From positions 1-54,505 of the forward strand of contig JAFPWY010000005.1 of the NCBI GenBank assembly GCA_017412605.1: a stretch of DNA of 54,505 nt. The letters are read 5' to 3'. Position numbers and translations under genes: made by a program. Of the stretch, positions 1-54,505 are shown one piece after another. Numbering within the stretch: the stretch's first letter is position 1; each line of letters begins with the position of its first letter. Source of the stretch: Fibrobacter sp. GTDB taxonomy: Bacteria > Fibrobacterota > Fibrobacteria > Fibrobacterales > Fibrobacteraceae. The notes under the pieces were generated by a model that worked only from the letters and a program-made list of their open reading frames with translations, had not been told where the DNA came from and searched no databases.

Positions 1-1
1 C

Positions 2-877
2 AAGATTCTCGCTCCGTTCCTCCCGCTCCTCGCCGAAGAAATCTACCAGATTCTCGTTCGCGAAGTCGATGCCAACGCTCCGGTGAGCGTGCACCTCTGC
101 GAATTCCCGAGCGCCGACAAGTCCCTCATGGACGAAAAGCTTGTGGAACGCATCGCCATGGTGCGTGGCATGGTTGAAATGGGCCGTGTGATTCGTGCTA
201 CGAACAACGTAAAGAACCGTATGCCGATTGCCAGCATGACGGTCGTTGCTCACGGTAACGAAGAAAAGAATGTCGCCGAGACCATGAAGGACTTGATCCT
301 CGAAGAACTCAACGTTCGCGAAATGAAGTTCCTCGAAGACGAAACCAAGCTCGTGCAGCTTTCCGCCAAGCCGAACTTCCTCGCCATCAAGGCGAAGGGC
401 CCGGATTACGCGAAGAACATGAAGGTGATTTCCGCTAAGCTCAACAGCCTTACGGTTGACGAAATCAAGGCTCTCCAGGCTGGCGAAACCATCAAGTTCG
501 ACTTCGGTGAAGTTGGTGCTGACTGCTTGATGCTCAACCGCATCGTGGCTGATGGCATGGCTGTGGAAGCTAACCAGCACTTCACCGTGGCTCTGGACTT
601 GAAGATCACGGACGAACTCCGCCGCGCCTGCGTGGCCCGCGAACTCGTGAACCGCATCCAGAACCGCCGTAAGGATCAGAACTACGCCATCACCGACAAG
701 ATCGAAGTGACGCTGTTCTCTGCAAGTGAGGTCTTCAAGCAGGCCGTTGCCGAAAACGAAGCCTACATCGCTGGCGAAACTCAGGCTGTGAAGATTGCCT
801 GGGCGGCCGCTGCCGATGGCCTCGAAGCCAACGACGCCGACGGCGAGGCATTCAGCTTCACGACGGTGAAAGCGTAA
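2..877 (+). CDS. ileS: Isoleucyl-tRNA synthetase, C-terminal part (5' end outside window)
   Basis: The open frame enters from the left edge and ends at TAA 875-877, so only about 291 C-terminal residues are visible. The first residues, LAPFLPLLAEEIYQ, are the usual end of the catalytic body of IleS. The following SVHLCEFP segment and the helical stretch with RATNNVKNRMPI belong to the anticodon-binding and C-terminal region of the longer, eukaryote-like IleS type. The enzyme charges tRNA-Ile in the cytoplasm. The HIGH and KMSKS motifs would lie upstream of the window. A strong hairpin terminator follows at 919-952. The visible part shows no damage. ValS or LeuS are less likely because the SVHL..P pattern is characteristic of IleS. 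Confidence 0.9.
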   Translation, partial: KILAPFLPLLAEEIYQILVREVDANAPVSVHLCEFPSADKSLMDEKLVERIAMVRGMVEMGRVIRATNNVKNRMPIASMTVVAHGNEEKNVAETMKDLILEELNVREMKFLEDETKLVQLSAKPNFLAIKAKGPDYAKNMKVISAKLNSLTVDEIKALQAGETIKFDFGEVGADCLMLNRIVADGMAVEANQHFTVALDLKITDELRRACVARELVNRIQNRRKDQNYAITDKIEVTLFSASEVFKQAVAENEAYIAGETQAVKIAWAAAADGLEANDADGEAFSFTTVKA

Positions 878-918
878 CCTAGCGTGTCATTGCTCTGTGA
901 GCAATCTCAAAAACATTT

Positions 919-952
919 ATCCCCGGAATCTAAAATTCCGGGGATATTTTAT
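919..952 (+). terminator. Rho-independent terminator of ileS
   Basis: A perfect 11-bp stem (919-929 with 935-945, ATCCCCGGAAT and its complement) has a 5-nt loop CTAAA and is followed by an AT-rich run with several T residues. It lies 42 bases past the ileS stop and just before the next start codon. Confidence 0.85.
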
Positions 953-967
953 ATATATTCATATACA

Positions 968-1504
968 ATGAAGTTTGTTAGGAACCTGATTCTTGCATTA
1001 GCCTTGTTCTTGCCGGGTTATTCCTTGGCAGAAGAGGATTCGGTTTACACGCATAAGGAAAAAGCCTCAGATTATATACCACTGCCTCTTGGGTTAGAGG
1101 TGGGTGGCGGAAATATGTTCGTAGCTGGGCTGGAGTGGTGGATTTTGCCTACTACGTTAATCGATGCGCAAGAACGTCCCCAGGGTATAGACGGTCTGTG
1201 GGTGCCGAAATATGCGTTCGTGTGGTCCATTCGCACTAGATATGTTTATGACTTCACCGACCATGAACATGGAATTTTACTTTATCCAAATATTCAGGGC
1301 CTATTTATCATTTTGGCGGGCGCTGCTGTAGGTCCCCAAGTGGGTTGGTTTTCTTCAACAGGATTCGACTATGGCGCTTCAGTCCGTTTTGACTTGCTGT
1401 GTTTTCTGAATATTGAAGTTGGTTATTTTTCCAAAAAAGAAAATGTATTTATGAACATCATATTTACGATGTCAGGCCCAAGAACGTTAATGTTCGATCC
1501 TTAA
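968..1504 (+). CDS. Small secreted protein, possible outer-membrane protein, unknown function
   Basis: I do not recognise a family. The 178-residue product begins MKFVRNLILALALFLPGYSLA, a clear Sec signal peptide with likely cleavage near residue 21. I chose ATG 968 because the longer open frame runs back through the ileS terminator and lacks a signal peptide. The mature part is rich in Gly and aromatic residues in alternating patterns (for example LEVGGGNMFVAGLEWW), as in small outer-membrane beta-barrels, and it ends in a hydrophobic-then-polar tail. It stands alone between the ileS terminator and a lipoprotein gene on the same strand. A periplasmic soluble protein is the alternative. Confidence 0.55.
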   Translation: MKFVRNLILALALFLPGYSLAEEDSVYTHKEKASDYIPLPLGLEVGGGNMFVAGLEWWILPTTLIDAQERPQGIDGLWVPKYAFVWSIRTRYVYDFTDHEHGILLYPNIQGLFIILAGAAVGPQVGWFSSTGFDYGASVRFDLLCFLNIEVGYFSKKENVFMNIIFTMSGPRTLMFDP

Positions 1505-1589
1505 TATTTGATTTCGTTTTTATACATTCACAGCTTATTTGGCTATTTCTATAATTGTGCGCAAAAATCCACACAAGGAATGGGCTTTT

Positions 1590-2162
1590 ATGAATAAAAG
1601 GTTTTTGAACGTCGGTGCTGCATTATCTGTGTTCCTGCTTGCTAGTTGCTTTTTTGTGGGCTGTGGAGACGATGGCTCGTCGGCCTCTAATGTAGATGAT
1701 GCTGTTTCAAGTTCTTCGTCTGTAGAAAACCTTTCGTTATCGGGTGAAGCTCTTTCTTCGTCAGATGCTCTGTCTGGCCCTTCTTCTGCAGATGCTTTGG
1801 CTGGCCCCTCTTCGGCGGAGTCTTCTTCGTCGGCTGTAGAAAGTTCCGCTGCCGTAACGAAACCGTCTCAGTTGTGCAAGATTAACATGGTGACACAAAC
1901 GGGTTTTCCAAACGTTGCCGTTATTTCAGCTTTTACATCAATTTGTTTGCCTTTGGAAAACTGCGACACTTCCGCCGTGAATACGGGTTATGATCGCTGC
2001 TATGAAGGGCTCGCAACTGAAGAAGGCTGCTATTCTTCGATGAATGCAGAAGTAGTTGAGTCTTGTGACGACGTTAGTGATGAACCGGCGTGTGAAATAC
2101 CCAATGGCCCCGTTTATATAAAGGGAAGGTTCAAAGCGGACTGCTCTGACATCTTGCGCTGA
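1590..2162 (+). CDS. Lipoprotein with Ser-rich linker, unknown function
   Basis: The 190-residue product starts at ATG 1590, preceded by AAGGAA at 1575-1580; the upstream part of the frame has no signal sequence. A hydrophobic leader ends in LASC (Cys20), with a second candidate VGC at Cys25, so it is probably a lipoprotein. Residues about 30-90 are a low-complexity Ser/Ala linker of the kind common in Fibrobacter surface lipoproteins. The C-terminal 95 residues contain at least nine cysteines (for example LCKINMV, ICLPLENCD, DRCYEG), which suggests a small disulfide-bonded domain held away from the membrane. It converges with the minus-strand DUF4153 gene only 16 bases later. Function unknown. 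Confidence 0.7.
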   Translation: MNKRFLNVGAALSVFLLASCFFVGCGDDGSSASNVDDAVSSSSSVENLSLSGEALSSSDALSGPSSADALAGPSSAESSSSAVESSAAVTKPSQLCKINMVTQTGFPNVAVISAFTSICLPLENCDTSAVNTGYDRCYEGLATEEGCYSSMNAEVVESCDDVSDEPACEIPNGPVYIKGRFKADCSDILR

Positions 2163-2178
2163 TTCTTCTTGTAGCGTT

Positions 2179-3846
2179 TTACTGGAAAAGTATTCCGCTG
2201 CAATGGAAGATAATGTTTTTTCTTGAGCGATTCAGGCGGAGTTCCGTAATGGCGATGCTTGCGGAATCGGTTTGAGCGAGGAACGGCGGCAACATTTTGT
2301 GGCCTGCTTCTTGCATCTCTTCTAGTTGCTTGAGCGGGAGCGTGAACCGAGCCAGTTCGGTGGAATCGGTTGAATTATAAATCGGGAATGTGATTGTGCT
2401 GTCGTCTAGAAGGATGTTCCGTCCGAAATAGTCGTTTATGTTCACGAAACTTGCCTTGCTGCGGCCTTTGGGGATGTCTACGGGACTGTCCTTGAAATAG
2501 AGGGTGACTTGGAACTTGCTTTTGCTGGAGTCTCCGCTCAGGAGTGGTGCCTGTGCCGAGTCTTGGGGAATGTGGATGGATGTATTTATGCGCTGACTTG
2601 TTGTAGGTTGGCTTATTGCGTGGCTTGTCGGTGCGGCCTTCGCGGGCATGGCGATGGTGGGCTTGATGTTCAATTCCGCCTGGGGCAGGAGCTTGGCGAT
2701 GTTGTTGAAATTCTGGGGCCCGACGGCGGATATGAGGAAAAGGCTACAGAAGGTGATGACCATCCAGCGTAGACATTTTCGCGGTTTGAACAGAATGAGT
2801 ACAGTGGCGATAATGCACCACAGACAGTAAAGGAGCGCATAGAGGTGGAGAAGCTGGTCTCTTGTGGAAAAAAGATTGGAGATTGCGTCTATGGCGAATG
2901 CCACCAGTAACGGGATGATGGCGATGGGCAGAATTCTGAAAGCGAGCTTTGAAAATTTGCTTGGACTTGATGTATGGATCGGATAAAGTATGACTGCCAG
3001 GGCGATGGCACTGGTGATGGCACTTGCCGCAAATAGCGATGTTCTTACCATGCCCGGATGGAAGAATATTGACTTGACGATGTAGCCGTACATGACAAGG
3101 ATGAACAGGCTTACCATGGGCGTCATGATGTACTTGGCTGTTGCATTGGCGATTTTGCCGAGGGAATATTTTTCTTTTCTGTATTCCGTGCGGGGGAGCG
3201 AACCCATTGTCAGGAGCGGGACGATGAAGAACTGCCCGAACAGCATGATGTTGGTGAACAGAGTTGAATACGAGAATTTAATTCCGAACAGGTTGAAGAT
3301 GCAGAGGAGCAGCCCGCATAGGGCTCCGCTCAGGGCGAAGACGACGATAAGGGAGGTGATGGTTCCCTTGATCAGATCGCTTGTGAAGCACCAGATGTCC
3401 AAATCGTTCTTGCGCTTGATGAACGGCGCTATGAGCGGGGTTGCCAGGACGGTCAGATACGGGGCAACAATACCGAGGGTATTGGGCGTTTTGCCGTAGA
3501 AGAGAATGAGTATGGCGCACAGGATTCCCCAAATGGCCGCTGTGACTGCCTGCGTAATCCACTGGATTCGCGGGAGGTGGAAACGCTTGCCGAGACGTGC
3601 AGAACCATAATTCTCGTAGAGCAGGGAGATGTTGAACGAAAGTGCCATCGCTCCTATGGGGTAGAAGCAGAAGCACTGTCCGATAGGATTTGTTCCGTCT
3701 ATTATTCCGTTGAGGAGCTTTTCGTCGATGGAATGGATGACAATGAAGGAGATGGTCGCGAATGCGGCGAAGCATACGGCTAGCGGAAAACGTCTGAAGA
3801 CGTTGGCGATGCGGTCTTGGTAATTCTTTATTTTTTGTAAGACCAT
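2179..3846 (-). CDS. DUF4153-type polytopic membrane protein
   Basis: The 555-residue protein has roughly ten hydrophobic segments over residues 20-385. It starts with the pattern of DUF4153 proteins: a short basic cytoplasmic start, then FRRFPLAVCFAAFATISFIVI. The segment with YIMTPMVSLFILVMYGYI also matches that family. Residues from about 390 to the end are soluble and rich in Ser, Thr and Asp, probably a periplasmic domain (LYFKDSPVDIPKGR, NDYFGRNILLDDSTI). DUF4153 has no established biochemical role, so none is assigned. The gene lies 31 bases downstream of the MBL-fold lipoprotein gene on the same strand and is probably cotranscribed with it. Family assignment is from remembered pattern, not a search. 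Confidence 0.65.
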   Translation of the reverse strand: MVLQKIKNYQDRIANVFRRFPLAVCFAAFATISFIVIHSIDEKLLNGIIDGTNPIGQCFCFYPIGAMALSFNISLLYENYGSARLGKRFHLPRIQWITQAVTAAIWGILCAILILFYGKTPNTLGIVAPYLTVLATPLIAPFIKRKNDLDIWCFTSDLIKGTITSLIVVFALSGALCGLLLCIFNLFGIKFSYSTLFTNIMLFGQFFIVPLLTMGSLPRTEYRKEKYSLGKIANATAKYIMTPMVSLFILVMYGYIVKSIFFHPGMVRTSLFAASAITSAIALAVILYPIHTSSPSKFSKLAFRILPIAIIPLLVAFAIDAISNLFSTRDQLLHLYALLYCLWCIIATVLILFKPRKCLRWMVITFCSLFLISAVGPQNFNNIAKLLPQAELNIKPTIAMPAKAAPTSHAISQPTTSQRINTSIHIPQDSAQAPLLSGDSSKSKFQVTLYFKDSPVDIPKGRSKASFVNINDYFGRNILLDDSTITFPIYNSTDSTELARFTLPLKQLEEMQEAGHKMLPPFLAQTDSASIAITELRLNRSRKNIIFHCSGILFQ

Positions 3847-3877
3847 TCGTTTCTCGGTATTGTGAAAAAAGGAGCTG

Positions 3878-4795
3878 TTATTCCGCGAATCCCGGAGGGG
3901 GCAGGTGCATGCCGGCCATCAGGAGCTTGTTGTCGCGGGCGTATTGCATGATGCGCCCCCGGCTCTCGGCGGATTTAGGCTTGTCCATGTCGTAGTTGGA
4001 GTTGATTTCGGGGTGGTCCTTCTGCAGGGCGTAACCGTGCATCAGGTCGCCGACGATAATCAGGTTTGCAAGCTGGAAGGCGGTGTGGCCAGGCGTATGT
4101 CCGACGGCGTCCATCGCGAGCACTCCGTGGGGGAGCGTGTCGCCGAATGCGAACAGGTGCAGGCTATCCTTGTAGAGTGCCATGATGCCTTTTTGCAAGT
4201 CGTTTTTCGGGATGTCGTTCATCCAAGCGTCGTATTCCACTTTGCCCGCATAGACGGCGGCGTTCTTGAAGACCTTCACGTCGTTGCCTGCATCGTCCTT
4301 CACGACAAGGCCCGCAATGTGGTCCACATGGAAATGCGTCAGGTAAACAAGCCCGATGCTGTCGGGGTTCACGCCGAGAGCGGCGAGGCGGTTCATGAGT
4401 TGCCCGCCGAAAGCTCCGAGGCCTGCATCAAACAATATATACTGATTGTCAATTTTCACGAGGAACGTGCTCACGCTGGCCGGGATGCCGTCGGGCATGT
4501 TCAGGCTGTTGTAGAGCGAGTCGCTCGCATCGCTGAAGAGGCTCCGCGGGTTCAGTTTTTCGCCCTCGTTGTCCTGGATCCATGTGACGCTCGCCCCGTT
4601 CGCGAGGGTTATGGTTTTCGTGCCTTCGACCTGTGCGACCGTTTCTGCGGGCGTGGCGGTCTCTGTCGGGGCTGCTTGGGCGGCGGGTTCTTCTGCCTTG
4701 TTTTCGTTGGCTGCTTTTTTGGTGTCGCTACATCCGGTGACGGAGAACGAGAGCATGAGCGCCGTGGCGCAGAGCGTTCCGAAAATCTTGTTCAT
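3878..4795 (-). CDS. MBL-fold metallo-hydrolase lipoprotein
   Basis: The 305-residue protein has a lipoprotein leader ending VTGC (Cys22) and an Ala/Glu/Pro-rich linker to about residue 58. A metallo-beta-lactamase fold follows: LFDAGLG (121-127), the zinc-binding HFHVDH (154-159), then GHTPGH and IVGDLMH downstream. The order and spacing resemble lactonase-like or glyoxalase II-like hydrolases of the MBL superfamily, which use two metal ions. The substrate cannot be read from sequence. The leader places it in the periplasm or outer membrane. It is the first gene of a two-gene minus-strand unit with the DUF4153 protein. Confidence 0.85.
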   Translation of the reverse strand: MNKIFGTLCATALMLSFSVTGCSDTKKAANENKAEEPAAQAAPTETATPAETVAQVEGTKTITLANGASVTWIQDNEGEKLNPRSLFSDASDSLYNSLNMPDGIPASVSTFLVKIDNQYILFDAGLGAFGGQLMNRLAALGVNPDSIGLVYLTHFHVDHIAGLVVKDDAGNDVKVFKNAAVYAGKVEYDAWMNDIPKNDLQKGIMALYKDSLHLFAFGDTLPHGVLAMDAVGHTPGHTAFQLANLIIVGDLMHGYALQKDHPEINSNYDMDKPKSAESRGRIMQYARDNKLLMAGMHLPPPGFAE

Positions 4796-4885
4796 GGGGC
4801 GAACTCCTTTTTAAAGGGGGAATGTCAGAAAAATAATAAGAAAAAGTCTTTCCCTTCTGTGGAAGATGTATCTATCTTTTAAGGT

Positions 4886-5698
4886 ATGAGCGAAAATCTT
4901 GTACAGACAGTCTGCACGAACGGATTTGAGATGGAATATGCCCGTTTTGGTACGGGCGCAAGGCCAATGGTCATTATCCCGGGGCTTGCTATCAAGAGCG
5001 TGATGAAGTCTGCGGCATCTTTGCAAGTGCCGTACAAGATATTTACCGAGGATTATACGCTCTACTTTTTTGATCGGCGCAAGGATGCTGAACTCGGATA
5101 CTCCCTCGAAGATATGGCTCGCGACCAGGTGCTTGCCCTGCAGGCGCTTGGCTTGACGGATGTTGCTTTGTACGGCGTTTCGCAGGGTGGCATGGTGGCG
5201 CAGCATATTGCCGCGAACCATCCAGAACTTGTTTGGAAGCTTGTGCTCGGCTGTTCGACATCGAAAGCGGAACCTGAACAACTTGAAGTTATTGGCAACT
5301 GGACCCGCCTTGCCCGCGCCCACGACCGCGAAGGCCTTGTGGATGCGTTCATTCGCGACTGCTTTTCGGTGAAGTTCGCCGAACGTTATGGCCGGGCTCT
5401 TCGCGCCATGTACAGGGACGTTTCCGAGGCCGAGATGGACCGCTTCGCCATCTTTTCGCATGAATGTGATTCTGTGGATACCCGCGAGGACCTCGGCAAA
5501 ATCAAGTGCCCGGTGCTCGTGCTTGCCGCAAGCGACGACCGCGTGGTTTTGCCCGTTGCCTCCGAGAAGATTGTGGAGCGTCTGAAAGCCGCCGGTATTC
5601 CCTACGAGTTCCAGATGTTCGAAGGATTCGGCCACGCCGCCTTCGACGAACTCAAGGAATACAAGTCCCGCATCTACGAATTCCTCCAGAAGCCCTAA
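4886..5698 (+). CDS. Alpha/beta hydrolase
   Basis: A cytoplasmic protein of 270 residues with the full alpha/beta-hydrolase layout. The oxyanion region is IIPGLAI. The nucleophile elbow is GVSQGG with Ser99. The acid lies in LAASDDR (Asp217 or Asp218), and the catalytic His is in GFGHAAF (His250). The family includes 3-oxoadipate enol-lactonase-like and proline iminopeptidase-like enzymes; nothing here fixes the substrate. It is divergent from the MBL lipoprotein gene, with about 90 bases between the starts. No strong Shine-Dalgarno sequence is visible before ATG 4886, but this start fits the usual domain beginning. Confidence 0.85.
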   Translation: MSENLVQTVCTNGFEMEYARFGTGARPMVIIPGLAIKSVMKSAASLQVPYKIFTEDYTLYFFDRRKDAELGYSLEDMARDQVLALQALGLTDVALYGVSQGGMVAQHIAANHPELVWKLVLGCSTSKAEPEQLEVIGNWTRLARAHDREGLVDAFIRDCFSVKFAERYGRALRAMYRDVSEAEMDRFAIFSHECDSVDTREDLGKIKCPVLVLAASDDRVVLPVASEKIVERLKAAGIPYEFQMFEGFGHAAFDELKEYKSRIYEFLQKP

Positions 5699-5732
5699 CC
5701 TGCTTCGACCTTCCAAAAATATTTCAAAAAAT

Positions 5733-5774
5733 GTACAACGGGGCCCGTGTGGGCTTTGTACCCCCGATCTGGGG
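5733..5774 (+). terminator. Possible weak terminator hairpins after the hydrolase gene
   Basis: GTACAA (5733-5738) pairs with TTGTAC (5756-5761), with GCCC/GGGC pairing inside; a second small CCCC/GGGG hairpin follows up to 5774. No clean U tract follows, so termination is uncertain. The remaining bases to 5854 form the nfnA leader, in which I see no Shine-Dalgarno sequence directly before the ATG. Confidence 0.3.
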
Positions 5775-5854
5775 CCTTCAATGCCTTTTTGGAGCGTCTT
5801 TTTACATAAGTTTCGCTTTCGGGCGGCGACCCATTTATTTAAATTTGTGCCACT

Positions 5855-6742
5855 ATGGCAAAAATTCTCTTTAAAAAACAGTTATCTCCTGCGGTATTCC
5901 AATTCCGCGTCGAGGCCCCGCTGATCGCTCAAGAGCGTAAGGCCGGCCAGTTCATCATCCTCCAGACGAACAAGGACAACGGCGAACGCGTGCCTCTCAC
6001 CATCGCCGATGCCGACACGACTGAAGGCTCTATCACCCTGATTTTCCAGACCGTCGGTAAGACCACCACCGAACTCTCCAAGTTCGAAGTCGGTGACGAT
6101 ATCCCGGTGCTCGTGGGCCCGCTCGGTTCCCCGACCCACATCGAGAATTTTGGCCACGTGGTTTGCGTGTGCGGTGGCGTGGGCATTGCCCCGATGCACC
6201 CGATTGTCCAGGCCATGAAGAAGGCCGGCAACAAGGTCACCATCATCATGGGTGCCCGTAACGAAAGCCTCTTCCTCATGAAGGAAGAAATGACCGCCCT
6301 CGCCGACGAAATCATTTTCATGACCGACGACGGTTCTTACGGCCGCAAGGGTCTCGTGACCGAACCGCTGAAGGAACTCTGCGAAGACACGAAGGGCAAG
6401 CCGGACATGGTGCTCGCCATCGGTCCTCCGATCATGATGAAGTTCTGCGCCCTCACCACCAAGCCCTACGGCGTGAAGACCGTCGTGAGCCTCAACAGCA
6501 TCATGGTGGACGGGACTGGCATGTGTGGTGGCTGCCGCGTGACGATCGGTGGCAAGACGAAGTTCGTCTGCGTCGATGGCCCGGAATTCGACGGCCACGA
6601 AGTTGACTGGAACAACATGCTCCAGCGCATGGGCGCCTTCAAGCCCCAGGAACAGGAAGCCTTGCACCGCTTCGGTGCCAACGACGGCCACAAGTGCAAC
6701 ATTGATAAGATGGCTGACGCAAAGGCCAAGGAGAGCAAGTAA
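5855..6742 (+). CDS. nfnA: NADH-dependent reduced ferredoxin:NADP+ oxidoreductase, small subunit (NfnA/NfnS)
   Basis: The 295-residue protein belongs to the sulfide/dihydroorotate dehydrogenase-like FAD/NAD-binding family. RVPLTIAD (45-52) is the flavin-binding motif and GGVGIAPM (107-114) the nucleotide-binding motif. The C-terminal [2Fe-2S] site is MCGGCRVT with FVCVDG, giving Cys224, Cys227 and Cys239. The family is known to use three Cys and one Asp for this cluster; Asp219 is well placed. NfnAB couples NADH, NADPH and ferredoxin by flavin-based electron bifurcation in anaerobes. The stop overlaps the nfnB start by one base (TAATG at 6740-6744), so the two are translationally coupled. The neighbouring nfnB makes this call stronger than a pyrK-like alternative. 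Confidence 0.88.
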   Translation: MAKILFKKQLSPAVFQFRVEAPLIAQERKAGQFIILQTNKDNGERVPLTIADADTTEGSITLIFQTVGKTTTELSKFEVGDDIPVLVGPLGSPTHIENFGHVVCVCGGVGIAPMHPIVQAMKKAGNKVTIIMGARNESLFLMKEEMTALADEIIFMTDDGSYGRKGLVTEPLKELCEDTKGKPDMVLAIGPPIMMKFCALTTKPYGVKTVVSLNSIMVDGTGMCGGCRVTIGGKTKFVCVDGPEFDGHEVDWNNMLQRMGAFKPQEQEALHRFGANDGHKCNIDKMADAKAKESK

Positions 6743-8241
6743 TGTCTGAACATTTGACTCGTGAACAGTTGGACGCCGCCGCCAAGGTGGAACTTGAAAA
6801 GATCAGGGCTCTTCCGCAGCCGCTCAAGCCCAAGGACAAGACTGCTATTCCGGCCCAGCCGATGCCGCAGCTCGAACCGAGCTACCGCGCCCGCGTGATG
6901 GAAGAAGTGGCTCAGGGTTACACCGAAGCCCAGGCCATCGTGGAAGCCAACCGCTGCCTCGCTTGTAAGAAGCCGTTCTGCGTCGAAAGCTGCCCGGTGC
7001 ACATCGACATCCCGGCCTTCATCGCGAAGATTGCCGAAGGTGACTTCAAGGCCGCTATCGCCAAGATTAAGGAAACGAGCTTGCTCCCGGCTATCTGCGG
7101 CCGTGTTTGCCCGCAGGAACGCCAGTGCCAGATGAACTGCACCATGGGCAAGATGCACAAGGACGTGAACCAGGCTGTGGCTATCGGCCGTCTGGAACGC
7201 TTTGCTGCTGACTACGAACGCAACAACGGTGGTGCTTCTGTGCCGGCCGTCAAGCCTGCTACCGGCAAGAAGGTGGCTGTGATCGGTTCCGGTCCTGCCG
7301 GTCTGGTTGTCGCTGCCGACGTGCGCCGCGAAGGCCACGACGTGACCATCTTCGAAGCTTTCCACAAGCTCGGCGGTGTGGTCCGCTACGGCATTCCTGA
7401 ATTCCGTCTGCCCAAGAAGATCGTTGACAATGAAATCGAATCTCTCGCTGCCATGGGCGTGAAGTTCGAGACAAATTTTGTCATCGGCCGTACTCGCAAG
7501 CTCAAGGATTTGATTGAAAAGGATGGCTTCGATGCCGTGTTCGTCGGTACCGGTGCTGGCCTCCCGCTCTTCATGAACATCGAAGGTGAAAACCTCGTCG
7601 GTGTGTTCGCCGCTAACGAATACCTGACCCGCGCTAACCTCATGCGCGCCTACGACAAGGAACATGCCGATACCCCGATGTGGCCCGGCAAGAACGTGGT
7701 CGTTCTCGGTGGTGGTAACGTCGCTATGGACGCTGCCCGTATGGCTCTCCGTCTCGGTGCCGAAAAGGTCCGCATCGTTTACCGCCGCAGCATGAACGAA
7801 CTTCCGGCCCGTAAGGAAGAAGTTCTCCATGCCCAGGAAGAGGGTGTCGAATTCTGCGTTCTGCAGAACCCGGCCAAGATTCTTGGCGACGAAGCCGGCC
7901 ACGTGCGCGGCATGCTCGTCGACAAGTACGAACTCGGCGAACCCGATGAAAAGGGCCGTCCGCGTCCGGTCAAGGTCGAAGGTGCAAGCTTCGAAATCGA
8001 ATGCGACACCGTGCTCGTTGCTATCGGTAACGGCTCCAACCCGCTTATCAGCAACACCACGCCGGAACTCTCCGTCGACAAGAAGGGTCACATCCTTCTT
8101 GAAGATGCTGCTGCCAACAAGACCTTCATGGAGAAGGTTTATGCCGGTGGTGACATCGTGCTCGGCGCTGCCACTGTCATCTTGGCAATGGGCGAAGGCC
8201 GCAGAGCAGCTGCGGGAATTAACGAATTCCTGAAGAAGTAA
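6742..8241 (+). CDS. nfnB: NADH-dependent reduced ferredoxin:NADP+ oxidoreductase, large subunit (NfnB/NfnL; often annotated gltA-like)
   Basis: The 499-residue protein has the glutamate synthase small-chain architecture. An N-terminal iron-sulfur region contains RCLACKKPFCVESCP (Cys72, 75, 80, 84) and a second set CGRVCPQERQCQMNC (Cys119, 123, 129, 133). A GSGPAG FAD motif lies at 182-187. A second dinucleotide motif, GGGNVAMDAARMA, with downstream YRRS is typical of NADPH binding. Coupling to nfnA identifies it as the bifurcating Nfn large subunit rather than the small chain of glutamate synthase; no large glutamate synthase subunit is nearby. In a fermenting anaerobe it would balance NADPH, NADH and ferredoxin pools. 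A terminator follows at 8261-8293. Confidence 0.88.
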   Translation: MSEHLTREQLDAAAKVELEKIRALPQPLKPKDKTAIPAQPMPQLEPSYRARVMEEVAQGYTEAQAIVEANRCLACKKPFCVESCPVHIDIPAFIAKIAEGDFKAAIAKIKETSLLPAICGRVCPQERQCQMNCTMGKMHKDVNQAVAIGRLERFAADYERNNGGASVPAVKPATGKKVAVIGSGPAGLVVAADVRREGHDVTIFEAFHKLGGVVRYGIPEFRLPKKIVDNEIESLAAMGVKFETNFVIGRTRKLKDLIEKDGFDAVFVGTGAGLPLFMNIEGENLVGVFAANEYLTRANLMRAYDKEHADTPMWPGKNVVVLGGGNVAMDAARMALRLGAEKVRIVYRRSMNELPARKEEVLHAQEEGVEFCVLQNPAKILGDEAGHVRGMLVDKYELGEPDEKGRPRPVKVEGASFEIECDTVLVAIGNGSNPLISNTTPELSVDKKGHILLEDAAANKTFMEKVYAGGDIVLGAATVILAMGEGRRAAAGINEFLKK

Positions 8242-8260
8242 ACTTCAAATCCTGAATTTG

Positions 8261-8293
8261 AAAAAAAGATGGTCGTTAGGCCATCTTTTTTTT
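8261..8293 (+). terminator. Rho-independent terminator of nfnAB
   Basis: A 12-bp stem (8261-8272 with 8281-8292; AAAAAAAGATGG and its complement) has an 8-nt loop and ends in a run of eight T residues. It lies 20 bases past the nfnB stop. Confidence 0.85.
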
Positions 8294-8566
8294 GTCCTTC
8301 CGTTAACTTTTGTTAACAAATGAGCGGACCGATTAGGCTTGAACTTGTCTGATGGGGTTAGAAAATTTACGTGGGATGGAAAATGCGTTGTACATGTTGA
8401 GATTTTTACCTGTTGTTGTTGTCTTCAGCAACGTGTATTTTTCTTTTTTCAAACGTTTTTTTAGCCCTTTTGTTATTTTTGGATAGCTTGGGTTCTTGGG
8501 CTATTGATGAGGGTACAATAGCTCCTTTTGCCTTTTGCGGAAAAACGTAATTATACGGAGAGCATA
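8294..8566 (+). promoter_or_regulatory. Intergenic leader of the DUF4956-VTC cluster, with a palindrome
   Basis: This 273-base stretch has no gene. It holds the palindrome TTGTTAACAA (8310-8319) with a second GTTAAC at 8302-8307, a possible operator. TACAAT at 8514-8519 could be a -10 element, but no convincing -35 sits 17 bases upstream. CGGAGAG at 8556-8562 is the ribosome binding site for ATG 8567. The rest is T-rich and shows nothing I can name. Confidence 0.35.
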
Positions 8567-9250
8567 ATGTTAGACCTTCTTGCGGTTCAATCTAGTACGA
8601 CCAACGCTACTATTATCACGTTGGCATATACGCTTTGCCTTGCCTTTATCTTATCTTCGGCAATCGGCTGGACTTACGAAAAGACCTTCCTCGGACTTTC
8701 CTATTCCCGCAACTTCGTCCAGGGCATTGTCCTGAGTTCGGTCGCGGCTGCGATGATCATGCAGGCCATCGGCGATAACGTCGGACGCGGCCTCGGTATG
8801 ATGGGTGCGCTTTCGGTGGTCCGCTTCCGTACGAGTTTCAAGGATCCTCGAGATATCATGTTCATATTTGCGGCGCTAGGTGCGGGTATCGGCTGCGGCG
8901 TTTATGCATGGGGTGCCGCTGTCGGCGGTACGATTGCCTTCTGCTGTGTCGCCTTCCTCCTTTCCCGCACGGGTCTCGGTACCAAGCACTTCTTTGACGG
9001 TATGCTCCGCTTTGCTCTCCCGAACGAAGGTGATGCTCGTGCCCAGGTCGAACATATCATGAAGACGAGCCTCAAGACTTTCATTCTCATTACCATGCGC
9101 GAAGTTGATGGCGGCGCCCGTCTGGATGTCGCCTACCAGATTCGCCTGCGTGCGACGAAGCCTGCCGCCGAAATCCTGAACGACCTTTCCAAGATCGAAG
9201 GAATTTCGGATGTCCAGTTCATGATGCAAGACGCGACGACGGAAATGTAA
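8567..9250 (+). CDS. DUF4956 membrane protein
   Basis: The 227-residue protein matches my recollection of DUF4956. It has about four transmembrane segments in residues 12-150. Between them is a conserved stretch with GDNVGRGLGMMGALSVVRFR and FKDPRDIMFIF, and a soluble C-terminal alpha/beta domain follows (about 165-227). ATG 8567 follows a good CGGAG site, so the longer frame is not used. Genes of this family are known to sit beside VTC-type polymerases in many bacteria, as here (three genes downstream). The role is not established; a channel or partner for the polymer made by the VTC protein is my inference. It is the first gene of the cluster, 12 bases before the adaptor gene. Confidence 0.8.
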   Translation: MLDLLAVQSSTTNATIITLAYTLCLAFILSSAIGWTYEKTFLGLSYSRNFVQGIVLSSVAAAMIMQAIGDNVGRGLGMMGALSVVRFRTSFKDPRDIMFIFAALGAGIGCGVYAWGAAVGGTIAFCCVAFLLSRTGLGTKHFFDGMLRFALPNEGDARAQVEHIMKTSLKTFILITMREVDGGARLDVAYQIRLRATKPAAEILNDLSKIEGISDVQFMMQDATTEM

Positions 9251-9262
9251 GGGGAGGATACG

Positions 9263-10366
9263 ATGCACAAACTTGAAGATCTTCTCGACAATTTCTGGAA
9301 CACTCACAAGAATAATGCGGGTGTCGCCTACGTCTATACTCACAAGCTGTCTTTGGCTTGGGCTTTCTGTGTTGTTTTTGCTATCGTCCTTGGCTTGGTC
9401 TACCAGGGCAAGGTCGCCATGTTCCGCGGCATTGCCGATGCGAACGAAACCATTATCAGCGTGCCCTCCGCAACCGAAATCGTTAAGGTCCACGTGGTTC
9501 CCGGCCAGGAACTCCAGGTGGGCGACACGATTGTCGAAATCAACCGCCCGGACTTGACTCTCCGCATCTCCGAAGTTGCCCGCGAGATTGACGCCCTCGA
9601 AGGCCGCAGCAATCTGAGTTCCGCCGAAATCGACCAGAAGGTGGCCGAAGTCAAGGCGAACCTCGAAACGAGGCGCCTCACTCTCAATGCCGAAATCCGC
9701 AACCTCGAGTCGGAATACCAGAAGAACAAGGAAATTTCGGCCAAGCTCAAGAGCCTCTCGAACTCGAAGTCCAGCAGCGACGGCAACGACGCCATGGCCT
9801 TGCAGATCAAGAGCCTCAAGAACGAACTTGCACTGGCGACTAAGAGCGCGAACCAGCAAATCGCCCTTTTGCGTGGCAGTGGCCGCTTGCAGAAGACGAG
9901 TGGCCAGAGCGAAGTCGAGAACCTGAAGAAGGAACTGGTCGAACTCCAGAAGCAGCAGGAAGACCTCGTCCAGATTGCCAAGGAAAACTGGGTGGTCGGT
10001 GACGTGAACGTCCGCGACGGAGAAAAGGTTTCGAGCTTTGCCCCGATTCTCACCCTCACGCACAAGCGCCCGACGATTATCCGCGGCTACATCAACGAAC
10101 AGATTTACCAGAACATGGACGTGGGCGAGACCGTGAAGGTGACCACGCTTGCCGGTACGGGCAAGGCGGTGGTTGGCGAAGTTGTCGGCCTCTCCAGCCG
10201 TATCGTCCCGTTCCCGACCCGCATGTGGAAGATGCCGGAGTTGCCGGTGTACGGTCGTGAAGTGACCATCAAGATTCCCGAAGAGAATCCGTTCCTCCTG
10301 GGCGAAATGGTGACTATTGCGGAAATGGGCGTTATTAATCATCTCAAGAAAGACGGTAAGAAATAA
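9263..10366 (+). CDS. HlyD-like periplasmic adaptor (membrane fusion) protein
   Basis: The 367-residue protein has a short cytoplasmic start, one transmembrane helix (about 30-48) and a lipoyl-like half domain (IVKVHVVPGQELQVGDTIVEI, about 73-93). A long coiled-coil hairpin follows (about 105-245, with a Ser-rich turn near 168), then the second lipoyl half (VVGDVNVRDGEKVSSFAPIL) and a beta-barrel domain. This is the layout of adaptors that bridge an inner-membrane unit to a TolC-like channel. A strong AGGGGAGG site precedes ATG 9263. Its stop overlaps the start of the TolC-like gene by one base, so they should be made together. Which inner-membrane protein it docks to is not shown; the DUF4956 protein is the obvious candidate. 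Confidence 0.85.
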   Translation: MHKLEDLLDNFWNTHKNNAGVAYVYTHKLSLAWAFCVVFAIVLGLVYQGKVAMFRGIADANETIISVPSATEIVKVHVVPGQELQVGDTIVEINRPDLTLRISEVAREIDALEGRSNLSSAEIDQKVAEVKANLETRRLTLNAEIRNLESEYQKNKEISAKLKSLSNSKSSSDGNDAMALQIKSLKNELALATKSANQQIALLRGSGRLQKTSGQSEVENLKKELVELQKQQEDLVQIAKENWVVGDVNVRDGEKVSSFAPILTLTHKRPTIIRGYINEQIYQNMDVGETVKVTTLAGTGKAVVGEVVGLSSRIVPFPTRMWKMPELPVYGREVTIKIPEENPFLLGEMVTIAEMGVINHLKKDGKK

Positions 10367-11745
10367 TGAAGCGCTTTGTTGCTCTCCCTATCATGTTGTC
10401 TGCGGCTCTGTATGCAGGCCCGCTGACGTGGGACCGTCTTGTCCAGTCGGCGCAGACGGACCCCCGATTCGAGGCCGCACAGAAGCGTTCCGAGGCAACG
10501 TCTTCTCCCAGGAATACGAAACTCTGGGACAAGATGGAATTGCGTTATCAGTTGGACGGTTTTAGCTTTGCCAAGCACGACTTTGAACTCCGCATGAGCC
10601 CCAAGACGTTCGGCGAAGGCTCTGCCGACCGTGAACGTTACGAGGCTAATAAGGCATACGAACAGGCCCGCTTTGGCGTGGAACGCTCCTTGTTGTTGTA
10701 TGACCGCTACGAGCGCGGTGTGCGCTATGTGATGCGCAAGAAGATTAACGAAATCAACAAGCAGTTGTTGCAGGTGAATGCCGACCGCATCGAGGTGTTG
10801 CACCTCAAGTCTGGTTCGGCTTCCTTCAATCCCGAAGATCTGATGGCCGCTCTGGAAAAGGGTGCTACCCTGAAGGCGGATTTGCTTTCGGACAGCACGG
10901 CTTTGCGTGACGCGGAACTCAAGATGAAAATCTGGGTGCCCGATTTCGATGGAGTTGATTTGGATTCCTCGTTCCTCCCGACCATGGACGAACTTGCTCA
11001 GAACCTTTCCAATGGCGTGGAAGTGAATGAAAACTTCCCGTTGGTGGCGATGGCCCGCGGCAAGCGCGACGCCGAAGTTGCCCAGGCCAAGCAGGACGTG
11101 AGCAAGGGTCGTGACTATATCTCGCATATCGGTATTGGTTATGCGCTGCAGATTGAATCCCGCATGGAAAAGTACAAGACGATGGATGCGACGGACGTCT
11201 TCGGTACGGGTCAATATCGCGATTACGTGGAAGATTTCAAGAAGGAAACTGGTTGCCAGACCGCTTTGAATTGTACTGCGACGGCTGATTTTCTTGTCCC
11301 GGACAAGGACGACCGCAAGACGGCCGACAAGTTCTTCGTGAATCTCGCTTTCCGCCTGCCGTTCTTCGACAGCGGCAAGGACGGCGATCTCAAGCTCCAG
11401 GTGGCCAAGCTCGATGCCGAGAGCGATTACCTTGCTGACGTGCGCGATATCAACCAGAAGGTGGCCCGCCTGACCGAGGAAGTGCTTGCCATGATTGGCC
11501 AGTGGAAGGTGCAGAAGGAATATGTGCAGCAGGTGAACGCGAGCGGGTTCATGGAACAGTTCGCGATTAACGCCGGCTCCGATCCGCTCTTGCTCCTGCG
11601 CGCCAAGGAAAGTTCGCTCGAAAGCGACATGAAGGCAGTCAAGCTGGAATACGATATTTTCGTGCGCTACCTGGAATTGCTCAACTATGCGGGTATCCTT
11701 GCCCGCGAGGGTAGCGCGAACCATCTCCGTGAGGCTTTGAAGTAA
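10366..11745 (+). CDS. TolC-like outer-membrane efflux protein (divergent)
   Basis: The 459-residue protein has a signal peptide (MKRFVALPIMLSAALYA). The body is mostly long alpha helices interrupted by short beta regions, as in TolC-family channels, which are usually 430-480 residues. The first helix includes LTWDRLVQSAQTDPRFEAAQ, the typical TolC opening. The last helices include ESSLESDMKAVKLEYDIFVRYLELLNYAGIL, the usual C-terminal repeat. It lacks the classical DxLxA motif in a clean form, so it is a divergent member. It overlaps the adaptor gene by one base and is followed after one base by the VTC polymerase gene, tying an outer-membrane channel to polymer synthesis. Confidence 0.8.
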   Translation: MKRFVALPIMLSAALYAGPLTWDRLVQSAQTDPRFEAAQKRSEATSSPRNTKLWDKMELRYQLDGFSFAKHDFELRMSPKTFGEGSADRERYEANKAYEQARFGVERSLLLYDRYERGVRYVMRKKINEINKQLLQVNADRIEVLHLKSGSASFNPEDLMAALEKGATLKADLLSDSTALRDAELKMKIWVPDFDGVDLDSSFLPTMDELAQNLSNGVEVNENFPLVAMARGKRDAEVAQAKQDVSKGRDYISHIGIGYALQIESRMEKYKTMDATDVFGTGQYRDYVEDFKKETGCQTALNCTATADFLVPDKDDRKTADKFFVNLAFRLPFFDSGKDGDLKLQVAKLDAESDYLADVRDINQKVARLTEEVLAMIGQWKVQKEYVQQVNASGFMEQFAINAGSDPLLLLRAKESSLESDMKAVKLEYDIFVRYLELLNYAGILAREGSANHLREALK

Positions 11746-11746
11746 T

Positions 11747-12565
11747 ATGGCCGAAGCCCGTGGATTTAGCCTTCTCGAGCGATTCGAGCTCAAGTACCAT
11801 ATCCCCGTTGAATGGGCGGACCGGATAGGTGCCTTCCTTGCTCCGTATTGCGAAGAGGACTATTATTCCAAGATTACTCCGGGTGGTTTCTACTGGATTA
11901 CGAACTTGTACTTGGATAGCCCCAAGTGGACTTTCCTCGGTTGGAAAAAGAAACAGCTCCTGGACCGCTTCAACATGCGTATCCGTACTTACGGCGAGCA
12001 TCCGGCACAGGACGGCACGTTCCATTTTGAAGTCAAGCGCAAGATCCGTAGCATCTGCTACAAGAGCCGTGCGACCATCAAGGGAATCAACCCGGGCGAA
12101 GTCTGGAACATGAAACCCGAGGAATGGCCCTGCAAGACGGACAAGGACCGCATGTACCTCAAGGATTTCCTTTACAAGACGGAACTCCACGGGGCTCACC
12201 CGCGCCTACTCACACAGTACAAGCGTCGCGCCTGGTTCGGGCTCCGCGAGGAATATTCCCGCGTCACTATCGATACGGGCATGCGCTTCCGCGAAGAGAA
12301 CGGGTTCGACTATACGGTGGACCCGCACTACATGCATTCGACCGGTCTTCCGAGGTTTTTCCAGCCGGGAATGGACGCAGTGCTCGAATTAAAGTGTCCT
12401 TGCTCACAGGTTCCTTACTGGATGTTCGACCTGATAAGATTTTTGAACCTCAAGCACTCCGCATTTTCTAAATTCGGTAATGCGGCCGCTGAATGGAAAC
12501 GGGTTTACGAGAACCCGCGTAGGTTCAAGAGCCCTTACTGGACGAAACTGGCTGGAAATTTTTAA
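11747..12565 (+). CDS. VTC-domain polyphosphate polymerase
   Basis: The 272-residue soluble protein has all the landmarks of the VTC catalytic tunnel: RFELKY (12-17), LYLDSP (54-59), MRIRTYG with Arg78 and Arg80, FEVKRK with Glu95 and Lys97, YKSR with Lys106, ELK (214-216) and FSKF (237-240). In yeast Vtc4 such basic and acidic residues bind the nucleotide, metal and growing polyphosphate chain. The site appears intact, so an active polymerase (NTP to polyphosphate, or a related chain) is likely. It has no membrane segment of its own; the DUF4956 protein may anchor it. The start lies one base after the TolC-like stop, so it belongs to the same operon. Confidence 0.88.
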   Translation: MAEARGFSLLERFELKYHIPVEWADRIGAFLAPYCEEDYYSKITPGGFYWITNLYLDSPKWTFLGWKKKQLLDRFNMRIRTYGEHPAQDGTFHFEVKRKIRSICYKSRATIKGINPGEVWNMKPEEWPCKTDKDRMYLKDFLYKTELHGAHPRLLTQYKRRAWFGLREEYSRVTIDTGMRFREENGFDYTVDPHYMHSTGLPRFFQPGMDAVLELKCPCSQVPYWMFDLIRFLNLKHSAFSKFGNAAAEWKRVYENPRRFKSPYWTKLAGNF

Positions 12566-12607
12566 GAGTTTTATTATAGAGTTTGACTTGAACAAAGGAT
12601 GGCCCTT

Positions 12608-14350
12608 ATGAACATGAAAAAGTGGCTTTTGACCGGTGCCTGTATTGCTATGCTTGGAGCGCTTTCTGCGTGCTCCAACGAGGATAGCAGCAACTCAGTG
12701 TCCCCTGAGATTAGCTCGGACTCTCAGTCCGGAGATACTGCCAGTAGTGGTGATCCCCAGCCTTCTTCTGCTGGCGATCCGACTTCGGCTGATCCTGGCA
12801 ACAGTAGTGAAAAGGGGAGCAGCGGAGGTAAGGATCCCACTCCCGCTTCGAGCAGCAGCGACGAACCTATTCCCGACACGGCTCCTCCGCAGATGGGTTG
12901 CTCCGAAATCATGTACAATGCGGCTGGTGGTTCGGAACTCGAATGGATCGAAATCTATATCGCGGGTGGCATGGATATCGACAATATGCAGAATTACCTG
13001 CTCCACTTGAGCGGTGCTGTCGATTATACGTTCCCCGGAGAGCCCTTGAAGAAGGGTGAATATATCGTGGTGACGAACGATCCCACTACATTCAAGGAAA
13101 CTTATCCTACGTTTGCCGGTCGTCTGTTTGGCCCGTGGGATGGCGGAACGACTGTCAAGTTGGCCAACGAAGGCGATGTCGTGAACGTGAAGATTGACGG
13201 CGAAGGCGACGTGAGCTGTGCCTTCGGTAACGAACCTCCTTGGCCGAGCCTTGCCGACGGCAAGGGCCGTACCCTCGTGTATGTGGGTGGCAATGCGGCC
13301 CAGCCGAACTCCTGGGCGGCTAGCAAGCTTGACAAGGGCAATCCCGGTGTCGGTAACGATGAATGGGTGACCCCTGCCGCGGTGCGCATCAACGAAATCA
13401 TGCCGAACATCGCCGGTGACGATACTGCATGGATTGAACTTTACAATACGGGCGACCAGGAAGTGGATGTCGCCGGCTGGACTATCGAGGTCAAGCGCCG
13501 CAAGCAGACGCTGACCATCAAGTCGGGAGCCGTTTCTACAGTGATTCCTGCAAAGGGCTATGTGGTGCTCAATGCAGTTGACAACTTCGACGAAGAACTG
13601 GTGGTGAGCCAGCAGGGTGGTGAATTCTATCTGCGTGGTTCGCTGGAAGGCGAAGAATCTAGTATCTGGGTGCCTGCCGGTACGGGTACAAGCGGCGTAA
13701 TCGACTTGAGTGATGGTTCTACGGCACAGGGCCCGCTCGCTTCTGCTACGCCTGGCGCAAAAAATTCTGCCCTCAAGATGGGTTCTGTGTATATCAACGA
13801 AATCCATTACCATCCGAAGGATTCGGATCCCGGCGAGATTCCGTTTGAATTTATGGAACTGGTGAATGGTTCCGACAACGATATTCCTCTTTACAGCACC
13901 AATGTCCAGAAGGGTTGGAAGATAGAGGGTATTAACATGGAATTCGGGAGCACTGCGGTTCTCCCTGCCCATGGCATGATTGTCCTGATTCCTGAGGAAT
14001 TGGATATGACGGTGGCTGCGACCTTCGGCATTACGAATTGGGGCCCGGATTTTGTGCGTTCGACCTATTCTATCCCGGAATCGGTGCAGATTATGACTTA
14101 CTCCGGTAAGCTCTCCAACCGCAGCGAAACGATCGCCGTCAAGGAGCCCTACGCCAAGGCCGATAGCAAGTCCGCCCAGAGTGGCTACGTCTACTTCTAC
14201 ATCTGGCACGACGCTACGCTCTATTCCGATAAGTGGCCGGATTTGAAGGAAGCGGACGGTCTCGGATACAGCCTGCAGCGTGTCGACACGAAGACGATGG
14301 GTTACGAGGCCAGCGCCTGGAAGGCCGACGTACCGACCCTCGGCAAGTAA
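12608..14350 (+). CDS. Lipoprotein with three lamin-tail-like domains
   Basis: The 580-residue lipoprotein has a leader ending LSAC (Cys22) and a Ser/Pro/Gly-rich linker to about residue 90. Three beta-sandwich modules of the lamin-tail (LTD) type follow, opening with CSEIMYNAAGGSELEWIEIY, VRINEIMPN..WIELYNTG and VYINEIHYHP..FEFMELVNG. ATG 12608 is preferred because AAAGG at 12594-12598 is correctly spaced from it and too close to the upstream ATG 12599. LTD modules are typical of CotH-type surface proteins that often accompany VTC and DUF4956 genes, but no CotH kinase domain is present here. It lies 42 bases past the VTC gene and before a terminator, so it is probably the last gene of the cluster, displayed on the envelope. 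Confidence 0.8.
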   Translation: MNMKKWLLTGACIAMLGALSACSNEDSSNSVSPEISSDSQSGDTASSGDPQPSSAGDPTSADPGNSSEKGSSGGKDPTPASSSSDEPIPDTAPPQMGCSEIMYNAAGGSELEWIEIYIAGGMDIDNMQNYLLHLSGAVDYTFPGEPLKKGEYIVVTNDPTTFKETYPTFAGRLFGPWDGGTTVKLANEGDVVNVKIDGEGDVSCAFGNEPPWPSLADGKGRTLVYVGGNAAQPNSWAASKLDKGNPGVGNDEWVTPAAVRINEIMPNIAGDDTAWIELYNTGDQEVDVAGWTIEVKRRKQTLTIKSGAVSTVIPAKGYVVLNAVDNFDEELVVSQQGGEFYLRGSLEGEESSIWVPAGTGTSGVIDLSDGSTAQGPLASATPGAKNSALKMGSVYINEIHYHPKDSDPGEIPFEFMELVNGSDNDIPLYSTNVQKGWKIEGINMEFGSTAVLPAHGMIVLIPEELDMTVAATFGITNWGPDFVRSTYSIPESVQIMTYSGKLSNRSETIAVKEPYAKADSKSAQSGYVYFYIWHDATLYSDKWPDLKEADGLGYSLQRVDTKTMGYEASAWKADVPTLGK

Positions 14351-14369
14351 AAACAAGCTTCATGCGAGA

Positions 14370-14402
14370 TTTTCCCCCGGTCTTTCCGGGGGATTTTTTT
14401 AT
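14370..14402 (+). terminator. Rho-independent terminator closing the VTC cluster
   Basis: An 8-bp GC-rich stem (14373-14380 TCCCCCGG with 14386-14393) has loop TCTTT and is followed by seven T residues. It separates the VTC cluster from the next export operon. Confidence 0.88.
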
Positions 14403-14517
14403 AAAAGAGAGCAAGATGCGCAAGTATGCCCTCTTATAGCTAAATTCCCCCTTTTTGTCAGAAAAGGCGGGACGGCGGGAGTGCCCAAAAATAGAATTTG
14501 CTATTTTATCTTGTGCT

Positions 14518-16314
14518 ATGAGATTGCACTTTACATTTTTTGTTTTTGTATCTGTAGCGGCTGTGGCGGCGCCCCTTTCGCTCCAGGACGCCCTTAACAT
14601 GGCAAAATCGGGCAATTCGCAGATTAAGGCCGAAAAAGCCAAGGTCGAGATGGCCGAGAGCGGCAAGAACGAGGCTCGCTCACGCTTTATGCCCACAGTC
14701 TCCCTGTCTGCCGGGGTCACCAAGATTAACGATCCAATCAGTATTGACTTGAACGAAGTCCGTTCGGGCATCATTTCGGTGCATGGAGCCGAGGCTTACC
14801 AGAATTATTACAAGACCGGCTACGATGCTGCCTATGAGCGCGCTACCGGGGCGGGAATGCCCGAAGAAATGGCGCTTCCCATGGCGAAGGGCGTTGGCGA
14901 TTCCGTGGGAAATCTTGCCAAGATGAAAACGGAATCCACGCTGGATTCGGCCTTGCCGGATTTCAAGAAAAAGGTCCAGGACGACGTGTTCTTCAATGCG
15001 CGATTGTCCGTCGTGTGGCCGATTTTTACCGGGCTCAAGATTTATTCCGCCTACGATGCCGCCAAGGAGAACGTGACTGCTCGCAAGGCTGAGTTCGACA
15101 TGGCCCAGAATGCCATCCTCATGGATGTCGCCACAAGGTACTTCTCCTTGCGCTTAGCCGAGGAATTGACGCTGCTCCGCGAGACGACAAAACGTAATTT
15201 GGAAGAGCATCTGGAGCGTTCCAAAAAGCTTGAAGAGGGTGGGCAGATTAGCAAGGCGGAACGCCTCCGCGCCGAAGTTGCCCTTGCCGAGGCCCAGAAC
15301 GCGTTGGAAGATGCCCAGCGCGACCAGACGCTGGCTCGCCTCGCTTTGGCTAGCCTTTTGCATACGGACACGAGCATTACTGCGACGACCCCGGTCGAGT
15401 CGCCTGAGGAATATCGCTCCATTGACGAAATCAAGGCGTTGGCGCGTGAGAAACATCCAGGACTTAGGCAATTGCGCACCGAGCGCAAGCGCAGTCAGGC
15501 TGCCGTCAGTGCCGCCCGGGCTGATTACTTCCCGACAGTCGCCCTGTTCGGTTACAAGGAACTTTATACGAAAGACCTGACCATGCTGGAGCCTGAATGG
15601 GCTGTGGGTGCGAAGGCTCAGTGGGATTTGTTCAAGGGCGGCGAGACTCATTCCAAGGTGAGCAGCGCGAAGGCGCTGGACCGTTCGCTGGCTAGCATGG
15701 AAGAGCAGACTCTGGACAACATAAACTTGCTGGTCGAAAAGCGCTGGCGCGAGATGGAACATGCCAAGAGCCGCTTGGTGAGTTTGCAGAAGACGCGTGA
15801 ACTGGCTGACGAGGCCCTGCGTAGCCAGAACAAGGCTTACGAGGCGGGTCTTTCGACCGGCCTCGACGTGGTGGATGCCGAACTGGCGCTGTCTCGATTG
15901 CAGGTGGCTGATTTGAAGGCTCACTATGACGCCGTTATCGCATGGCTTGGCTTGCTTGAGTCTTGCGGCGAAGTCGAGAATGCGGGAAACCTGCTTACGG
16001 CATCCAAGCCGGTGGCTCCTGTGCAACCGGCTGCGCCTGCTGCGGATTCCGCGGCAACGGCTGCCCCGGCTCCGGCGGCACCTGCCGAGACGCCTGTTGA
16101 TTCTGCCGCAGTACCTCAGGATGCGGCTGAAATTCCGGCTGCTGCGGGAACGACCCCGGCCGCAGCGGAAACACCTGCCGCAGCGCCTGCTGCGACCCCT
16201 GAATCGGCGGTACAAACTGCGCCTGCCACGGCAGCCCCTGCTGCACCGGCGCAAGGATCTTCTGACAAGGAAAGCGCGGGAGCGGTTCCCGAGAACAAGG
16301 AGAATAAACAATGA
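14518..16314 (+). CDS. TolC-family outer-membrane efflux protein with Ala/Pro-rich tail
   Basis: The 598-residue protein has a signal peptide (MRLHFTFFVFVSVAAVA) from ATG 14518; the longer frame upstream lacks one. Two TolC repeats follow: LSLQDALNMAKSGNSQIKAEKAK opens the first and EIKALAREKHPGLRQLRTERKR the second, each with long coiled-coil helices. The normal family length is reached near residue 490. The last 100 or so residues are an Ala/Pro/Glu-rich low-complexity tail that is not part of the fold and would lie in the periplasm or outside the cell. The gene overlaps the HlyD gene by four bases (ATGA), so it is the outer-membrane part of the exporter encoded by the next three genes. Confidence 0.88.
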   Translation: MRLHFTFFVFVSVAAVAAPLSLQDALNMAKSGNSQIKAEKAKVEMAESGKNEARSRFMPTVSLSAGVTKINDPISIDLNEVRSGIISVHGAEAYQNYYKTGYDAAYERATGAGMPEEMALPMAKGVGDSVGNLAKMKTESTLDSALPDFKKKVQDDVFFNARLSVVWPIFTGLKIYSAYDAAKENVTARKAEFDMAQNAILMDVATRYFSLRLAEELTLLRETTKRNLEEHLERSKKLEEGGQISKAERLRAEVALAEAQNALEDAQRDQTLARLALASLLHTDTSITATTPVESPEEYRSIDEIKALAREKHPGLRQLRTERKRSQAAVSAARADYFPTVALFGYKELYTKDLTMLEPEWAVGAKAQWDLFKGGETHSKVSSAKALDRSLASMEEQTLDNINLLVEKRWREMEHAKSRLVSLQKTRELADEALRSQNKAYEAGLSTGLDVVDAELALSRLQVADLKAHYDAVIAWLGLLESCGEVENAGNLLTASKPVAPVQPAAPAADSAATAAPAPAAPAETPVDSAAVPQDAAEIPAAAGTTPAAAETPAAAPAATPESAVQTAPATAAPAAPAQGSSDKESAGAVPENKENKQ

Positions 16315-17312
16315 TTAATGCTTTGAAATTCATTGGCAAGTTGGTCATCGTGCTGGCGCTTGTTGCGCTGGTCGTGCTGGGGGTTGCCCAGCTCAAGAAG
16401 TTTGCCACTGAACCCCGCGAGCAGTTCTTGCAGGGCCAGATGGAAGCTAGGCGTGTCCTTGTTTCGGGGAAGGTCCCCGGCCGTATCGAAGCGCTTTTCG
16501 TGCGCGAGGGCGACCTGGTGATCAAGGATTCTCTCGTAGCCATCATCAGCAGTCCCGAAATCGAGGCGAAGAAGATTCAGGCCGAGGGCGCGCTCGGTGC
16601 CGCAAAGGCCCAGGCGAACAAGGCCCGCAATGGTGCCCGCAGCGAGGACATCACGGCGCTCAAGGCGATGGCCGACCGAGCCCAGGATGCCGCTACGCTT
16701 GCAAAGAATACGTATGACCGTGTCCAGAAGCTTTTTGACGAGGGCGTGCTCCCGTTGCAGAAACGCGACGAGGCCGAGACCCAGATGAAGGCGAGCCAGT
16801 CCGCAGCCGATGCCGCAAAGGCCCAGTACGACCAGGCCGTGGCCGGCGCCCGTAGCGAAGACAAGGCTGCCGCAAATGCCCTTGTGATGCAGGCCCGTGG
16901 AGCCTCTGCTGAAGTCGATGCCTACCTTGAAGAAACCAAGATTCGCTCCCCGATTACGGGCGAGGTCTCGCTCAAACTTGCCGAAGAAGGTGAAGTGGTC
17001 GGCTCGGGCATGCCTGTGGTGGCCGTGACGGACTTGAATGACGCATGGGCGGTGTTCCACCTGCGCGAAGACCTGCTCAAGAATGTCTACAAGGGAAGGA
17101 CCCTCACGTTGCACGTTCCTGCGCTTGACAAGGATGTCGAGATGTCGGTGAGCTATATCGCTTCTGTGGGCGACTACGCCACGTGGCGCAGCAGCAAGGA
17201 AAGCGGTGGGTTCGACCTCAAGACTTTCGAGGTGCGCCTGCGCCCCACGGAGAAGGTCGAGAACCTTCGCCCGGGCATGAGCGTTCTCCTTTCTGCGGAA
17301 TCTATTCGTTAG
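16311..17312 (+). CDS. HlyD-family periplasmic adaptor protein
   Basis: The 333-residue protein has an N-terminal membrane anchor (about 8-27), a lipoyl-like half domain (GKVPGRIEALFVREGDLVIK), a coiled-coil hairpin (about 75-195), the second lipoyl half (IRSPITGEVSLKLAEEGEVV) and a beta-barrel C-terminus. It is close to the YhiI/EmrA-like adaptors that pair with ABC-2 permeases. The coiled coil is rich in Ala and Lys and contains two GARSED stretches about 75 residues apart. AAGGAG at 16300-16305 precedes ATG 16311. It connects the TolC protein upstream to the two permeases downstream. Confidence 0.88.
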   Translation: MINALKFIGKLVIVLALVALVVLGVAQLKKFATEPREQFLQGQMEARRVLVSGKVPGRIEALFVREGDLVIKDSLVAIISSPEIEAKKIQAEGALGAAKAQANKARNGARSEDITALKAMADRAQDAATLAKNTYDRVQKLFDEGVLPLQKRDEAETQMKASQSAADAAKAQYDQAVAGARSEDKAAANALVMQARGASAEVDAYLEETKIRSPITGEVSLKLAEEGEVVGSGMPVVAVTDLNDAWAVFHLREDLLKNVYKGRTLTLHVPALDKDVEMSVSYIASVGDYATWRSSKESGGFDLKTFEVRLRPTEKVENLRPGMSVLLSAESIR

Positions 17313-17324
17313 CGGAGGCTTGCC

Positions 17325-18494
17325 GTGCTGTTGCAGGGATTCCTGAAAACGGTCCGGAAAATCTATTTCAGCCACAATATCGTCTTGTGGCTGATTCTCC
17401 TCGTTTTGCCCGTGGGAGTCTCGGTATTCATGCTGGGCCTGTTCTCGTCGCAGATTGTGCAGCATGTGCCCATCGGTATCGTGCGTCAAGACGACAGCTA
17501 CCTTGCCGACCGCCTGGAATCCAAGTTGCGTTCCAGTCCCGTTCTGAACGTGAAGATGGTTTGCCATGACATGGGCGAGTGCGAGCATGCTGTCATTCGC
17601 GGGGATCTCCAGGGTTTCCTGGTCTTGCCCAACGATTTGGAACGCCGTGCCCTCAGGTTCGAAAGCCCCGTGATTCCCGTCTATTCCAGCGGGCAGAATT
17701 ACTTGACCAACATGTTCGCGACCAAGGAAATCCGTGCGGTACTTTCGGCTGCAGGGAGCGAAATGTTTACTGCCCAGATGGACGATCCCGTGAAGACGGA
17801 AATTCACTCCGTCGGCAATGTCGAGGGCAACTACCAGGGCTTTCTTGGGCTTGGACTCGTGACTGCGCTGTTCCACCTCGCGGCGATGATTGTCGGCGTG
17901 TATGTGGCCTCGTTCCCGCTTCGTGACCACCGCGTGAGGGAAATGCTCGGCTATGCCCGCGGTTCTCGCTTTACGCTTTGGTTTGCAAGTGTTGTGCCCA
18001 TGAATATCATTCTTTGGCTCGGCATGATCGGTTGCTATGCCTATAGCCACAGGTTGCTTGCACCCCTGACCCTTAACGAATTTGTGATGACGGCTGCCGC
18101 TCAACTGTTCATGATTCTCGCCTGTTCCGGTGCCGGCATCGTGTTTGTCGGCGTGGTGGGCGTGATGAGGATTGCGACGGGTGCCGCAGGCGTCATTGGT
18201 AGTCCGGCCTTCGCGTTTGCAGGGCAGACGTTCCCCGTGATGGCCATGCCTTTTGCCGTACGCTGCTTCGCCTTCGTGCTCCCGTTGACTCATGCGCTCA
18301 AGATCCAGTCGATGATGCTCCTGGGTGACTTGAGCATGGGCCCTGCATGGGAGGTGCTGAAGGTGCTTATCGGGATGGCCCTGTTCTGGAACCTCCTGGG
18401 AGCCATCCTTATGTCGATGCGCTGGAAACAGTTCGCCCGTAGGGAGGCCGAGTTCGAGGAGAAAATGCGAACGGCTCCGGAGGCTTCCGCATGA
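17325..18494 (+). CDS. ABC-2 type transporter permease
   Basis: The 389-residue protein has one N-terminal transmembrane helix (about 20-42), a periplasmic domain of about 140 residues (HVPIGIVRQDDSYLADRLE opens it), then five to six helices in the C-terminal half. This is the ABC2_membrane_3 layout of YhhJ/YbhS-like drug or lipid exporters. The start is GTG 17325, preceded by GCGGAGG at 17312-17318; no ATG gives a complete first helix. The gene overlaps the next permease by four bases (ATGA). No ATP-binding protein is encoded in this operon, so the motor must come from elsewhere or be absent. Confidence 0.85.
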   Translation: MLLQGFLKTVRKIYFSHNIVLWLILLVLPVGVSVFMLGLFSSQIVQHVPIGIVRQDDSYLADRLESKLRSSPVLNVKMVCHDMGECEHAVIRGDLQGFLVLPNDLERRALRFESPVIPVYSSGQNYLTNMFATKEIRAVLSAAGSEMFTAQMDDPVKTEIHSVGNVEGNYQGFLGLGLVTALFHLAAMIVGVYVASFPLRDHRVREMLGYARGSRFTLWFASVVPMNIILWLGMIGCYAYSHRLLAPLTLNEFVMTAAAQLFMILACSGAGIVFVGVVGVMRIATGAAGVIGSPAFAFAGQTFPVMAMPFAVRCFAFVLPLTHALKIQSMMLLGDLSMGPAWEVLKVLIGMALFWNLLGAILMSMRWKQFARREAEFEEKMRTAPEASA

Positions 18495-19672
18495 TCCGTC
18501 GCCTTTGGAAAGTGGCTTTTGCCGAATGGAAACTGATGTACACGGACCCTGCCGCGGTGCTCCTGCTCGTGGTGGCGGGCGTCCTGTACGCCTTCTACTA
18601 TCCGACCCCGTATATTCACCAGACGGTGACGAAGGTCCCTGTTGCCATTGTGGATATGGACAACACGGCGATGTCGCGAGACCTTATTCGCATGGCTTCG
18701 GCATCGCAGCAAATCGAGGTGAAGGCGGTTTATTCCGAGATGATGCAGGCCGAGGAAGCCATGTCCCGCGACGAGATTTATGGCTTTATGGCCATTCCCG
18801 AGAACATGGAAAAGGACATCCGCAGCCATCGCCAGGTGACGGTGAATATTTTCACGCACGGGGCTTATGTGATGTTCCATGGCGCCATAGGTACGGCTTT
18901 TTCGACTTGTGCGTTGACGCTGGGTGCGACGAACAAGGTAAAGCAGATTGCGCTTTCCAAGAAGGTCCCCTCCGCAAAGGCCATCGCCATGCGCGACCCG
19001 TTCCCCCTCAGCATCCAGACGCTGTACAACAGTACGGGCGGCTATGCCAATTATGTGGTGCCCAGCGTTTTGGTGGTCATTCTCCAGCAGTCGCTGATTA
19101 TCGGGATTTGCGTATTGGGTGGTTCCCGTGCACATCGCCGGTTCCGCAAGAAGATGCGCAACAGTCCGGTGGAAAATGAAACACTACCTTACCGGTACTT
19201 TGGACGTTCGCTGGCTTACTTTGTTCATTATTGCTCGTTTATCCTGTTCTACCATTGCATCGTTTACAATCTTTTCGATTTCCCGAGACGCGGTGAATTG
19301 TTGCCCATGGTGGTTTTCTCGGTCGTGTTCCTTGCATCGACCATCAATTTGGGAATGGTGGTTTCGCAGGTGTTCTTGCGTCGCGAATCCAGCATGCAAC
19401 TTTTCTTGTACCTTTCCATCCCGATTTTGTTCCTTGCGAATTTTAGCTGGCCCAGTTACCTGATTCCGTCTTGGATGGTTGCCGTCTCGTACATTTTGCC
19501 GAGTACATTTGCCGTGCCTGCTTGGCTTTCTATCGAACAGATGGGGGGCGATATCTACGACGTGGCGCCTCGGCTGTACTTGCTTGCCGTGCAGGCCGTG
19601 GTGTACCTTGCGTTGGGGCTTTTGCTGACGCGCGCCCGCGACAAGGTCAAGCTCGACATCGGTGATATGTGA
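18491..19672 (+). CDS. ABC-2 type transporter permease (second of pair)
   Basis: The 393-residue protein has the same architecture as its upstream neighbour: first helix near residues 20-37, a periplasmic domain starting VPVAIVDMDNTAMSRDL, and five to six C-terminal helices ending LGLLLTRARDKVKL. The two permeases likely form a heterodimer that works with the HlyD and TolC proteins encoded just before. The start overlaps the preceding stop (ATGA). It is the last gene of the operon; a pair of inverted and direct repeats follows instead of a classical terminator. Confidence 0.85.
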   Translation: MIRRLWKVAFAEWKLMYTDPAAVLLLVVAGVLYAFYYPTPYIHQTVTKVPVAIVDMDNTAMSRDLIRMASASQQIEVKAVYSEMMQAEEAMSRDEIYGFMAIPENMEKDIRSHRQVTVNIFTHGAYVMFHGAIGTAFSTCALTLGATNKVKQIALSKKVPSAKAIAMRDPFPLSIQTLYNSTGGYANYVVPSVLVVILQQSLIIGICVLGGSRAHRRFRKKMRNSPVENETLPYRYFGRSLAYFVHYCSFILFYHCIVYNLFDFPRRGELLPMVVFSVVFLASTINLGMVVSQVFLRRESSMQLFLYLSIPILFLANFSWPSYLIPSWMVAVSYILPSTFAVPAWLSIEQMGGDIYDVAPRLYLLAVQAVVYLALGLLLTRARDKVKLDIGDM

Positions 19673-19685
19673 TTTGAGGGATTAG

Positions 19686-19783
19686 AGGCTAGAGGTTAGA
19701 GGCTGTAGTTTTTCTCTAGCCGGAGCCCCCTCCTGGAATGCGAACTCAGGCTAGAGGTTAGAGGCTGTAGTTTTTCTCTAGCC
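19686..19783 (+). repeat. Two 36-bp direct repeats with internal inverted arms, heptamer-type
   Basis: The same 36 bases occur at 19686-19721 and 19748-19783. Each copy begins GGCTAGAG and ends CTCTAGCC, so each can fold into a hairpin with a TTTTT stretch on the right arm. The sequence is built from 7-base units (GAGGCTA, GAGGTTA, GAGGCTG) and runs on as CTAGCCC, CTAGCCC and CTAGATC to 19797. It may serve as the terminator of the ABC operon. Confidence 0.8.
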
Positions 19784-19838
19784 CCTAGCCCCTAGATCCT
19801 ACCCCCTTTTTTTGTATATTATGTCCTGAGGTAGATAT

Positions 19839-20552
19839 ATGTACTTTGATCCTTTATACATGATGATTCTCCTGGTGACGCTTGCCTTGTCTGGCGGTGT
19901 TTCCATGCTTGTCAAGTCCCGTTTTGCTGCGGGCCAGAAAGTGAACATTTCCAGCGGCCTCACCGGTGCCGACGTGGCGAAGGCTATCCTCATGGACGCG
20001 GGCATCACCGACGTGCAGGTGCTTGTGCATCATGGGTTCCTCTCGGACCATTACAATCCGCTGAACAAGACTCTCAACCTTTCGAAGGAAGTGTACTACG
20101 GTCGTAACGCGAGTGCTGCGGGTGTCGCCGCGCACGAGGTGGGCCATGCTATCCAGCATGCGCAGGGCTACTTCCCGATGTGGCTGCGTTCCGCCATTGT
20201 GCCGGTTGCAAACATCGGTAGCAATCTTGGTCCGTGGCTCGTGATTATCGGTATCGTGCTGATGAGTGCTGGCCGTGCGCTGGGCTATTCTCTTGCGCTG
20301 GTAGGTGTTATCCTTTTCGCTGCCGCGACGCTCTTTACGCTCGTGACCGTGCCGGTGGAATTCGATGCCTCTTCCCGTGCCAAGAAGGCGCTTGCCCGCA
20401 TGGACGTGGTGGCACAGGGCAGGGAATACAATACGGTTTCCGGAGTGCTCTTTGCTGCCGGCCTCACTTACGTGGCCGCCGCGATATCTTCCATTCTGCA
20501 ACTGCTCTACTGGGCGTACCGCGCTGGCCTTATTGGCGGGCGCAGGGACTAG
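19839..20552 (+). CDS. YugP-like membrane zinc metallopeptidase
   Basis: The 237-residue protein has an N-terminal membrane helix (about 5-25) and three more hydrophobic segments in the second half. The zinc-peptidase motif HEVGH is at 99-103, followed by AIQHAQGY. The pattern ...SSGLTGADVAKAIL, LSDHYNPLNKTLNLS and FDASSRAKK is characteristic of the YugP/Zn_peptidase_2 family, usually about 225-235 residues. The His and Glu residues for catalysis are intact. Its physiological substrate is unknown. The small CxxC gene lies eight bases downstream and is likely cotranscribed. Confidence 0.9.
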   Translation: MYFDPLYMMILLVTLALSGGVSMLVKSRFAAGQKVNISSGLTGADVAKAILMDAGITDVQVLVHHGFLSDHYNPLNKTLNLSKEVYYGRNASAAGVAAHEVGHAIQHAQGYFPMWLRSAIVPVANIGSNLGPWLVIIGIVLMSAGRALGYSLALVGVILFAAATLFTLVTVPVEFDASSRAKKALARMDVVAQGREYNTVSGVLFAAGLTYVAAAISSILQLLYWAYRAGLIGGRRD

Positions 20553-20560
20553 GAGGCTTT

Positions 20561-20845
20561 ATGGCTGTAAGGACGCTGACCGTAGAATGCCCCATGTGCA
20601 AGGGCGAACTCGTTGTCGATGCCGACACGGGCGAGGTGCTCTCTCACAAGGAATACAAGAAAGAAGTCAAGTCTTTCGACGAATTCCTCAAGAGCCAAAA
20701 GAACCGCGCTGCCGAGCTGGACGCACTCTTTGCCGCAGGCAAGGAGAAGGACAAACAGCGGGCTTCCATCGCCGAAAAGAAGTTCGAGGCTGCCAAGCAG
20801 AACAAGGATTTGAAGGATCCGCCGCCCACGATTAACTGGGATTAG
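20561..20845 (+). CDS. Small CxxC-motif protein
   Basis: This 94-residue protein starts at ATG 20561, directly after a strong AGGAGG (20551-20556). A longer same-frame reading runs inside the peptidase gene and is not real. The N-terminus, VECPMCKGELVVD, holds one CxxC pair (Cys10, Cys13), a half zinc ribbon that would need a partner or dimer to bind metal. Residues about 30-85 are charged and helical with many Lys, Glu and Ala. No membrane segment or signal is present, so it is cytoplasmic. I do not know its function. It converges with a FISUMP lipoprotein gene 21 bases later. Confidence 0.75.
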   Translation: MAVRTLTVECPMCKGELVVDADTGEVLSHKEYKKEVKSFDEFLKSQKNRAAELDALFAAGKEKDKQRASIAEKKFEAAKQNKDLKDPPPTINWD

Positions 20846-20866
20846 CGGAAGAAGAATTTTTTTTGA

Positions 20867-21658
20867 TTAATCCATCACACAGCGAATTGAATTTCTGTAA
20901 ACATTGCTTATGTATTCTACGGTATTTCCCATTACAACAACATAAACAAAATCGGAGTTTTTTTGTGTTGAACTCAAAATAGATGCGTTAAATATTAACG
21001 TTCTTCCACCTTCGTACATAAAACCGGATGGAAGTATGCTTAATGCGCAATTGTCTGTTCCTGCAAGAGTGCGGTCGTGTTCATTTGGATACAGTTTTGA
21101 TATGGAAAAAAAAATTGTATCCGCGCTTTTCATTCTATTCGCTACATCAGAATTGTTATCATCTGATGCTTTCATTGCATTCTCAAGAATTTTCCATTCC
21201 TCTTTAGTTGGTATATGCCAGCCTTTTGGACAAATGGTATCTGCCAAAACTGAGTCGATAAGGCCAAATCTGTTGCCATTTTCAATAATGGAGTAGTATC
21301 GTCCAAAGTTGTGGCATAGACTTTCCTTGCAACATTGCATGGTCTCACAGTTATGCTCAACCAGTTCGCAGTATTGTCTTATAAAACTAGTATCACTACT
21401 GCACGTGCTATAAGGTGCATCATACCTCAAGTTTTCAGCCATCCAAACTTGATTGCCAATCGTTGTATATTTATATGTCTGTCCATCACGTTCATCTGTA
21501 AATGATCCACGGTTGGGCATACCGTAAATGTTTGTTCCTTCTGCGGGACACACTTTTTCCGCTTCCCATGGTTCAACGTCGTCATCGGAATCGAAAATAC
21601 ACGCAGAGAAAACCAACGGTATTGTGAAAAGGAGAGTTCTCTTTATTAAGTGTTTCAT
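20867..21658 (-). CDS. FISUMP-domain lipoprotein
   Basis: The 263-residue protein has a lipoprotein leader ending FSAC (Cys20), followed by an acidic run FDSDDD. The FISUMP domain core follows (GMPNRGSFTDERDGQ, then YTTIGNQVWMAENLRYD), and later ICPKGWHIPTKEEW and the C-terminal RNSIRCVMD. The many Cys residues (VEHNCETMQCCKESLCHNFGRYYS) suggest disulfides in an extracytoplasmic domain. Its closest relative in the window is the gene at 38351-39139, which shares the same Cys-rich block, rather than the three nearer FISUMP genes. It is transcribed away from the giant gene. FISUMP function is unknown; surface exposure is inferred from the acidic signal. Confidence 0.88.
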   Translation of the reverse strand: MKHLIKRTLLFTIPLVFSACIFDSDDDVEPWEAEKVCPAEGTNIYGMPNRGSFTDERDGQTYKYTTIGNQVWMAENLRYDAPYSTCSSDTSFIRQYCELVEHNCETMQCCKESLCHNFGRYYSIIENGNRFGLIDSVLADTICPKGWHIPTKEEWKILENAMKASDDNNSDVANRMKSADTIFFSISKLYPNEHDRTLAGTDNCALSILPSGFMYEGGRTLIFNASILSSTQKNSDFVYVVVMGNTVEYISNVYRNSIRCVMD

Positions 21659-21748
21659 GCGTTCCTCTCAATAAATCTAACATCTCGTGTTGAAAATGTC
21701 AATTATGTAAAATAATTAATCATTTACAACTAAATTAGTTCGTGGCTC

Positions 21749-21777
21749 TTGACAGGAAATTTACTTTTTCCTAAAAT
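21749..21777 (+). promoter_or_regulatory. Sigma-70-like promoter of the giant surface-protein gene
   Basis: TTGACA (21749-21754) is exactly 17 bases from TAAAAT (21772-21777), a near-consensus promoter. The spacer contains the inverted pair AGGAAA (21754-21759) and TTTCCT (21767-21772), a possible operator. Transcription from here gives a leader of about 255 bases before ATG 22041. Confidence 0.65.
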
Positions 21778-21844
21778 TTTGCTGACATAGTTCTGTGCTG
21801 CAAGGCATAGAACACTTGGTATTAGAGTTTTCTGCTCTTATTCT

Positions 21845-21959
21845 CTGTGTGAAATCGGCAAAATTTCAATTCTAATGAGAGTAAGACGGACGCTCACGCC
21901 CATTTGGGCGTGGGGCGTTTGTGTTTGCTATTAGAATGGCTTTGCCGAGCCACACACAG
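21845..21959 (+). promoter_or_regulatory. 115-base imperfect palindrome in the leader of the giant gene
   Basis: Nested arms pair across the whole element: 21845-21851 with 21953-21959 (CTGTGTG/CACACAG), 21856-21862 with 21941-21947 (CGGCAAA/TTTGCCG), 21869-21876 with 21930-21937 (ATTCTAAT/ATTAGAAT), and 21895-21901 with 21906-21912 (CACGCCC/GGGCGTG, loop ATTT). It lies between the promoter and the start codon, so the transcript should carry one long hairpin. It could be a regulatory leader structure or a MITE-like insertion. Confidence 0.6.
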
Positions 21960-22040
21960 GTAAGTGCAGACGATGCCACGCCTTTTTTTTGCGGAAAAAG
22001 TCTGTTTTCTTGGTGTGAGGGAGTTGAAAAGGATGGGATA

Positions 22041-25000
22041 ATGAAAAAAGGAATGCGATTCCTGTGCAAAGTCGTATGCTTTGCGGTGGTACTTTTGTGC
22101 GCAGGTAATTTATCTGCGGCTCAAGTTGAACCTGCTTCGGGGACTATCTATATTCTTCTCGGCACATCGAGAGGTGGGCAAAATGTCACGGATTGGCAGG
22201 GCGCGGGAATCAAAGGCTTTGTCCAAAATAACATTCTCGGTGCTTCTGGCGATACCTCGCTCGTCAACGAATATTATTACGATCTTTCCTCGGGGACTCC
22301 GGCTGAATTTGCCAGGAATCGCCTTTTCCGTTCTTCAGGGACGTCAATTCTTGATTCTGCGCAACTTAAATGGTTTAAGAATTCGAAGAACTCCGTTGTT
22401 GTGTCACAACGAAACCATTACAAGAATTTGTCTGCATTAAAGTCTGCCCGCCCGGACTCGGTGCCTTCCCGCTTTGTCGTGATTGCCGATGGAGCAGCGG
22501 GCCTTGCCGTGCGCGAGTATATCCAGAGCAGTGCATATAAGGGTGAGATTGCCAATGTACTTTTCTTCAATACCCCTCATGAGGGGACGGGCCTGGCGGA
22601 CCAGGTCGTGCTTAGCGGGACGAACGGTTTGGATCGTGATTCTGATAACTCAAAGTATGTTGCGCTTGTCCCGCTTGCGCTCGCAGCGTACATTGTGGGC
22701 GGTGTTGACGGCTTGCAGGACCTGATGATTTCTTTGCTGAAGGATGCCGTGATGGCGATGGCGTACAGCGTGGGCGATGTCGGCGATGTGCTTAGTGGCG
22801 ACAGTCTGTTAGAGGGTTACTCTGCTGGCAATGCGTCTACGTGGTACTTGACACAGGACGCCTCCGAAAGCGATGGGAAGTATAAAGACGCTTTGTCAAA
22901 CAATACCGTGGGTGCCGATTCGCTTTTGGGTAGCGTTCAGTTGTTGAATTCGTACTCAATGAACTCCGGGTTTAACCACCCTATGTACAATGTTATCTAT
23001 TCTTACGGCTTGCCCAGCGTGGGTAACGGTCGCCGCACCCTCCCGGATTTCGTGGAACAGGCAAAGTCGCATGTGTCGACAAAGAAACTGGCGCAAGTGC
23101 TTGCGGATTCGCTTGGCAATACGCTTGGAATCGATTTGTCGTCGGCATCCGATGCGGTTCGGGCTCGCCTGGATTCAATGGCGCGAGACATTCTTTCGGG
23201 TACGGCAGCCTCGACGCTTTCACGGAAGTATGGCGAATATTCGGGACAAATCGGCACGGCGCTCAAGGTTGCGGAAGGAGTCAACGAGATTCGTAACATG
23301 AAACTGAACAAGGACGATGTTCCCGGCAGTCTGTACAAGTTGCTCCGTGTGGTGGACAAGTTTATCCCGGATTCGTACAAGTCGGAACTTTATCTGTTAT
23401 TCATGAAGTACTTCTCGCCGGAGGTGCGCGATGCTCTTTCTAATACGGGCGATAAGGTTCATGAGGGGCTTGCTTTTGCGGCAAACAGTCTCGCGAACTA
23501 CTCGCTGAACTTCTTTGACGAGGGCACGTTCGATGTGCCCTATTATAGTGCGATAGGCGAGAGTGTGAAGGCCTTCCGCGAGGCGGGCGCGGAACGTCGT
23601 GGTTACGATTTTGGCGACATCCTGGACAAGCGCTCCAGCTACGCTACTGCATTCTCGAGTTATAAATCCAAACTCAAGGAACTGGATGAATATCGTGACC
23701 TCCTCGCCGATATCGGCGAGCTGGAAGCCGACCGCCAGGTGGTAGACTTGGCTTTGAACGTAGGTTGTGAAATTGCTGACAAGGTTAATCCAGGTGTCGG
23801 TAAAGCGTGCAGTGCAGCCGAGTTCGCTACGAACGTGGCTCTTGTGGGAGCGATTTCGTCGAAGACGGCGAAACTTGCCCGCAAGTCCGGTGTTCTTGCG
23901 CATACACGTTCCCTTGCATTGATGGCTTCTGTGACGGAGAAGGAGAACTTCTCCGCCCGCGATTATCACGACACAACCTTCTTGGTTTCTGTTGCCGATT
24001 TGGAACAGATGCTCTCGGCGTCCCCGCATGTGTACATCGTGTCGGAACGCACGGTACAGGGCAACGACACCTTGATAGTGCCGCAACTCGTCGACGACAG
24101 CGGAAACGGAATGACAAAGATAAACCTCCGCAATTTTGAACCCGCTGGCAATACGGCCTCCAGCATCCCGCCGATGGAGGTGAAGGACGTTAGCTACGAC
24201 GCTGCCGGCAACCGTATTGTCCGTTACGGCGAACTCAAGAGCTTTCATGCGACATCGTACCTTTCGGAAATCGTGTTCCAGATAGACGACTTGCATCCGG
24301 ACAGCATCCGCTCCTTCAGTGTCGATTTCAACAACCGCGGCCAGATTATTTTCGACAGGGGTGACGGCGCGTGGAAAGTCTATTTCGAGATTGCTTACAG
24401 CCGCATGGAACCGCTGGCGGAACTCTCTGCAAGTCCAGTTTCTCCCGATGGTCGGTTTATACTGAACATTGAATCAGTGCTGAACCTTTACAAACAAAAA
24501 ACAGGTAACACCATTCCACCCTCGGCGATTCTCGGCGACGGGACGAATGTTCTCTATGTAGCTGTAGTGAACAAACTGGGTGCATCTTGCAGCGCCCGCT
24601 TCTCGTACCTGTTCCAGGCGACGGAATTGAAGGGAGAGCCCGGCTGGCCGCTCAAGTATACGGAAGTTTCCCGTTTCGGCAATGCCTACGCGACTCTTTA
24701 TAACGTTGCCTACGACTACATAACTGTAGATTCGGCTGGGCTCAGGGTGACGCAACTTTCTACCGGCAAGAAGGATTCCGTCGCGGCCAAGGTCAGTCTG
24801 GATTATGCTTCTTCATATGGGTCGGGCTGGCGTGCGGATGTCAATACGGACTCCATTTGGAACAACATAGATACGCTATCGTCCGGTGACTATCTATTTG
24901 AATGGGATTTTGCGATAAAGGTGACGACCCAGAGCGGCACGAGCGTTTCGCATCATGTTGTTCCTTCCCGTGCACGGCTTGACGCCACGCGGCCGGGGCT

Positions 25001-28000
25001 CAAGTTGCAAGTTCCCAACCATGTGGTGGGCGGGACCCTTGCGGATGCGAACTGGGCGAACGTGCGCGACACGCTCCGCGACGGTGCCTTGCGCGCTATC
25101 CGCGCCTTTGCTGTCAATCTTTCCTTGGGTACCGTAGATACTCTGTTCTACAAGGCTCACGTGAATGCGGAATTCCAGGATATCCGTTGGAAACAGGCGC
25201 ACGTACCCATGGCCGAGGGGCGTTACGCTGTCGTTGTGCAGGCGTACGATTACGGTGATCCCGATGCGGCCACGATGGACTCGCTACAGCATGTCGGACT
25301 GGATTCCGGGCGCACCTCTTGGTCGAAGGTGATAGATGCGTCTACGGGCAAGTTTGTCCAGGGCATCAACGGCGTGACACTCAATGACACAATCTGGGTG
25401 GACCGCACTCCTCCCGCCATCGTGGCGGGCTCGACAAGCGTCCATTCCGTTCCCGATTCTTCGCGCACAGGCTGTCTCGATTCGTCGAAGGTCACTTCTG
25501 TCGGTTATCCAGTGTACAATTCGTGTAACAGGCTCGCGCTCTCGTTCAATGTCCGCGACGTGCTCGCCAATCGTTCTGATGCTCAGGTACGTGTGAAACT
25601 GCTGTTTAAGGATTCCGTCACCGAGCACGAACGCTTGTTTGACGACGTGCTGGAATGGAATGGCAATACGGGTCATTACAACTTTATTGAGCCCGCTACG
25701 GGCCGCATCCGTGACGGCGTGTATTCGCTGACGGCCGAAATCCGCGACATGGCCGGAAACGTTACTAAGGAAAAACTTGCGGACAAGGTTGTGTTCGACA
25801 GAAGGGCGCCTTCGGTGAACCTCCGTGCGGGAGCGTTCTTCCCGACGGATTCGTCCGTTACCGATGCCGTGGCGGATATTTCGCAGGCGGCCGACGATTC
25901 GCGCAACGTGTCGGCTGTCTCTTGCTACAGGATGCTTGAGACTCCGGATTCCACGTTTGCCTGGACGTTTGTCCGCAAGGATTCTGCCTCGGCGACGGCA
26001 GACTTGTTCAGCTTCGCAATCCCTGTCATCGACTGGGCGCACGGCAGGGCCGATGGACAGTGGTTCCTGCATGCGCGCTGCTACGATGATGCGGGCAACC
26101 CGGGTTACGGCATGGACTACTTCGGTGTGGGGGCTCGTTACCCGCGCATCACCTACCCAGGTGACACCGTGAACTCGTTCTACTATGGCACGGTTTTGAT
26201 TAAGGGCGAGGCGCCGAACCCGTCGGTACAGGAACATTCCGATTTGGGAGTGTCTTTCGATGTGGAATGGAAACTTGACACCGCCACGACGTGGCGTACC
26301 GATGGGATTGAACTTATCACGGTCGGTGCGGGCTCGCAGGTGAGGGATCTTGCGCTTTGGCATATCCCCGATTCGGTTTCTGGTATGTGCGTGTTACGGC
26401 TTTCAGTGCGTGCCTGCGATACCTGTGCCCCGGTTACGGACGAGAAAGAAGTACCCGTATATGGGTGGTTCAATCCGCTGCTTGATACTGCTGCTGTGAA
26501 GGTCCTTGTCAAGGCTCCCTTGGGCCAGTCCGTCGGTGTTTGGGACACGATTGGTATCACTCTTGACAAGCCGGGCGATACGGCGCTCTGGAAACTGGAT
26601 GCCCGCCTTTATGTGCGCTCGCAGTCGGATACCTCCCTTGTCGAGGCGATGACCTATTCCGTGCCGCGCATGAGCGTGCCGCCGTTCTCCGGGGAACCCT
26701 CTGGACTTTTGAATGGGTTGCATGTATGGCAGAAGGGTGGTGCGTGGACGCTGCGCTGGTCTGGCACGGCGAAGGGCGCCATTGCCGATACGGCGGTGCT
26801 CGACTCCTTGCGTCGCGATTCCACGTACACGGTCCCTGCGAATGTGAAACGTATGGTTCCGAGGCTTGTGCTCAAGTATCGCGAGGGTACGTCCGTTGTA
26901 GGAGGCGTTCCGCCCCGCGCGCGTCGCGATACTGTTTCGGTGCCTGCCGTGTCGCTTGATTCGTTGGGTTTGGTGATTCCTGCTTACGATAACGTTCTGG
27001 AATGGAACCTGGACAGTTTGGACGGCGACACGCTCCGCATCACGTTCAATTCCGATTCCGCATTTATCGTGGACCTTTCTACTGTTCAAGGTGCCGACAG
27101 CATAATCTATTGCGGAGCCGCGTCAAGGCACGCCTATGATGCTGTCGCGGGGGCGTTTGGTGTTGGGACCCTTTATGTGCATCCGGACGAGTATGGTGTT
27201 CGCTTGCCTTGGAGGGGCATCGCCCGTACGGGACAGGTTCCCGGCAGCGATACGGTGTTCGCGAAGTTCATCGTGTATGCGCTCTCGGACCCGTCGCGCG
27301 TTGTCACCATAGACACGTCGTGGCTCTTGGTGCGGGCTTCTGTGGCTATGGTCGCTGTAGACACGCTTGCGCCCGCCCCGGCGGATATCTATTCTCCGAA
27401 CACCTCGGGGCAGAAGAGTGTGTTCCGCTACGGGATTGCGGGCCTTGGCAGCCACGTGCGTACCGAGGTGCTTTATGCGAATGACAGCGTTGCGAAGACG
27501 TTGGATGCAAATCTGTTTGTTAAGGCGGGACTCTCTGATGCGACTTCCATGGTGTCGTGGGACGGAAAACTGGCTGACGGCAAGATGGCACCGCTGGGCG
27601 AGTACAGGTTTCGTGTATGCATCCTGGATTCTGTCGGGAATACGGTGTCGAGCATGGAATCTAAACCGTTCCATATACTGGACGGGAGCAGTGTAATTGC
27701 CGTTGGCACGGGCGGTGTTGGCGGTACGACTGCCGAGTTGCTGATTGACGAAGTGTTTGAGGATTTGGGCGAGGCCCGTTTTGTAGGGAGTATCGACTAC
27801 CTGATGAAAGTGCGCGAGCAGGGCGAGTTCTTGCCGGAACAATACCGTACGTTCAATTACCGCTGGAGTGTGCCGACGGACGCCAAGCAGGCCCCCGCGC
27901 TTTGGCGTAAGACACGCTTTAGCCTCGGCATCCAGCGCCAGAGGGACAAATTCCCGGTGACGATTGCTGTGCTGCTTGCGACGGAAGGGTATGATTTGCG

Positions 28001-31000
28001 TGGAGACGGCCCTATTTGTGACACGAATATAATATCTCATTATCCGTACAAGATTGCAGTCATGAGGCGGACGCTTGATAAGAATAACCCGACAACAGAG
28101 GATATTTACCTGAATTCTATTTTCCACGTTGTTGGATACGATACGATTCATGATTGGGGTAAAAAGAAAAGGGGATATTCTTTCCCGTTTATCATGGGTG
28201 TTAAGGTGCTTCCGGAGGGAGTGTTCAAGGATGTGCGCAAATTATTTAAGGATGCCTCAGATGCTTACATAGCCGGCATGATGGATAAGATAGGTGCTTG
28301 GATTGGGCTGTACTCGTACACTTTTGACGCTCCGGATGATTCGACATTTTCTGTTGTTGGCAATGCGAGGTATGATAAGAGCGGATTGGATTCTGTTTCG
28401 TCTTTTGGGCTGAATACCTATTTTCCGGGGGATACATTTCACATTGACAGTGTGTGGAAAGATTCCTGCGACCACAAGGTATGTACGGCTGACTCGTTGA
28501 TGAATTTTTATAATTATGGAACGAATCTTTATCATTGGTTTAATAATTTTGAAAGTAAGTCAGTCCTTTGGGAGTCGGGTAAGTATGTGTACTCCGACAC
28601 GGTTCCCCCTGATACAATGTATGGTGTTGATGTACGTAACGGGACGGCCGACCAGCGTGCGTGCGCACAGAATTTAAGCGACACGGCCTCTGCCGACAGG
28701 GCAATTTGCGGCCCGGCTACGCCGGCATCCGCTTTCGACCCGGATACGCTTGCCTTGACAAAACCCCATGCCAGGATGCTCAACATCACCGTCGGTCATG
28801 GGTATGGTTCGCATTTCACTGACCGTTCCCTGAATGCACCGAGTGGCTGTAGTGAACATGATAATTCGGGCAAAGAAGTCATGGTGAAACTCACCTTCAA
28901 CGTGGATTCAACCTACTGGGAACCGCATTGGGGTTACACCAACCTTGCAAACACCTTCGTACGCTTTGACCCGACGAACTCTACCTTGTATGGGAACAAG
29001 GGCTACTTCTTTGCGAATGAGGCGGACAAGGATACCCTCGGGCCTAGCTTCTCGAACTTCTATGGACTTTCGGGGTGGAATTTCTCGTATTCCAAGGATG
29101 ATGCTATGATTACGGCGTTCGAGGCGCAACGCTTCCCGATGCGCGGCTCAATTGCGAACCCGCTCTGGTTCCCCGACGAAAGGGACGACTCGGTCAAGAT
29201 AAGGTTCCCATCTACATTCCGCTGGCACTATTTCGGGAGCAGCACCGGGACCCGGTTCGGAGCCGTGGCGGAAGGCATCCGCGTTGACGGTTCGCATTTC
29301 CGAGAAGAACTTGCAAGCAGCACTGCGCATAGTCAGGTTATGCCCATTGGTGGAAACGTGCCGGTAGACCCGCTGAGCGTTAGCTTCGTTATTGCTCCGC
29401 GGCTTGCGCCTGCAGGTGCGATGGTGCAGGATACGACCAAGTTCGGTGTACCTTACCCTTACCCGTACCAATCTATCAGTGGCTTAAAGATGCCGGACAG
29501 CCTTGCCCCTGATTTCAAATTTTATACGACGGAGCGGGCCCGCATCCACTTCAAGGTGGGCGACTGGAATGATACCCATTGGGATTCGCTCTATGTTGTA
29601 AGCAGTTCCCTGCTTGTCCGCAATCCGGTTACGGATTCTAGCCTGTACCCGTCTTCGCCAATTAAATTTAGTATGCACAATATAGAGCTTGTCGCTGCGG
29701 CCGTTGGCAAGAGCGTACTCGACACCTTCTACAGCTATTCCATCGACACGTCGGATTACGTTCGTGGTGGTTGTCCCGGCTACAACGGAAATGCTCCCAG
29801 CTGTTGGATGGTCCCGTACGATTCCCTGCACGTTCCAAGTATAGACCCACTTACGTATGGCGGTTCTTCGGCTGTTCCCGAATCCAGCTTGGTACTTGTT
29901 TTGTTGGACAGCAATGGCACAGCGATTCATGACCAACAGTGGAACATAAAATTTGATTCCTTTAAAAGCCAATGGAGTGTTGGTGTAGAAGGGATCAACA
30001 TGCCGGACACTCTCGGCTACGTTTACTCGCGTGGTTCGGTGAAGTTCTCCGGTACCGACCGGTCGCATGTCGTGCCATTGGACAGCGTCTTGTCGCAGAA
30101 TAACGAAGTCTATAGGCATCATGCGGAGGATATCCCGTGGTATAGGGACGTGTCGTACTCCGTCACGGGTATGTACCTGCGCGACACCTCGATCTCGGAA
30201 GACAGCCTTCTTCCGCATCCCTATCTGAGCGCCACTATGGATTCGTCTTCGAAGTATTTCGTTGTGGATTGGGATGGAAGTTCTCCAGATTCCCGCATGG
30301 CCGAAATCGCGACGTTCCGGGGTCGCGTCCCCGGTGATTCCGCCTACTGGCGGTTGCAATACGTGGACGGTGCCGGCATCCGCGAGGTGATTGACGAGGG
30401 TATACAGGATACTGCCGTGGATAAGCTTCCGTTCCCCGTGCTTGCTCGTTATGACTTGAGCCATTTGCAGGGGACGGTCACGTTCGAACTTCTGTACGGC
30501 AATCCTAACGGGACTTTGTTCCGCATCGATAAGGTTGTTCATGTGGGGAACCGGGTAAATCCGGGTGACACAGCCTACGTGCAGGCCATGTACGGTAATG
30601 CGGGCGTATGGTTTGATGAGGGGGCGTGGGGCCCGGATCCGGTCGATGTGACCGTGCGCGCTGTCGCTCCGGATGAATACCTCTACGATGCCTTCGGGGA
30701 TCTCGATATCGTGGGCCCGGTGGTGGAGGTCCTGCCGTCGCACAACTTTGGCGACTCCATTGGTCAGTGGCCCGAGGTGCGAGTAAAACTCCTTCGTGAC
30801 GATGTTGAGTCTCGTAAATTGAAAGTAGAGGAACTCAAGATTTATAAACCGGACTTTGAAAATCGCGAGATCGTGCCGCTGGATGTTCAGTCTTCGGCAT
30901 GCTTCCGTTACGCCACCCCTCCGCTGCTTGAAGATGATTCCGTTTCCTGTGCAAAAGATTCCACATGGGACTATGTCTATCTTAAGGCGAAAACATCCTC

Positions 31001-33935
31001 GTTCTCGGATTTTATCGTGCTTGATACTGCAACGGCAGCATCGTTTGAACCAGTCATAACGCCTGTTCTCCCGGATACCTTGCTTTGTGCGGAACCTGCA
31101 TTGGATACCGTTTGGGCGGGTACGTTCAACGGAAAACTGGAATTTGCAAGTCCGTGTGTAGGCCGTGGTAACTATTTGTTACAATTGCGTACCGACAATA
31201 CTGTCGCTGCCGAACATAGGGGCATGTTGGCCGGAACCACTATTGCATGGGAAATGCGTAACGATGACATTTGGCTCCCGACGGACATTTACACGTCCCG
31301 TGTTGATGTCTATGGCGTGGACGGCTCGACGGAGCATTTGCGCGGTCCCATGGTCCGCATTGACTCGCTTCTGCCCATGCTTTACGACATGGATGTGACC
31401 CTCGCTGATGGCGATGGCGGTTCCCGTGTGGTGACTGTGTCTGCATCGCTTGTGGATTCTGTGAGCGGGGTTGACCGGGTGGTGCTTGATGTACGCTTCG
31501 GTGGAAGGGTCGTTGAAAAACGCGTCGTGCCGTTCGGCGGAGTGCCCGATACGCTACTTTACGAGCCGTTCGTGATTTCGCCCGCGTTGCTGTATGGCTG
31601 CAAGGGCTGCCGTGCGACGGTGGATGTTCGCGTTGAGGATATGGGACACAATTATGTTGAATCTTCTTGGCGTTCCGGACAAATTTATCCTTTCCCGTCG
31701 TCGCTCGTGCTGTGGTACCCGATGTCGGAGGGTAGCGGGGATGCAGTTCACGAGGTTCTCGGTAACAAGTTAAACTTGTCGACAGACCCGTTGTCTAATC
31801 CTTGGGCCTATGGCGGAAGACTGTCGCTGTTAGATCCGGGAGACCGAAGTATGTCTTCGAGCGTTCTTCATGTTGATTCCGTGACTCCGATGAGTGTTGA
31901 GTTTGATGCAATCATTGGTGCTCGCAGCGGTATTGTGCTTATCTGGTATGATGATAGTTCCTCGCTTACAATAGGAATAGAGAATAGAAAGTTCTATGTG
32001 GATGCAGGGTATGGTGCTGTGGAACTTTCGCATTTTGTCGGTAGTGGAGCTTCTGAACGTTATGTATTTGTATTTGATAGTTCTTTCGTTTCCTTGTATA
32101 TAGATGGGAACTTTGTTGAGCAGAAGATTCTTCCAGGCGGTTTTGCTTTGCGTGATAATGGACGTCCTGCATTGGGGCGTCTGCTTAGTGGTCAAGTTTC
32201 TGCTTACTTCCGTATGTCGGATCTTCGTGTTTATCGTTCTGCACTCACTGCGGAACAGGTGCACGATTTGTTTATTGGAGCTCCTCCGCCAGACGAGCCG
32301 GATACTTCCGTGATCGATTCCACCCCGGTCTGGCTCGCGGTTCGCTCCGTGGAACTTGATTCCGTGTCTGGTCTCGTGGTGGACCAGTCCTGTGCTCTGC
32401 CTGGTCGTTCGTACTTGCGCCAAGGCTCGGGAACATCCGGCATGGCAGTCTGGAACGTGGATGCGCCCCGTGCCGGGAACTATGCCCTGTACGTATTCGG
32501 TCGAGGCTATCCGTCCGGCAACTCGCGTGTAGAGGTTTCCGTGAACGGAGTAGATGTCGGCGCATACGAACTGCGGCCCTCCGGTCTGTGGGAAAGTTCC
32601 CGCATGGGCGATTCGCTTCTGTTCGCGCTTGACTCCGGCCTGAACCGCATTGCGCTGCGTCCGCTCGGCGGAGCGGAACTTGCGGGCGTCGCGGTGGGCT
32701 CCGCGCCGAGCCTCCCCGAGGCGCACCTCGTGGATTACGGCCTGTCCGAATGGGCATCGCCTGAGCCGCGTGTGGAAGCCCTCATCTCCTATGAAAACGC
32801 CTACGATGTGACGTGGGCACGTCCGAGAATAAAGTTGCGCAACCTCACCGGCCAGTATATATATGGCGTCCGCATCCGCTATTATTATTCGGGCGAGGGG
32901 CCCGCTGTGTCGGGAATATCGTGGTACCCTGGAGGCCCGGTATCGATAGTGCACGATGCGGGAGACGTATATTACGCTGAGTATGCGCTTTCCGAACCCT
33001 TGCCTCCATATGGCTCCCCGTATTTTGGGAGCGACATCCAGATCGGCTTGGAACGTATTCCGAATACCAAGCACTGGAAAATCCAGGACGACCCGAGCTA
33101 CGAGCACGGCTCGACCCGCGGTTATGTGGAGGCGAAGGGACTCGTTGTGTTGGATTCCAAGGGTGAGATGCTCAACGGCTGGAATTGTGTCGATGACGGC
33201 ATGCCCGCGACAACCCCCGCATCGGGTATCCGAGCGCTCGCTGCCGAGGAGTCCAACGAGCCGTGGAAGAACAGCACTATTGCAGTCTATGTCGAAAACA
33301 ACGGTTCTGACAGCCTTTCCGGATTCGAGGCGCGGTACTACTATCGCGATGCTACGGGTACGATGGAACCGCCCGACTGGTACTACCTCGGGCCGGATAC
33401 TGCCTCTGCGATACCTTCGAAGGTGGCCGCTGGCGGTAACCTTTACTATGTTTCCCTAGTGTACAATAACGTAGTCCTCAAGCCTGGCAAGCGTTCGGCT
33501 GCCGTGAAGTTCGGGCTCCATGCTCGGGGTTGGTCTGAATCCGCATATAGCGCATCCGATGACCCGTCACATCACGGGATCGGTACGGGCAAGAACCTGC
33601 TCGAGGCGGATTCCGTCGTGGTGCTTGACCGGAACGGAAACCTGCTCTGGGGTAATGTGCCACGGCCGAACTTCCAGAACAACGTTGTTGCAAGTGATTC
33701 CGGTTCGAGTCGCGTGACTCGTGTGGGCGATGTTGTATATGTGAATGTCGACCAGACGGGGTATTACTACCTTGAGGTCGTGGATGCCTTTGGAACGGTG
33801 AAAAACCGCCTTTTCGAAGGGACATGGAACGTTGGCGAGCATACGGTGCAGATACCCGCATCCGCGATGAAGGCCGGTCGTTACATCGTGCTAAGACGAG
33901 GGAATACTATACTTAATTGGCAGTTGCTGAAATAG
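22041..33935 (+). CDS. Giant multidomain secreted protein with lipase-like N-terminus and LamG/CBM-like C-terminus
   Basis: The 3,964-residue protein starts at ATG 22041 (AAAAGGA upstream) with a signal peptide ending near LSAAQ. Residues about 35-300 resemble triacylglycerol-lipase-type alpha/beta hydrolases: FVVIADGAAGLAVREYIQSS (144-163) aligns with the nucleophile region and NTPHEGTGLAD (177-187) with the conserved TPH..G segment, but the serine is missing (Gly151 in DGAAG). The long middle is made of Ig-like beta modules, including DRTPPAIV and RLALSFNVRD stretches and a FlgD-like GEYRFRVCILDSVGN. A LamG-like domain lies at about 3220-3414 (LVLWYPMSEGSG to YRSALTAEQVHDLF), a CBM6/35-like module at 3428-3555, two CBM3-like modules at 3564-3874 (each with RYYY) and a sorting-type C-terminus at 3884-3964 (GTWNVGEHTVQIP). 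Type IX secretion is plausible but not shown. It heads the FISUMP/LolA-like block. Confidence 0.8.
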   Translation: MKKGMRFLCKVVCFAVVLLCAGNLSAAQVEPASGTIYILLGTSRGGQNVTDWQGAGIKGFVQNNILGASGDTSLVNEYYYDLSSGTPAEFARNRLFRSSGTSILDSAQLKWFKNSKNSVVVSQRNHYKNLSALKSARPDSVPSRFVVIADGAAGLAVREYIQSSAYKGEIANVLFFNTPHEGTGLADQVVLSGTNGLDRDSDNSKYVALVPLALAAYIVGGVDGLQDLMISLLKDAVMAMAYSVGDVGDVLSGDSLLEGYSAGNASTWYLTQDASESDGKYKDALSNNTVGADSLLGSVQLLNSYSMNSGFNHPMYNVIYSYGLPSVGNGRRTLPDFVEQAKSHVSTKKLAQVLADSLGNTLGIDLSSASDAVRARLDSMARDILSGTAASTLSRKYGEYSGQIGTALKVAEGVNEIRNMKLNKDDVPGSLYKLLRVVDKFIPDSYKSELYLLFMKYFSPEVRDALSNTGDKVHEGLAFAANSLANYSLNFFDEGTFDVPYYSAIGESVKAFREAGAERRGYDFGDILDKRSSYATAFSSYKSKLKELDEYRDLLADIGELEADRQVVDLALNVGCEIADKVNPGVGKACSAAEFATNVALVGAISSKTAKLARKSGVLAHTRSLALMASVTEKENFSARDYHDTTFLVSVADLEQMLSASPHVYIVSERTVQGNDTLIVPQLVDDSGNGMTKINLRNFEPAGNTASSIPPMEVKDVSYDAAGNRIVRYGELKSFHATSYLSEIVFQIDDLHPDSIRSFSVDFNNRGQIIFDRGDGAWKVYFEIAYSRMEPLAELSASPVSPDGRFILNIESVLNLYKQKTGNTIPPSAILGDGTNVLYVAVVNKLGASCSARFSYLFQATELKGEPGWPLKYTEVSRFGNAYATLYNVAYDYITVDSAGLRVTQLSTGKKDSVAAKVSLDYASSYGSGWRADVNTDSIWNNIDTLSSGDYLFEWDFAIKVTTQSGTSVSHHVVPSRARLDATRPGLKLQVPNHVVGGTLADANWANVRDTLRDGALRAIRAFAVNLSLGTVDTLFYKAHVNAEFQDIRWKQAHVPMAEGRYAVVVQAYDYGDPDAATMDSLQHVGLDSGRTSWSKVIDASTGKFVQGINGVTLNDTIWVDRTPPAIVAGSTSVHSVPDSSRTGCLDSSKVTSVGYPVYNSCNRLALSFNVRDVLANRSDAQVRVKLLFKDSVTEHERLFDDVLEWNGNTGHYNFIEPATGRIRDGVYSLTAEIRDMAGNVTKEKLADKVVFDRRAPSVNLRAGAFFPTDSSVTDAVADISQAADDSRNVSAVSCYRMLETPDSTFAWTFVRKDSASATADLFSFAIPVIDWAHGRADGQWFLHARCYDDAGNPGYGMDYFGVGARYPRITYPGDTVNSFYYGTVLIKGEAPNPSVQEHSDLGVSFDVEWKLDTATTWRTDGIELITVGAGSQVRDLALWHIPDSVSGMCVLRLSVRACDTCAPVTDEKEVPVYGWFNPLLDTAAVKVLVKAPLGQSVGVWDTIGITLDKPGDTALWKLDARLYVRSQSDTSLVEAMTYSVPRMSVPPFSGEPSGLLNGLHVWQKGGAWTLRWSGTAKGAIADTAVLDSLRRDSTYTVPANVKRMVPRLVLKYREGTSVVGGVPPRARRDTVSVPAVSLDSLGLVIPAYDNVLEWNLDSLDGDTLRITFNSDSAFIVDLSTVQGADSIIYCGAASRHAYDAVAGAFGVGTLYVHPDEYGVRLPWRGIARTGQVPGSDTVFAKFIVYALSDPSRVVTIDTSWLLVRASVAMVAVDTLAPAPADIYSPNTSGQKSVFRYGIAGLGSHVRTEVLYANDSVAKTLDANLFVKAGLSDATSMVSWDGKLADGKMAPLGEYRFRVCILDSVGNTVSSMESKPFHILDGSSVIAVGTGGVGGTTAELLIDEVFEDLGEARFVGSIDYLMKVREQGEFLPEQYRTFNYRWSVPTDAKQAPALWRKTRFSLGIQRQRDKFPVTIAVLLATEGYDLRGDGPICDTNIISHYPYKIAVMRRTLDKNNPTTEDIYLNSIFHVVGYDTIHDWGKKKRGYSFPFIMGVKVLPEGVFKDVRKLFKDASDAYIAGMMDKIGAWIGLYSYTFDAPDDSTFSVVGNARYDKSGLDSVSSFGLNTYFPGDTFHIDSVWKDSCDHKVCTADSLMNFYNYGTNLYHWFNNFESKSVLWESGKYVYSDTVPPDTMYGVDVRNGTADQRACAQNLSDTASADRAICGPATPASAFDPDTLALTKPHARMLNITVGHGYGSHFTDRSLNAPSGCSEHDNSGKEVMVKLTFNVDSTYWEPHWGYTNLANTFVRFDPTNSTLYGNKGYFFANEADKDTLGPSFSNFYGLSGWNFSYSKDDAMITAFEAQRFPMRGSIANPLWFPDERDDSVKIRFPSTFRWHYFGSSTGTRFGAVAEGIRVDGSHFREELASSTAHSQVMPIGGNVPVDPLSVSFVIAPRLAPAGAMVQDTTKFGVPYPYPYQSISGLKMPDSLAPDFKFYTTERARIHFKVGDWNDTHWDSLYVVSSSLLVRNPVTDSSLYPSSPIKFSMHNIELVAAAVGKSVLDTFYSYSIDTSDYVRGGCPGYNGNAPSCWMVPYDSLHVPSIDPLTYGGSSAVPESSLVLVLLDSNGTAIHDQQWNIKFDSFKSQWSVGVEGINMPDTLGYVYSRGSVKFSGTDRSHVVPLDSVLSQNNEVYRHHAEDIPWYRDVSYSVTGMYLRDTSISEDSLLPHPYLSATMDSSSKYFVVDWDGSSPDSRMAEIATFRGRVPGDSAYWRLQYVDGAGIREVIDEGIQDTAVDKLPFPVLARYDLSHLQGTVTFELLYGNPNGTLFRIDKVVHVGNRVNPGDTAYVQAMYGNAGVWFDEGAWGPDPVDVTVRAVAPDEYLYDAFGDLDIVGPVVEVLPSHNFGDSIGQWPEVRVKLLRDDVESRKLKVEELKIYKPDFENREIVPLDVQSSACFRYATPPLLEDDSVSCAKDSTWDYVYLKAKTSSFSDFIVLDTATAASFEPVITPVLPDTLLCAEPALDTVWAGTFNGKLEFASPCVGRGNYLLQLRTDNTVAAEHRGMLAGTTIAWEMRNDDIWLPTDIYTSRVDVYGVDGSTEHLRGPMVRIDSLLPMLYDMDVTLADGDGGSRVVTVSASLVDSVSGVDRVVLDVRFGGRVVEKRVVPFGGVPDTLLYEPFVISPALLYGCKGCRATVDVRVEDMGHNYVESSWRSGQIYPFPSSLVLWYPMSEGSGDAVHEVLGNKLNLSTDPLSNPWAYGGRLSLLDPGDRSMSSSVLHVDSVTPMSVEFDAIIGARSGIVLIWYDDSSSLTIGIENRKFYVDAGYGAVELSHFVGSGASERYVFVFDSSFVSLYIDGNFVEQKILPGGFALRDNGRPALGRLLSGQVSAYFRMSDLRVYRSALTAEQVHDLFIGAPPPDEPDTSVIDSTPVWLAVRSVELDSVSGLVVDQSCALPGRSYLRQGSGTSGMAVWNVDAPRAGNYALYVFGRGYPSGNSRVEVSVNGVDVGAYELRPSGLWESSRMGDSLLFALDSGLNRIALRPLGGAELAGVAVGSAPSLPEAHLVDYGLSEWASPEPRVEALISYENAYDVTWARPRIKLRNLTGQYIYGVRIRYYYSGEGPAVSGISWYPGGPVSIVHDAGDVYYAEYALSEPLPPYGSPYFGSDIQIGLERIPNTKHWKIQDDPSYEHGSTRGYVEAKGLVVLDSKGEMLNGWNCVDDGMPATTPASGIRALAAEESNEPWKNSTIAVYVENNGSDSLSGFEARYYYRDATGTMEPPDWYYLGPDTASAIPSKVAAGGNLYYVSLVYNNVVLKPGKRSAAVKFGLHARGWSESAYSASDDPSHHGIGTGKNLLEADSVVVLDRNGNLLWGNVPRPNFQNNVVASDSGSSRVTRVGDVVYVNVDQTGYYYLEVVDAFGTVKNRLFEGTWNVGEHTVQIPASAMKAGRYIVLRRGNTILNWQLLK
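32727..33935 (+). repeat. 1.2-kb direct repeat, copy 1 (3' end of the giant gene)
   Basis: This segment encodes the two CBM3-like modules and the C-terminal sorting domain. It is repeated in the same orientation at 37131-38338, with several long identical stretches. The two copies differ by one base in length (1209 against 1208). Confidence 0.9.
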
Positions 33936-33947
33936 GGGTAAAACTAT

Positions 33948-34814
33948 ATGAATAGACTTGTCAAGGTTGATCTCCTTTTTGCCATATCCATTATTCTGTC
34001 TGCGTGCATCTTTGATGACGAGGAAGAAGGGGAAAAGTGGAATGTAGCGAAGGTGTGCCCGGAAACAGGAACGAATTCCTACGGCATGCCCAACCGAGGC
34101 ACATTTACCGATGAACGAGATGGACAGGTGTACAAGTATACCACTATCGGGGACCAAGTGTGGATGGCGGAGAATTTGAGGTTTGAACTGCCTCAGCCGT
34201 ATAGCATGTGTTATGGAATGGAATATTGTTATCCTAAAAAAAGATCTTTAACAGATACGGCGACTACTTGTTTTAAAGATACCACAAAACTTACCGATAT
34301 AGCCCAAAGAATGCAGTTAGTTTGTATCGACAATGACTGTATAGTCGAGGAATATTGCAAGAAATTTGGCAGGTACTATGCGCTCAAGGAGGGGGTGCCG
34401 AATACGGACTATGCTCTCTTGAACCGTGATGTAGTAGATACCGTGTGTCCAAAGGGGTGGCATCTGCCTACAAAAGCGGAGTGGATGATTTTGGGAAAAA
34501 ATGTTGAATATGAGTATTTTAGATTGACCAGTGATGATTCTCTATTAGCAGATAGGTATATTAGAGCGGAAAGTAATGAGTGCGGATTTTCTGCTTTGCT
34601 TGGCGGGTATATTAATGAAAATGGATCTTTAAATAGAATGTTTCTTACTGTAGGTTATTATTGGACATCTACGGCAAGAAGCGAGAGTTCAGTGGAGACT
34701 ATGCTTTTTATTGCCAATGGAGACCCGACCCCTTTTGGTCCTGATGCTGGCTTTAACACTATTCGTTGCATAATGGACAGTCCCATGTCAACTCAGAGGT
34801 CGGATACCCCTTGA
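33948..34814 (+). CDS. FISUMP-domain lipoprotein
   Basis: The 288-residue protein has a lipoprotein leader ending LSAC (Cys20), followed at once by the acidic FDDEEEGE. The FISUMP core is GMPNRGTFTDERDGQ with YTTIGDQVWMAENLRFE, later EEYCKKFGRYYALKEG, VCPKGWHLPTKAEW and the terminal TIRCIMD. It begins 12 bases after the giant gene and is likely cotranscribed with it. Compared with its paralogues the C-terminus carries about ten extra residues after the usual end. The nearest relative is the broken gene at 36188-36981, which shares the AQ.M..CIDNDC..EEYCKKFGRYY block. Molecular function is unknown. Confidence 0.9.
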   Translation: MNRLVKVDLLFAISIILSACIFDDEEEGEKWNVAKVCPETGTNSYGMPNRGTFTDERDGQVYKYTTIGDQVWMAENLRFELPQPYSMCYGMEYCYPKKRSLTDTATTCFKDTTKLTDIAQRMQLVCIDNDCIVEEYCKKFGRYYALKEGVPNTDYALLNRDVVDTVCPKGWHLPTKAEWMILGKNVEYEYFRLTSDDSLLADRYIRAESNECGFSALLGGYINENGSLNRMFLTVGYYWTSTARSESSVETMLFIANGDPTPFGPDAGFNTIRCIMDSPMSTQRSDTP

Positions 34815-34868
34815 AATGTGACATAAAATACGATTTTTGACTAGAAATTGTAGATAATGGAGAAAAAC

Positions 34869-35534
34869 ATGAAAAAAATGGTCCTGTTTCTATTTTTTTT
34901 GATTTTCCCCTTGTTGACATCATGTACGACAGGTTCTGATGAAGATGAAGTTTGGGATGCAGCAAAGGTGTGCCCGGAAACGGGTACGAACTCCTATGGC
35001 ATGCCCAATCGCGGCACGTTCACAGATGAGCGCGACGGGCAGGTGTATAAGTACACCACTATCGGAAAACAGGTGTGGATGGCACAGAACCTAAATTACG
35101 ACGTGGAAAAGGACGCCTGCTACTATGAGGAGGACGATTGCCGGACAATGGGCCGTGTCTACTATCCGACGGAACGTCCCTGCCCTGCCGGGTGGCACGT
35201 GCCAACTATAGAAGAGTGGTATCAACTTTTCAATGTTTTTGGCGGCGAAACCGAAGCAACGACACCCTTGAAAGCGACTTACAGTTGGACGGCGCTGAAT
35301 CCTGGGGATATGCCAAACGGCACGGATGATTGCGGTTTTAGCGCAGTTTTTGCCGTTAACGGTCGCGAAACAATGGGCTTTGAATCGGGCTTCCTAAGTT
35401 CAACCATGACTCCTGAAGGAAATTGTGACACGGGACATCTCTGGACCGTTTCATTCTCGTCGTATAAACGCATTGCTTGTTGGAATGATTTGTGCCATTA
35501 TTCCTCTCAATACGTTCGTTGTGTAAAGGACTAA
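34869..35534 (+). CDS. FISUMP-domain lipoprotein, short form
   Basis: The 221-residue protein starts at ATG 34869; GGAGA at 34859-34863 is its ribosome binding site, so the upstream ATG 34857 is rejected. The leader ends LTSC (Cys19) and is followed by TTGSDEDE. The FISUMP core is intact (GMPNRGTFTDERDGQ, TTIGKQVWMAQNLNYD), and the middle is shorter than in the other copies: CRTMGRVYYPTERPCPAGWHVPTIEEW. This shorter form is the more typical layout of the family, ending YVRCVKD. It lies three bases before the LolA-like gene, which suggests tight coupling of the two products. Confidence 0.9.
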   Translation: MKKMVLFLFFLIFPLLTSCTTGSDEDEVWDAAKVCPETGTNSYGMPNRGTFTDERDGQVYKYTTIGKQVWMAQNLNYDVEKDACYYEEDDCRTMGRVYYPTERPCPAGWHVPTIEEWYQLFNVFGGETEATTPLKATYSWTALNPGDMPNGTDDCGFSAVFAVNGRETMGFESGFLSSTMTPEGNCDTGHLWTVSFSSYKRIACWNDLCHYSSQYVRCVKD

Positions 35535-35537
35535 TTT

Positions 35538-36173
35538 ATGAAAAAAATCATCTTTACCCTCCTCTTTTTTTCCATTTCCTCCTTCGCTCTTTCCCTTGAC
35601 CAGGTCCGTACGGACCTCAAGAAGTCTGCGCTTTCACGTGATTCCGTGGAAATGAGCATTCGGACAACGGTCAACACCCCTGCGGGCAAACAAGTTGTCT
35701 CCATCTACATGGTGCAAAAGGGCGCGTCCAAGACTTACACCGAGATGAAATCCTCGCTTTTGAACCAGCGTAGCATTGTGAACGGTGCTCGTATGAAGGT
35801 GATTGATCTGAATACGAAAAAGTCGCAGATATTGCCGTACAATGGCGAGGCTTTGGAGGCGCAATCCTATACGAAGTTCAACCCGCTTGATTCCGGCGAC
35901 TGGCAGGAACCGGTTCATGTGTCCGACAACCTGTATTCTATTACGGGCTCGCAGGGGGTTTTGTATTACGATTCTGTTAAAAAACGTATAGAAAAAATCG
36001 AGAGCAACGATGCCGAAAAGAATACACTGACCACATTTACCTACGACGCGATGAACGAACTCAAAAAGATGGAAGTCTCGGTAATCGTGTCCGGTATCGA
36101 AACTAAAGTGACGACAGAAATCCTCGCTTTGCGTAGCTCTGCTAAGTTTCCAGATAAGTTATTTGATTTTTAA
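35538..36173 (+). CDS. LolA-like periplasmic protein, copy 1
   Basis: The 211-residue protein has a signal peptide (MKKIIFTLLFFSISSFALS) with no lipobox. The mature part alternates strands in the manner of LolA/outer-membrane lipoprotein-sorting proteins: VEMSIRTTVNTPAGKQVVS, KTYTEMKSSLLNQRSIVNG, then a helix-poor half ending SSAKFPDKLFDF, like the C-terminal strand of that fold. It is not the housekeeping LolA by obvious motif, so I call it LolA-like by pattern only. Placement three bases after a FISUMP lipoprotein gene suggests it carries or folds that lipoprotein; this is inference. A second copy lies at 39179-39814. Confidence 0.55.
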   Translation: MKKIIFTLLFFSISSFALSLDQVRTDLKKSALSRDSVEMSIRTTVNTPAGKQVVSIYMVQKGASKTYTEMKSSLLNQRSIVNGARMKVIDLNTKKSQILPYNGEALEAQSYTKFNPLDSGDWQEPVHVSDNLYSITGSQGVLYYDSVKKRIEKIESNDAEKNTLTTFTYDAMNELKKMEVSVIVSGIETKVTTEILALRSSAKFPDKLFDF

Positions 36174-36187
36174 ACCTAGAATTTTAT

Positions 36188-36981
36188 ATGAGAAATAAAC
36201 TGTTCCTATTTACTTTGCTTTTAGCAAGTCTGTTGACCGCCTGTCTATCGGATGACGATGACGGGGAAAAATGGGATGCGGCAAAAGTCTGCCCAGAAGA
36301 GGGGACGAATGCTTATGGTATGCCCAATCGCGGAACATTCACTGATGAGCGTGATGGACAGGTGTACAAGTATACCACCATCGGCAATCAGGTATGGATG
36401 GCGGAGAATTTGCGGTTTGCGTTGCCATACCCGTATAGTTTTTGCTATGGAATAGAAGCCTGCTATACACATGAAAAAAAACATCATGTAAGAAAGATTC
36501 TATTGAGCTTGCAGAAATAGCTCAAACAATGCGTTCGTCATGCACCGATAACGACTGCATTGCCGAAGAATATTGCAAAAAGTTTGGGAGATATTATTCG
36601 CTTAAGGATAGAGGGACTGAAGCTTGGCTTCTAAATCGCGATGTTGTAGATAGCGTGTGTCCCAAAGGTTGGCATGTGCCATCGAAGGATGAATGGCAAA
36701 TTTTAATAAATAATGTTGAAAATGATATTTCGAGATTGTTAAGCAGTGAAATTTATTTATTTGAAAATACCCATGGAGTGGAAAATGATATTTGCGGTTT
36801 TTCTGTCTTATATGCGGGCAATTATCAATCAGGAGAAATAAAATGGCTTTTTTCTTCAGCGGATTTTTGGACAAGGACGGCTAGTGATCCTTACTATGCC
36901 GTAGAAGCGTTGTTTTCTTCAGGAGAAATCAAACTTACTCAAGATTACAATACCATTTCTCTCCGCTGTTTGAAAGATTAG
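36188..36981 (+). pseudogene. FISUMP-domain lipoprotein gene broken at an A8 run
   Basis: The first frame (36188-36520) gives a normal leader ending LTAC (Cys19), the acidic LSDDDDGE and the FISUMP core, then drifts after CYTHEKK. The second frame, picked up from about 36475, continues SCKKDSIELAEIAQTM, DNDCIAEEYCKKFGRYYSL, VCPKGWHVPSKDEW and RCLKD, matching the paralogue at 33948-34814. The frame changes at eight consecutive A residues (36474-36481). One extra A, or two fewer, restores a single frame of about 264 residues. This may be a decayed gene, a phase-variable gene, a slippage-dependent gene or a sequence error. Confidence 0.85.
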
Positions 36982-37130
36982 CTATGTCACCCGTATGGGG
37001 TGACGTGGGGTATCTTACCTTTCCAGCCCAAAGAACACTGCCGCGAGTGGTGGGTGCTATATGGATGGAGGGCGTATGACTTTCCTCGGGTATTTTTTTT
37101 GTTGCATTGTTTCAACTGTTTTCTCCAAGG

Positions 37131-38338
37131 CTCGTGGACTTCGGCCTGTCCGAATGGGCATCGCCTGAGCCGCGTGTGGAAGCCCTCATCTCCTATGAAA
37201 ACGCCTACGATATGACGTGGGCACGTCCGAGAATAAAGTTGCGCAACCTTACCGGCCAGTATATATACGGTGTCCGCATCCGTTACTACTACTCGGGCGA
37301 GGGTTCAGCCGTTGAGGCTCTATCGTGGGATCCTGGTGGTCCAGCGTCGGTGGTGCATGTTGCCGGAGATGTGTATTATGCAGAATATGCACTTGCCGAA
37401 CCCATACCTCCATATGGCTCTCCGAATTTTGGGAATGACATCAAGATTGGGCTGCATCGTACCCCGGACTACAAACCATGGAAAATCCAGGACGACCCGA
37501 GCTACGAGCACGGCTCGACCCGCGGTTACGTGGAGGCGAAGGGTGTCGTCGTGCTGGATTCCAAGGGCGTGATGCTCAACGGCTGGAACTGCGTGGACGA
37601 CGGTATGCCCGCGACGACACCCGCGTCGGGTATCCGCGCCCTCGCCGCCGAGGAGTCCAACGAGCCGTGGAAGAACAGCACCATTGCGATTTATGTTGAA
37701 AATACCGGTTTCGACACCCTATCCGGATTCGAGGCTCGGTACTACTACCGCGATGCCTCGGGCACCATGGAACATCCCGACTGGTACTATCTTGGGCCGG
37801 ATTCGGTCCCCGCGACTCCTTCTAAGGTGTCCGCCGGCGGTAACCTTTACTATGTTTCCCTAGTGTACAACAACGTAGTCCTCAAACCCGGCAAGCGTTC
37901 TGCCGCCGTGAAGTTCGGGCTCCATGCCCGCGGCTGGTCCAGTTCCGCGTACAACGCGTACGACGATCCGTCGTATCACGGAATCGGCACGGGACAGAAC
38001 TTGCAGGTGGCTGACTCTGTCGTGGTGCTTGATATGAACGGGAACCTGCTTTGGGGCGGTGTGCCTCGGCCGACCTTCTCGAACAACATAGTTGTAGCGA
38101 TTCCGGCGCAAGCCGCGTGACCCGCGTAGGCGATGTTGTTTACGTGAATATCGACCAGACGGGGTATTACTACCTTGAAGTCGTGGATGCCTTCGGAACG
38201 GTGAAGAACCGCATCTTCGAAGGGACATGGAACGTTGGCGAGCATACGGTGCAGATACCCGCATCCGCGATGCAACCCGGTCGTTACATTGTATTGCGAC
38301 GTGGGAACACCATACTTAACTGGCAGTTGTTGAAATAG
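37131..38338 (+). pseudogene. Duplicated 3' fragment of the giant gene (1.2-kb direct repeat, copy 2)
   Basis: The fragment matches 32727-33935 from LVD.GLSEWASPEP to the final TILNWQLLK, so it holds the two CBM3-like modules and the sorting domain. It has no start codon with a ribosome binding site and no signal peptide. The frame breaks near 38090: the reading frame that runs to 38120 ends in VVAIPAQAA, while the rest of the domain (DSGASRVTRVGD onward) continues in another frame, consistent with one lost base compared with copy 1. Synonymous differences are scattered along it. Upstream bases 36982-37130 hold a small GTCACCC/GGGTGAC hairpin (36986-37004) and nothing else I can identify. It is followed by a FISUMP gene exactly as copy 1 is. 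Confidence 0.9.
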
Positions 38339-38350
38339 GGAAAAAGATTT

Positions 38351-39139
38351 ATGAAAAGATTAGTTTGTTTTTTTGTTGTGCCAATGGTTTTTTTTCTTGT
38401 ATCATGTACAACTGAACCCGATGAAGATAGGCCGGAATGGAATGCTGCAGAAGTATGCCCCGAAATGGGCACGAACGTCTACGGTATGCCTAATCGAGGT
38501 ACTTTCACTGATGAACGAGATGGTCAAGTGTACAGATACACGACAATTGGTAATCAGGTATGGATGGCGGAAAATCTGAGGTACAATGCACCGTACAGTA
38601 TGTGTTGTAATGATGAAGACTTCTTGGAACAGTATTGCGAGTTGATTGAACATAACTGCGAAACGACTGAATGCTGTAAAGAAAGCATGTGCAATACTTT
38701 TGGACGATATTATTCGTTAATGCAAAATGGTGATAGATTTGGTTCTTTTGATTATGCTCTTGCGGATGCAATTTGCCCCGATGGATGGCATGTTCCAACA
38801 AGAGAAGAATGGGTTGTGTTGAAATCTATAATGATTGCTCAAGGGGAATCGAATTCTGATGCAGCAATGCGAATGAAAAGTAATAATTCGAGTCATTTTG
38901 CAATATCAAAGAATTATTTGAATGAATATGACAGAATGAATGCTGGCTCTGACGCTTGTGCTTTGATGCTTGAACCATCTGGATATATGGAAAGCGATAA
39001 ATATTTTTTTAAGACTGGGGCCCATTTTATTTCATTAGATCAATCAAATGCTTATGGAATATTGACAATTCATATTGCTAGTAATATTGAATTTGCGTCA
39101 CATGGATTTAGAGATGCAATCCGTTGTGTGATGGATTAA
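38351..39139 (+). CDS. FISUMP-domain lipoprotein
   Basis: The 262-residue protein has a lipoprotein leader ending LVSC (Cys19) followed by TTEPDEDR. The core is GMPNRGTFTDERDGQ with YTTIGNQVWMAENLRYN. The Cys-rich block EHNCETTECCKESMCNTFGR and the end DAIRCVMD closely match the divergent gene at 20867-21658, so these two are a pair separated by the whole locus. It starts 12 bases after the pseudogene copy of the giant 3' end, the same spacing as at 33935-33948, which shows that the junction itself was duplicated. The downstream part is AT-rich compared with the housekeeping genes. Confidence 0.9.
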   Translation: MKRLVCFFVVPMVFFLVSCTTEPDEDRPEWNAAEVCPEMGTNVYGMPNRGTFTDERDGQVYRYTTIGNQVWMAENLRYNAPYSMCCNDEDFLEQYCELIEHNCETTECCKESMCNTFGRYYSLMQNGDRFGSFDYALADAICPDGWHVPTREEWVVLKSIMIAQGESNSDAAMRMKSNNSSHFAISKNYLNEYDRMNAGSDACALMLEPSGYMESDKYFFKTGAHFISLDQSNAYGILTIHIASNIEFASHGFRDAIRCVMD

Positions 39140-39178
39140 TCATGAAATTATTTCTTCTTTCATTAAATAGAGGTTGAT

Positions 39179-39814
39179 ATGAAAAATCTTATCATTGCTC
39201 TTTCTCTTCTTGTGACTTCCTCTTTCGCACTTTCTCTTGATCAGGTCCGTGCGGAGCTCAAGAAGTTTGCTTTTGCCCGTGATTCCGTGGAAATGAGCAT
39301 CAGGACTACTGTCAACACTCCTGCGGGCAAGCAGGTGGTCTCCATCTACATGGTGCAAAAGGGATCTTCCAAGACCTATACCGAGATGAAGTCCCCTCTT
39401 CTGAACCAGCGCAGTATTGTGAACGGTTTGCGTATGAAGGTGATTGACCTGAATACAAAAAAGTCGCAGATATTGCCATACAATGGCGAGGCTTTGGAGG
39501 CGCAATCTTATACGAAGTTCAACCCGCTCGATTCCGGCGACTGGCAGGAACCTGTCCATGTTGCGGGTAACCTGTATTCAATTGCCGGTGACAAAGGAAC
39601 GTTGTATTACGATTCCGCAAAAAAACGCATAGAAAAAATTGAAAGCAATGATGCCGAAAAGAATTCGCTGACCACATTCACCTACGACGCCTCGGACAAC
39701 CTCAAAAAGATGGAGGTCTCGGTAATTGTATCTGGCATTGAGACCAAAGTGACGACAGAGATTCTCGCTTTGCGTAGTTCTGCAAAGTTTCCAGATAAAT
39801 TATTCGAATTCTAG
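39179..39814 (+). CDS. LolA-like periplasmic protein, copy 2
   Basis: The 211-residue protein is a near twin of the product of 35538-36173: same length, same signal peptide type (MKNLIIALSLLVTSSFALS) and long identical stretches such as VEMSIRTTVNTPAGKQVVS and GEALEAQSYTKFNPLDSGD. Most differences are single residues. It follows a FISUMP lipoprotein gene by 39 bases, repeating the order seen upstream. As for copy 1, the LolA-like assignment rests on strand pattern and the C-terminal SAKFPDKLFEF, and the link to FISUMP lipoproteins is inference from position. It converges with scpA 11 bases later. Confidence 0.55.
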   Translation: MKNLIIALSLLVTSSFALSLDQVRAELKKFAFARDSVEMSIRTTVNTPAGKQVVSIYMVQKGSSKTYTEMKSPLLNQRSIVNGLRMKVIDLNTKKSQILPYNGEALEAQSYTKFNPLDSGDWQEPVHVAGNLYSIAGDKGTLYYDSAKKRIEKIESNDAEKNSLTTFTYDASDNLKKMEVSVIVSGIETKVTTEILALRSSAKFPDKLFEF

Positions 39815-39825
39815 AAATTGATTTC

Positions 39826-41178
39826 TTACGTTTTGTCTGCCGGTTGTTCTCCGGCATAATACGCCTGGGCCTTCTTGATGAAGGCCTCTATTTCTTCTTC
39901 CGTCATAGGCGTTTCTGCCGACGGTTTATCTTCAGACGGGACTTCGCTTGTTTCCGGAACCGGTTCGGCAACCGGTTCCTCGCTTATTTCTTCTGCCGGT
40001 TCTGCGGGTTGTTCAACAGGCGTTTCTATCGACTGTTCTGCCGTAGCGTCGTCGGTTGCAGTTTCAGCGGGAGCCTCGGCATTTGCTGCGGGCTGTTCTG
40101 CCGCAGAGTCGGTGGTTGCTTGCGGCGCGGGTTCTGTAACGGCGGCATCCTGGGCCGGGGATTCTGTTCCCGGCTCCTTCTCGTCGTCGGCAAACGGGTT
40201 TTCCTGGACTTCGCTCAAGTCTTCGCGGCCTTCGAGCATGGCGGTGAGGTCTTCCTCGGTCACGTTCCTGCCACGTGAGGTCCACAGCACGGCTTCGCGC
40301 ATCACGGCGGCGATGTCGCCCACGTTGCCTTGCTGGCTGCGTGCGAGTGCTTGGCTGCGGATAGCTTCCACAAGCCCCGGCTTAACTTCGGGATCTTTCG
40401 AGAAGAACACCGTCTCGCGGGCCATTTCCTCGGCGTAGTCGGGGTTGTTCTTCTTGCGGTAAATCCAGATGGGGCCAAACAGTTCGCTCTGGCGGAATAC
40501 GACCTCGTCGGTCTTGATCATCTCGAGGAGCGCCATGAACGTCACTGCCGCCACGATGGGGTGGCTGTCGTTGTCGAGCAGGTCCTCGAAGAGGGCGCGA
40601 CCGTTCACGCTCAGGTAGTTGTTTATGGCCTGTTGGCGGTCCTGGATGGTCACGTAGTCCAGTTCGATATGGTGGATGGTTTCCGAAATCTTTGTCTTCA
40701 GGCTTTTCTGGTAGGCGCGGAAGAGCTGCCAGATGTTTGCGTCGGCGAGCGTGTCGTCTTCGTTCTGCGATTTTTCGAGGCGTCCGCGGGAATAGGTGCC
40801 GAAGTTCTTGGATTCCATCTCCTGCAGGCCGCCGGCAACTTGCTTGTAGCGCTGGTATTCCAGCATTTCCTTCATCAGCTGCTCGCGGTCTTCGTTGTAG
40901 GCTTCCACGAGTTCGGGGTCGCGTTCTTCGGCGGGGAGCAGTTCCTGCACCTTGAGCGCCATCAGGCGGCTCGCCATGCACAGGAAGTCGCCTGCCTTGG
41001 AAAGGTCCATGCCCGAGTAGGCTTCGACCCATTTCGCAAAGTCATCCGCAATTTCGGCGATAGGAATTTTATCCAGTGCCATTTCCTTTTTTTGCACCAG
41101 ATAGACGAGCAAATCCATCGGACCGTTGAACGATCCAATGTTGACTTCGTAATCTTCCTGTTCCTCGATTTCGGTCAT
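39826..41178 (-). CDS. scpA: Segregation and condensation protein A (ScpA kleisin) with long acidic tail
   Basis: The 450-residue protein opens with the ScpA signature: YEVNIGSFNGPMDLLVYLVQKKEM (from about residue 9), then IAEIADDFAKWVE and DFLCMASRLMALKVQELLP. The C-terminal winged-helix part (VTFMALLEMIKTDEVVFRQSELFGPIWIYR) is also present. ScpA links the heads of SMC and binds ScpB to form bacterial condensin. The usual family length of 230-270 is exceeded: residues about 265-450 are an unusual extension, first helical, then a Glu/Ala/Pro/Thr-rich acidic tail of about 130 residues ending in a short helix EEEIEAFIKKAQAYYAG. No scpB is adjacent in the window. Confidence 0.92.
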   Translation of the reverse strand: MTEIEEQEDYEVNIGSFNGPMDLLVYLVQKKEMALDKIPIAEIADDFAKWVEAYSGMDLSKAGDFLCMASRLMALKVQELLPAEERDPELVEAYNEDREQLMKEMLEYQRYKQVAGGLQEMESKNFGTYSRGRLEKSQNEDDTLADANIWQLFRAYQKSLKTKISETIHHIELDYVTIQDRQQAINNYLSVNGRALFEDLLDNDSHPIVAAVTFMALLEMIKTDEVVFRQSELFGPIWIYRKKNNPDYAEEMARETVFFSKDPEVKPGLVEAIRSQALARSQQGNVGDIAAVMREAVLWTSRGRNVTEEDLTAMLEGREDLSEVQENPFADDEKEPGTESPAQDAAVTEPAPQATTDSAAEQPAANAEAPAETATDDATAEQSIETPVEQPAEPAEEISEEPVAEPVPETSEVPSEDKPSAETPMTEEEIEAFIKKAQAYYAGEQPADKT

Positions 41179-41275
41179 CTTTCGTGAAAGTTAGCAATAT
41201 TTGGAAAAGCCATTTGTCTCCGGTTGCACCTTTTTGCATATTTGGGAACGGACCGATTTTTATAGGAGATGCCCT

Positions 41276-41704
41276 ATGGCCATTGCGATGGAAGAGAACG
41301 TGAATGCGATGAAGTTTTCGAAGGTGTTCAATGTCGAACCTGAGATGATCGACGACAACCACCATTTCAACAATGTGTGGTCCGTGCAGTGGATCCAGGA
41401 CATCGCCATCGCGCACTCCGATTCCGTGGGCGGTACCGAGCTCATGAAGAAGCTAGGCGCCGGCTGGATGATTCATGTGCAGCACGTGGAGTACAAGAAC
41501 CAGGCTTTCCTCGGCGAAGAAATCCGCGGGACTACGTGGGTCGATGCCTACGGCAAGGTCGCCTGTGTGCGCAAGTGCAAATTCGAGCGCGTCTCGGACG
41601 GCAAGGTAATCTTCGAGTCAGAGACGCAGTGGGTCTTTGTCAATATGGAAAAGGGACGACCCGCGGCCATCCCGGATGAAATGAAAGCGTTGTATAGGGA
41701 ATAG
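41276..41704 (+). CDS. Acyl-CoA thioesterase-like hotdog protein
   Basis: The 142-residue protein starts at ATG 41276; AGGAG at 41264-41268 is well spaced, and the longer frame upstream is not used. It has the 4HBT hotdog pattern: DDNHHFNNVWSVQWIQDIA (Asp, His, Asn in the usual catalytic region), GAGWMIHVQHVEYKNQAFLGEEI and ARKCKF-like strands, then ESETQWVFVNMEKGRP. Such proteins hydrolyse acyl-CoA or acyl-ACP thioesters in the cytoplasm as tetramers. Substrate length cannot be told. It is divergent from scpA across a 97-base spacer and is followed by a gene-free repeat region. Confidence 0.85.
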   Translation: MAIAMEENVNAMKFSKVFNVEPEMIDDNHHFNNVWSVQWIQDIAIAHSDSVGGTELMKKLGAGWMIHVQHVEYKNQAFLGEEIRGTTWVDAYGKVACVRKCKFERVSDGKVIFESETQWVFVNMEKGRPAAIPDEMKALYRE

Positions 41705-41896
41705 AGAGGCTAGAGAATACCTTTGACCACTTAGTGCTTTTATACGATACTTGGTGCTTTAGCACCTTAGTAGAGTTATCCCCTTTGGGGAAGCACTTAT
41801 GTGGGCATGGCCCCTTTTGGGGGAGAGTAGAGGCTAGTGAAAAGAATCACGCACTTCGTGCGTCAATATAAGACGGCGAAGCCGTGAAATTTTTCC

Positions 41897-41952
41897 CTAG
41901 ATCCTCATCTCTAGATCCTCATCCCTAGATCCTCATCCCTAGATCCTCATCC
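41897..41952. repeat. Tandem 14-bp repeat, four units (two heptamers each)
   Basis: Four consecutive units CTAGATCCTCATCY fill 41897-41952, followed by a partial unit CTAACAT. Each unit is CTAGATC plus CTCATCY, that is two 7-base words. Confidence 0.92.
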
Positions 41953-42102
41953 CTAACATATACCTAGAGATTGCTTCAGGGCTTCGCCCTTCGCAATGAC
42001 AACCAAGGCGAATGCCACGCCAAAACGCTTGCGTTTCGGCATGGCTAAGCCGACGAGTCATGCGCTTGCGAATGACAAACTCGACAGCCTCTCTTGCTAT
42101 CC

Positions 42103-42158
42103 CTAGATCCTAATCTCTAGATCCTAGTCTCTAGATCCTAGTCTCTAGATCCTCATCC
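42103..42158. repeat. Tandem 14-bp repeat, second array of four units
   Basis: Four units of CTAGATCCTMRTCY lie at 42103-42116, 42117-42130, 42131-42144 and 42145-42158, ending six bases before the glmS stop codon. The units are variants of those at 41897-41952. Confidence 0.92.
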
Positions 42159-42164
42159 CTCTCG

Positions 42165-43994
42165 TTACTCCACCGTCACGCTTTTTGCCAGGTTCCTCGG
42201 CTGGTCTACGTCGTTGCCGCGCAACACAGCGATGTGGTAGGCGAGCAGCTGCAGCGGAATGCAGGTGAGGATTGGCATGAGCATGGGGATGGTCTTGGGC
42301 ACCACGATGATGTGGTCGGCAATCTCGTCGAGCGGGCTGCAGTCGTCTGTCGTGATGGCAATGACCTTGCCTCCGCGGGCCTTGATTTCGCGGACGTTGC
42401 TGATAATCTTGTCGAAGAGCGCATCCTTGGGCGCGATGACCACGACGGGCATGTTCTCGTCGATGAGGGCGATGGGGCCGTGCTTCATTTCGGCGGCGGG
42501 GTAGCCCTCCGCATGGATGTAGCTGATTTCCTTGAGCTTGAGTGCCCCTTCCATCGCGACCGGATAGTTGAAGTGGCGACCCAGGTAGAGGAAGTTGTTC
42601 GCCTTGCTGTAAGCCTTGGCCAGTTCCTTGATCTTGTCGGAAAGCTTGAGCGTCTGCTCGGCGAGCTGGGGAAGTTCCAGGAGCGACTTCGCAATGTCGG
42701 CCCCCGTCTCGAAGCTGAGCCGGCGCTGGCGGCCGAGCAGGAGCGCGATCATGGCGAGCACGGTGACTTGCGAGGTGAACGCCTTGGTGCTTGCGACGCC
42801 GATTTCGGGGCCGGCGTGTAGGTACACGCCACCATCGCTCGTGCGAGCGATGGTCGACCCGACGCCATTGCAGATGGCGAGGGCCGTGGCCCCCTTCTGC
42901 TGGGCTTCCTTGAGAGCTGCGAGCGTGTCGGCCGTTTCGCCGGACTGGCTGATGGCGAGCACTAGAGTGCCCGGCTTGATGATGGGATTCCTGTAGCGGA
43001 ATTCCGAAGCGTATTCCACTTCGACCGGCACCCCTGCGAGGTCTTCGATCATGTATTCGCCGACCATGCCGGCATAATAGCTCGTGCCGCAGGCGGTGAT
43101 GATGATGCGGTTGATGTTCCTCAGTTCCTTGATGTTCGTGTCGAGACCGGCAAGCTTTGCATTGCCCTCGGCCACGAGAAGCCTTCCGCGCATGGTGTTG
43201 CGCAGCACTTCGGGCTGTTCGAAGATTTCCTTGAGCATGAAGTGCTCGAAGCCGCCCTTGGCGACGGCGTCGGCGTCGAATTCCACGTCCTTGACTTCGC
43301 GCTGGACTTCGTGGCTGTTCATGTTGACGATGGAGTAGCTTCCGTCCTTCACCTGCACGATGTCGTTGTCGTCGAGGTAGACGACTTTTTGCGTGTGGTT
43401 GATGATGGCGGAGACGTCACTGGCGAGGAAATAGTCGTTGTTGTTCCCGATGCCGAGGATGAGCGGGGATCCGCGGCGGGCGCCGATGAGCGTCCCCGGT
43501 TCGTCGCTCGAGATGACGGCGAGGCCGAACGTGCCCTCGACAAGGGCGAGCGCCTTGATGACGGCGGTTTTCAGGTCGCCGTTGTAGAAACGTGCAATCA
43601 GGTGGGCCACAACTTCGGTGTCGGTCTCGGAGTTGAACTTCACGCCGTCCGAGATGAGCTTGGCCTTGAGGCTTGCGTAGTTCTCGATGATGCCGTTGTG
43701 GACGATGGAAATCTTGCCGTTATAGCTTGTATGCGGGTGGGCGTTCTCGACGGTCGGGGCGCCGTGTGTGGCCCAGCGGGTGTGCGCAATGCCGATGGTG
43801 CCCTTGGGCGGGTCCACCTTGAGCTTGTCCTCAAGTTCCTTGATTTTGCCGGAGGCCCTTACCGCCTTGATGGTTCCGTTGTCAATAAGGGCGACGCCCG
43901 AGCTGTCGTAACCGCGATATTCCAGTTTCTTGAGCCCGCCGACGAGAATGGGCAAGGCTTGGTTTGTGCCAATGTAGGCGACTATTCCGCACAT
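42165..43994 (-). CDS. glmS: Glutamine--fructose-6-phosphate aminotransferase (isomerizing)
   Basis: The 609-residue protein has the exact family length and layout. MCGIVAYIG supplies the N-terminal nucleophile Cys2 after Met removal, and LEYRGYDSSG and HTRWATHG belong to the glutaminase domain (to about 220). Two SIS domains follow, with ACGTSYYAG and SQSGETADT in the first and GRHFNYPVAMEGALKLKE and AEMKHGPIALI in the second, ending NLAKSVTVE. It makes glucosamine 6-phosphate for peptidoglycan and lipopolysaccharide synthesis. The divergent FKBP gene starts 128 bases away; this spacer is too short for, and shows no sign of, a glmS ribozyme. Confidence 0.97.
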   Translation of the reverse strand: MCGIVAYIGTNQALPILVGGLKKLEYRGYDSSGVALIDNGTIKAVRASGKIKELEDKLKVDPPKGTIGIAHTRWATHGAPTVENAHPHTSYNGKISIVHNGIIENYASLKAKLISDGVKFNSETDTEVVAHLIARFYNGDLKTAVIKALALVEGTFGLAVISSDEPGTLIGARRGSPLILGIGNNNDYFLASDVSAIINHTQKVVYLDDNDIVQVKDGSYSIVNMNSHEVQREVKDVEFDADAVAKGGFEHFMLKEIFEQPEVLRNTMRGRLLVAEGNAKLAGLDTNIKELRNINRIIITACGTSYYAGMVGEYMIEDLAGVPVEVEYASEFRYRNPIIKPGTLVLAISQSGETADTLAALKEAQQKGATALAICNGVGSTIARTSDGGVYLHAGPEIGVASTKAFTSQVTVLAMIALLLGRQRRLSFETGADIAKSLLELPQLAEQTLKLSDKIKELAKAYSKANNFLYLGRHFNYPVAMEGALKLKEISYIHAEGYPAAEMKHGPIALIDENMPVVVIAPKDALFDKIISNVREIKARGGKVIAITTDDCSPLDEIADHIIVVPKTIPMLMPILTCIPLQLLAYHIAVLRGNDVDQPRNLAKSVTVE

Positions 43995-44121
43995 ATAAAG
44001 TCCTTAAAAACGATAATTCCAACATAATATACGAAAAGAACGTGTAAAAATCTTTTTTTCGTGCGCTAAATCACTGTCGTTTTGCTATTTTACTGATGTC
44101 AATTCAAAAAGAGGACTTCTT

Positions 44122-45033
44122 ATGAAGACAAAAATGATTATTGCAGCTGGCGCTATTGCCATGCTTCTGACTGGATGCGACCAGTTCTGCCAGGGCCCGA
44201 AGACCAAGACTTCCCTTGTCACTGAAAAGGAAAAGTACAGCTACGCTCTCGGTGCCCATTTCGGCAACCAGGCTCACTTCCAGCTTGTTACCCGTGATTC
44301 CATCGACTTGGACATTGACCTCTTCATCCAGGCGTTCAAGGAACGTTATATGGAAGATTCTGCTAAGTTCCTGATGAACGACTCCGTGATTTTCCAGACC
44401 CTGACCGACCTCTCCCAGGCCCGCCAGGCCGAAAAGGTCAAGAAGGATAGTATCGCTGCCGAAGCCAACAAGGCTGCCGGCGAAGCCTTCCTCGCTTCTA
44501 ACAAGACTGCCGAAGGCGTCGTGACGACTGCCAGCGGTCTTCAGTACAAGGTCATCACCGAAGGTACCGGTGCTACGCCTGAAGAAGGCCACATCGTGAA
44601 GGTGCACTACACCGGCACGCTCCTGGACGGCACCAAGTTCGACAGCTCCGTCGACCGTGGCGAACCTCTCGAGTTCCCGATTAACGCCGTGATTCCGGGC
44701 TGGACCGAAATGCTCAAGCTCATGAAGGTGGGCGGCAAGGTGACCGCATGGATCCCGAGCGACCTCGCTTACGGTCCGCACGGCCGTGGCTCCCAGATTC
44801 CGGGCAACAGCCTCCTCGTGTTCGAAATGGAACTCATTGACACCCATGCCGCTGACGCTCCGAAGGAAGAACCGAAGGTAGAAGCCAAGGCCGCTCCGAA
44901 GGCCGCCGCCAAGCCGGCTGCCGCTCCGAAGGCTGCTGCCGCCAAGCCGGCCGCTGCTGAACCGGCCAAGACCGAAGCTGCTCCTGCCGCTCCGGCTGCT
45001 CCGGCCGAAGCTCCGGCTGCTGCCAATCCGTAA
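44122..45033 (+). CDS. FKBP-type peptidyl-prolyl isomerase lipoprotein
   Basis: The 303-residue lipoprotein has a leader ending LTGC (Cys19), an FkpA/Mip-like helical dimerisation region (about 35-135: EKYSYALGAHFGNQ to AFLASNKTAEGVVT) and a complete FKBP domain at about 138-241. The domain shows GLQYKVITEGTG, VHYTGTLLDGTKFDSS, VIPGWTEML and IPSDLAYGPHGRG..IPGN. Such proteins speed folding of envelope proteins at prolyl bonds. The last 60 residues are an Ala/Pro/Lys-rich tail not normally found in FkpA. A clear terminator follows. Confidence 0.93.
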   Translation: MKTKMIIAAGAIAMLLTGCDQFCQGPKTKTSLVTEKEKYSYALGAHFGNQAHFQLVTRDSIDLDIDLFIQAFKERYMEDSAKFLMNDSVIFQTLTDLSQARQAEKVKKDSIAAEANKAAGEAFLASNKTAEGVVTTASGLQYKVITEGTGATPEEGHIVKVHYTGTLLDGTKFDSSVDRGEPLEFPINAVIPGWTEMLKLMKVGGKVTAWIPSDLAYGPHGRGSQIPGNSLLVFEMELIDTHAADAPKEEPKVEAKAAPKAAAKPAAAPKAAAAKPAAAEPAKTEAAPAAPAAPAEAPAAANP

Positions 45034-45071
45034 TTGGTCTGCCGGCTACACCGGCTCCATTATCGATTTTT

Positions 45072-45100
45072 GCCCTGGCTTTCCCGCCAGGGCTTTTTTT
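45072..45100 (+). terminator. Rho-independent terminator of the FKBP gene
   Basis: An 8-bp stem GCCCTGGC (45072-45079) pairs with 45086-45093 across loop TTTCCC and is followed by seven or more T residues. Confidence 0.92.
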
Positions 45101-45142
45101 TAATAGTTATCTTTAATTCGCTTTGTTTATGGATAGGTTTTG

Positions 45143-46462
45143 ATGTCCCTTTTTAGACTTTTTGTTCTTTTTATTCTTGTGTCCCTTGTAGGCTGTCGCG
45201 AAGAGGCGAAAATTGCAGACCTGCAAGAAGAAGGCAAACAGCTTGCTGCCACGGCAGATTCGCTCAGGCTCGAAATAGATCGGTTGCAGCAACTGCCGGG
45301 TAACTGGATTATCCATAACGATACTGTCCGCGCGGGCGACGGCCTTTTCCAGGTGCTTTACCGCATGCAGATCAACCAGAAGGAACGAGGCAAGATTGTG
45401 ATCGGCATGCAGGACAGCGTGGAGCTTTCCAAGATGCGTGTGGGACATGTGTTCTTTGCAGCCCTGGATTCCAGCGGCAGCGTCCAGCGTTTCCGCTATG
45501 CGCCCAATCCGGCGGTCATCCATGTGATGAGCAAGGTGGATACAGGTTACGTCTACAGTCGTATCGAGAAGCCGGTAAAGATTCGCCAGTCCGTGTACGA
45601 GGGCGTGATAGAGAAGGACGGTACTCTGAGCGGCATTCTGCATAAGGTCGGCATCCCTTCGCGCATGGTAGGGATCGTGGGCGGAGTGCTTCAGTGCAAG
45701 GTCGCCTTCAGGCAGGCTTGGCCGGGCGACCGTTTCCGCATTTTGCTGGAAGAGACGTTCTACCAGGATTCCATCTGGATTGATGGCAAGGTGATTTATG
45801 CCGAGTTCGAAGGCCGGACTGTCGGCCACCACGAGGCGTTCCGCTATTACGACGGCGACCCCAAGAGTACGTACAATGCGCATTACACGGAATCGGGCGA
45901 GGCGCTGATTTTTGACGGACTCCGTTACCCGCTAGATCGCCTGCACATTACAAGTTCCTACGGCTCCCGCATCCATCCCATTACAGGCAAGCGCACAGTC
46001 CATCACGGAGTGGACTATGGTAGCCCCACGGGCTCGCCTGTCCACGCTGTCGCAGTCGGTGTCGTGACCGTCTCGGGCTTTGACCCGCTGAGCGGGAACA
46101 AGATTGCCATCAAGCACAGGGACAATTCGGTGAGCTGGTATATGCACATGTCGTCTCGCGGTGTGGGCGTAGGGGCTCACGTGTCGGCGGGCCAGATTAT
46201 CGGGCGCGTCGGTTCGACCGGGCGCAGCACAGGCCCGCACCTGCATTTCGGTTTCAAGAATGCGAAGGGCGCCTGGATCAATCCGCTTTCGAAGACGATG
46301 ATTGCGACCCCGAAGCTTGCCGGGGAACGCCTTGCAAAGCTTAAGGTTCAGGTTGCTGAAATTAGGAAGCAGGTGGAACTCACTCTCGCTGCCCCCGCCG
46401 TGAAGGTGAACGACACGACGGACGTGATGGTCCGCATGCGGGACGTGACTGGCGAGAAGTAA
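45143..46462 (+). CDS. M23-family (LytM) peptidase lipoprotein
   Basis: The 439-residue lipoprotein has a leader ending LVGC (Cys18), a short coiled coil (about 22-50), an N-terminal region with LysM/OapA-like folds, and a C-terminal M23 domain. The zinc site is intact: HHGVD gives His287 and Asp291, and PHLHFG gives His366 and His368, with MHMSS between them. M23 enzymes cut peptide crosslinks in peptidoglycan, so this is a likely cell-wall endopeptidase. ATG 45143 is chosen over the preceding TTG. It converges with an S41 peptidase gene 10 bases after its stop. Confidence 0.93.
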   Translation: MSLFRLFVLFILVSLVGCREEAKIADLQEEGKQLAATADSLRLEIDRLQQLPGNWIIHNDTVRAGDGLFQVLYRMQINQKERGKIVIGMQDSVELSKMRVGHVFFAALDSSGSVQRFRYAPNPAVIHVMSKVDTGYVYSRIEKPVKIRQSVYEGVIEKDGTLSGILHKVGIPSRMVGIVGGVLQCKVAFRQAWPGDRFRILLEETFYQDSIWIDGKVIYAEFEGRTVGHHEAFRYYDGDPKSTYNAHYTESGEALIFDGLRYPLDRLHITSSYGSRIHPITGKRTVHHGVDYGSPTGSPVHAVAVGVVTVSGFDPLSGNKIAIKHRDNSVSWYMHMSSRGVGVGAHVSAGQIIGRVGSTGRSTGPHLHFGFKNAKGAWINPLSKTMIATPKLAGERLAKLKVQVAEIRKQVELTLAAPAVKVNDTTDVMVRMRDVTGEK

Positions 46463-46472
46463 TCCCGTTTGA

Positions 46473-47948
46473 TTATTTGGAATGGATCGGGGACTTTATC
46501 ACCTTGAACGCGCCGAAATGGTCGCGGCGGTTCAGCTGCGGCTTGCCGCCGACTTTGCGGGTGAGAGCAGGGAAGTGCCCTGTGGGTGAGTCGCCGTAAC
46601 CTGCCGTTCTGACCATAGTTGCTTCTTCTGCGATTCTAAATGCTTCGTCCACGGATTCCTTGAGGGTCGTCTTGACAACGTCAGGCTCGATGCCGAACGT
46701 GTGGTAACTGTCCCGGTTCTTGTCTAGGAACTGTACGCTGGTCACCCCTGCGAATCCGCCGGCCACCGTCGGGATATAGTATTGACCGATTCCCTTGCCA
46801 TAGCTGCGCGTGCCGACTACCGGGGCGTTCCTTGCCGCCGTGACTGCGGAAATCATGAGTTCTGAGCAACTGGCCGTTTCTCCGTTCTCGATGAATACGA
46901 CGTAGCGGTCCTTTGCAATGCCATCGCCGGTCTTGCCGAAATCGGAGGGCACCATGATGGTGGTGTCGATTCTCTGCTTGTAATCGTTCCTTGAACTGTC
47001 GATTTCAGCAGAGATGGCGTAGCCGAGGACTGTGTTTTCGGGAAGAAATTCTGCGGCCATAGGTTCGCAAAGGTTTACCGATCCGCCGCCGTTGTCGGCA
47101 AGGTTGATGATTGTTGCCTTTGCACCTGCGGTTTGTTCGAGGGCTTCCTTGAATTCTCCGTACGTTCCTGTGACCATGGTTGTTGTATCGGTAAATTCGG
47201 TGATGGTAATTATGGGGATGTCTCCCCTGTAGTTGACAAATACGGTCGGTGCCTGGACTTGGCCTGCGGTGATGTCTACGGTGAGGGTGTCTTCTCCGCG
47301 GAGAATGTCGAACTGGTATACATCGCCGTCCTTGCTGGTTGTTTCGATTTGTTCAAAGGTGGATCTCGTTACGCTCTTGCGGTCTATGCTGACAATGATG
47401 TCGCCTTCCATAAGCCCGGCATCCTTGGCGGGACCTTGGGGGTATACGTTTGCGATGACGGCTTCTGCGTTGGGTGCGTGTTCAATGGTGTCTAGCCTAA
47501 CTCCGAATCCGACACCGTAGTCGGAATAGAATAGCAGATCCGATATGGCTTCGTAGAAAGACGGATCAAAATAGTTCGTGAACGGGCAGCTCATCTGGTC
47601 GAACATGTAGTAGATGTCGCGGAACTCGGCGGGATAATCCTGGTATAAGGGGATGTAGCCGGCCTTGGCAAAATAGTCGTTCCGATCCCCCAGTTCGTGC
47701 TTCATGTGGGCGTACAGGTAGAACAAATCCAGCAATTCGTAGGCGACTTCGAATTCCTGGAGTTCTATCGGCAACTGCTCGAATTCTTCATCGTTCAGAG
47801 GGAGCTTCAGTCCCCTTGCCTCGGCAGCTGTGCGGATGGCGTCTTCAAATGGTCCGTCCTCTTCGTACTCTGTTGTCGTTGTATAGCAGGAGAACAGGAA
47901 GAAGGTCAAGATGGATATAAGTACTGTAAAAAAAGTAGTCTTGTTCAT
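46473..47948 (-). CDS. S41-family (C-terminal processing) peptidase lipoprotein
   Basis: The 491-residue lipoprotein has a leader ending FSC (Cys21) followed by YTTTTEYEED. A helical region leads to a PDZ domain (about 145-225, YGVGFGVRLD, GPAKDAGLMEGDIIVSID). The S41 catalytic core follows: INLADNGGGS, NGETASCSEL with Ser360 as nucleophile, and SYGKGIGQ with Lys385 as general base. Its position outside the cytoplasm suggests processing or degradation of envelope proteins. The C-terminal 45 residues are basic. It lies 41 bases downstream of a second S41 gene on the same strand, so the two are a tandem pair. Confidence 0.92.
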   Translation of the reverse strand: MNKTTFFTVLISILTFFLFSCYTTTTEYEEDGPFEDAIRTAAEARGLKLPLNDEEFEQLPIELQEFEVAYELLDLFYLYAHMKHELGDRNDYFAKAGYIPLYQDYPAEFRDIYYMFDQMSCPFTNYFDPSFYEAISDLLFYSDYGVGFGVRLDTIEHAPNAEAVIANVYPQGPAKDAGLMEGDIIVSIDRKSVTRSTFEQIETTSKDGDVYQFDILRGEDTLTVDITAGQVQAPTVFVNYRGDIPIITITEFTDTTTMVTGTYGEFKEALEQTAGAKATIINLADNGGGSVNLCEPMAAEFLPENTVLGYAISAEIDSSRNDYKQRIDTTIMVPSDFGKTGDGIAKDRYVVFIENGETASCSELMISAVTAARNAPVVGTRSYGKGIGQYYIPTVAGGFAGVTSVQFLDKNRDSYHTFGIEPDVVKTTLKESVDEAFRIAEEATMVRTAGYGDSPTGHFPALTRKVGGKPQLNRRDHFGAFKVIKSPIHSK

Positions 47949-47989
47949 GGTCGCCTCGCATTAAGCTCTTATTTGATAAATATGAACTT

Positions 47990-49321
47990 TTAGAGTTCTT
48001 TTTGCAAGAGGGAGTCGGGATATTCTTCTGATTTTATGTAAGCTCCGCCGCCCGAGCTCTTTTTGGGGAGGATTTTCATCCGGTGTGCGCTAACGGCCTT
48101 GCTTTTTTTCTTCCCGAATTCTGTAGCCGCCGCATTTTCGACGCACTCGTAGATGGATTCGGTTTCGTCGCAGGGATAGTCGGGCTTTATGCCTGTTTTG
48201 TTGTACGATCCGTTTGTGGGAGTCCGGAATTCCAAGTTGGTGATGATGGCGAGCCCGCCTTCGAGTGTGCTCCAGGTAGTCTGGCCGATTCCCTTGCCGA
48301 ACGTTGTATGGCCTACGACAGGGATGGGGGCGAGTTCAGTGACTGCGGCTGTGAAAATCTCTGCGCAGCTTGCGCTATTCTCGTTGACCAGAATGAGGAA
48401 TTTCCCATTTTCACCGGCATCGCCCTTCTTCGCTTCTTGGCTATCGCTACGGTGTACCGCTTTCCCGTCCGCTCTGAAGGCTCTCCAGTTTCTTGTCGAT
48501 AGAGTCCCTTTTTTAACGAACAGGTCCGCCATGCTCACGCACTGGCTCACGTGTCCTCCGGGATTGTTCCTGAGGTCAAGAATGCGCACGCCTTTCTCGT
48601 TGCGTGTGGAGTCTAGGTAATCCCTGAGCTCGCCGAAAGATCCGGTGTCCTGGTCAATGGTTTGGGGCTTGAATTCTCTAATTTGTATGTAAATTAATTC
48701 GCCGATGGTGTCGATGAAGATTGTCGGTGCATAGATGTCCGCTTTCTTCATCTTGTAGGTGTGCGTGGTAGAGTCCTTTTCGATCTTTAGGGAGATCTTC
48801 TCGCTGTAGGCCATGACGGAATCGAAGACGCTCAGGTCTTCCTGGGTCTTGATTTCGTGGCCGTTGATGCTGATGATGTTTCCGTAGCGGGGAACTCCGG
48901 CTTCTGCTGCCGGGCTTTTGGGATACACGCGGTAGACGAACAGGACGTGTTCTGCTTCGGGGTCGTACATGTACTCGAGCCCGATATCCCCTTCGATGAT
49001 GCTGGATGTCATCTGCTTTTCCGCTTGCTTGCTTTTGGAAGGGGGAACGTAGCGGGTGTAGGGGTCGTCGAGCGCCCTGTAAAGGGTTTGGACGGAATCC
49101 CCGTCGGGGTCCAGCTTGTCCAGTTCGTCCTCGAACAAGTAGGTCTTCTCGAGGAGCCAGTAGTTGTACTGGTATTCTGTCGGCGTGGGAGTCTCTTTTA
49201 CGGGCGACATGAAGTCGCTACAGGCTGTTAATAAGACGAGAGACGAGAGACGAAAGACGAAAGACGAAAGGCGAGAGACGAGAGTGTGTCGCTGAATAGC
49301 ATAAATGAAAAAAGAACACAT
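47990..49321 (-). CDS. S41-family peptidase lipoprotein whose signal peptide is built from a heptamer repeat
   Basis: The 443-residue lipoprotein starts at ATG 49321, preceded by AGAGGGA (minus strand), and its leader ends LTAC (Cys34). A PDZ domain (about 110-190, SPAAEAGVPRYGNIISINGHEI) and an S41 core follow: DLRNNPGG, NENSASCAEI with Ser318, and TFGKGIGQ with Lys343. Residues 14-30, the hydrophobic heart of the signal peptide, are encoded by seven tandem 7-base units (49234-49282). Despite this origin the leader still has the charged start, hydrophobic core and lipobox needed for export. It shares the S41 layout with the downstream gene but only moderate identity. Confidence 0.9.
   Translation of the reverse strand: MCSFFIYAIQRHTLVSRLSSFVFRLSSLVLLTACSDFMSPVKETPTPTEYQYNYWLLEKTYLFEDELDKLDPDGDSVQTLYRALDDPYTRYVPPSKSKQAEKQMTSSIIEGDIGLEYMYDPEAEHVLFVYRVYPKSPAAEAGVPRYGNIISINGHEIKTQEDLSVFDSVMAYSEKISLKIEKDSTTHTYKMKKADIYAPTIFIDTIGELIYIQIREFKPQTIDQDTGSFGELRDYLDSTRNEKGVRILDLRNNPGGHVSQCVSMADLFVKKGTLSTRNWRAFRADGKAVHRSDSQEAKKGDAGENGKFLILVNENSASCAEIFTAAVTELAPIPVVGHTTFGKGIGQTTWSTLEGGLAIITNLEFRTPTNGSYNKTGIKPDYPCDETESIYECVENAAATEFGKKKSKAVSAHRMKILPKKSSGGGAYIKSEEYPDSLLQKEL
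49234..49282. repeat. Seven tandem heptamers AGACGAR inside the S41 signal-peptide coding region
   Basis: Units: AGACGAG twice (49234-49247), AGACGAA three times (49248-49268), AGGCGAG (49269-49275) and AGACGAG (49276-49282). Seven units of seven bases encode residues 14-30 of the S41 lipoprotein on the minus strand. Confidence 0.95.
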
Positions 49322-49340
49322 GTTGTCCCTCTTAATATCT

Positions 49341-49418
49341 TTCGTCTCTAGTCCGTAGCCCCGCAGGGGCGTCCTTTCACCCTAGATTCTAGATCCTAGC
49401 CCCTGACCCCTAGATCCC
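49341..49418. repeat. Heptamer-type repeat remnants and a small hairpin between S41 and LRR genes
   Basis: The stretch contains TTCGTCTCTAGTCC, a GCCCC-GCA-GGGGC hairpin (49358-49370) and CTAGATTCTAGATCCTAG with CTAGATCC words, all of the same style as the arrays at 41.9-42.2 kb and 19.7 kb. Confidence 0.65.
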
Positions 49419-50170
49419 TACTGGTCTATATTCAATCCCTTCTTGTCCAGCAACACGCGCGGGATTCCGCCTTCCATCGGGTTTTCTATGATGGAGATGA
49501 CGGAGAGGTTGTCGCACTCGGCCAGGCTTTCGGGGAGCGTGGCGAGCTGGTTTGCGTCGAGCACGAGTTCGCGGAGCTTCTTGAGGTTGCCGAATTCAGA
49601 GGGGATGGCCCCGATGTGGTTGCCCGAAATCATGAGAATTTCGAGGTTCTCGAGTTTCCCGAGGCTAGCCGGGATGGACGTGAGGTCGTTGTTGTCCAGG
49701 TAGAGCTTTTCGAGGCTCGCCATCTTCCCTATGGCGGCCGGGATTTCGGAGAGCATGTTGTCGTGCAGGCTGAACTTGGTGACCTTCTCCCACTTGCCGA
49801 CTTCGGGGGTGAGGTCGAGGAGCTGGTTTTTCGCGATGTTCACCTTCTGCAGGTTCTTGAGGCTGCCCACGGTGTCGGGCAGTTCGGAAAGGCTATTGTA
49901 GCCCAGGTAAAGGTTCGTGAGCTTCGTGAGGTTGCCGATACTGTCGGGCAACGACATAAGGTCGTTTTCGCTGACGGAAAGGCTTTTTAGGTTTTTCAGC
50001 AGGCCGATGTCCTCGGGAAGTTCCACGAGGAGGTTCCTGTCGAGGTTCAGTTCTTCGAGCGATTCGATCTCGAAAAGGGTGGGCGGAAGAATCCTCAGAC
50101 CCTTCTGGGACAGGTCGAGTGAAGTGACCTTTTCGTCTTTGGCTTTGGCAATGATATCTAGCAAGTTCAT
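49418..50170 (-). CDS. Cytoplasmic leucine-rich-repeat protein
   Basis: The 250-residue protein has no signal peptide and consists almost entirely of ten leucine-rich repeats of exactly 23 residues, starting at residue 15 (LxxLxLxxNxLxxLPxxIGxLxx, as in LEELNLDRNLLVELPEDIG). The first 14 residues form a short helix and the last unit (222-250) is a capping variant. LRR proteins of this bacterial type bind other proteins; no enzymatic domain is attached, so no partner can be named. It lies 96 bases upstream of the S41 gene on the same strand, separated by heptamer-type repeats. RBS AGGAGAG is visible before its ATG (minus strand, near 50180). Confidence 0.9.
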   Translation of the reverse strand: MNLLDIIAKAKDEKVTSLDLSQKGLRILPPTLFEIESLEELNLDRNLLVELPEDIGLLKNLKSLSVSENDLMSLPDSIGNLTKLTNLYLGYNSLSELPDTVGSLKNLQKVNIAKNQLLDLTPEVGKWEKVTKFSLHDNMLSEIPAAIGKMASLEKLYLDNNDLTSIPASLGKLENLEILMISGNHIGAIPSEFGNLKKLRELVLDANQLATLPESLAECDNLSVISIIENPMEGGIPRVLLDKKGLNIDQ

Positions 50171-50313
50171 AAAAAGCTCTCCTAATGATTAAATCATAGT
50201 ATTTTTACAAAAACATAGGGGTCCGGCAGAAAAAAAAAGTAAAAAGAATGCTTTTTGCTCAAATGGGCATTGGATTTTTGCGATTTTGAAAAGTTTTTTT
50301 AAAGATTTTTCGC

Positions 50314-50326
50314 TTGGACTGTCCAA
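50314..50326. promoter_or_regulatory. Perfect 13-bp palindrome upstream of the AIPR gene
   Basis: TTGGAC-T-GTCCAA is perfectly symmetrical. A further half-site TGGACCAA follows at 50329-50336, giving three related half-sites in 23 bases, directly before TTGAAA (50337-50342), a possible -35 element. This looks like a repressor operator. Confidence 0.45.
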
Positions 50327-50367
50327 AATGGACCAATTGAAACTATTTTTAGTGTGCAAATACGAGA

Positions 50368-50392
50368 CAATACATTATTAAATGGTGTATTG
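50368..50392. promoter_or_regulatory. Inverted repeat between operator-like site and AIPR start
   Basis: CAATACA (50368-50374) and TGTATTG (50386-50392) are perfect 7-base arms with an 11-base spacer, 25 bases before ATG 50418. It could be a second operator or a hairpin in the leader. The remainder of 50171-50417 is AT-rich with no gene. Confidence 0.4.
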
Positions 50393-50417
50393 GTCGATTC
50401 CACGTTAGAGGATAAGA

Positions 50418-52310
50418 ATGGAATTAACAAAATCTCAGGAACGTCGGTTGGCTTTCGTAGCTAGCCTCTTAAGTCTCAATCCCAACGACCCTACTGACAG
50501 AATTAAAGCCCTCAGGCACCTGAATCTGGACGAGGACGGTTGTTTCCATGGATTCCAGTATTCCCAGGGTTTCCTGGAATTCTTTATCTTCCTCGATGAG
50601 ACCACCCCGCTCGAAAAAGTGGTTTCTCACCTGACGAAAGACCTGAAGCAGCTGCAGATTGCCGTGTTCCGCACGAGCGACCCGGAAAATCCGTTCTTCA
50701 TGTCGCTGCGAGAAGAGGCCGACCCCTGGGCCATCAACAAGATTAGCGACGACGAAGAGGATGATGGCGAAGACACCCCGGCCAGCCGTCCCTACATGGA
50801 AACCCTCGAGATTACGGTGCTCCGCACCCGCTCTAGCCGCGATATCACGGACAGTGAACTGGAACGCACTCTCAAGGATATGCGCCGCAAGCTTTCTATC
50901 TGGAAGACCGAAGTCAAGGCCAAGCTCGAAATTATCGCCGAGCACGACGACCTGACCCGCGACTTCCGCTCCGTGGACGACAAGCTTGAAATCGTGATGG
51001 ATTCCGACCCTCTGCACATGACCAGCGAACACGGCGAGCTCTTCCTCGGCTTCTGCCCGATTCGCACGATTTTCGATTACCACGTGAACCTCGGTAAGCG
51101 CCTCAAGACGAAGCACAACATGGCTATCGTCAGTAGCAACATCCGTACTTACCTCGGCAACCTCACGCACACGAACGCTGCCCTTATCGATGCCTTCCAG
51201 ACGATGGAACGCGCCGACGACAAGAACGTGGACGTGGAAGACTTCCCGTTCCTGCACAACGGCATGACGCTGACCGGCGACGACCTGCGCCTCAAGGAAC
51301 GCGACGGCAAGAAGGTGCTGTTCATCGAACGCCCGAAGATCATCAACGGTGCCCAGAGCTTGTTCACCTACGAAAACTACTTCAAGAAGAGCAAGAAGCC
51401 GGTGAACCCGAAGGTGCTCGTGAAGGTCGTGGTGCCGTACCCCGGTGCCGATACCTTCCTGAACCAGGTGACCATGGCAAACAACCGCCAGAACCCGGTG
51501 TTCAGCTACCACCTGCGTGCCGCCGACGACCTGCAGTTCTTCATCTGGCAGCGCTACCAGGAAGAAGGCTTCACCTACGTCTACAAGGACGGTGTACGCC
51601 TCAAAGCCCGTACCCGTAAGCTCGAAGTCCGCATGCGCCCGGAACTCGCCAAGACGCTGTTCATGATGGACGGCAAGCTCAGCGAATGCCGCAGCAGCGA
51701 CTGCATCTTCGACAAGGAAACGCTGTACCAGCGTTGCTTCGGCGCCTTTGTGCGCGTTGCCCCTGAAAAGGAAAAGGATTTCGTCCGCAAGACCATCGCC
51801 TACACCAAGGCCTGGCAGTTGCTGACTCGTTTGCCCATCAAGATTCGCCGCGTGGTCCCGGGCCAGGGCGTGTCTATCGAGGCCAACGACGATAACCCGC
51901 TGACAAGGATTACCTGGAACGGCCGCCTCGAAGACAAGTTCATCTTCCGCAGCGCCGTGAAGGACCTCGTGGTGGCCATTGCGCTCCGCCACTGGCTCAT
52001 CTACGGCGACCCGATTCGCGACTTCGAATACCTCGTCGAAAACGAGCTCGACTTCAACGAGTCCCTGCTGAAGTATGCCTCCAAGATCTACAGCGAAGAC
52101 CTGAAGGGCATCCTCATCAATGAGTTCAAGGACAATCACGACTACTACGACACCATTACGACGATTGACAAGGATTCTGGCGAATCCGTCGAACGCCGCC
52201 TGTGGAAGGGCTTTGCCAATACCGCCACCTACGAAAAGGTCATGGACCTCCTCGAAAAGAAGGATCCGGCCTGGAAGAAGTGCCGCGGTGGTATCGAGGC
52301 CTTCATCTAG
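50418..52310 (+). CDS. AIPR-family protein (abortive-infection phage-resistance type)
   Basis: The 630-residue cytoplasmic protein has the core pattern of the AIPR family: SNIRTYLGN (240-248) for the usual N-x-R-x-Y-L-G, PFLHNGMTL for the FxxxNNGITI block, and IINGAQSLF (Asn310, Gly311, Gln313) for the IVNGxQT block. VLVKVVVPYP and TMANNRQNPV continue the domain. The N-terminal 200 residues and an acidic loop (DDEEDDGED, about 113-121) lie outside it. AIPR genes are known from phage-resistance loci and as stand-alone genes; the mechanism is not settled. AGAGGAT at 50407-50413 is the ribosome binding site. It has its own terminator and palindromes upstream, so it is a single-gene unit. Confidence 0.8.
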   Translation: MELTKSQERRLAFVASLLSLNPNDPTDRIKALRHLNLDEDGCFHGFQYSQGFLEFFIFLDETTPLEKVVSHLTKDLKQLQIAVFRTSDPENPFFMSLREEADPWAINKISDDEEDDGEDTPASRPYMETLEITVLRTRSSRDITDSELERTLKDMRRKLSIWKTEVKAKLEIIAEHDDLTRDFRSVDDKLEIVMDSDPLHMTSEHGELFLGFCPIRTIFDYHVNLGKRLKTKHNMAIVSSNIRTYLGNLTHTNAALIDAFQTMERADDKNVDVEDFPFLHNGMTLTGDDLRLKERDGKKVLFIERPKIINGAQSLFTYENYFKKSKKPVNPKVLVKVVVPYPGADTFLNQVTMANNRQNPVFSYHLRAADDLQFFIWQRYQEEGFTYVYKDGVRLKARTRKLEVRMRPELAKTLFMMDGKLSECRSSDCIFDKETLYQRCFGAFVRVAPEKEKDFVRKTIAYTKAWQLLTRLPIKIRRVVPGQGVSIEANDDNPLTRITWNGRLEDKFIFRSAVKDLVVAIALRHWLIYGDPIRDFEYLVENELDFNESLLKYASKIYSEDLKGILINEFKDNHDYYDTITTIDKDSGESVERRLWKGFANTATYEKVMDLLEKKDPAWKKCRGGIEAFI

Positions 52311-52335
52311 TCGTTTTTGCCAATTAAACGATTTT

Positions 52336-52366
52336 GGAAAACCCGCCGTAAAAGGCGGGTTTTTCT
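52336..52366 (+). terminator. Rho-independent terminator of the AIPR gene
   Basis: Stem ACCCGCC (52341-52347) pairs with GGCGGGT (52354-52360) across loop GTAAAA and is followed by five T residues. Confidence 0.9.
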
Positions 52367-52457
52367 GTTGTATGGACAATGTATTACAAAATATATATTA
52401 TAGTTAACGTTGTTTTAAAAAACAAACTTGTTTTATAGTTTATATGTGCTGACAGTG

Positions 52458-52486
52458 TTGACAAATGAATTGATATAGATTAGATT
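52458..52486 (+). promoter_or_regulatory. Promoter of the RelB/DinJ-like antitoxin gene
   Basis: A consensus TTGACA (52458-52463) is 17 bases from TAGATT (52481-52486). The start codon lies 32 bases further. Upstream, TTGTTTTAAAAAACAA (near 52409-52424) is a symmetrical AT-rich site that could bind an autoregulator. Confidence 0.55.
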
Positions 52487-52518
52487 CTCTACGTTGTGGA
52501 ATAAGAAAGGAGCAGAGT

Positions 52519-52737
52519 ATGCCTGTAGTATGCGTCAGGATGGACGAAGAAACAAAGCAAAAGTTTGATGCATTTTGTAACTCAGTTGGAATAACGATTT
52601 CGGCAGCCATTAACATGTTCGCAAAAATGACGATACGGGAAGACCGATTGCCGTTTGATATAAAGGGATCCTCGAATAGTGGAAATGGCAAAATGAAAAA
52701 GAGTGCATTGGCAAAAGACGACGAGAAAGAGGAGTGA
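52519..52737 (+). CDS. RelB/DinJ-family antitoxin-like protein without adjacent toxin
   Basis: The 72-residue protein begins VCVRMDEETKQKFDAFCNSVG and continues ITISAAINMFAKMTIREDRLPFDI, the ribbon-helix-helix pattern of RelB/DinJ antitoxins (R-x-D-x-x-x-K, then S-A-x-N-x-F, then LPF). The last 20 residues are charged and Lys-rich (KMKKSALAKDDEKEE), shorter than the toxin-neutralising tail of most members. GGAGCAG at 52509-52515 is the ribosome binding site. In known systems the toxin gene follows by a few bases; here only a terminator follows, and the next gene is an EF-Tu-like gene on the other strand. It may be an orphan antitoxin or a small DNA-binding regulator. Confidence 0.8.
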   Translation: MPVVCVRMDEETKQKFDAFCNSVGITISAAINMFAKMTIREDRLPFDIKGSSNSGNGKMKKSALAKDDEKEE

Positions 52738-52769
52738 GATTTTCAAGTTTAAGAGTGTGATGGGAATTG

Positions 52770-52808
52770 AAAAAGGACGCACCGATGGTGCGTCCTCGTT
52801 TTTTTTGC
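52770..52808. terminator. Bidirectional terminator between antitoxin and EF-Tu-like genes
   Basis: A perfect 10-bp stem AGGACGCACC (52774-52783) pairs with 52787-52796 across loop GAT. T residues follow on the plus side (eight from 52799) and on the minus side (five opposite 52769-52773), so it can stop both convergent genes. Confidence 0.88.
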
Positions 52809-52820
52809 TTCTTGCTTGTA

Positions 52821-54505
52821 TTAACCTATGGATTTTACGACACAATTCGTGACGAACGTGTTTCCGTCGTAGAGCTTAATTTCCAAGCCTTCTTCCAGCG
52901 CAACGGATTGTGCCAGTTTTACCTGGTAGGGAATCGGCTTGCCCGGTTCGATCATGTAGACGTCGCTTGGAATCTCAAGCGTTCCGGCGACAACAGCGGT
53001 GCGGATATGGAATTGCGGGTTGGTTATCCTTTGCTGTGTTGGCCTACGGCCTCCTTCCTCTCTTGTTGGGGTTGGGATTTCTGTTCTGAAGAGGGTGCCT
53101 TCTTTTACGGTGTTCGGGGTCGCGACAACCATGCCTCTGACGACGTCGCCGCGGCCCGCTTCTCTGAGCAAAACACTTTTGGTGTCGCTGCTTCCGTTTG
53201 CGAGTTGCCGTCCCTCATCTGGACCGGCGAGGACTGTGTATACGGCTGTCTTGCCAAAGCCGATGCATTCCACTTTTTCGCCTGCATGGACGGTTCCCCG
53301 TTCTGGCTTGCCGCAAACGGCAAAACCGCTTCCAGTAATCGAGATGGCGTCGTCGACTGGCATGAGGAACGGTTCCTCTGGCTTTTTGGGCTTTTTGGGT
53401 GTTCTCGGAAGTCTCGTGATAATGCCCGCGCCAACGGTCCGGCCCCCTTCGCGAATAGCGAAGCGGAGATCCTTTTCCAAGGCGATGGGAGCGATTAGGT
53501 CCACGCTGATTTCTGCAGTGCTGCCTGGCGTTAGCATTTCGACCCCGTTAAGGAAATCGATCGTGCCGATCACGTCGGTGGTGCGGATGTAGAACTGCGG
53601 GCGGTAGCCGTTCATGATGGGGGTATGGCGTCCGCCTTCTTCCTTGGTTAAGATGTATATGAATGCGTCGAAAGAGGTCTGTGCGGTTACCGATTTGGGG
53701 GCGGCGAGGACCATGCCGCGCTTAATGTCGTTTTTGTTTGCGCCACGAAGAAGCAGACCGACATTGTCGCCCGCCTGGGCTTCGTCGAGGAGCTTGCGGA
53801 ACATTTCTACGCCCGTGATGACGTATTCGGCTGTTTCGCCGAAGCCCACGCATTCCACCTTGTCGTTCAGGTGAATGATGCCGCGCTCGATACGGCCTGT
53901 TGCTACGGTGCCGCGTCCGGTGATTGCGAAAACATCTTCGATGGGCATCAGGAACGGTTTGTTGATGTTGCGCTGCGGCAGAGCGATGTAGCTGTCGCAG
54001 GCGTCCATGAGGTCCATAATCTTGCCCTGGTAGAATCCGTCTCCTTCAAGGGCTCTGAGGGCGGAACCGCGGATGACGGGCGTGTTGTCTCCGTCAAATC
54101 CGTATCTGGAAAGAATGTCGCGGATTTCCATCTCGACGAGGTCGATTTGTTCTTCGTCGTCTATCAAGTCGCACTTGTTAAGGAATACGACGATGTATTT
54201 TACGCCGATTTGGTGTGCAAGCAAAACGTGCTCGCGAGTCTGGGGCATCGGGCCGTCAATGGCGGAAACAACGAGTATGGCGCCGTCCATTTGGGCGGCT
54301 CCGGTCACCATGTTTTTCACGTAATCGGCGTGCCCCGGGCAGTCGATATGCGCATAGTGGCGATTGGCTGTGGAGTATTCCACGTGCGAGGTGTTAATCG
54401 TGATGCCGCGTTCCTTCTCTTCGGGGGCGCTGTCGATTTCGTCGAATTGCTTGGCGCTGCAATAGCCTTTGGCGGCGAGGGTTACGGTGATTGCGGCGGT
54501 GAGGG
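52821..54505 (-). CDS. tuf: EF-Tu-like GTPase with duplicated domains 2 and 3 (5' end outside window)
   Basis: About 560 residues are visible; the start lies past the right edge. The GTPase domain is recognisable by [23 protein letters not shown] (G3), NKCDL (G4) and GSALRALEG (G5). Domain 2 starts [17 protein letters not shown], and domain 3 ends in the canonical [20 protein letters not shown], where normal EF-Tu (about 395 residues) would stop. Here a Lys/Pro linker [12 protein letters not shown] (about 53375-53410) leads into a second domain 2 ([29 protein letters not shown]) and second domain 3 ([16 protein letters not shown], ending VVKSIG), about 190 diverged residues. EF-Tu delivers aminoacyl-tRNA to the ribosome; what the extra half does is unknown. 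No secE or tRNA genes sit beside its visible 3' end. Confidence 0.88.

Follow-up and report, generated by a model that had tools for sequence, protein, structure and literature searches.

Among the described systems that come closest to the locus reported here is the eukaryotic VTC complex (yeast Vtc1/Vtc3/Vtc4), whose VTC-domain polymerase shares the catalytic residues and whose nascent chain enters a channel lined by basic residues; synthesis is there coupled to passage through this pore (PMC9911596), as we propose for the bacterial system. However, the Fibrobacter enzyme lacks both an SPX domain and a transmembrane part of the Vtc1 kind, its membrane partner is a DUF4956 protein, and an adaptor and an outer-membrane channel lengthen the path across the envelope. 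A second relative is found in streptococci, clostridia and bifidobacteria, where cotH, a polyphosphate polymerase gene and DUF4956 (in some sets with DUF4832) are accessory genes of pel clusters (PMC7112168). The association of a VTC-type polymerase with DUF4956 and CotH is shared with our system, and VTC and DUF4956 lie in the same operon here. Yet the Gram-positive sets adjoin pel and lack HlyD and TolC, whereas in our case the conserved core includes a conduit and CotH is encoded elsewhere in the Fibrobacter genome; no pel-like genes were noticed in the neighbourhoods that we read. The conduit resembles those of tripartite efflux and type I secretion systems (HlyD/TolC, AcrA/TolC, CusB/CusC) in pairing a membrane-fusion adaptor with a TolC-fold channel, but a polymer synthase and DUF4956 replace the ABC, RND or MFS motor in the core. 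The HlyD and TolC families mostly transport small molecules or proteins. Finally, the idea of a cytosolic polymer synthase that feeds a dedicated envelope conduit is familiar from synthase-dependent exopolysaccharide secretion (Pel, alginate, cellulose), although our locus has a tunnel-type phosphate polymerase in place of a glycosyltransferase, and a conduit of the HlyD/TolC type. In the open-licence literature (subscription papers and preprints lay outside the search) we found nothing that joins VTC with HlyD/TolC and no description of a bacterial polyphosphate exporter, and for DUF4956 and the bacterial VTC branch the searchable literature holds gene associations only.

We analysed a window of 54,505 nucleotides, the whole stretch of DNA under study, which is contig 4 of a 3.5 Mb Fibrobacter sp. 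genome. Five plus-strand genes were confirmed at 8567-14350, followed by a hairpin:

8567-9250, + strand: DUF4956 membrane protein, 227 aa (Pfam PF16316, E = 5.9e-12)
9263-10366, + strand: HlyD-type periplasmic adaptor, 367 aa (Pfam HlyD_3, 8.6e-10)
10366-11745, + strand: TolC-fold outer-membrane channel, 459 aa (orthologues above the PF02321 cut-off; model matches TolC/CusC/OprM)
11747-12565, + strand: VTC-domain enzyme, putative polyphosphate polymerase, 272 aa (PF09359, 3.6e-29)
12608-14350, + strand: LTD lipoprotein with three lamin-tail-domain stretches, 580 aa (LTD, 2.3e-30)
14373-14393, + strand: intrinsic-terminator-like hairpin of 8 pairs, 7 of them G-C, followed by TTTTTTT

Twelve bases separate DUF4956 from HlyD, the HlyD and channel genes share one base (TAATG), a single base lies between channel and VTC, and the gap from VTC to LTD is 42 bases with the ATG at 12608, or 33 with an alternative ATG at 12599. 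Coordinates, Pfam matches and channel fold all agree with the initial annotation, which had described five tightly packed genes with this overlap and these gaps. The hairpin sits between LTD and the next operon and would close the five-gene operon, in a region where promoter- and terminator-like sites are at chance level, their frequency being not above that of shuffled sequence. The neighbouring OEP2-HlyD2-ABC-2 genes (14503-19672) were considered as the motor of the system and rejected: the ABC-2 genes carry their own adaptor and channel, and their linkage to the operon is confined to the genus, apart from a partial trace in g10.

VTC was found in 136 of 168 genomes of the phylum Fibrobacterota, many of the genomes used being metagenome bins. 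We took 80 neighbourhoods, in which orthologues were identified by profiles made from the proteins encoded in the window. Type-2 loci consist of DUF4956-HlyD-channel-VTC, mostly followed by LTD; there are 51 with a channel, the window included, and they span five families of the phylum (f1, f4, f5, f7 and f10) with the five-gene order conserved. Type-1 loci (30) consist of VTC-DUF4956 without adaptor or channel, so the pair can work without a conduit; three genomes have two VTC loci each, one with the conduit and one without. CotH genes lie nearby in the type-1 loci tested, and a Porin_O_P (OprO/P)-like barrel was seen near six type-1 loci tested, one of them above the Pfam cut-off. The type-2 channel itself occurs in 107 of the 168 genomes, never without VTC, and directly upstream of it in 106 of these 107.

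Beyond the phylum, one genome per species (84,980 species) was scanned with the type-2 DUF4956 as the only seed, so that the choice of loci did not depend on HlyD, channel or VTC. The scan gave 270 DUF4956 relatives; among the best 80 of these 270, which were retained, 21 loci lie outside Fibrobacterota, and 16 are uncut by a contig end. All 16 contain the complete four-gene core. The hosts include Desulfobacterota such as Desulfonema magnum and Desulfoluna limicola, as well as Calditrichaeota, Delongbacteria, Halobacteriovoraceae/Oligoflexia and a Gammaproteobacterium; at a Planctomycetota locus the contig ends after HlyD. DUF4956 comes first in some of these loci and last in others, and the association therefore outlives rearrangement. 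Pairwise distances of the four proteins correlate across 23 divergent representatives (r 0.72-0.82, Mantel p 0.0002), as expected for a unit passed on as a whole. Among 345 genomes sampled from the phylum of Desulfonema, 6 matched the VTC profile, 4 of them strongly, a patchiness that would fit horizontal transfer of the module. Plasmids gave only two distant VTC proteins, and a plasmid-borne system was rejected. The initial annotation had named a lack of co-conservation of VTC, DUF4956, HlyD and TolC genes as an outcome that would refute its proposal; instead, the four are kept together inside the phylum as well as outside it. Since different families and phyla share it, the gene arrangement is far beyond chance, and an accident of gene order in one genome is ruled out by the four-gene core outside the phylum together with the 106/107 channel-VTC adjacency. 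The four core genes almost certainly form one functional unit.

The window's VTC enzyme matches positions 2-233 of the 235 in the Pfam profile, and a family profile of type-1 and type-2 VTC proteins matches yeast Vtc4 (3g3q) at 6.4e-15; type 2 is a separate subfamily with about 20% identity to type 1. Six tunnel residues (K16, R78, R80, K97, E214 and K242) are invariant in the 51 type-2 proteins and kept in the 30 type-1 proteins, one R80K excepted; they align with K200, R264, R266, K281, E426 and K458 of Vtc4, yeast numbers being counted from the alignment. The change R264A/R266A/E426N impaired yeast VTC (PMC9911596). K458 is termed catalytic in Vtc4, but a TTM tripolyphosphatase can almost do without the equivalent residue; triphosphate tunnel enzymes also include phosphatases and cyclases (PMC4641920). 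At the two acidic-patch positions that were mapped, the window's enzyme has R12, as in Vtc4, and E14 where Vtc4 has T. The polymerase-specific residues R12 and K242 are invariant in 51/51 type-2 proteins. Every catalytic residue tested is thus retained, in line with the earlier description of the enzyme as apparently active. Judged from these residues, polymerase activity is likely but not certain, since E14 resembles the acidic patch of TTM phosphatases; the literature searched contained no bacterial VTC protein whose polymerase activity had been demonstrated. Neither PPK1 nor PPK2 was matched in the host genome, where VTC is the sole recognisable polyphosphate synthase. A Ppx-GppA-family gene is present there.

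DUF4956 is the sole polytopic protein of the four-gene core, with at least four hydrophobic segments. Its basic residues are conserved, R86 and R88 being invariant in both locus types. No solved relatives were found by sequence; in the predicted structure, residues 139-226 resemble ferredoxin folds of the ACT/NikR/S6 type (Z about 9-10.7), and the fold search matched this C-terminal domain only, the membrane part being a low-confidence model without a match. We infer that DUF4956 is a candidate inner-membrane pore: basic residues line the yeast VTC channel, which makes DUF4956 the natural candidate, and with no ABC, RND or MFS transporter in the core it is the protein left for this role. Indeed, no such motor was found in the operon, and none is common to related loci. 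The HlyD adaptor has one N-terminal membrane anchor, a single hydrophobic segment at residues 29-47. Several adaptors outside Fibrobacter bear a C-terminal extension, weakly phytase-like in L075 (Pfam, below cut-off), and a separate gene of this extension type sits inside the L092 operon; the phytase-like propeller is absent from the window's adaptor. For the channel, the window protein itself has no Pfam match, but two orthologues exceed the OEP (PF02321) cut-off and the AlphaFold model of the window protein (pLDDT 81) aligns along its entire length with TolC, SilC, CusC and OprM (Foldseek E 2.6e-11 against TolC), so that the TolC-like channel proposed earlier has the predicted fold to go with its name.

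The fifth gene fared differently. The LTD protein has a lipobox (LSAC-SN, residues 19-22 counted from the 12608 start), and a lipobox-like motif occurs in 40 of 48 LTD orthologues. Its net charge is -40 in the window, with a mean of -5.9 per 100 residues in the 48 orthologues, and some loci with the complete four-gene core lack it, which places it outside the invariant core. The initial annotation had cast it as receptor or anchor of a polyanion. Because LTD is strongly acidic, such binding would need a divalent-cation bridge, and this acidity together with non-membership of the invariant core counts against LTD as the polymer anchor; elsewhere, moreover, LTD is found with or fused to CotH. 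In Desulfonema magnum (L123), CotH is fused to LTD and a dockerin-like stretch.

CotH is the most informative partner, and had been overlooked. It is absent from the window's operon, with twelve CotH matches elsewhere in the host genome. Within the phylum it occurs in 134 of 136 VTC-positive genomes versus 8 of 32 VTC-negative ones (Fisher p 4e-20, kinship ignored), and outside it in 14 of 17 type-2 genomes; it adjoins the core in L085, L092, L100, L128, L131 and L136. The genome of L144 gave no CotH match; next to the core of this locus lies a putative lipoprotein that carries a PPDK_N domain. The common theme is VTC-DUF4956 with secreted CotH proteins, often with an outer-membrane route. Other neighbours include Cthe_2159 carbohydrate-binding, arylsulfotransferase-like and FGE-sulfatase-like proteins near some loci, and a calcineurin-like phosphoesterase near one.

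Our best explanation, with a rough probability of 0.5, is a synthesis-coupled trans-envelope polyphosphate exporter. Cytosolic VTC would polymerise phosphate from ATP at the mouth of DUF4956, and the growing chain would thread through DUF4956 into a conduit formed by the HlyD adaptor and the TolC-fold channel. No ABC, RND or MFS motor would be needed to bring the polymer to the cell surface, synthesis being the driving step. We infer that the product would be polyphosphate and that it would cross both membranes; for the export of a phosphate polymer as such, the chances are about even. As to its purpose, CotH kinases at the surface, and LTD proteins linked to them, would use or hold the polymer, the use by CotH being a tentative suggestion. 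VTC might push polyphosphate through DUF4956/HlyD/TolC and so supply phosphoryl groups at the cell surface to secreted CotH-type kinases, which lack extracellular ATP, a role that we regard as possible but doubtful. On the same reading, VTC-DUF4956-CotH would be a stripped-down form of the system in single-membrane bacteria.

The best-surviving alternative is that DUF4956-HlyD-TolC exports another cargo, be it a peptide, a phosphorylated small molecule or a surface protein, with VTC acting as a triphosphate-hydrolysing motor, a modifier or a regulator. The usual HlyD/TolC cargo would favour it, as would the phosphatases and cyclases among triphosphate tunnel enzymes, the phosphatase-like E14 and the ACT-like C-terminal fold of DUF4956, a fold that is often regulatory. 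However, the invariance of the polymerase-specific R12 and K242 argues for a polymerase, no cargo gene is common to all loci, and the VTC-DUF4956 pair also exists without HlyD/TolC, leaving this alternative a serious one that we nevertheless consider unlikely. Rather improbable is an accessory role in a surface polysaccharide or protein coat, in which VTC-DUF4956-CotH would modify or regulate an exopolymer and the conduit would export that exopolymer or a phosphorylated form of it. The Gram-positive pel clusters (PMC7112168) offer a precedent and the Cthe_2159, arylsulfotransferase-like and FGE-sulfatase-like neighbours point the same way, but the core has no glycosyltransferase and these neighbours are not common to all loci.

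Intracellular storage would have VTC make polyphosphate that stays in the cytosol or periplasm, HlyD/TolC being an unrelated pump that shares the transcription unit. A sole polyphosphate synthase accompanied by a Ppx-GppA-family gene is what such a role might look like; yet HlyD and channel accompany VTC in every complete type-2 locus, across several phyla and despite the rearrangement of DUF4956, and the four-protein distances co-vary, which makes storage very improbable. Another possibility is that the cell takes up or scavenges polyphosphate or phytate from its surroundings, VTC serving as a sensor or running in reverse. This reading could draw on the weak phytase-like propeller of several adaptors outside Fibrobacter, the calcineurin-like phosphoesterase near one locus and the OprO/P-like barrels near type-1 loci, but is hardly credible given that HlyD/TolC systems export, that VTC-type enzymes synthesise, and that the propeller, which the window's adaptor lacks, scores below the Pfam cut-off.

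To conclude, several phyla inherit as one block a gene set that combines a putative polyphosphate synthase with a proposed channel across both membranes. This suggests a dedicated bacterial machine, undescribed in the searchable literature, that would send a phosphate polymer to the cell surface. The compactness of this four-gene unit and its presence in several phyla make the placement of extracellular polyphosphate testable by gene deletion and polymer staining, and the same holds for the phosphoryl donor of secreted kinases such as CotH. If polyphosphate is indeed exported in this way, DUF4956 and the bacterial VTC branch would each gain an assigned function.

Downstream of the VTC operon in the window lies a tight run of OEP2, HlyD2 and two ABC-2 permeases (14503-19672), within which no ATP-binding subunit was found. 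Linkage of this run to the VTC operon is confined to the genus, plus a partial trace in g10. The window also holds an open frame of 4004 residues (21921-33935), the sole domain matches of which, all weak, are to Laminin_G_3 and bacterial Ig-like domains.

L numbers denote the neighbourhoods of related loci. Porin_O_P-like barrels, of the phosphate/pyrophosphate porin family, adjoin type-1 VTC-DUF4956 pairs in six loci, with weak Pfam scores (one of six over the cut-off):
L056 10502-11563
L059 10384-11628
L096 11203-12567
L099 7852-8910
L101 6148-7260
L103 1188-2246

Adaptor extensions and phytase-like parts were as follows:
L085 6191-8167, long adaptor with a C-terminal extension
L075 11056-13269, long adaptor, its C-terminal extension weakly phytase-like
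L092 6712-7668, separate phytase-like gene within the operon

Some type-2 loci have arylsulfotransferase-like and FGE-sulfatase-like proteins nearby:
L085 617-3821
L100 2309-3754
L132 7038-8537

At L144 3060-5003, a type-2 core is adjoined by a putative lipoprotein that carries PPDK_N, the ATP-binding domain of pyruvate phosphate dikinase. The L144 genome gave no match to the secreted kinase family CotH, and the PPDK_N protein is possibly another extracellular phosphotransferase replacing it.

PPK1 is present in 51 of the 168 phylum genomes, but few members of the window's genus have it; therefore, VTC may substitute for PPK in this genus.
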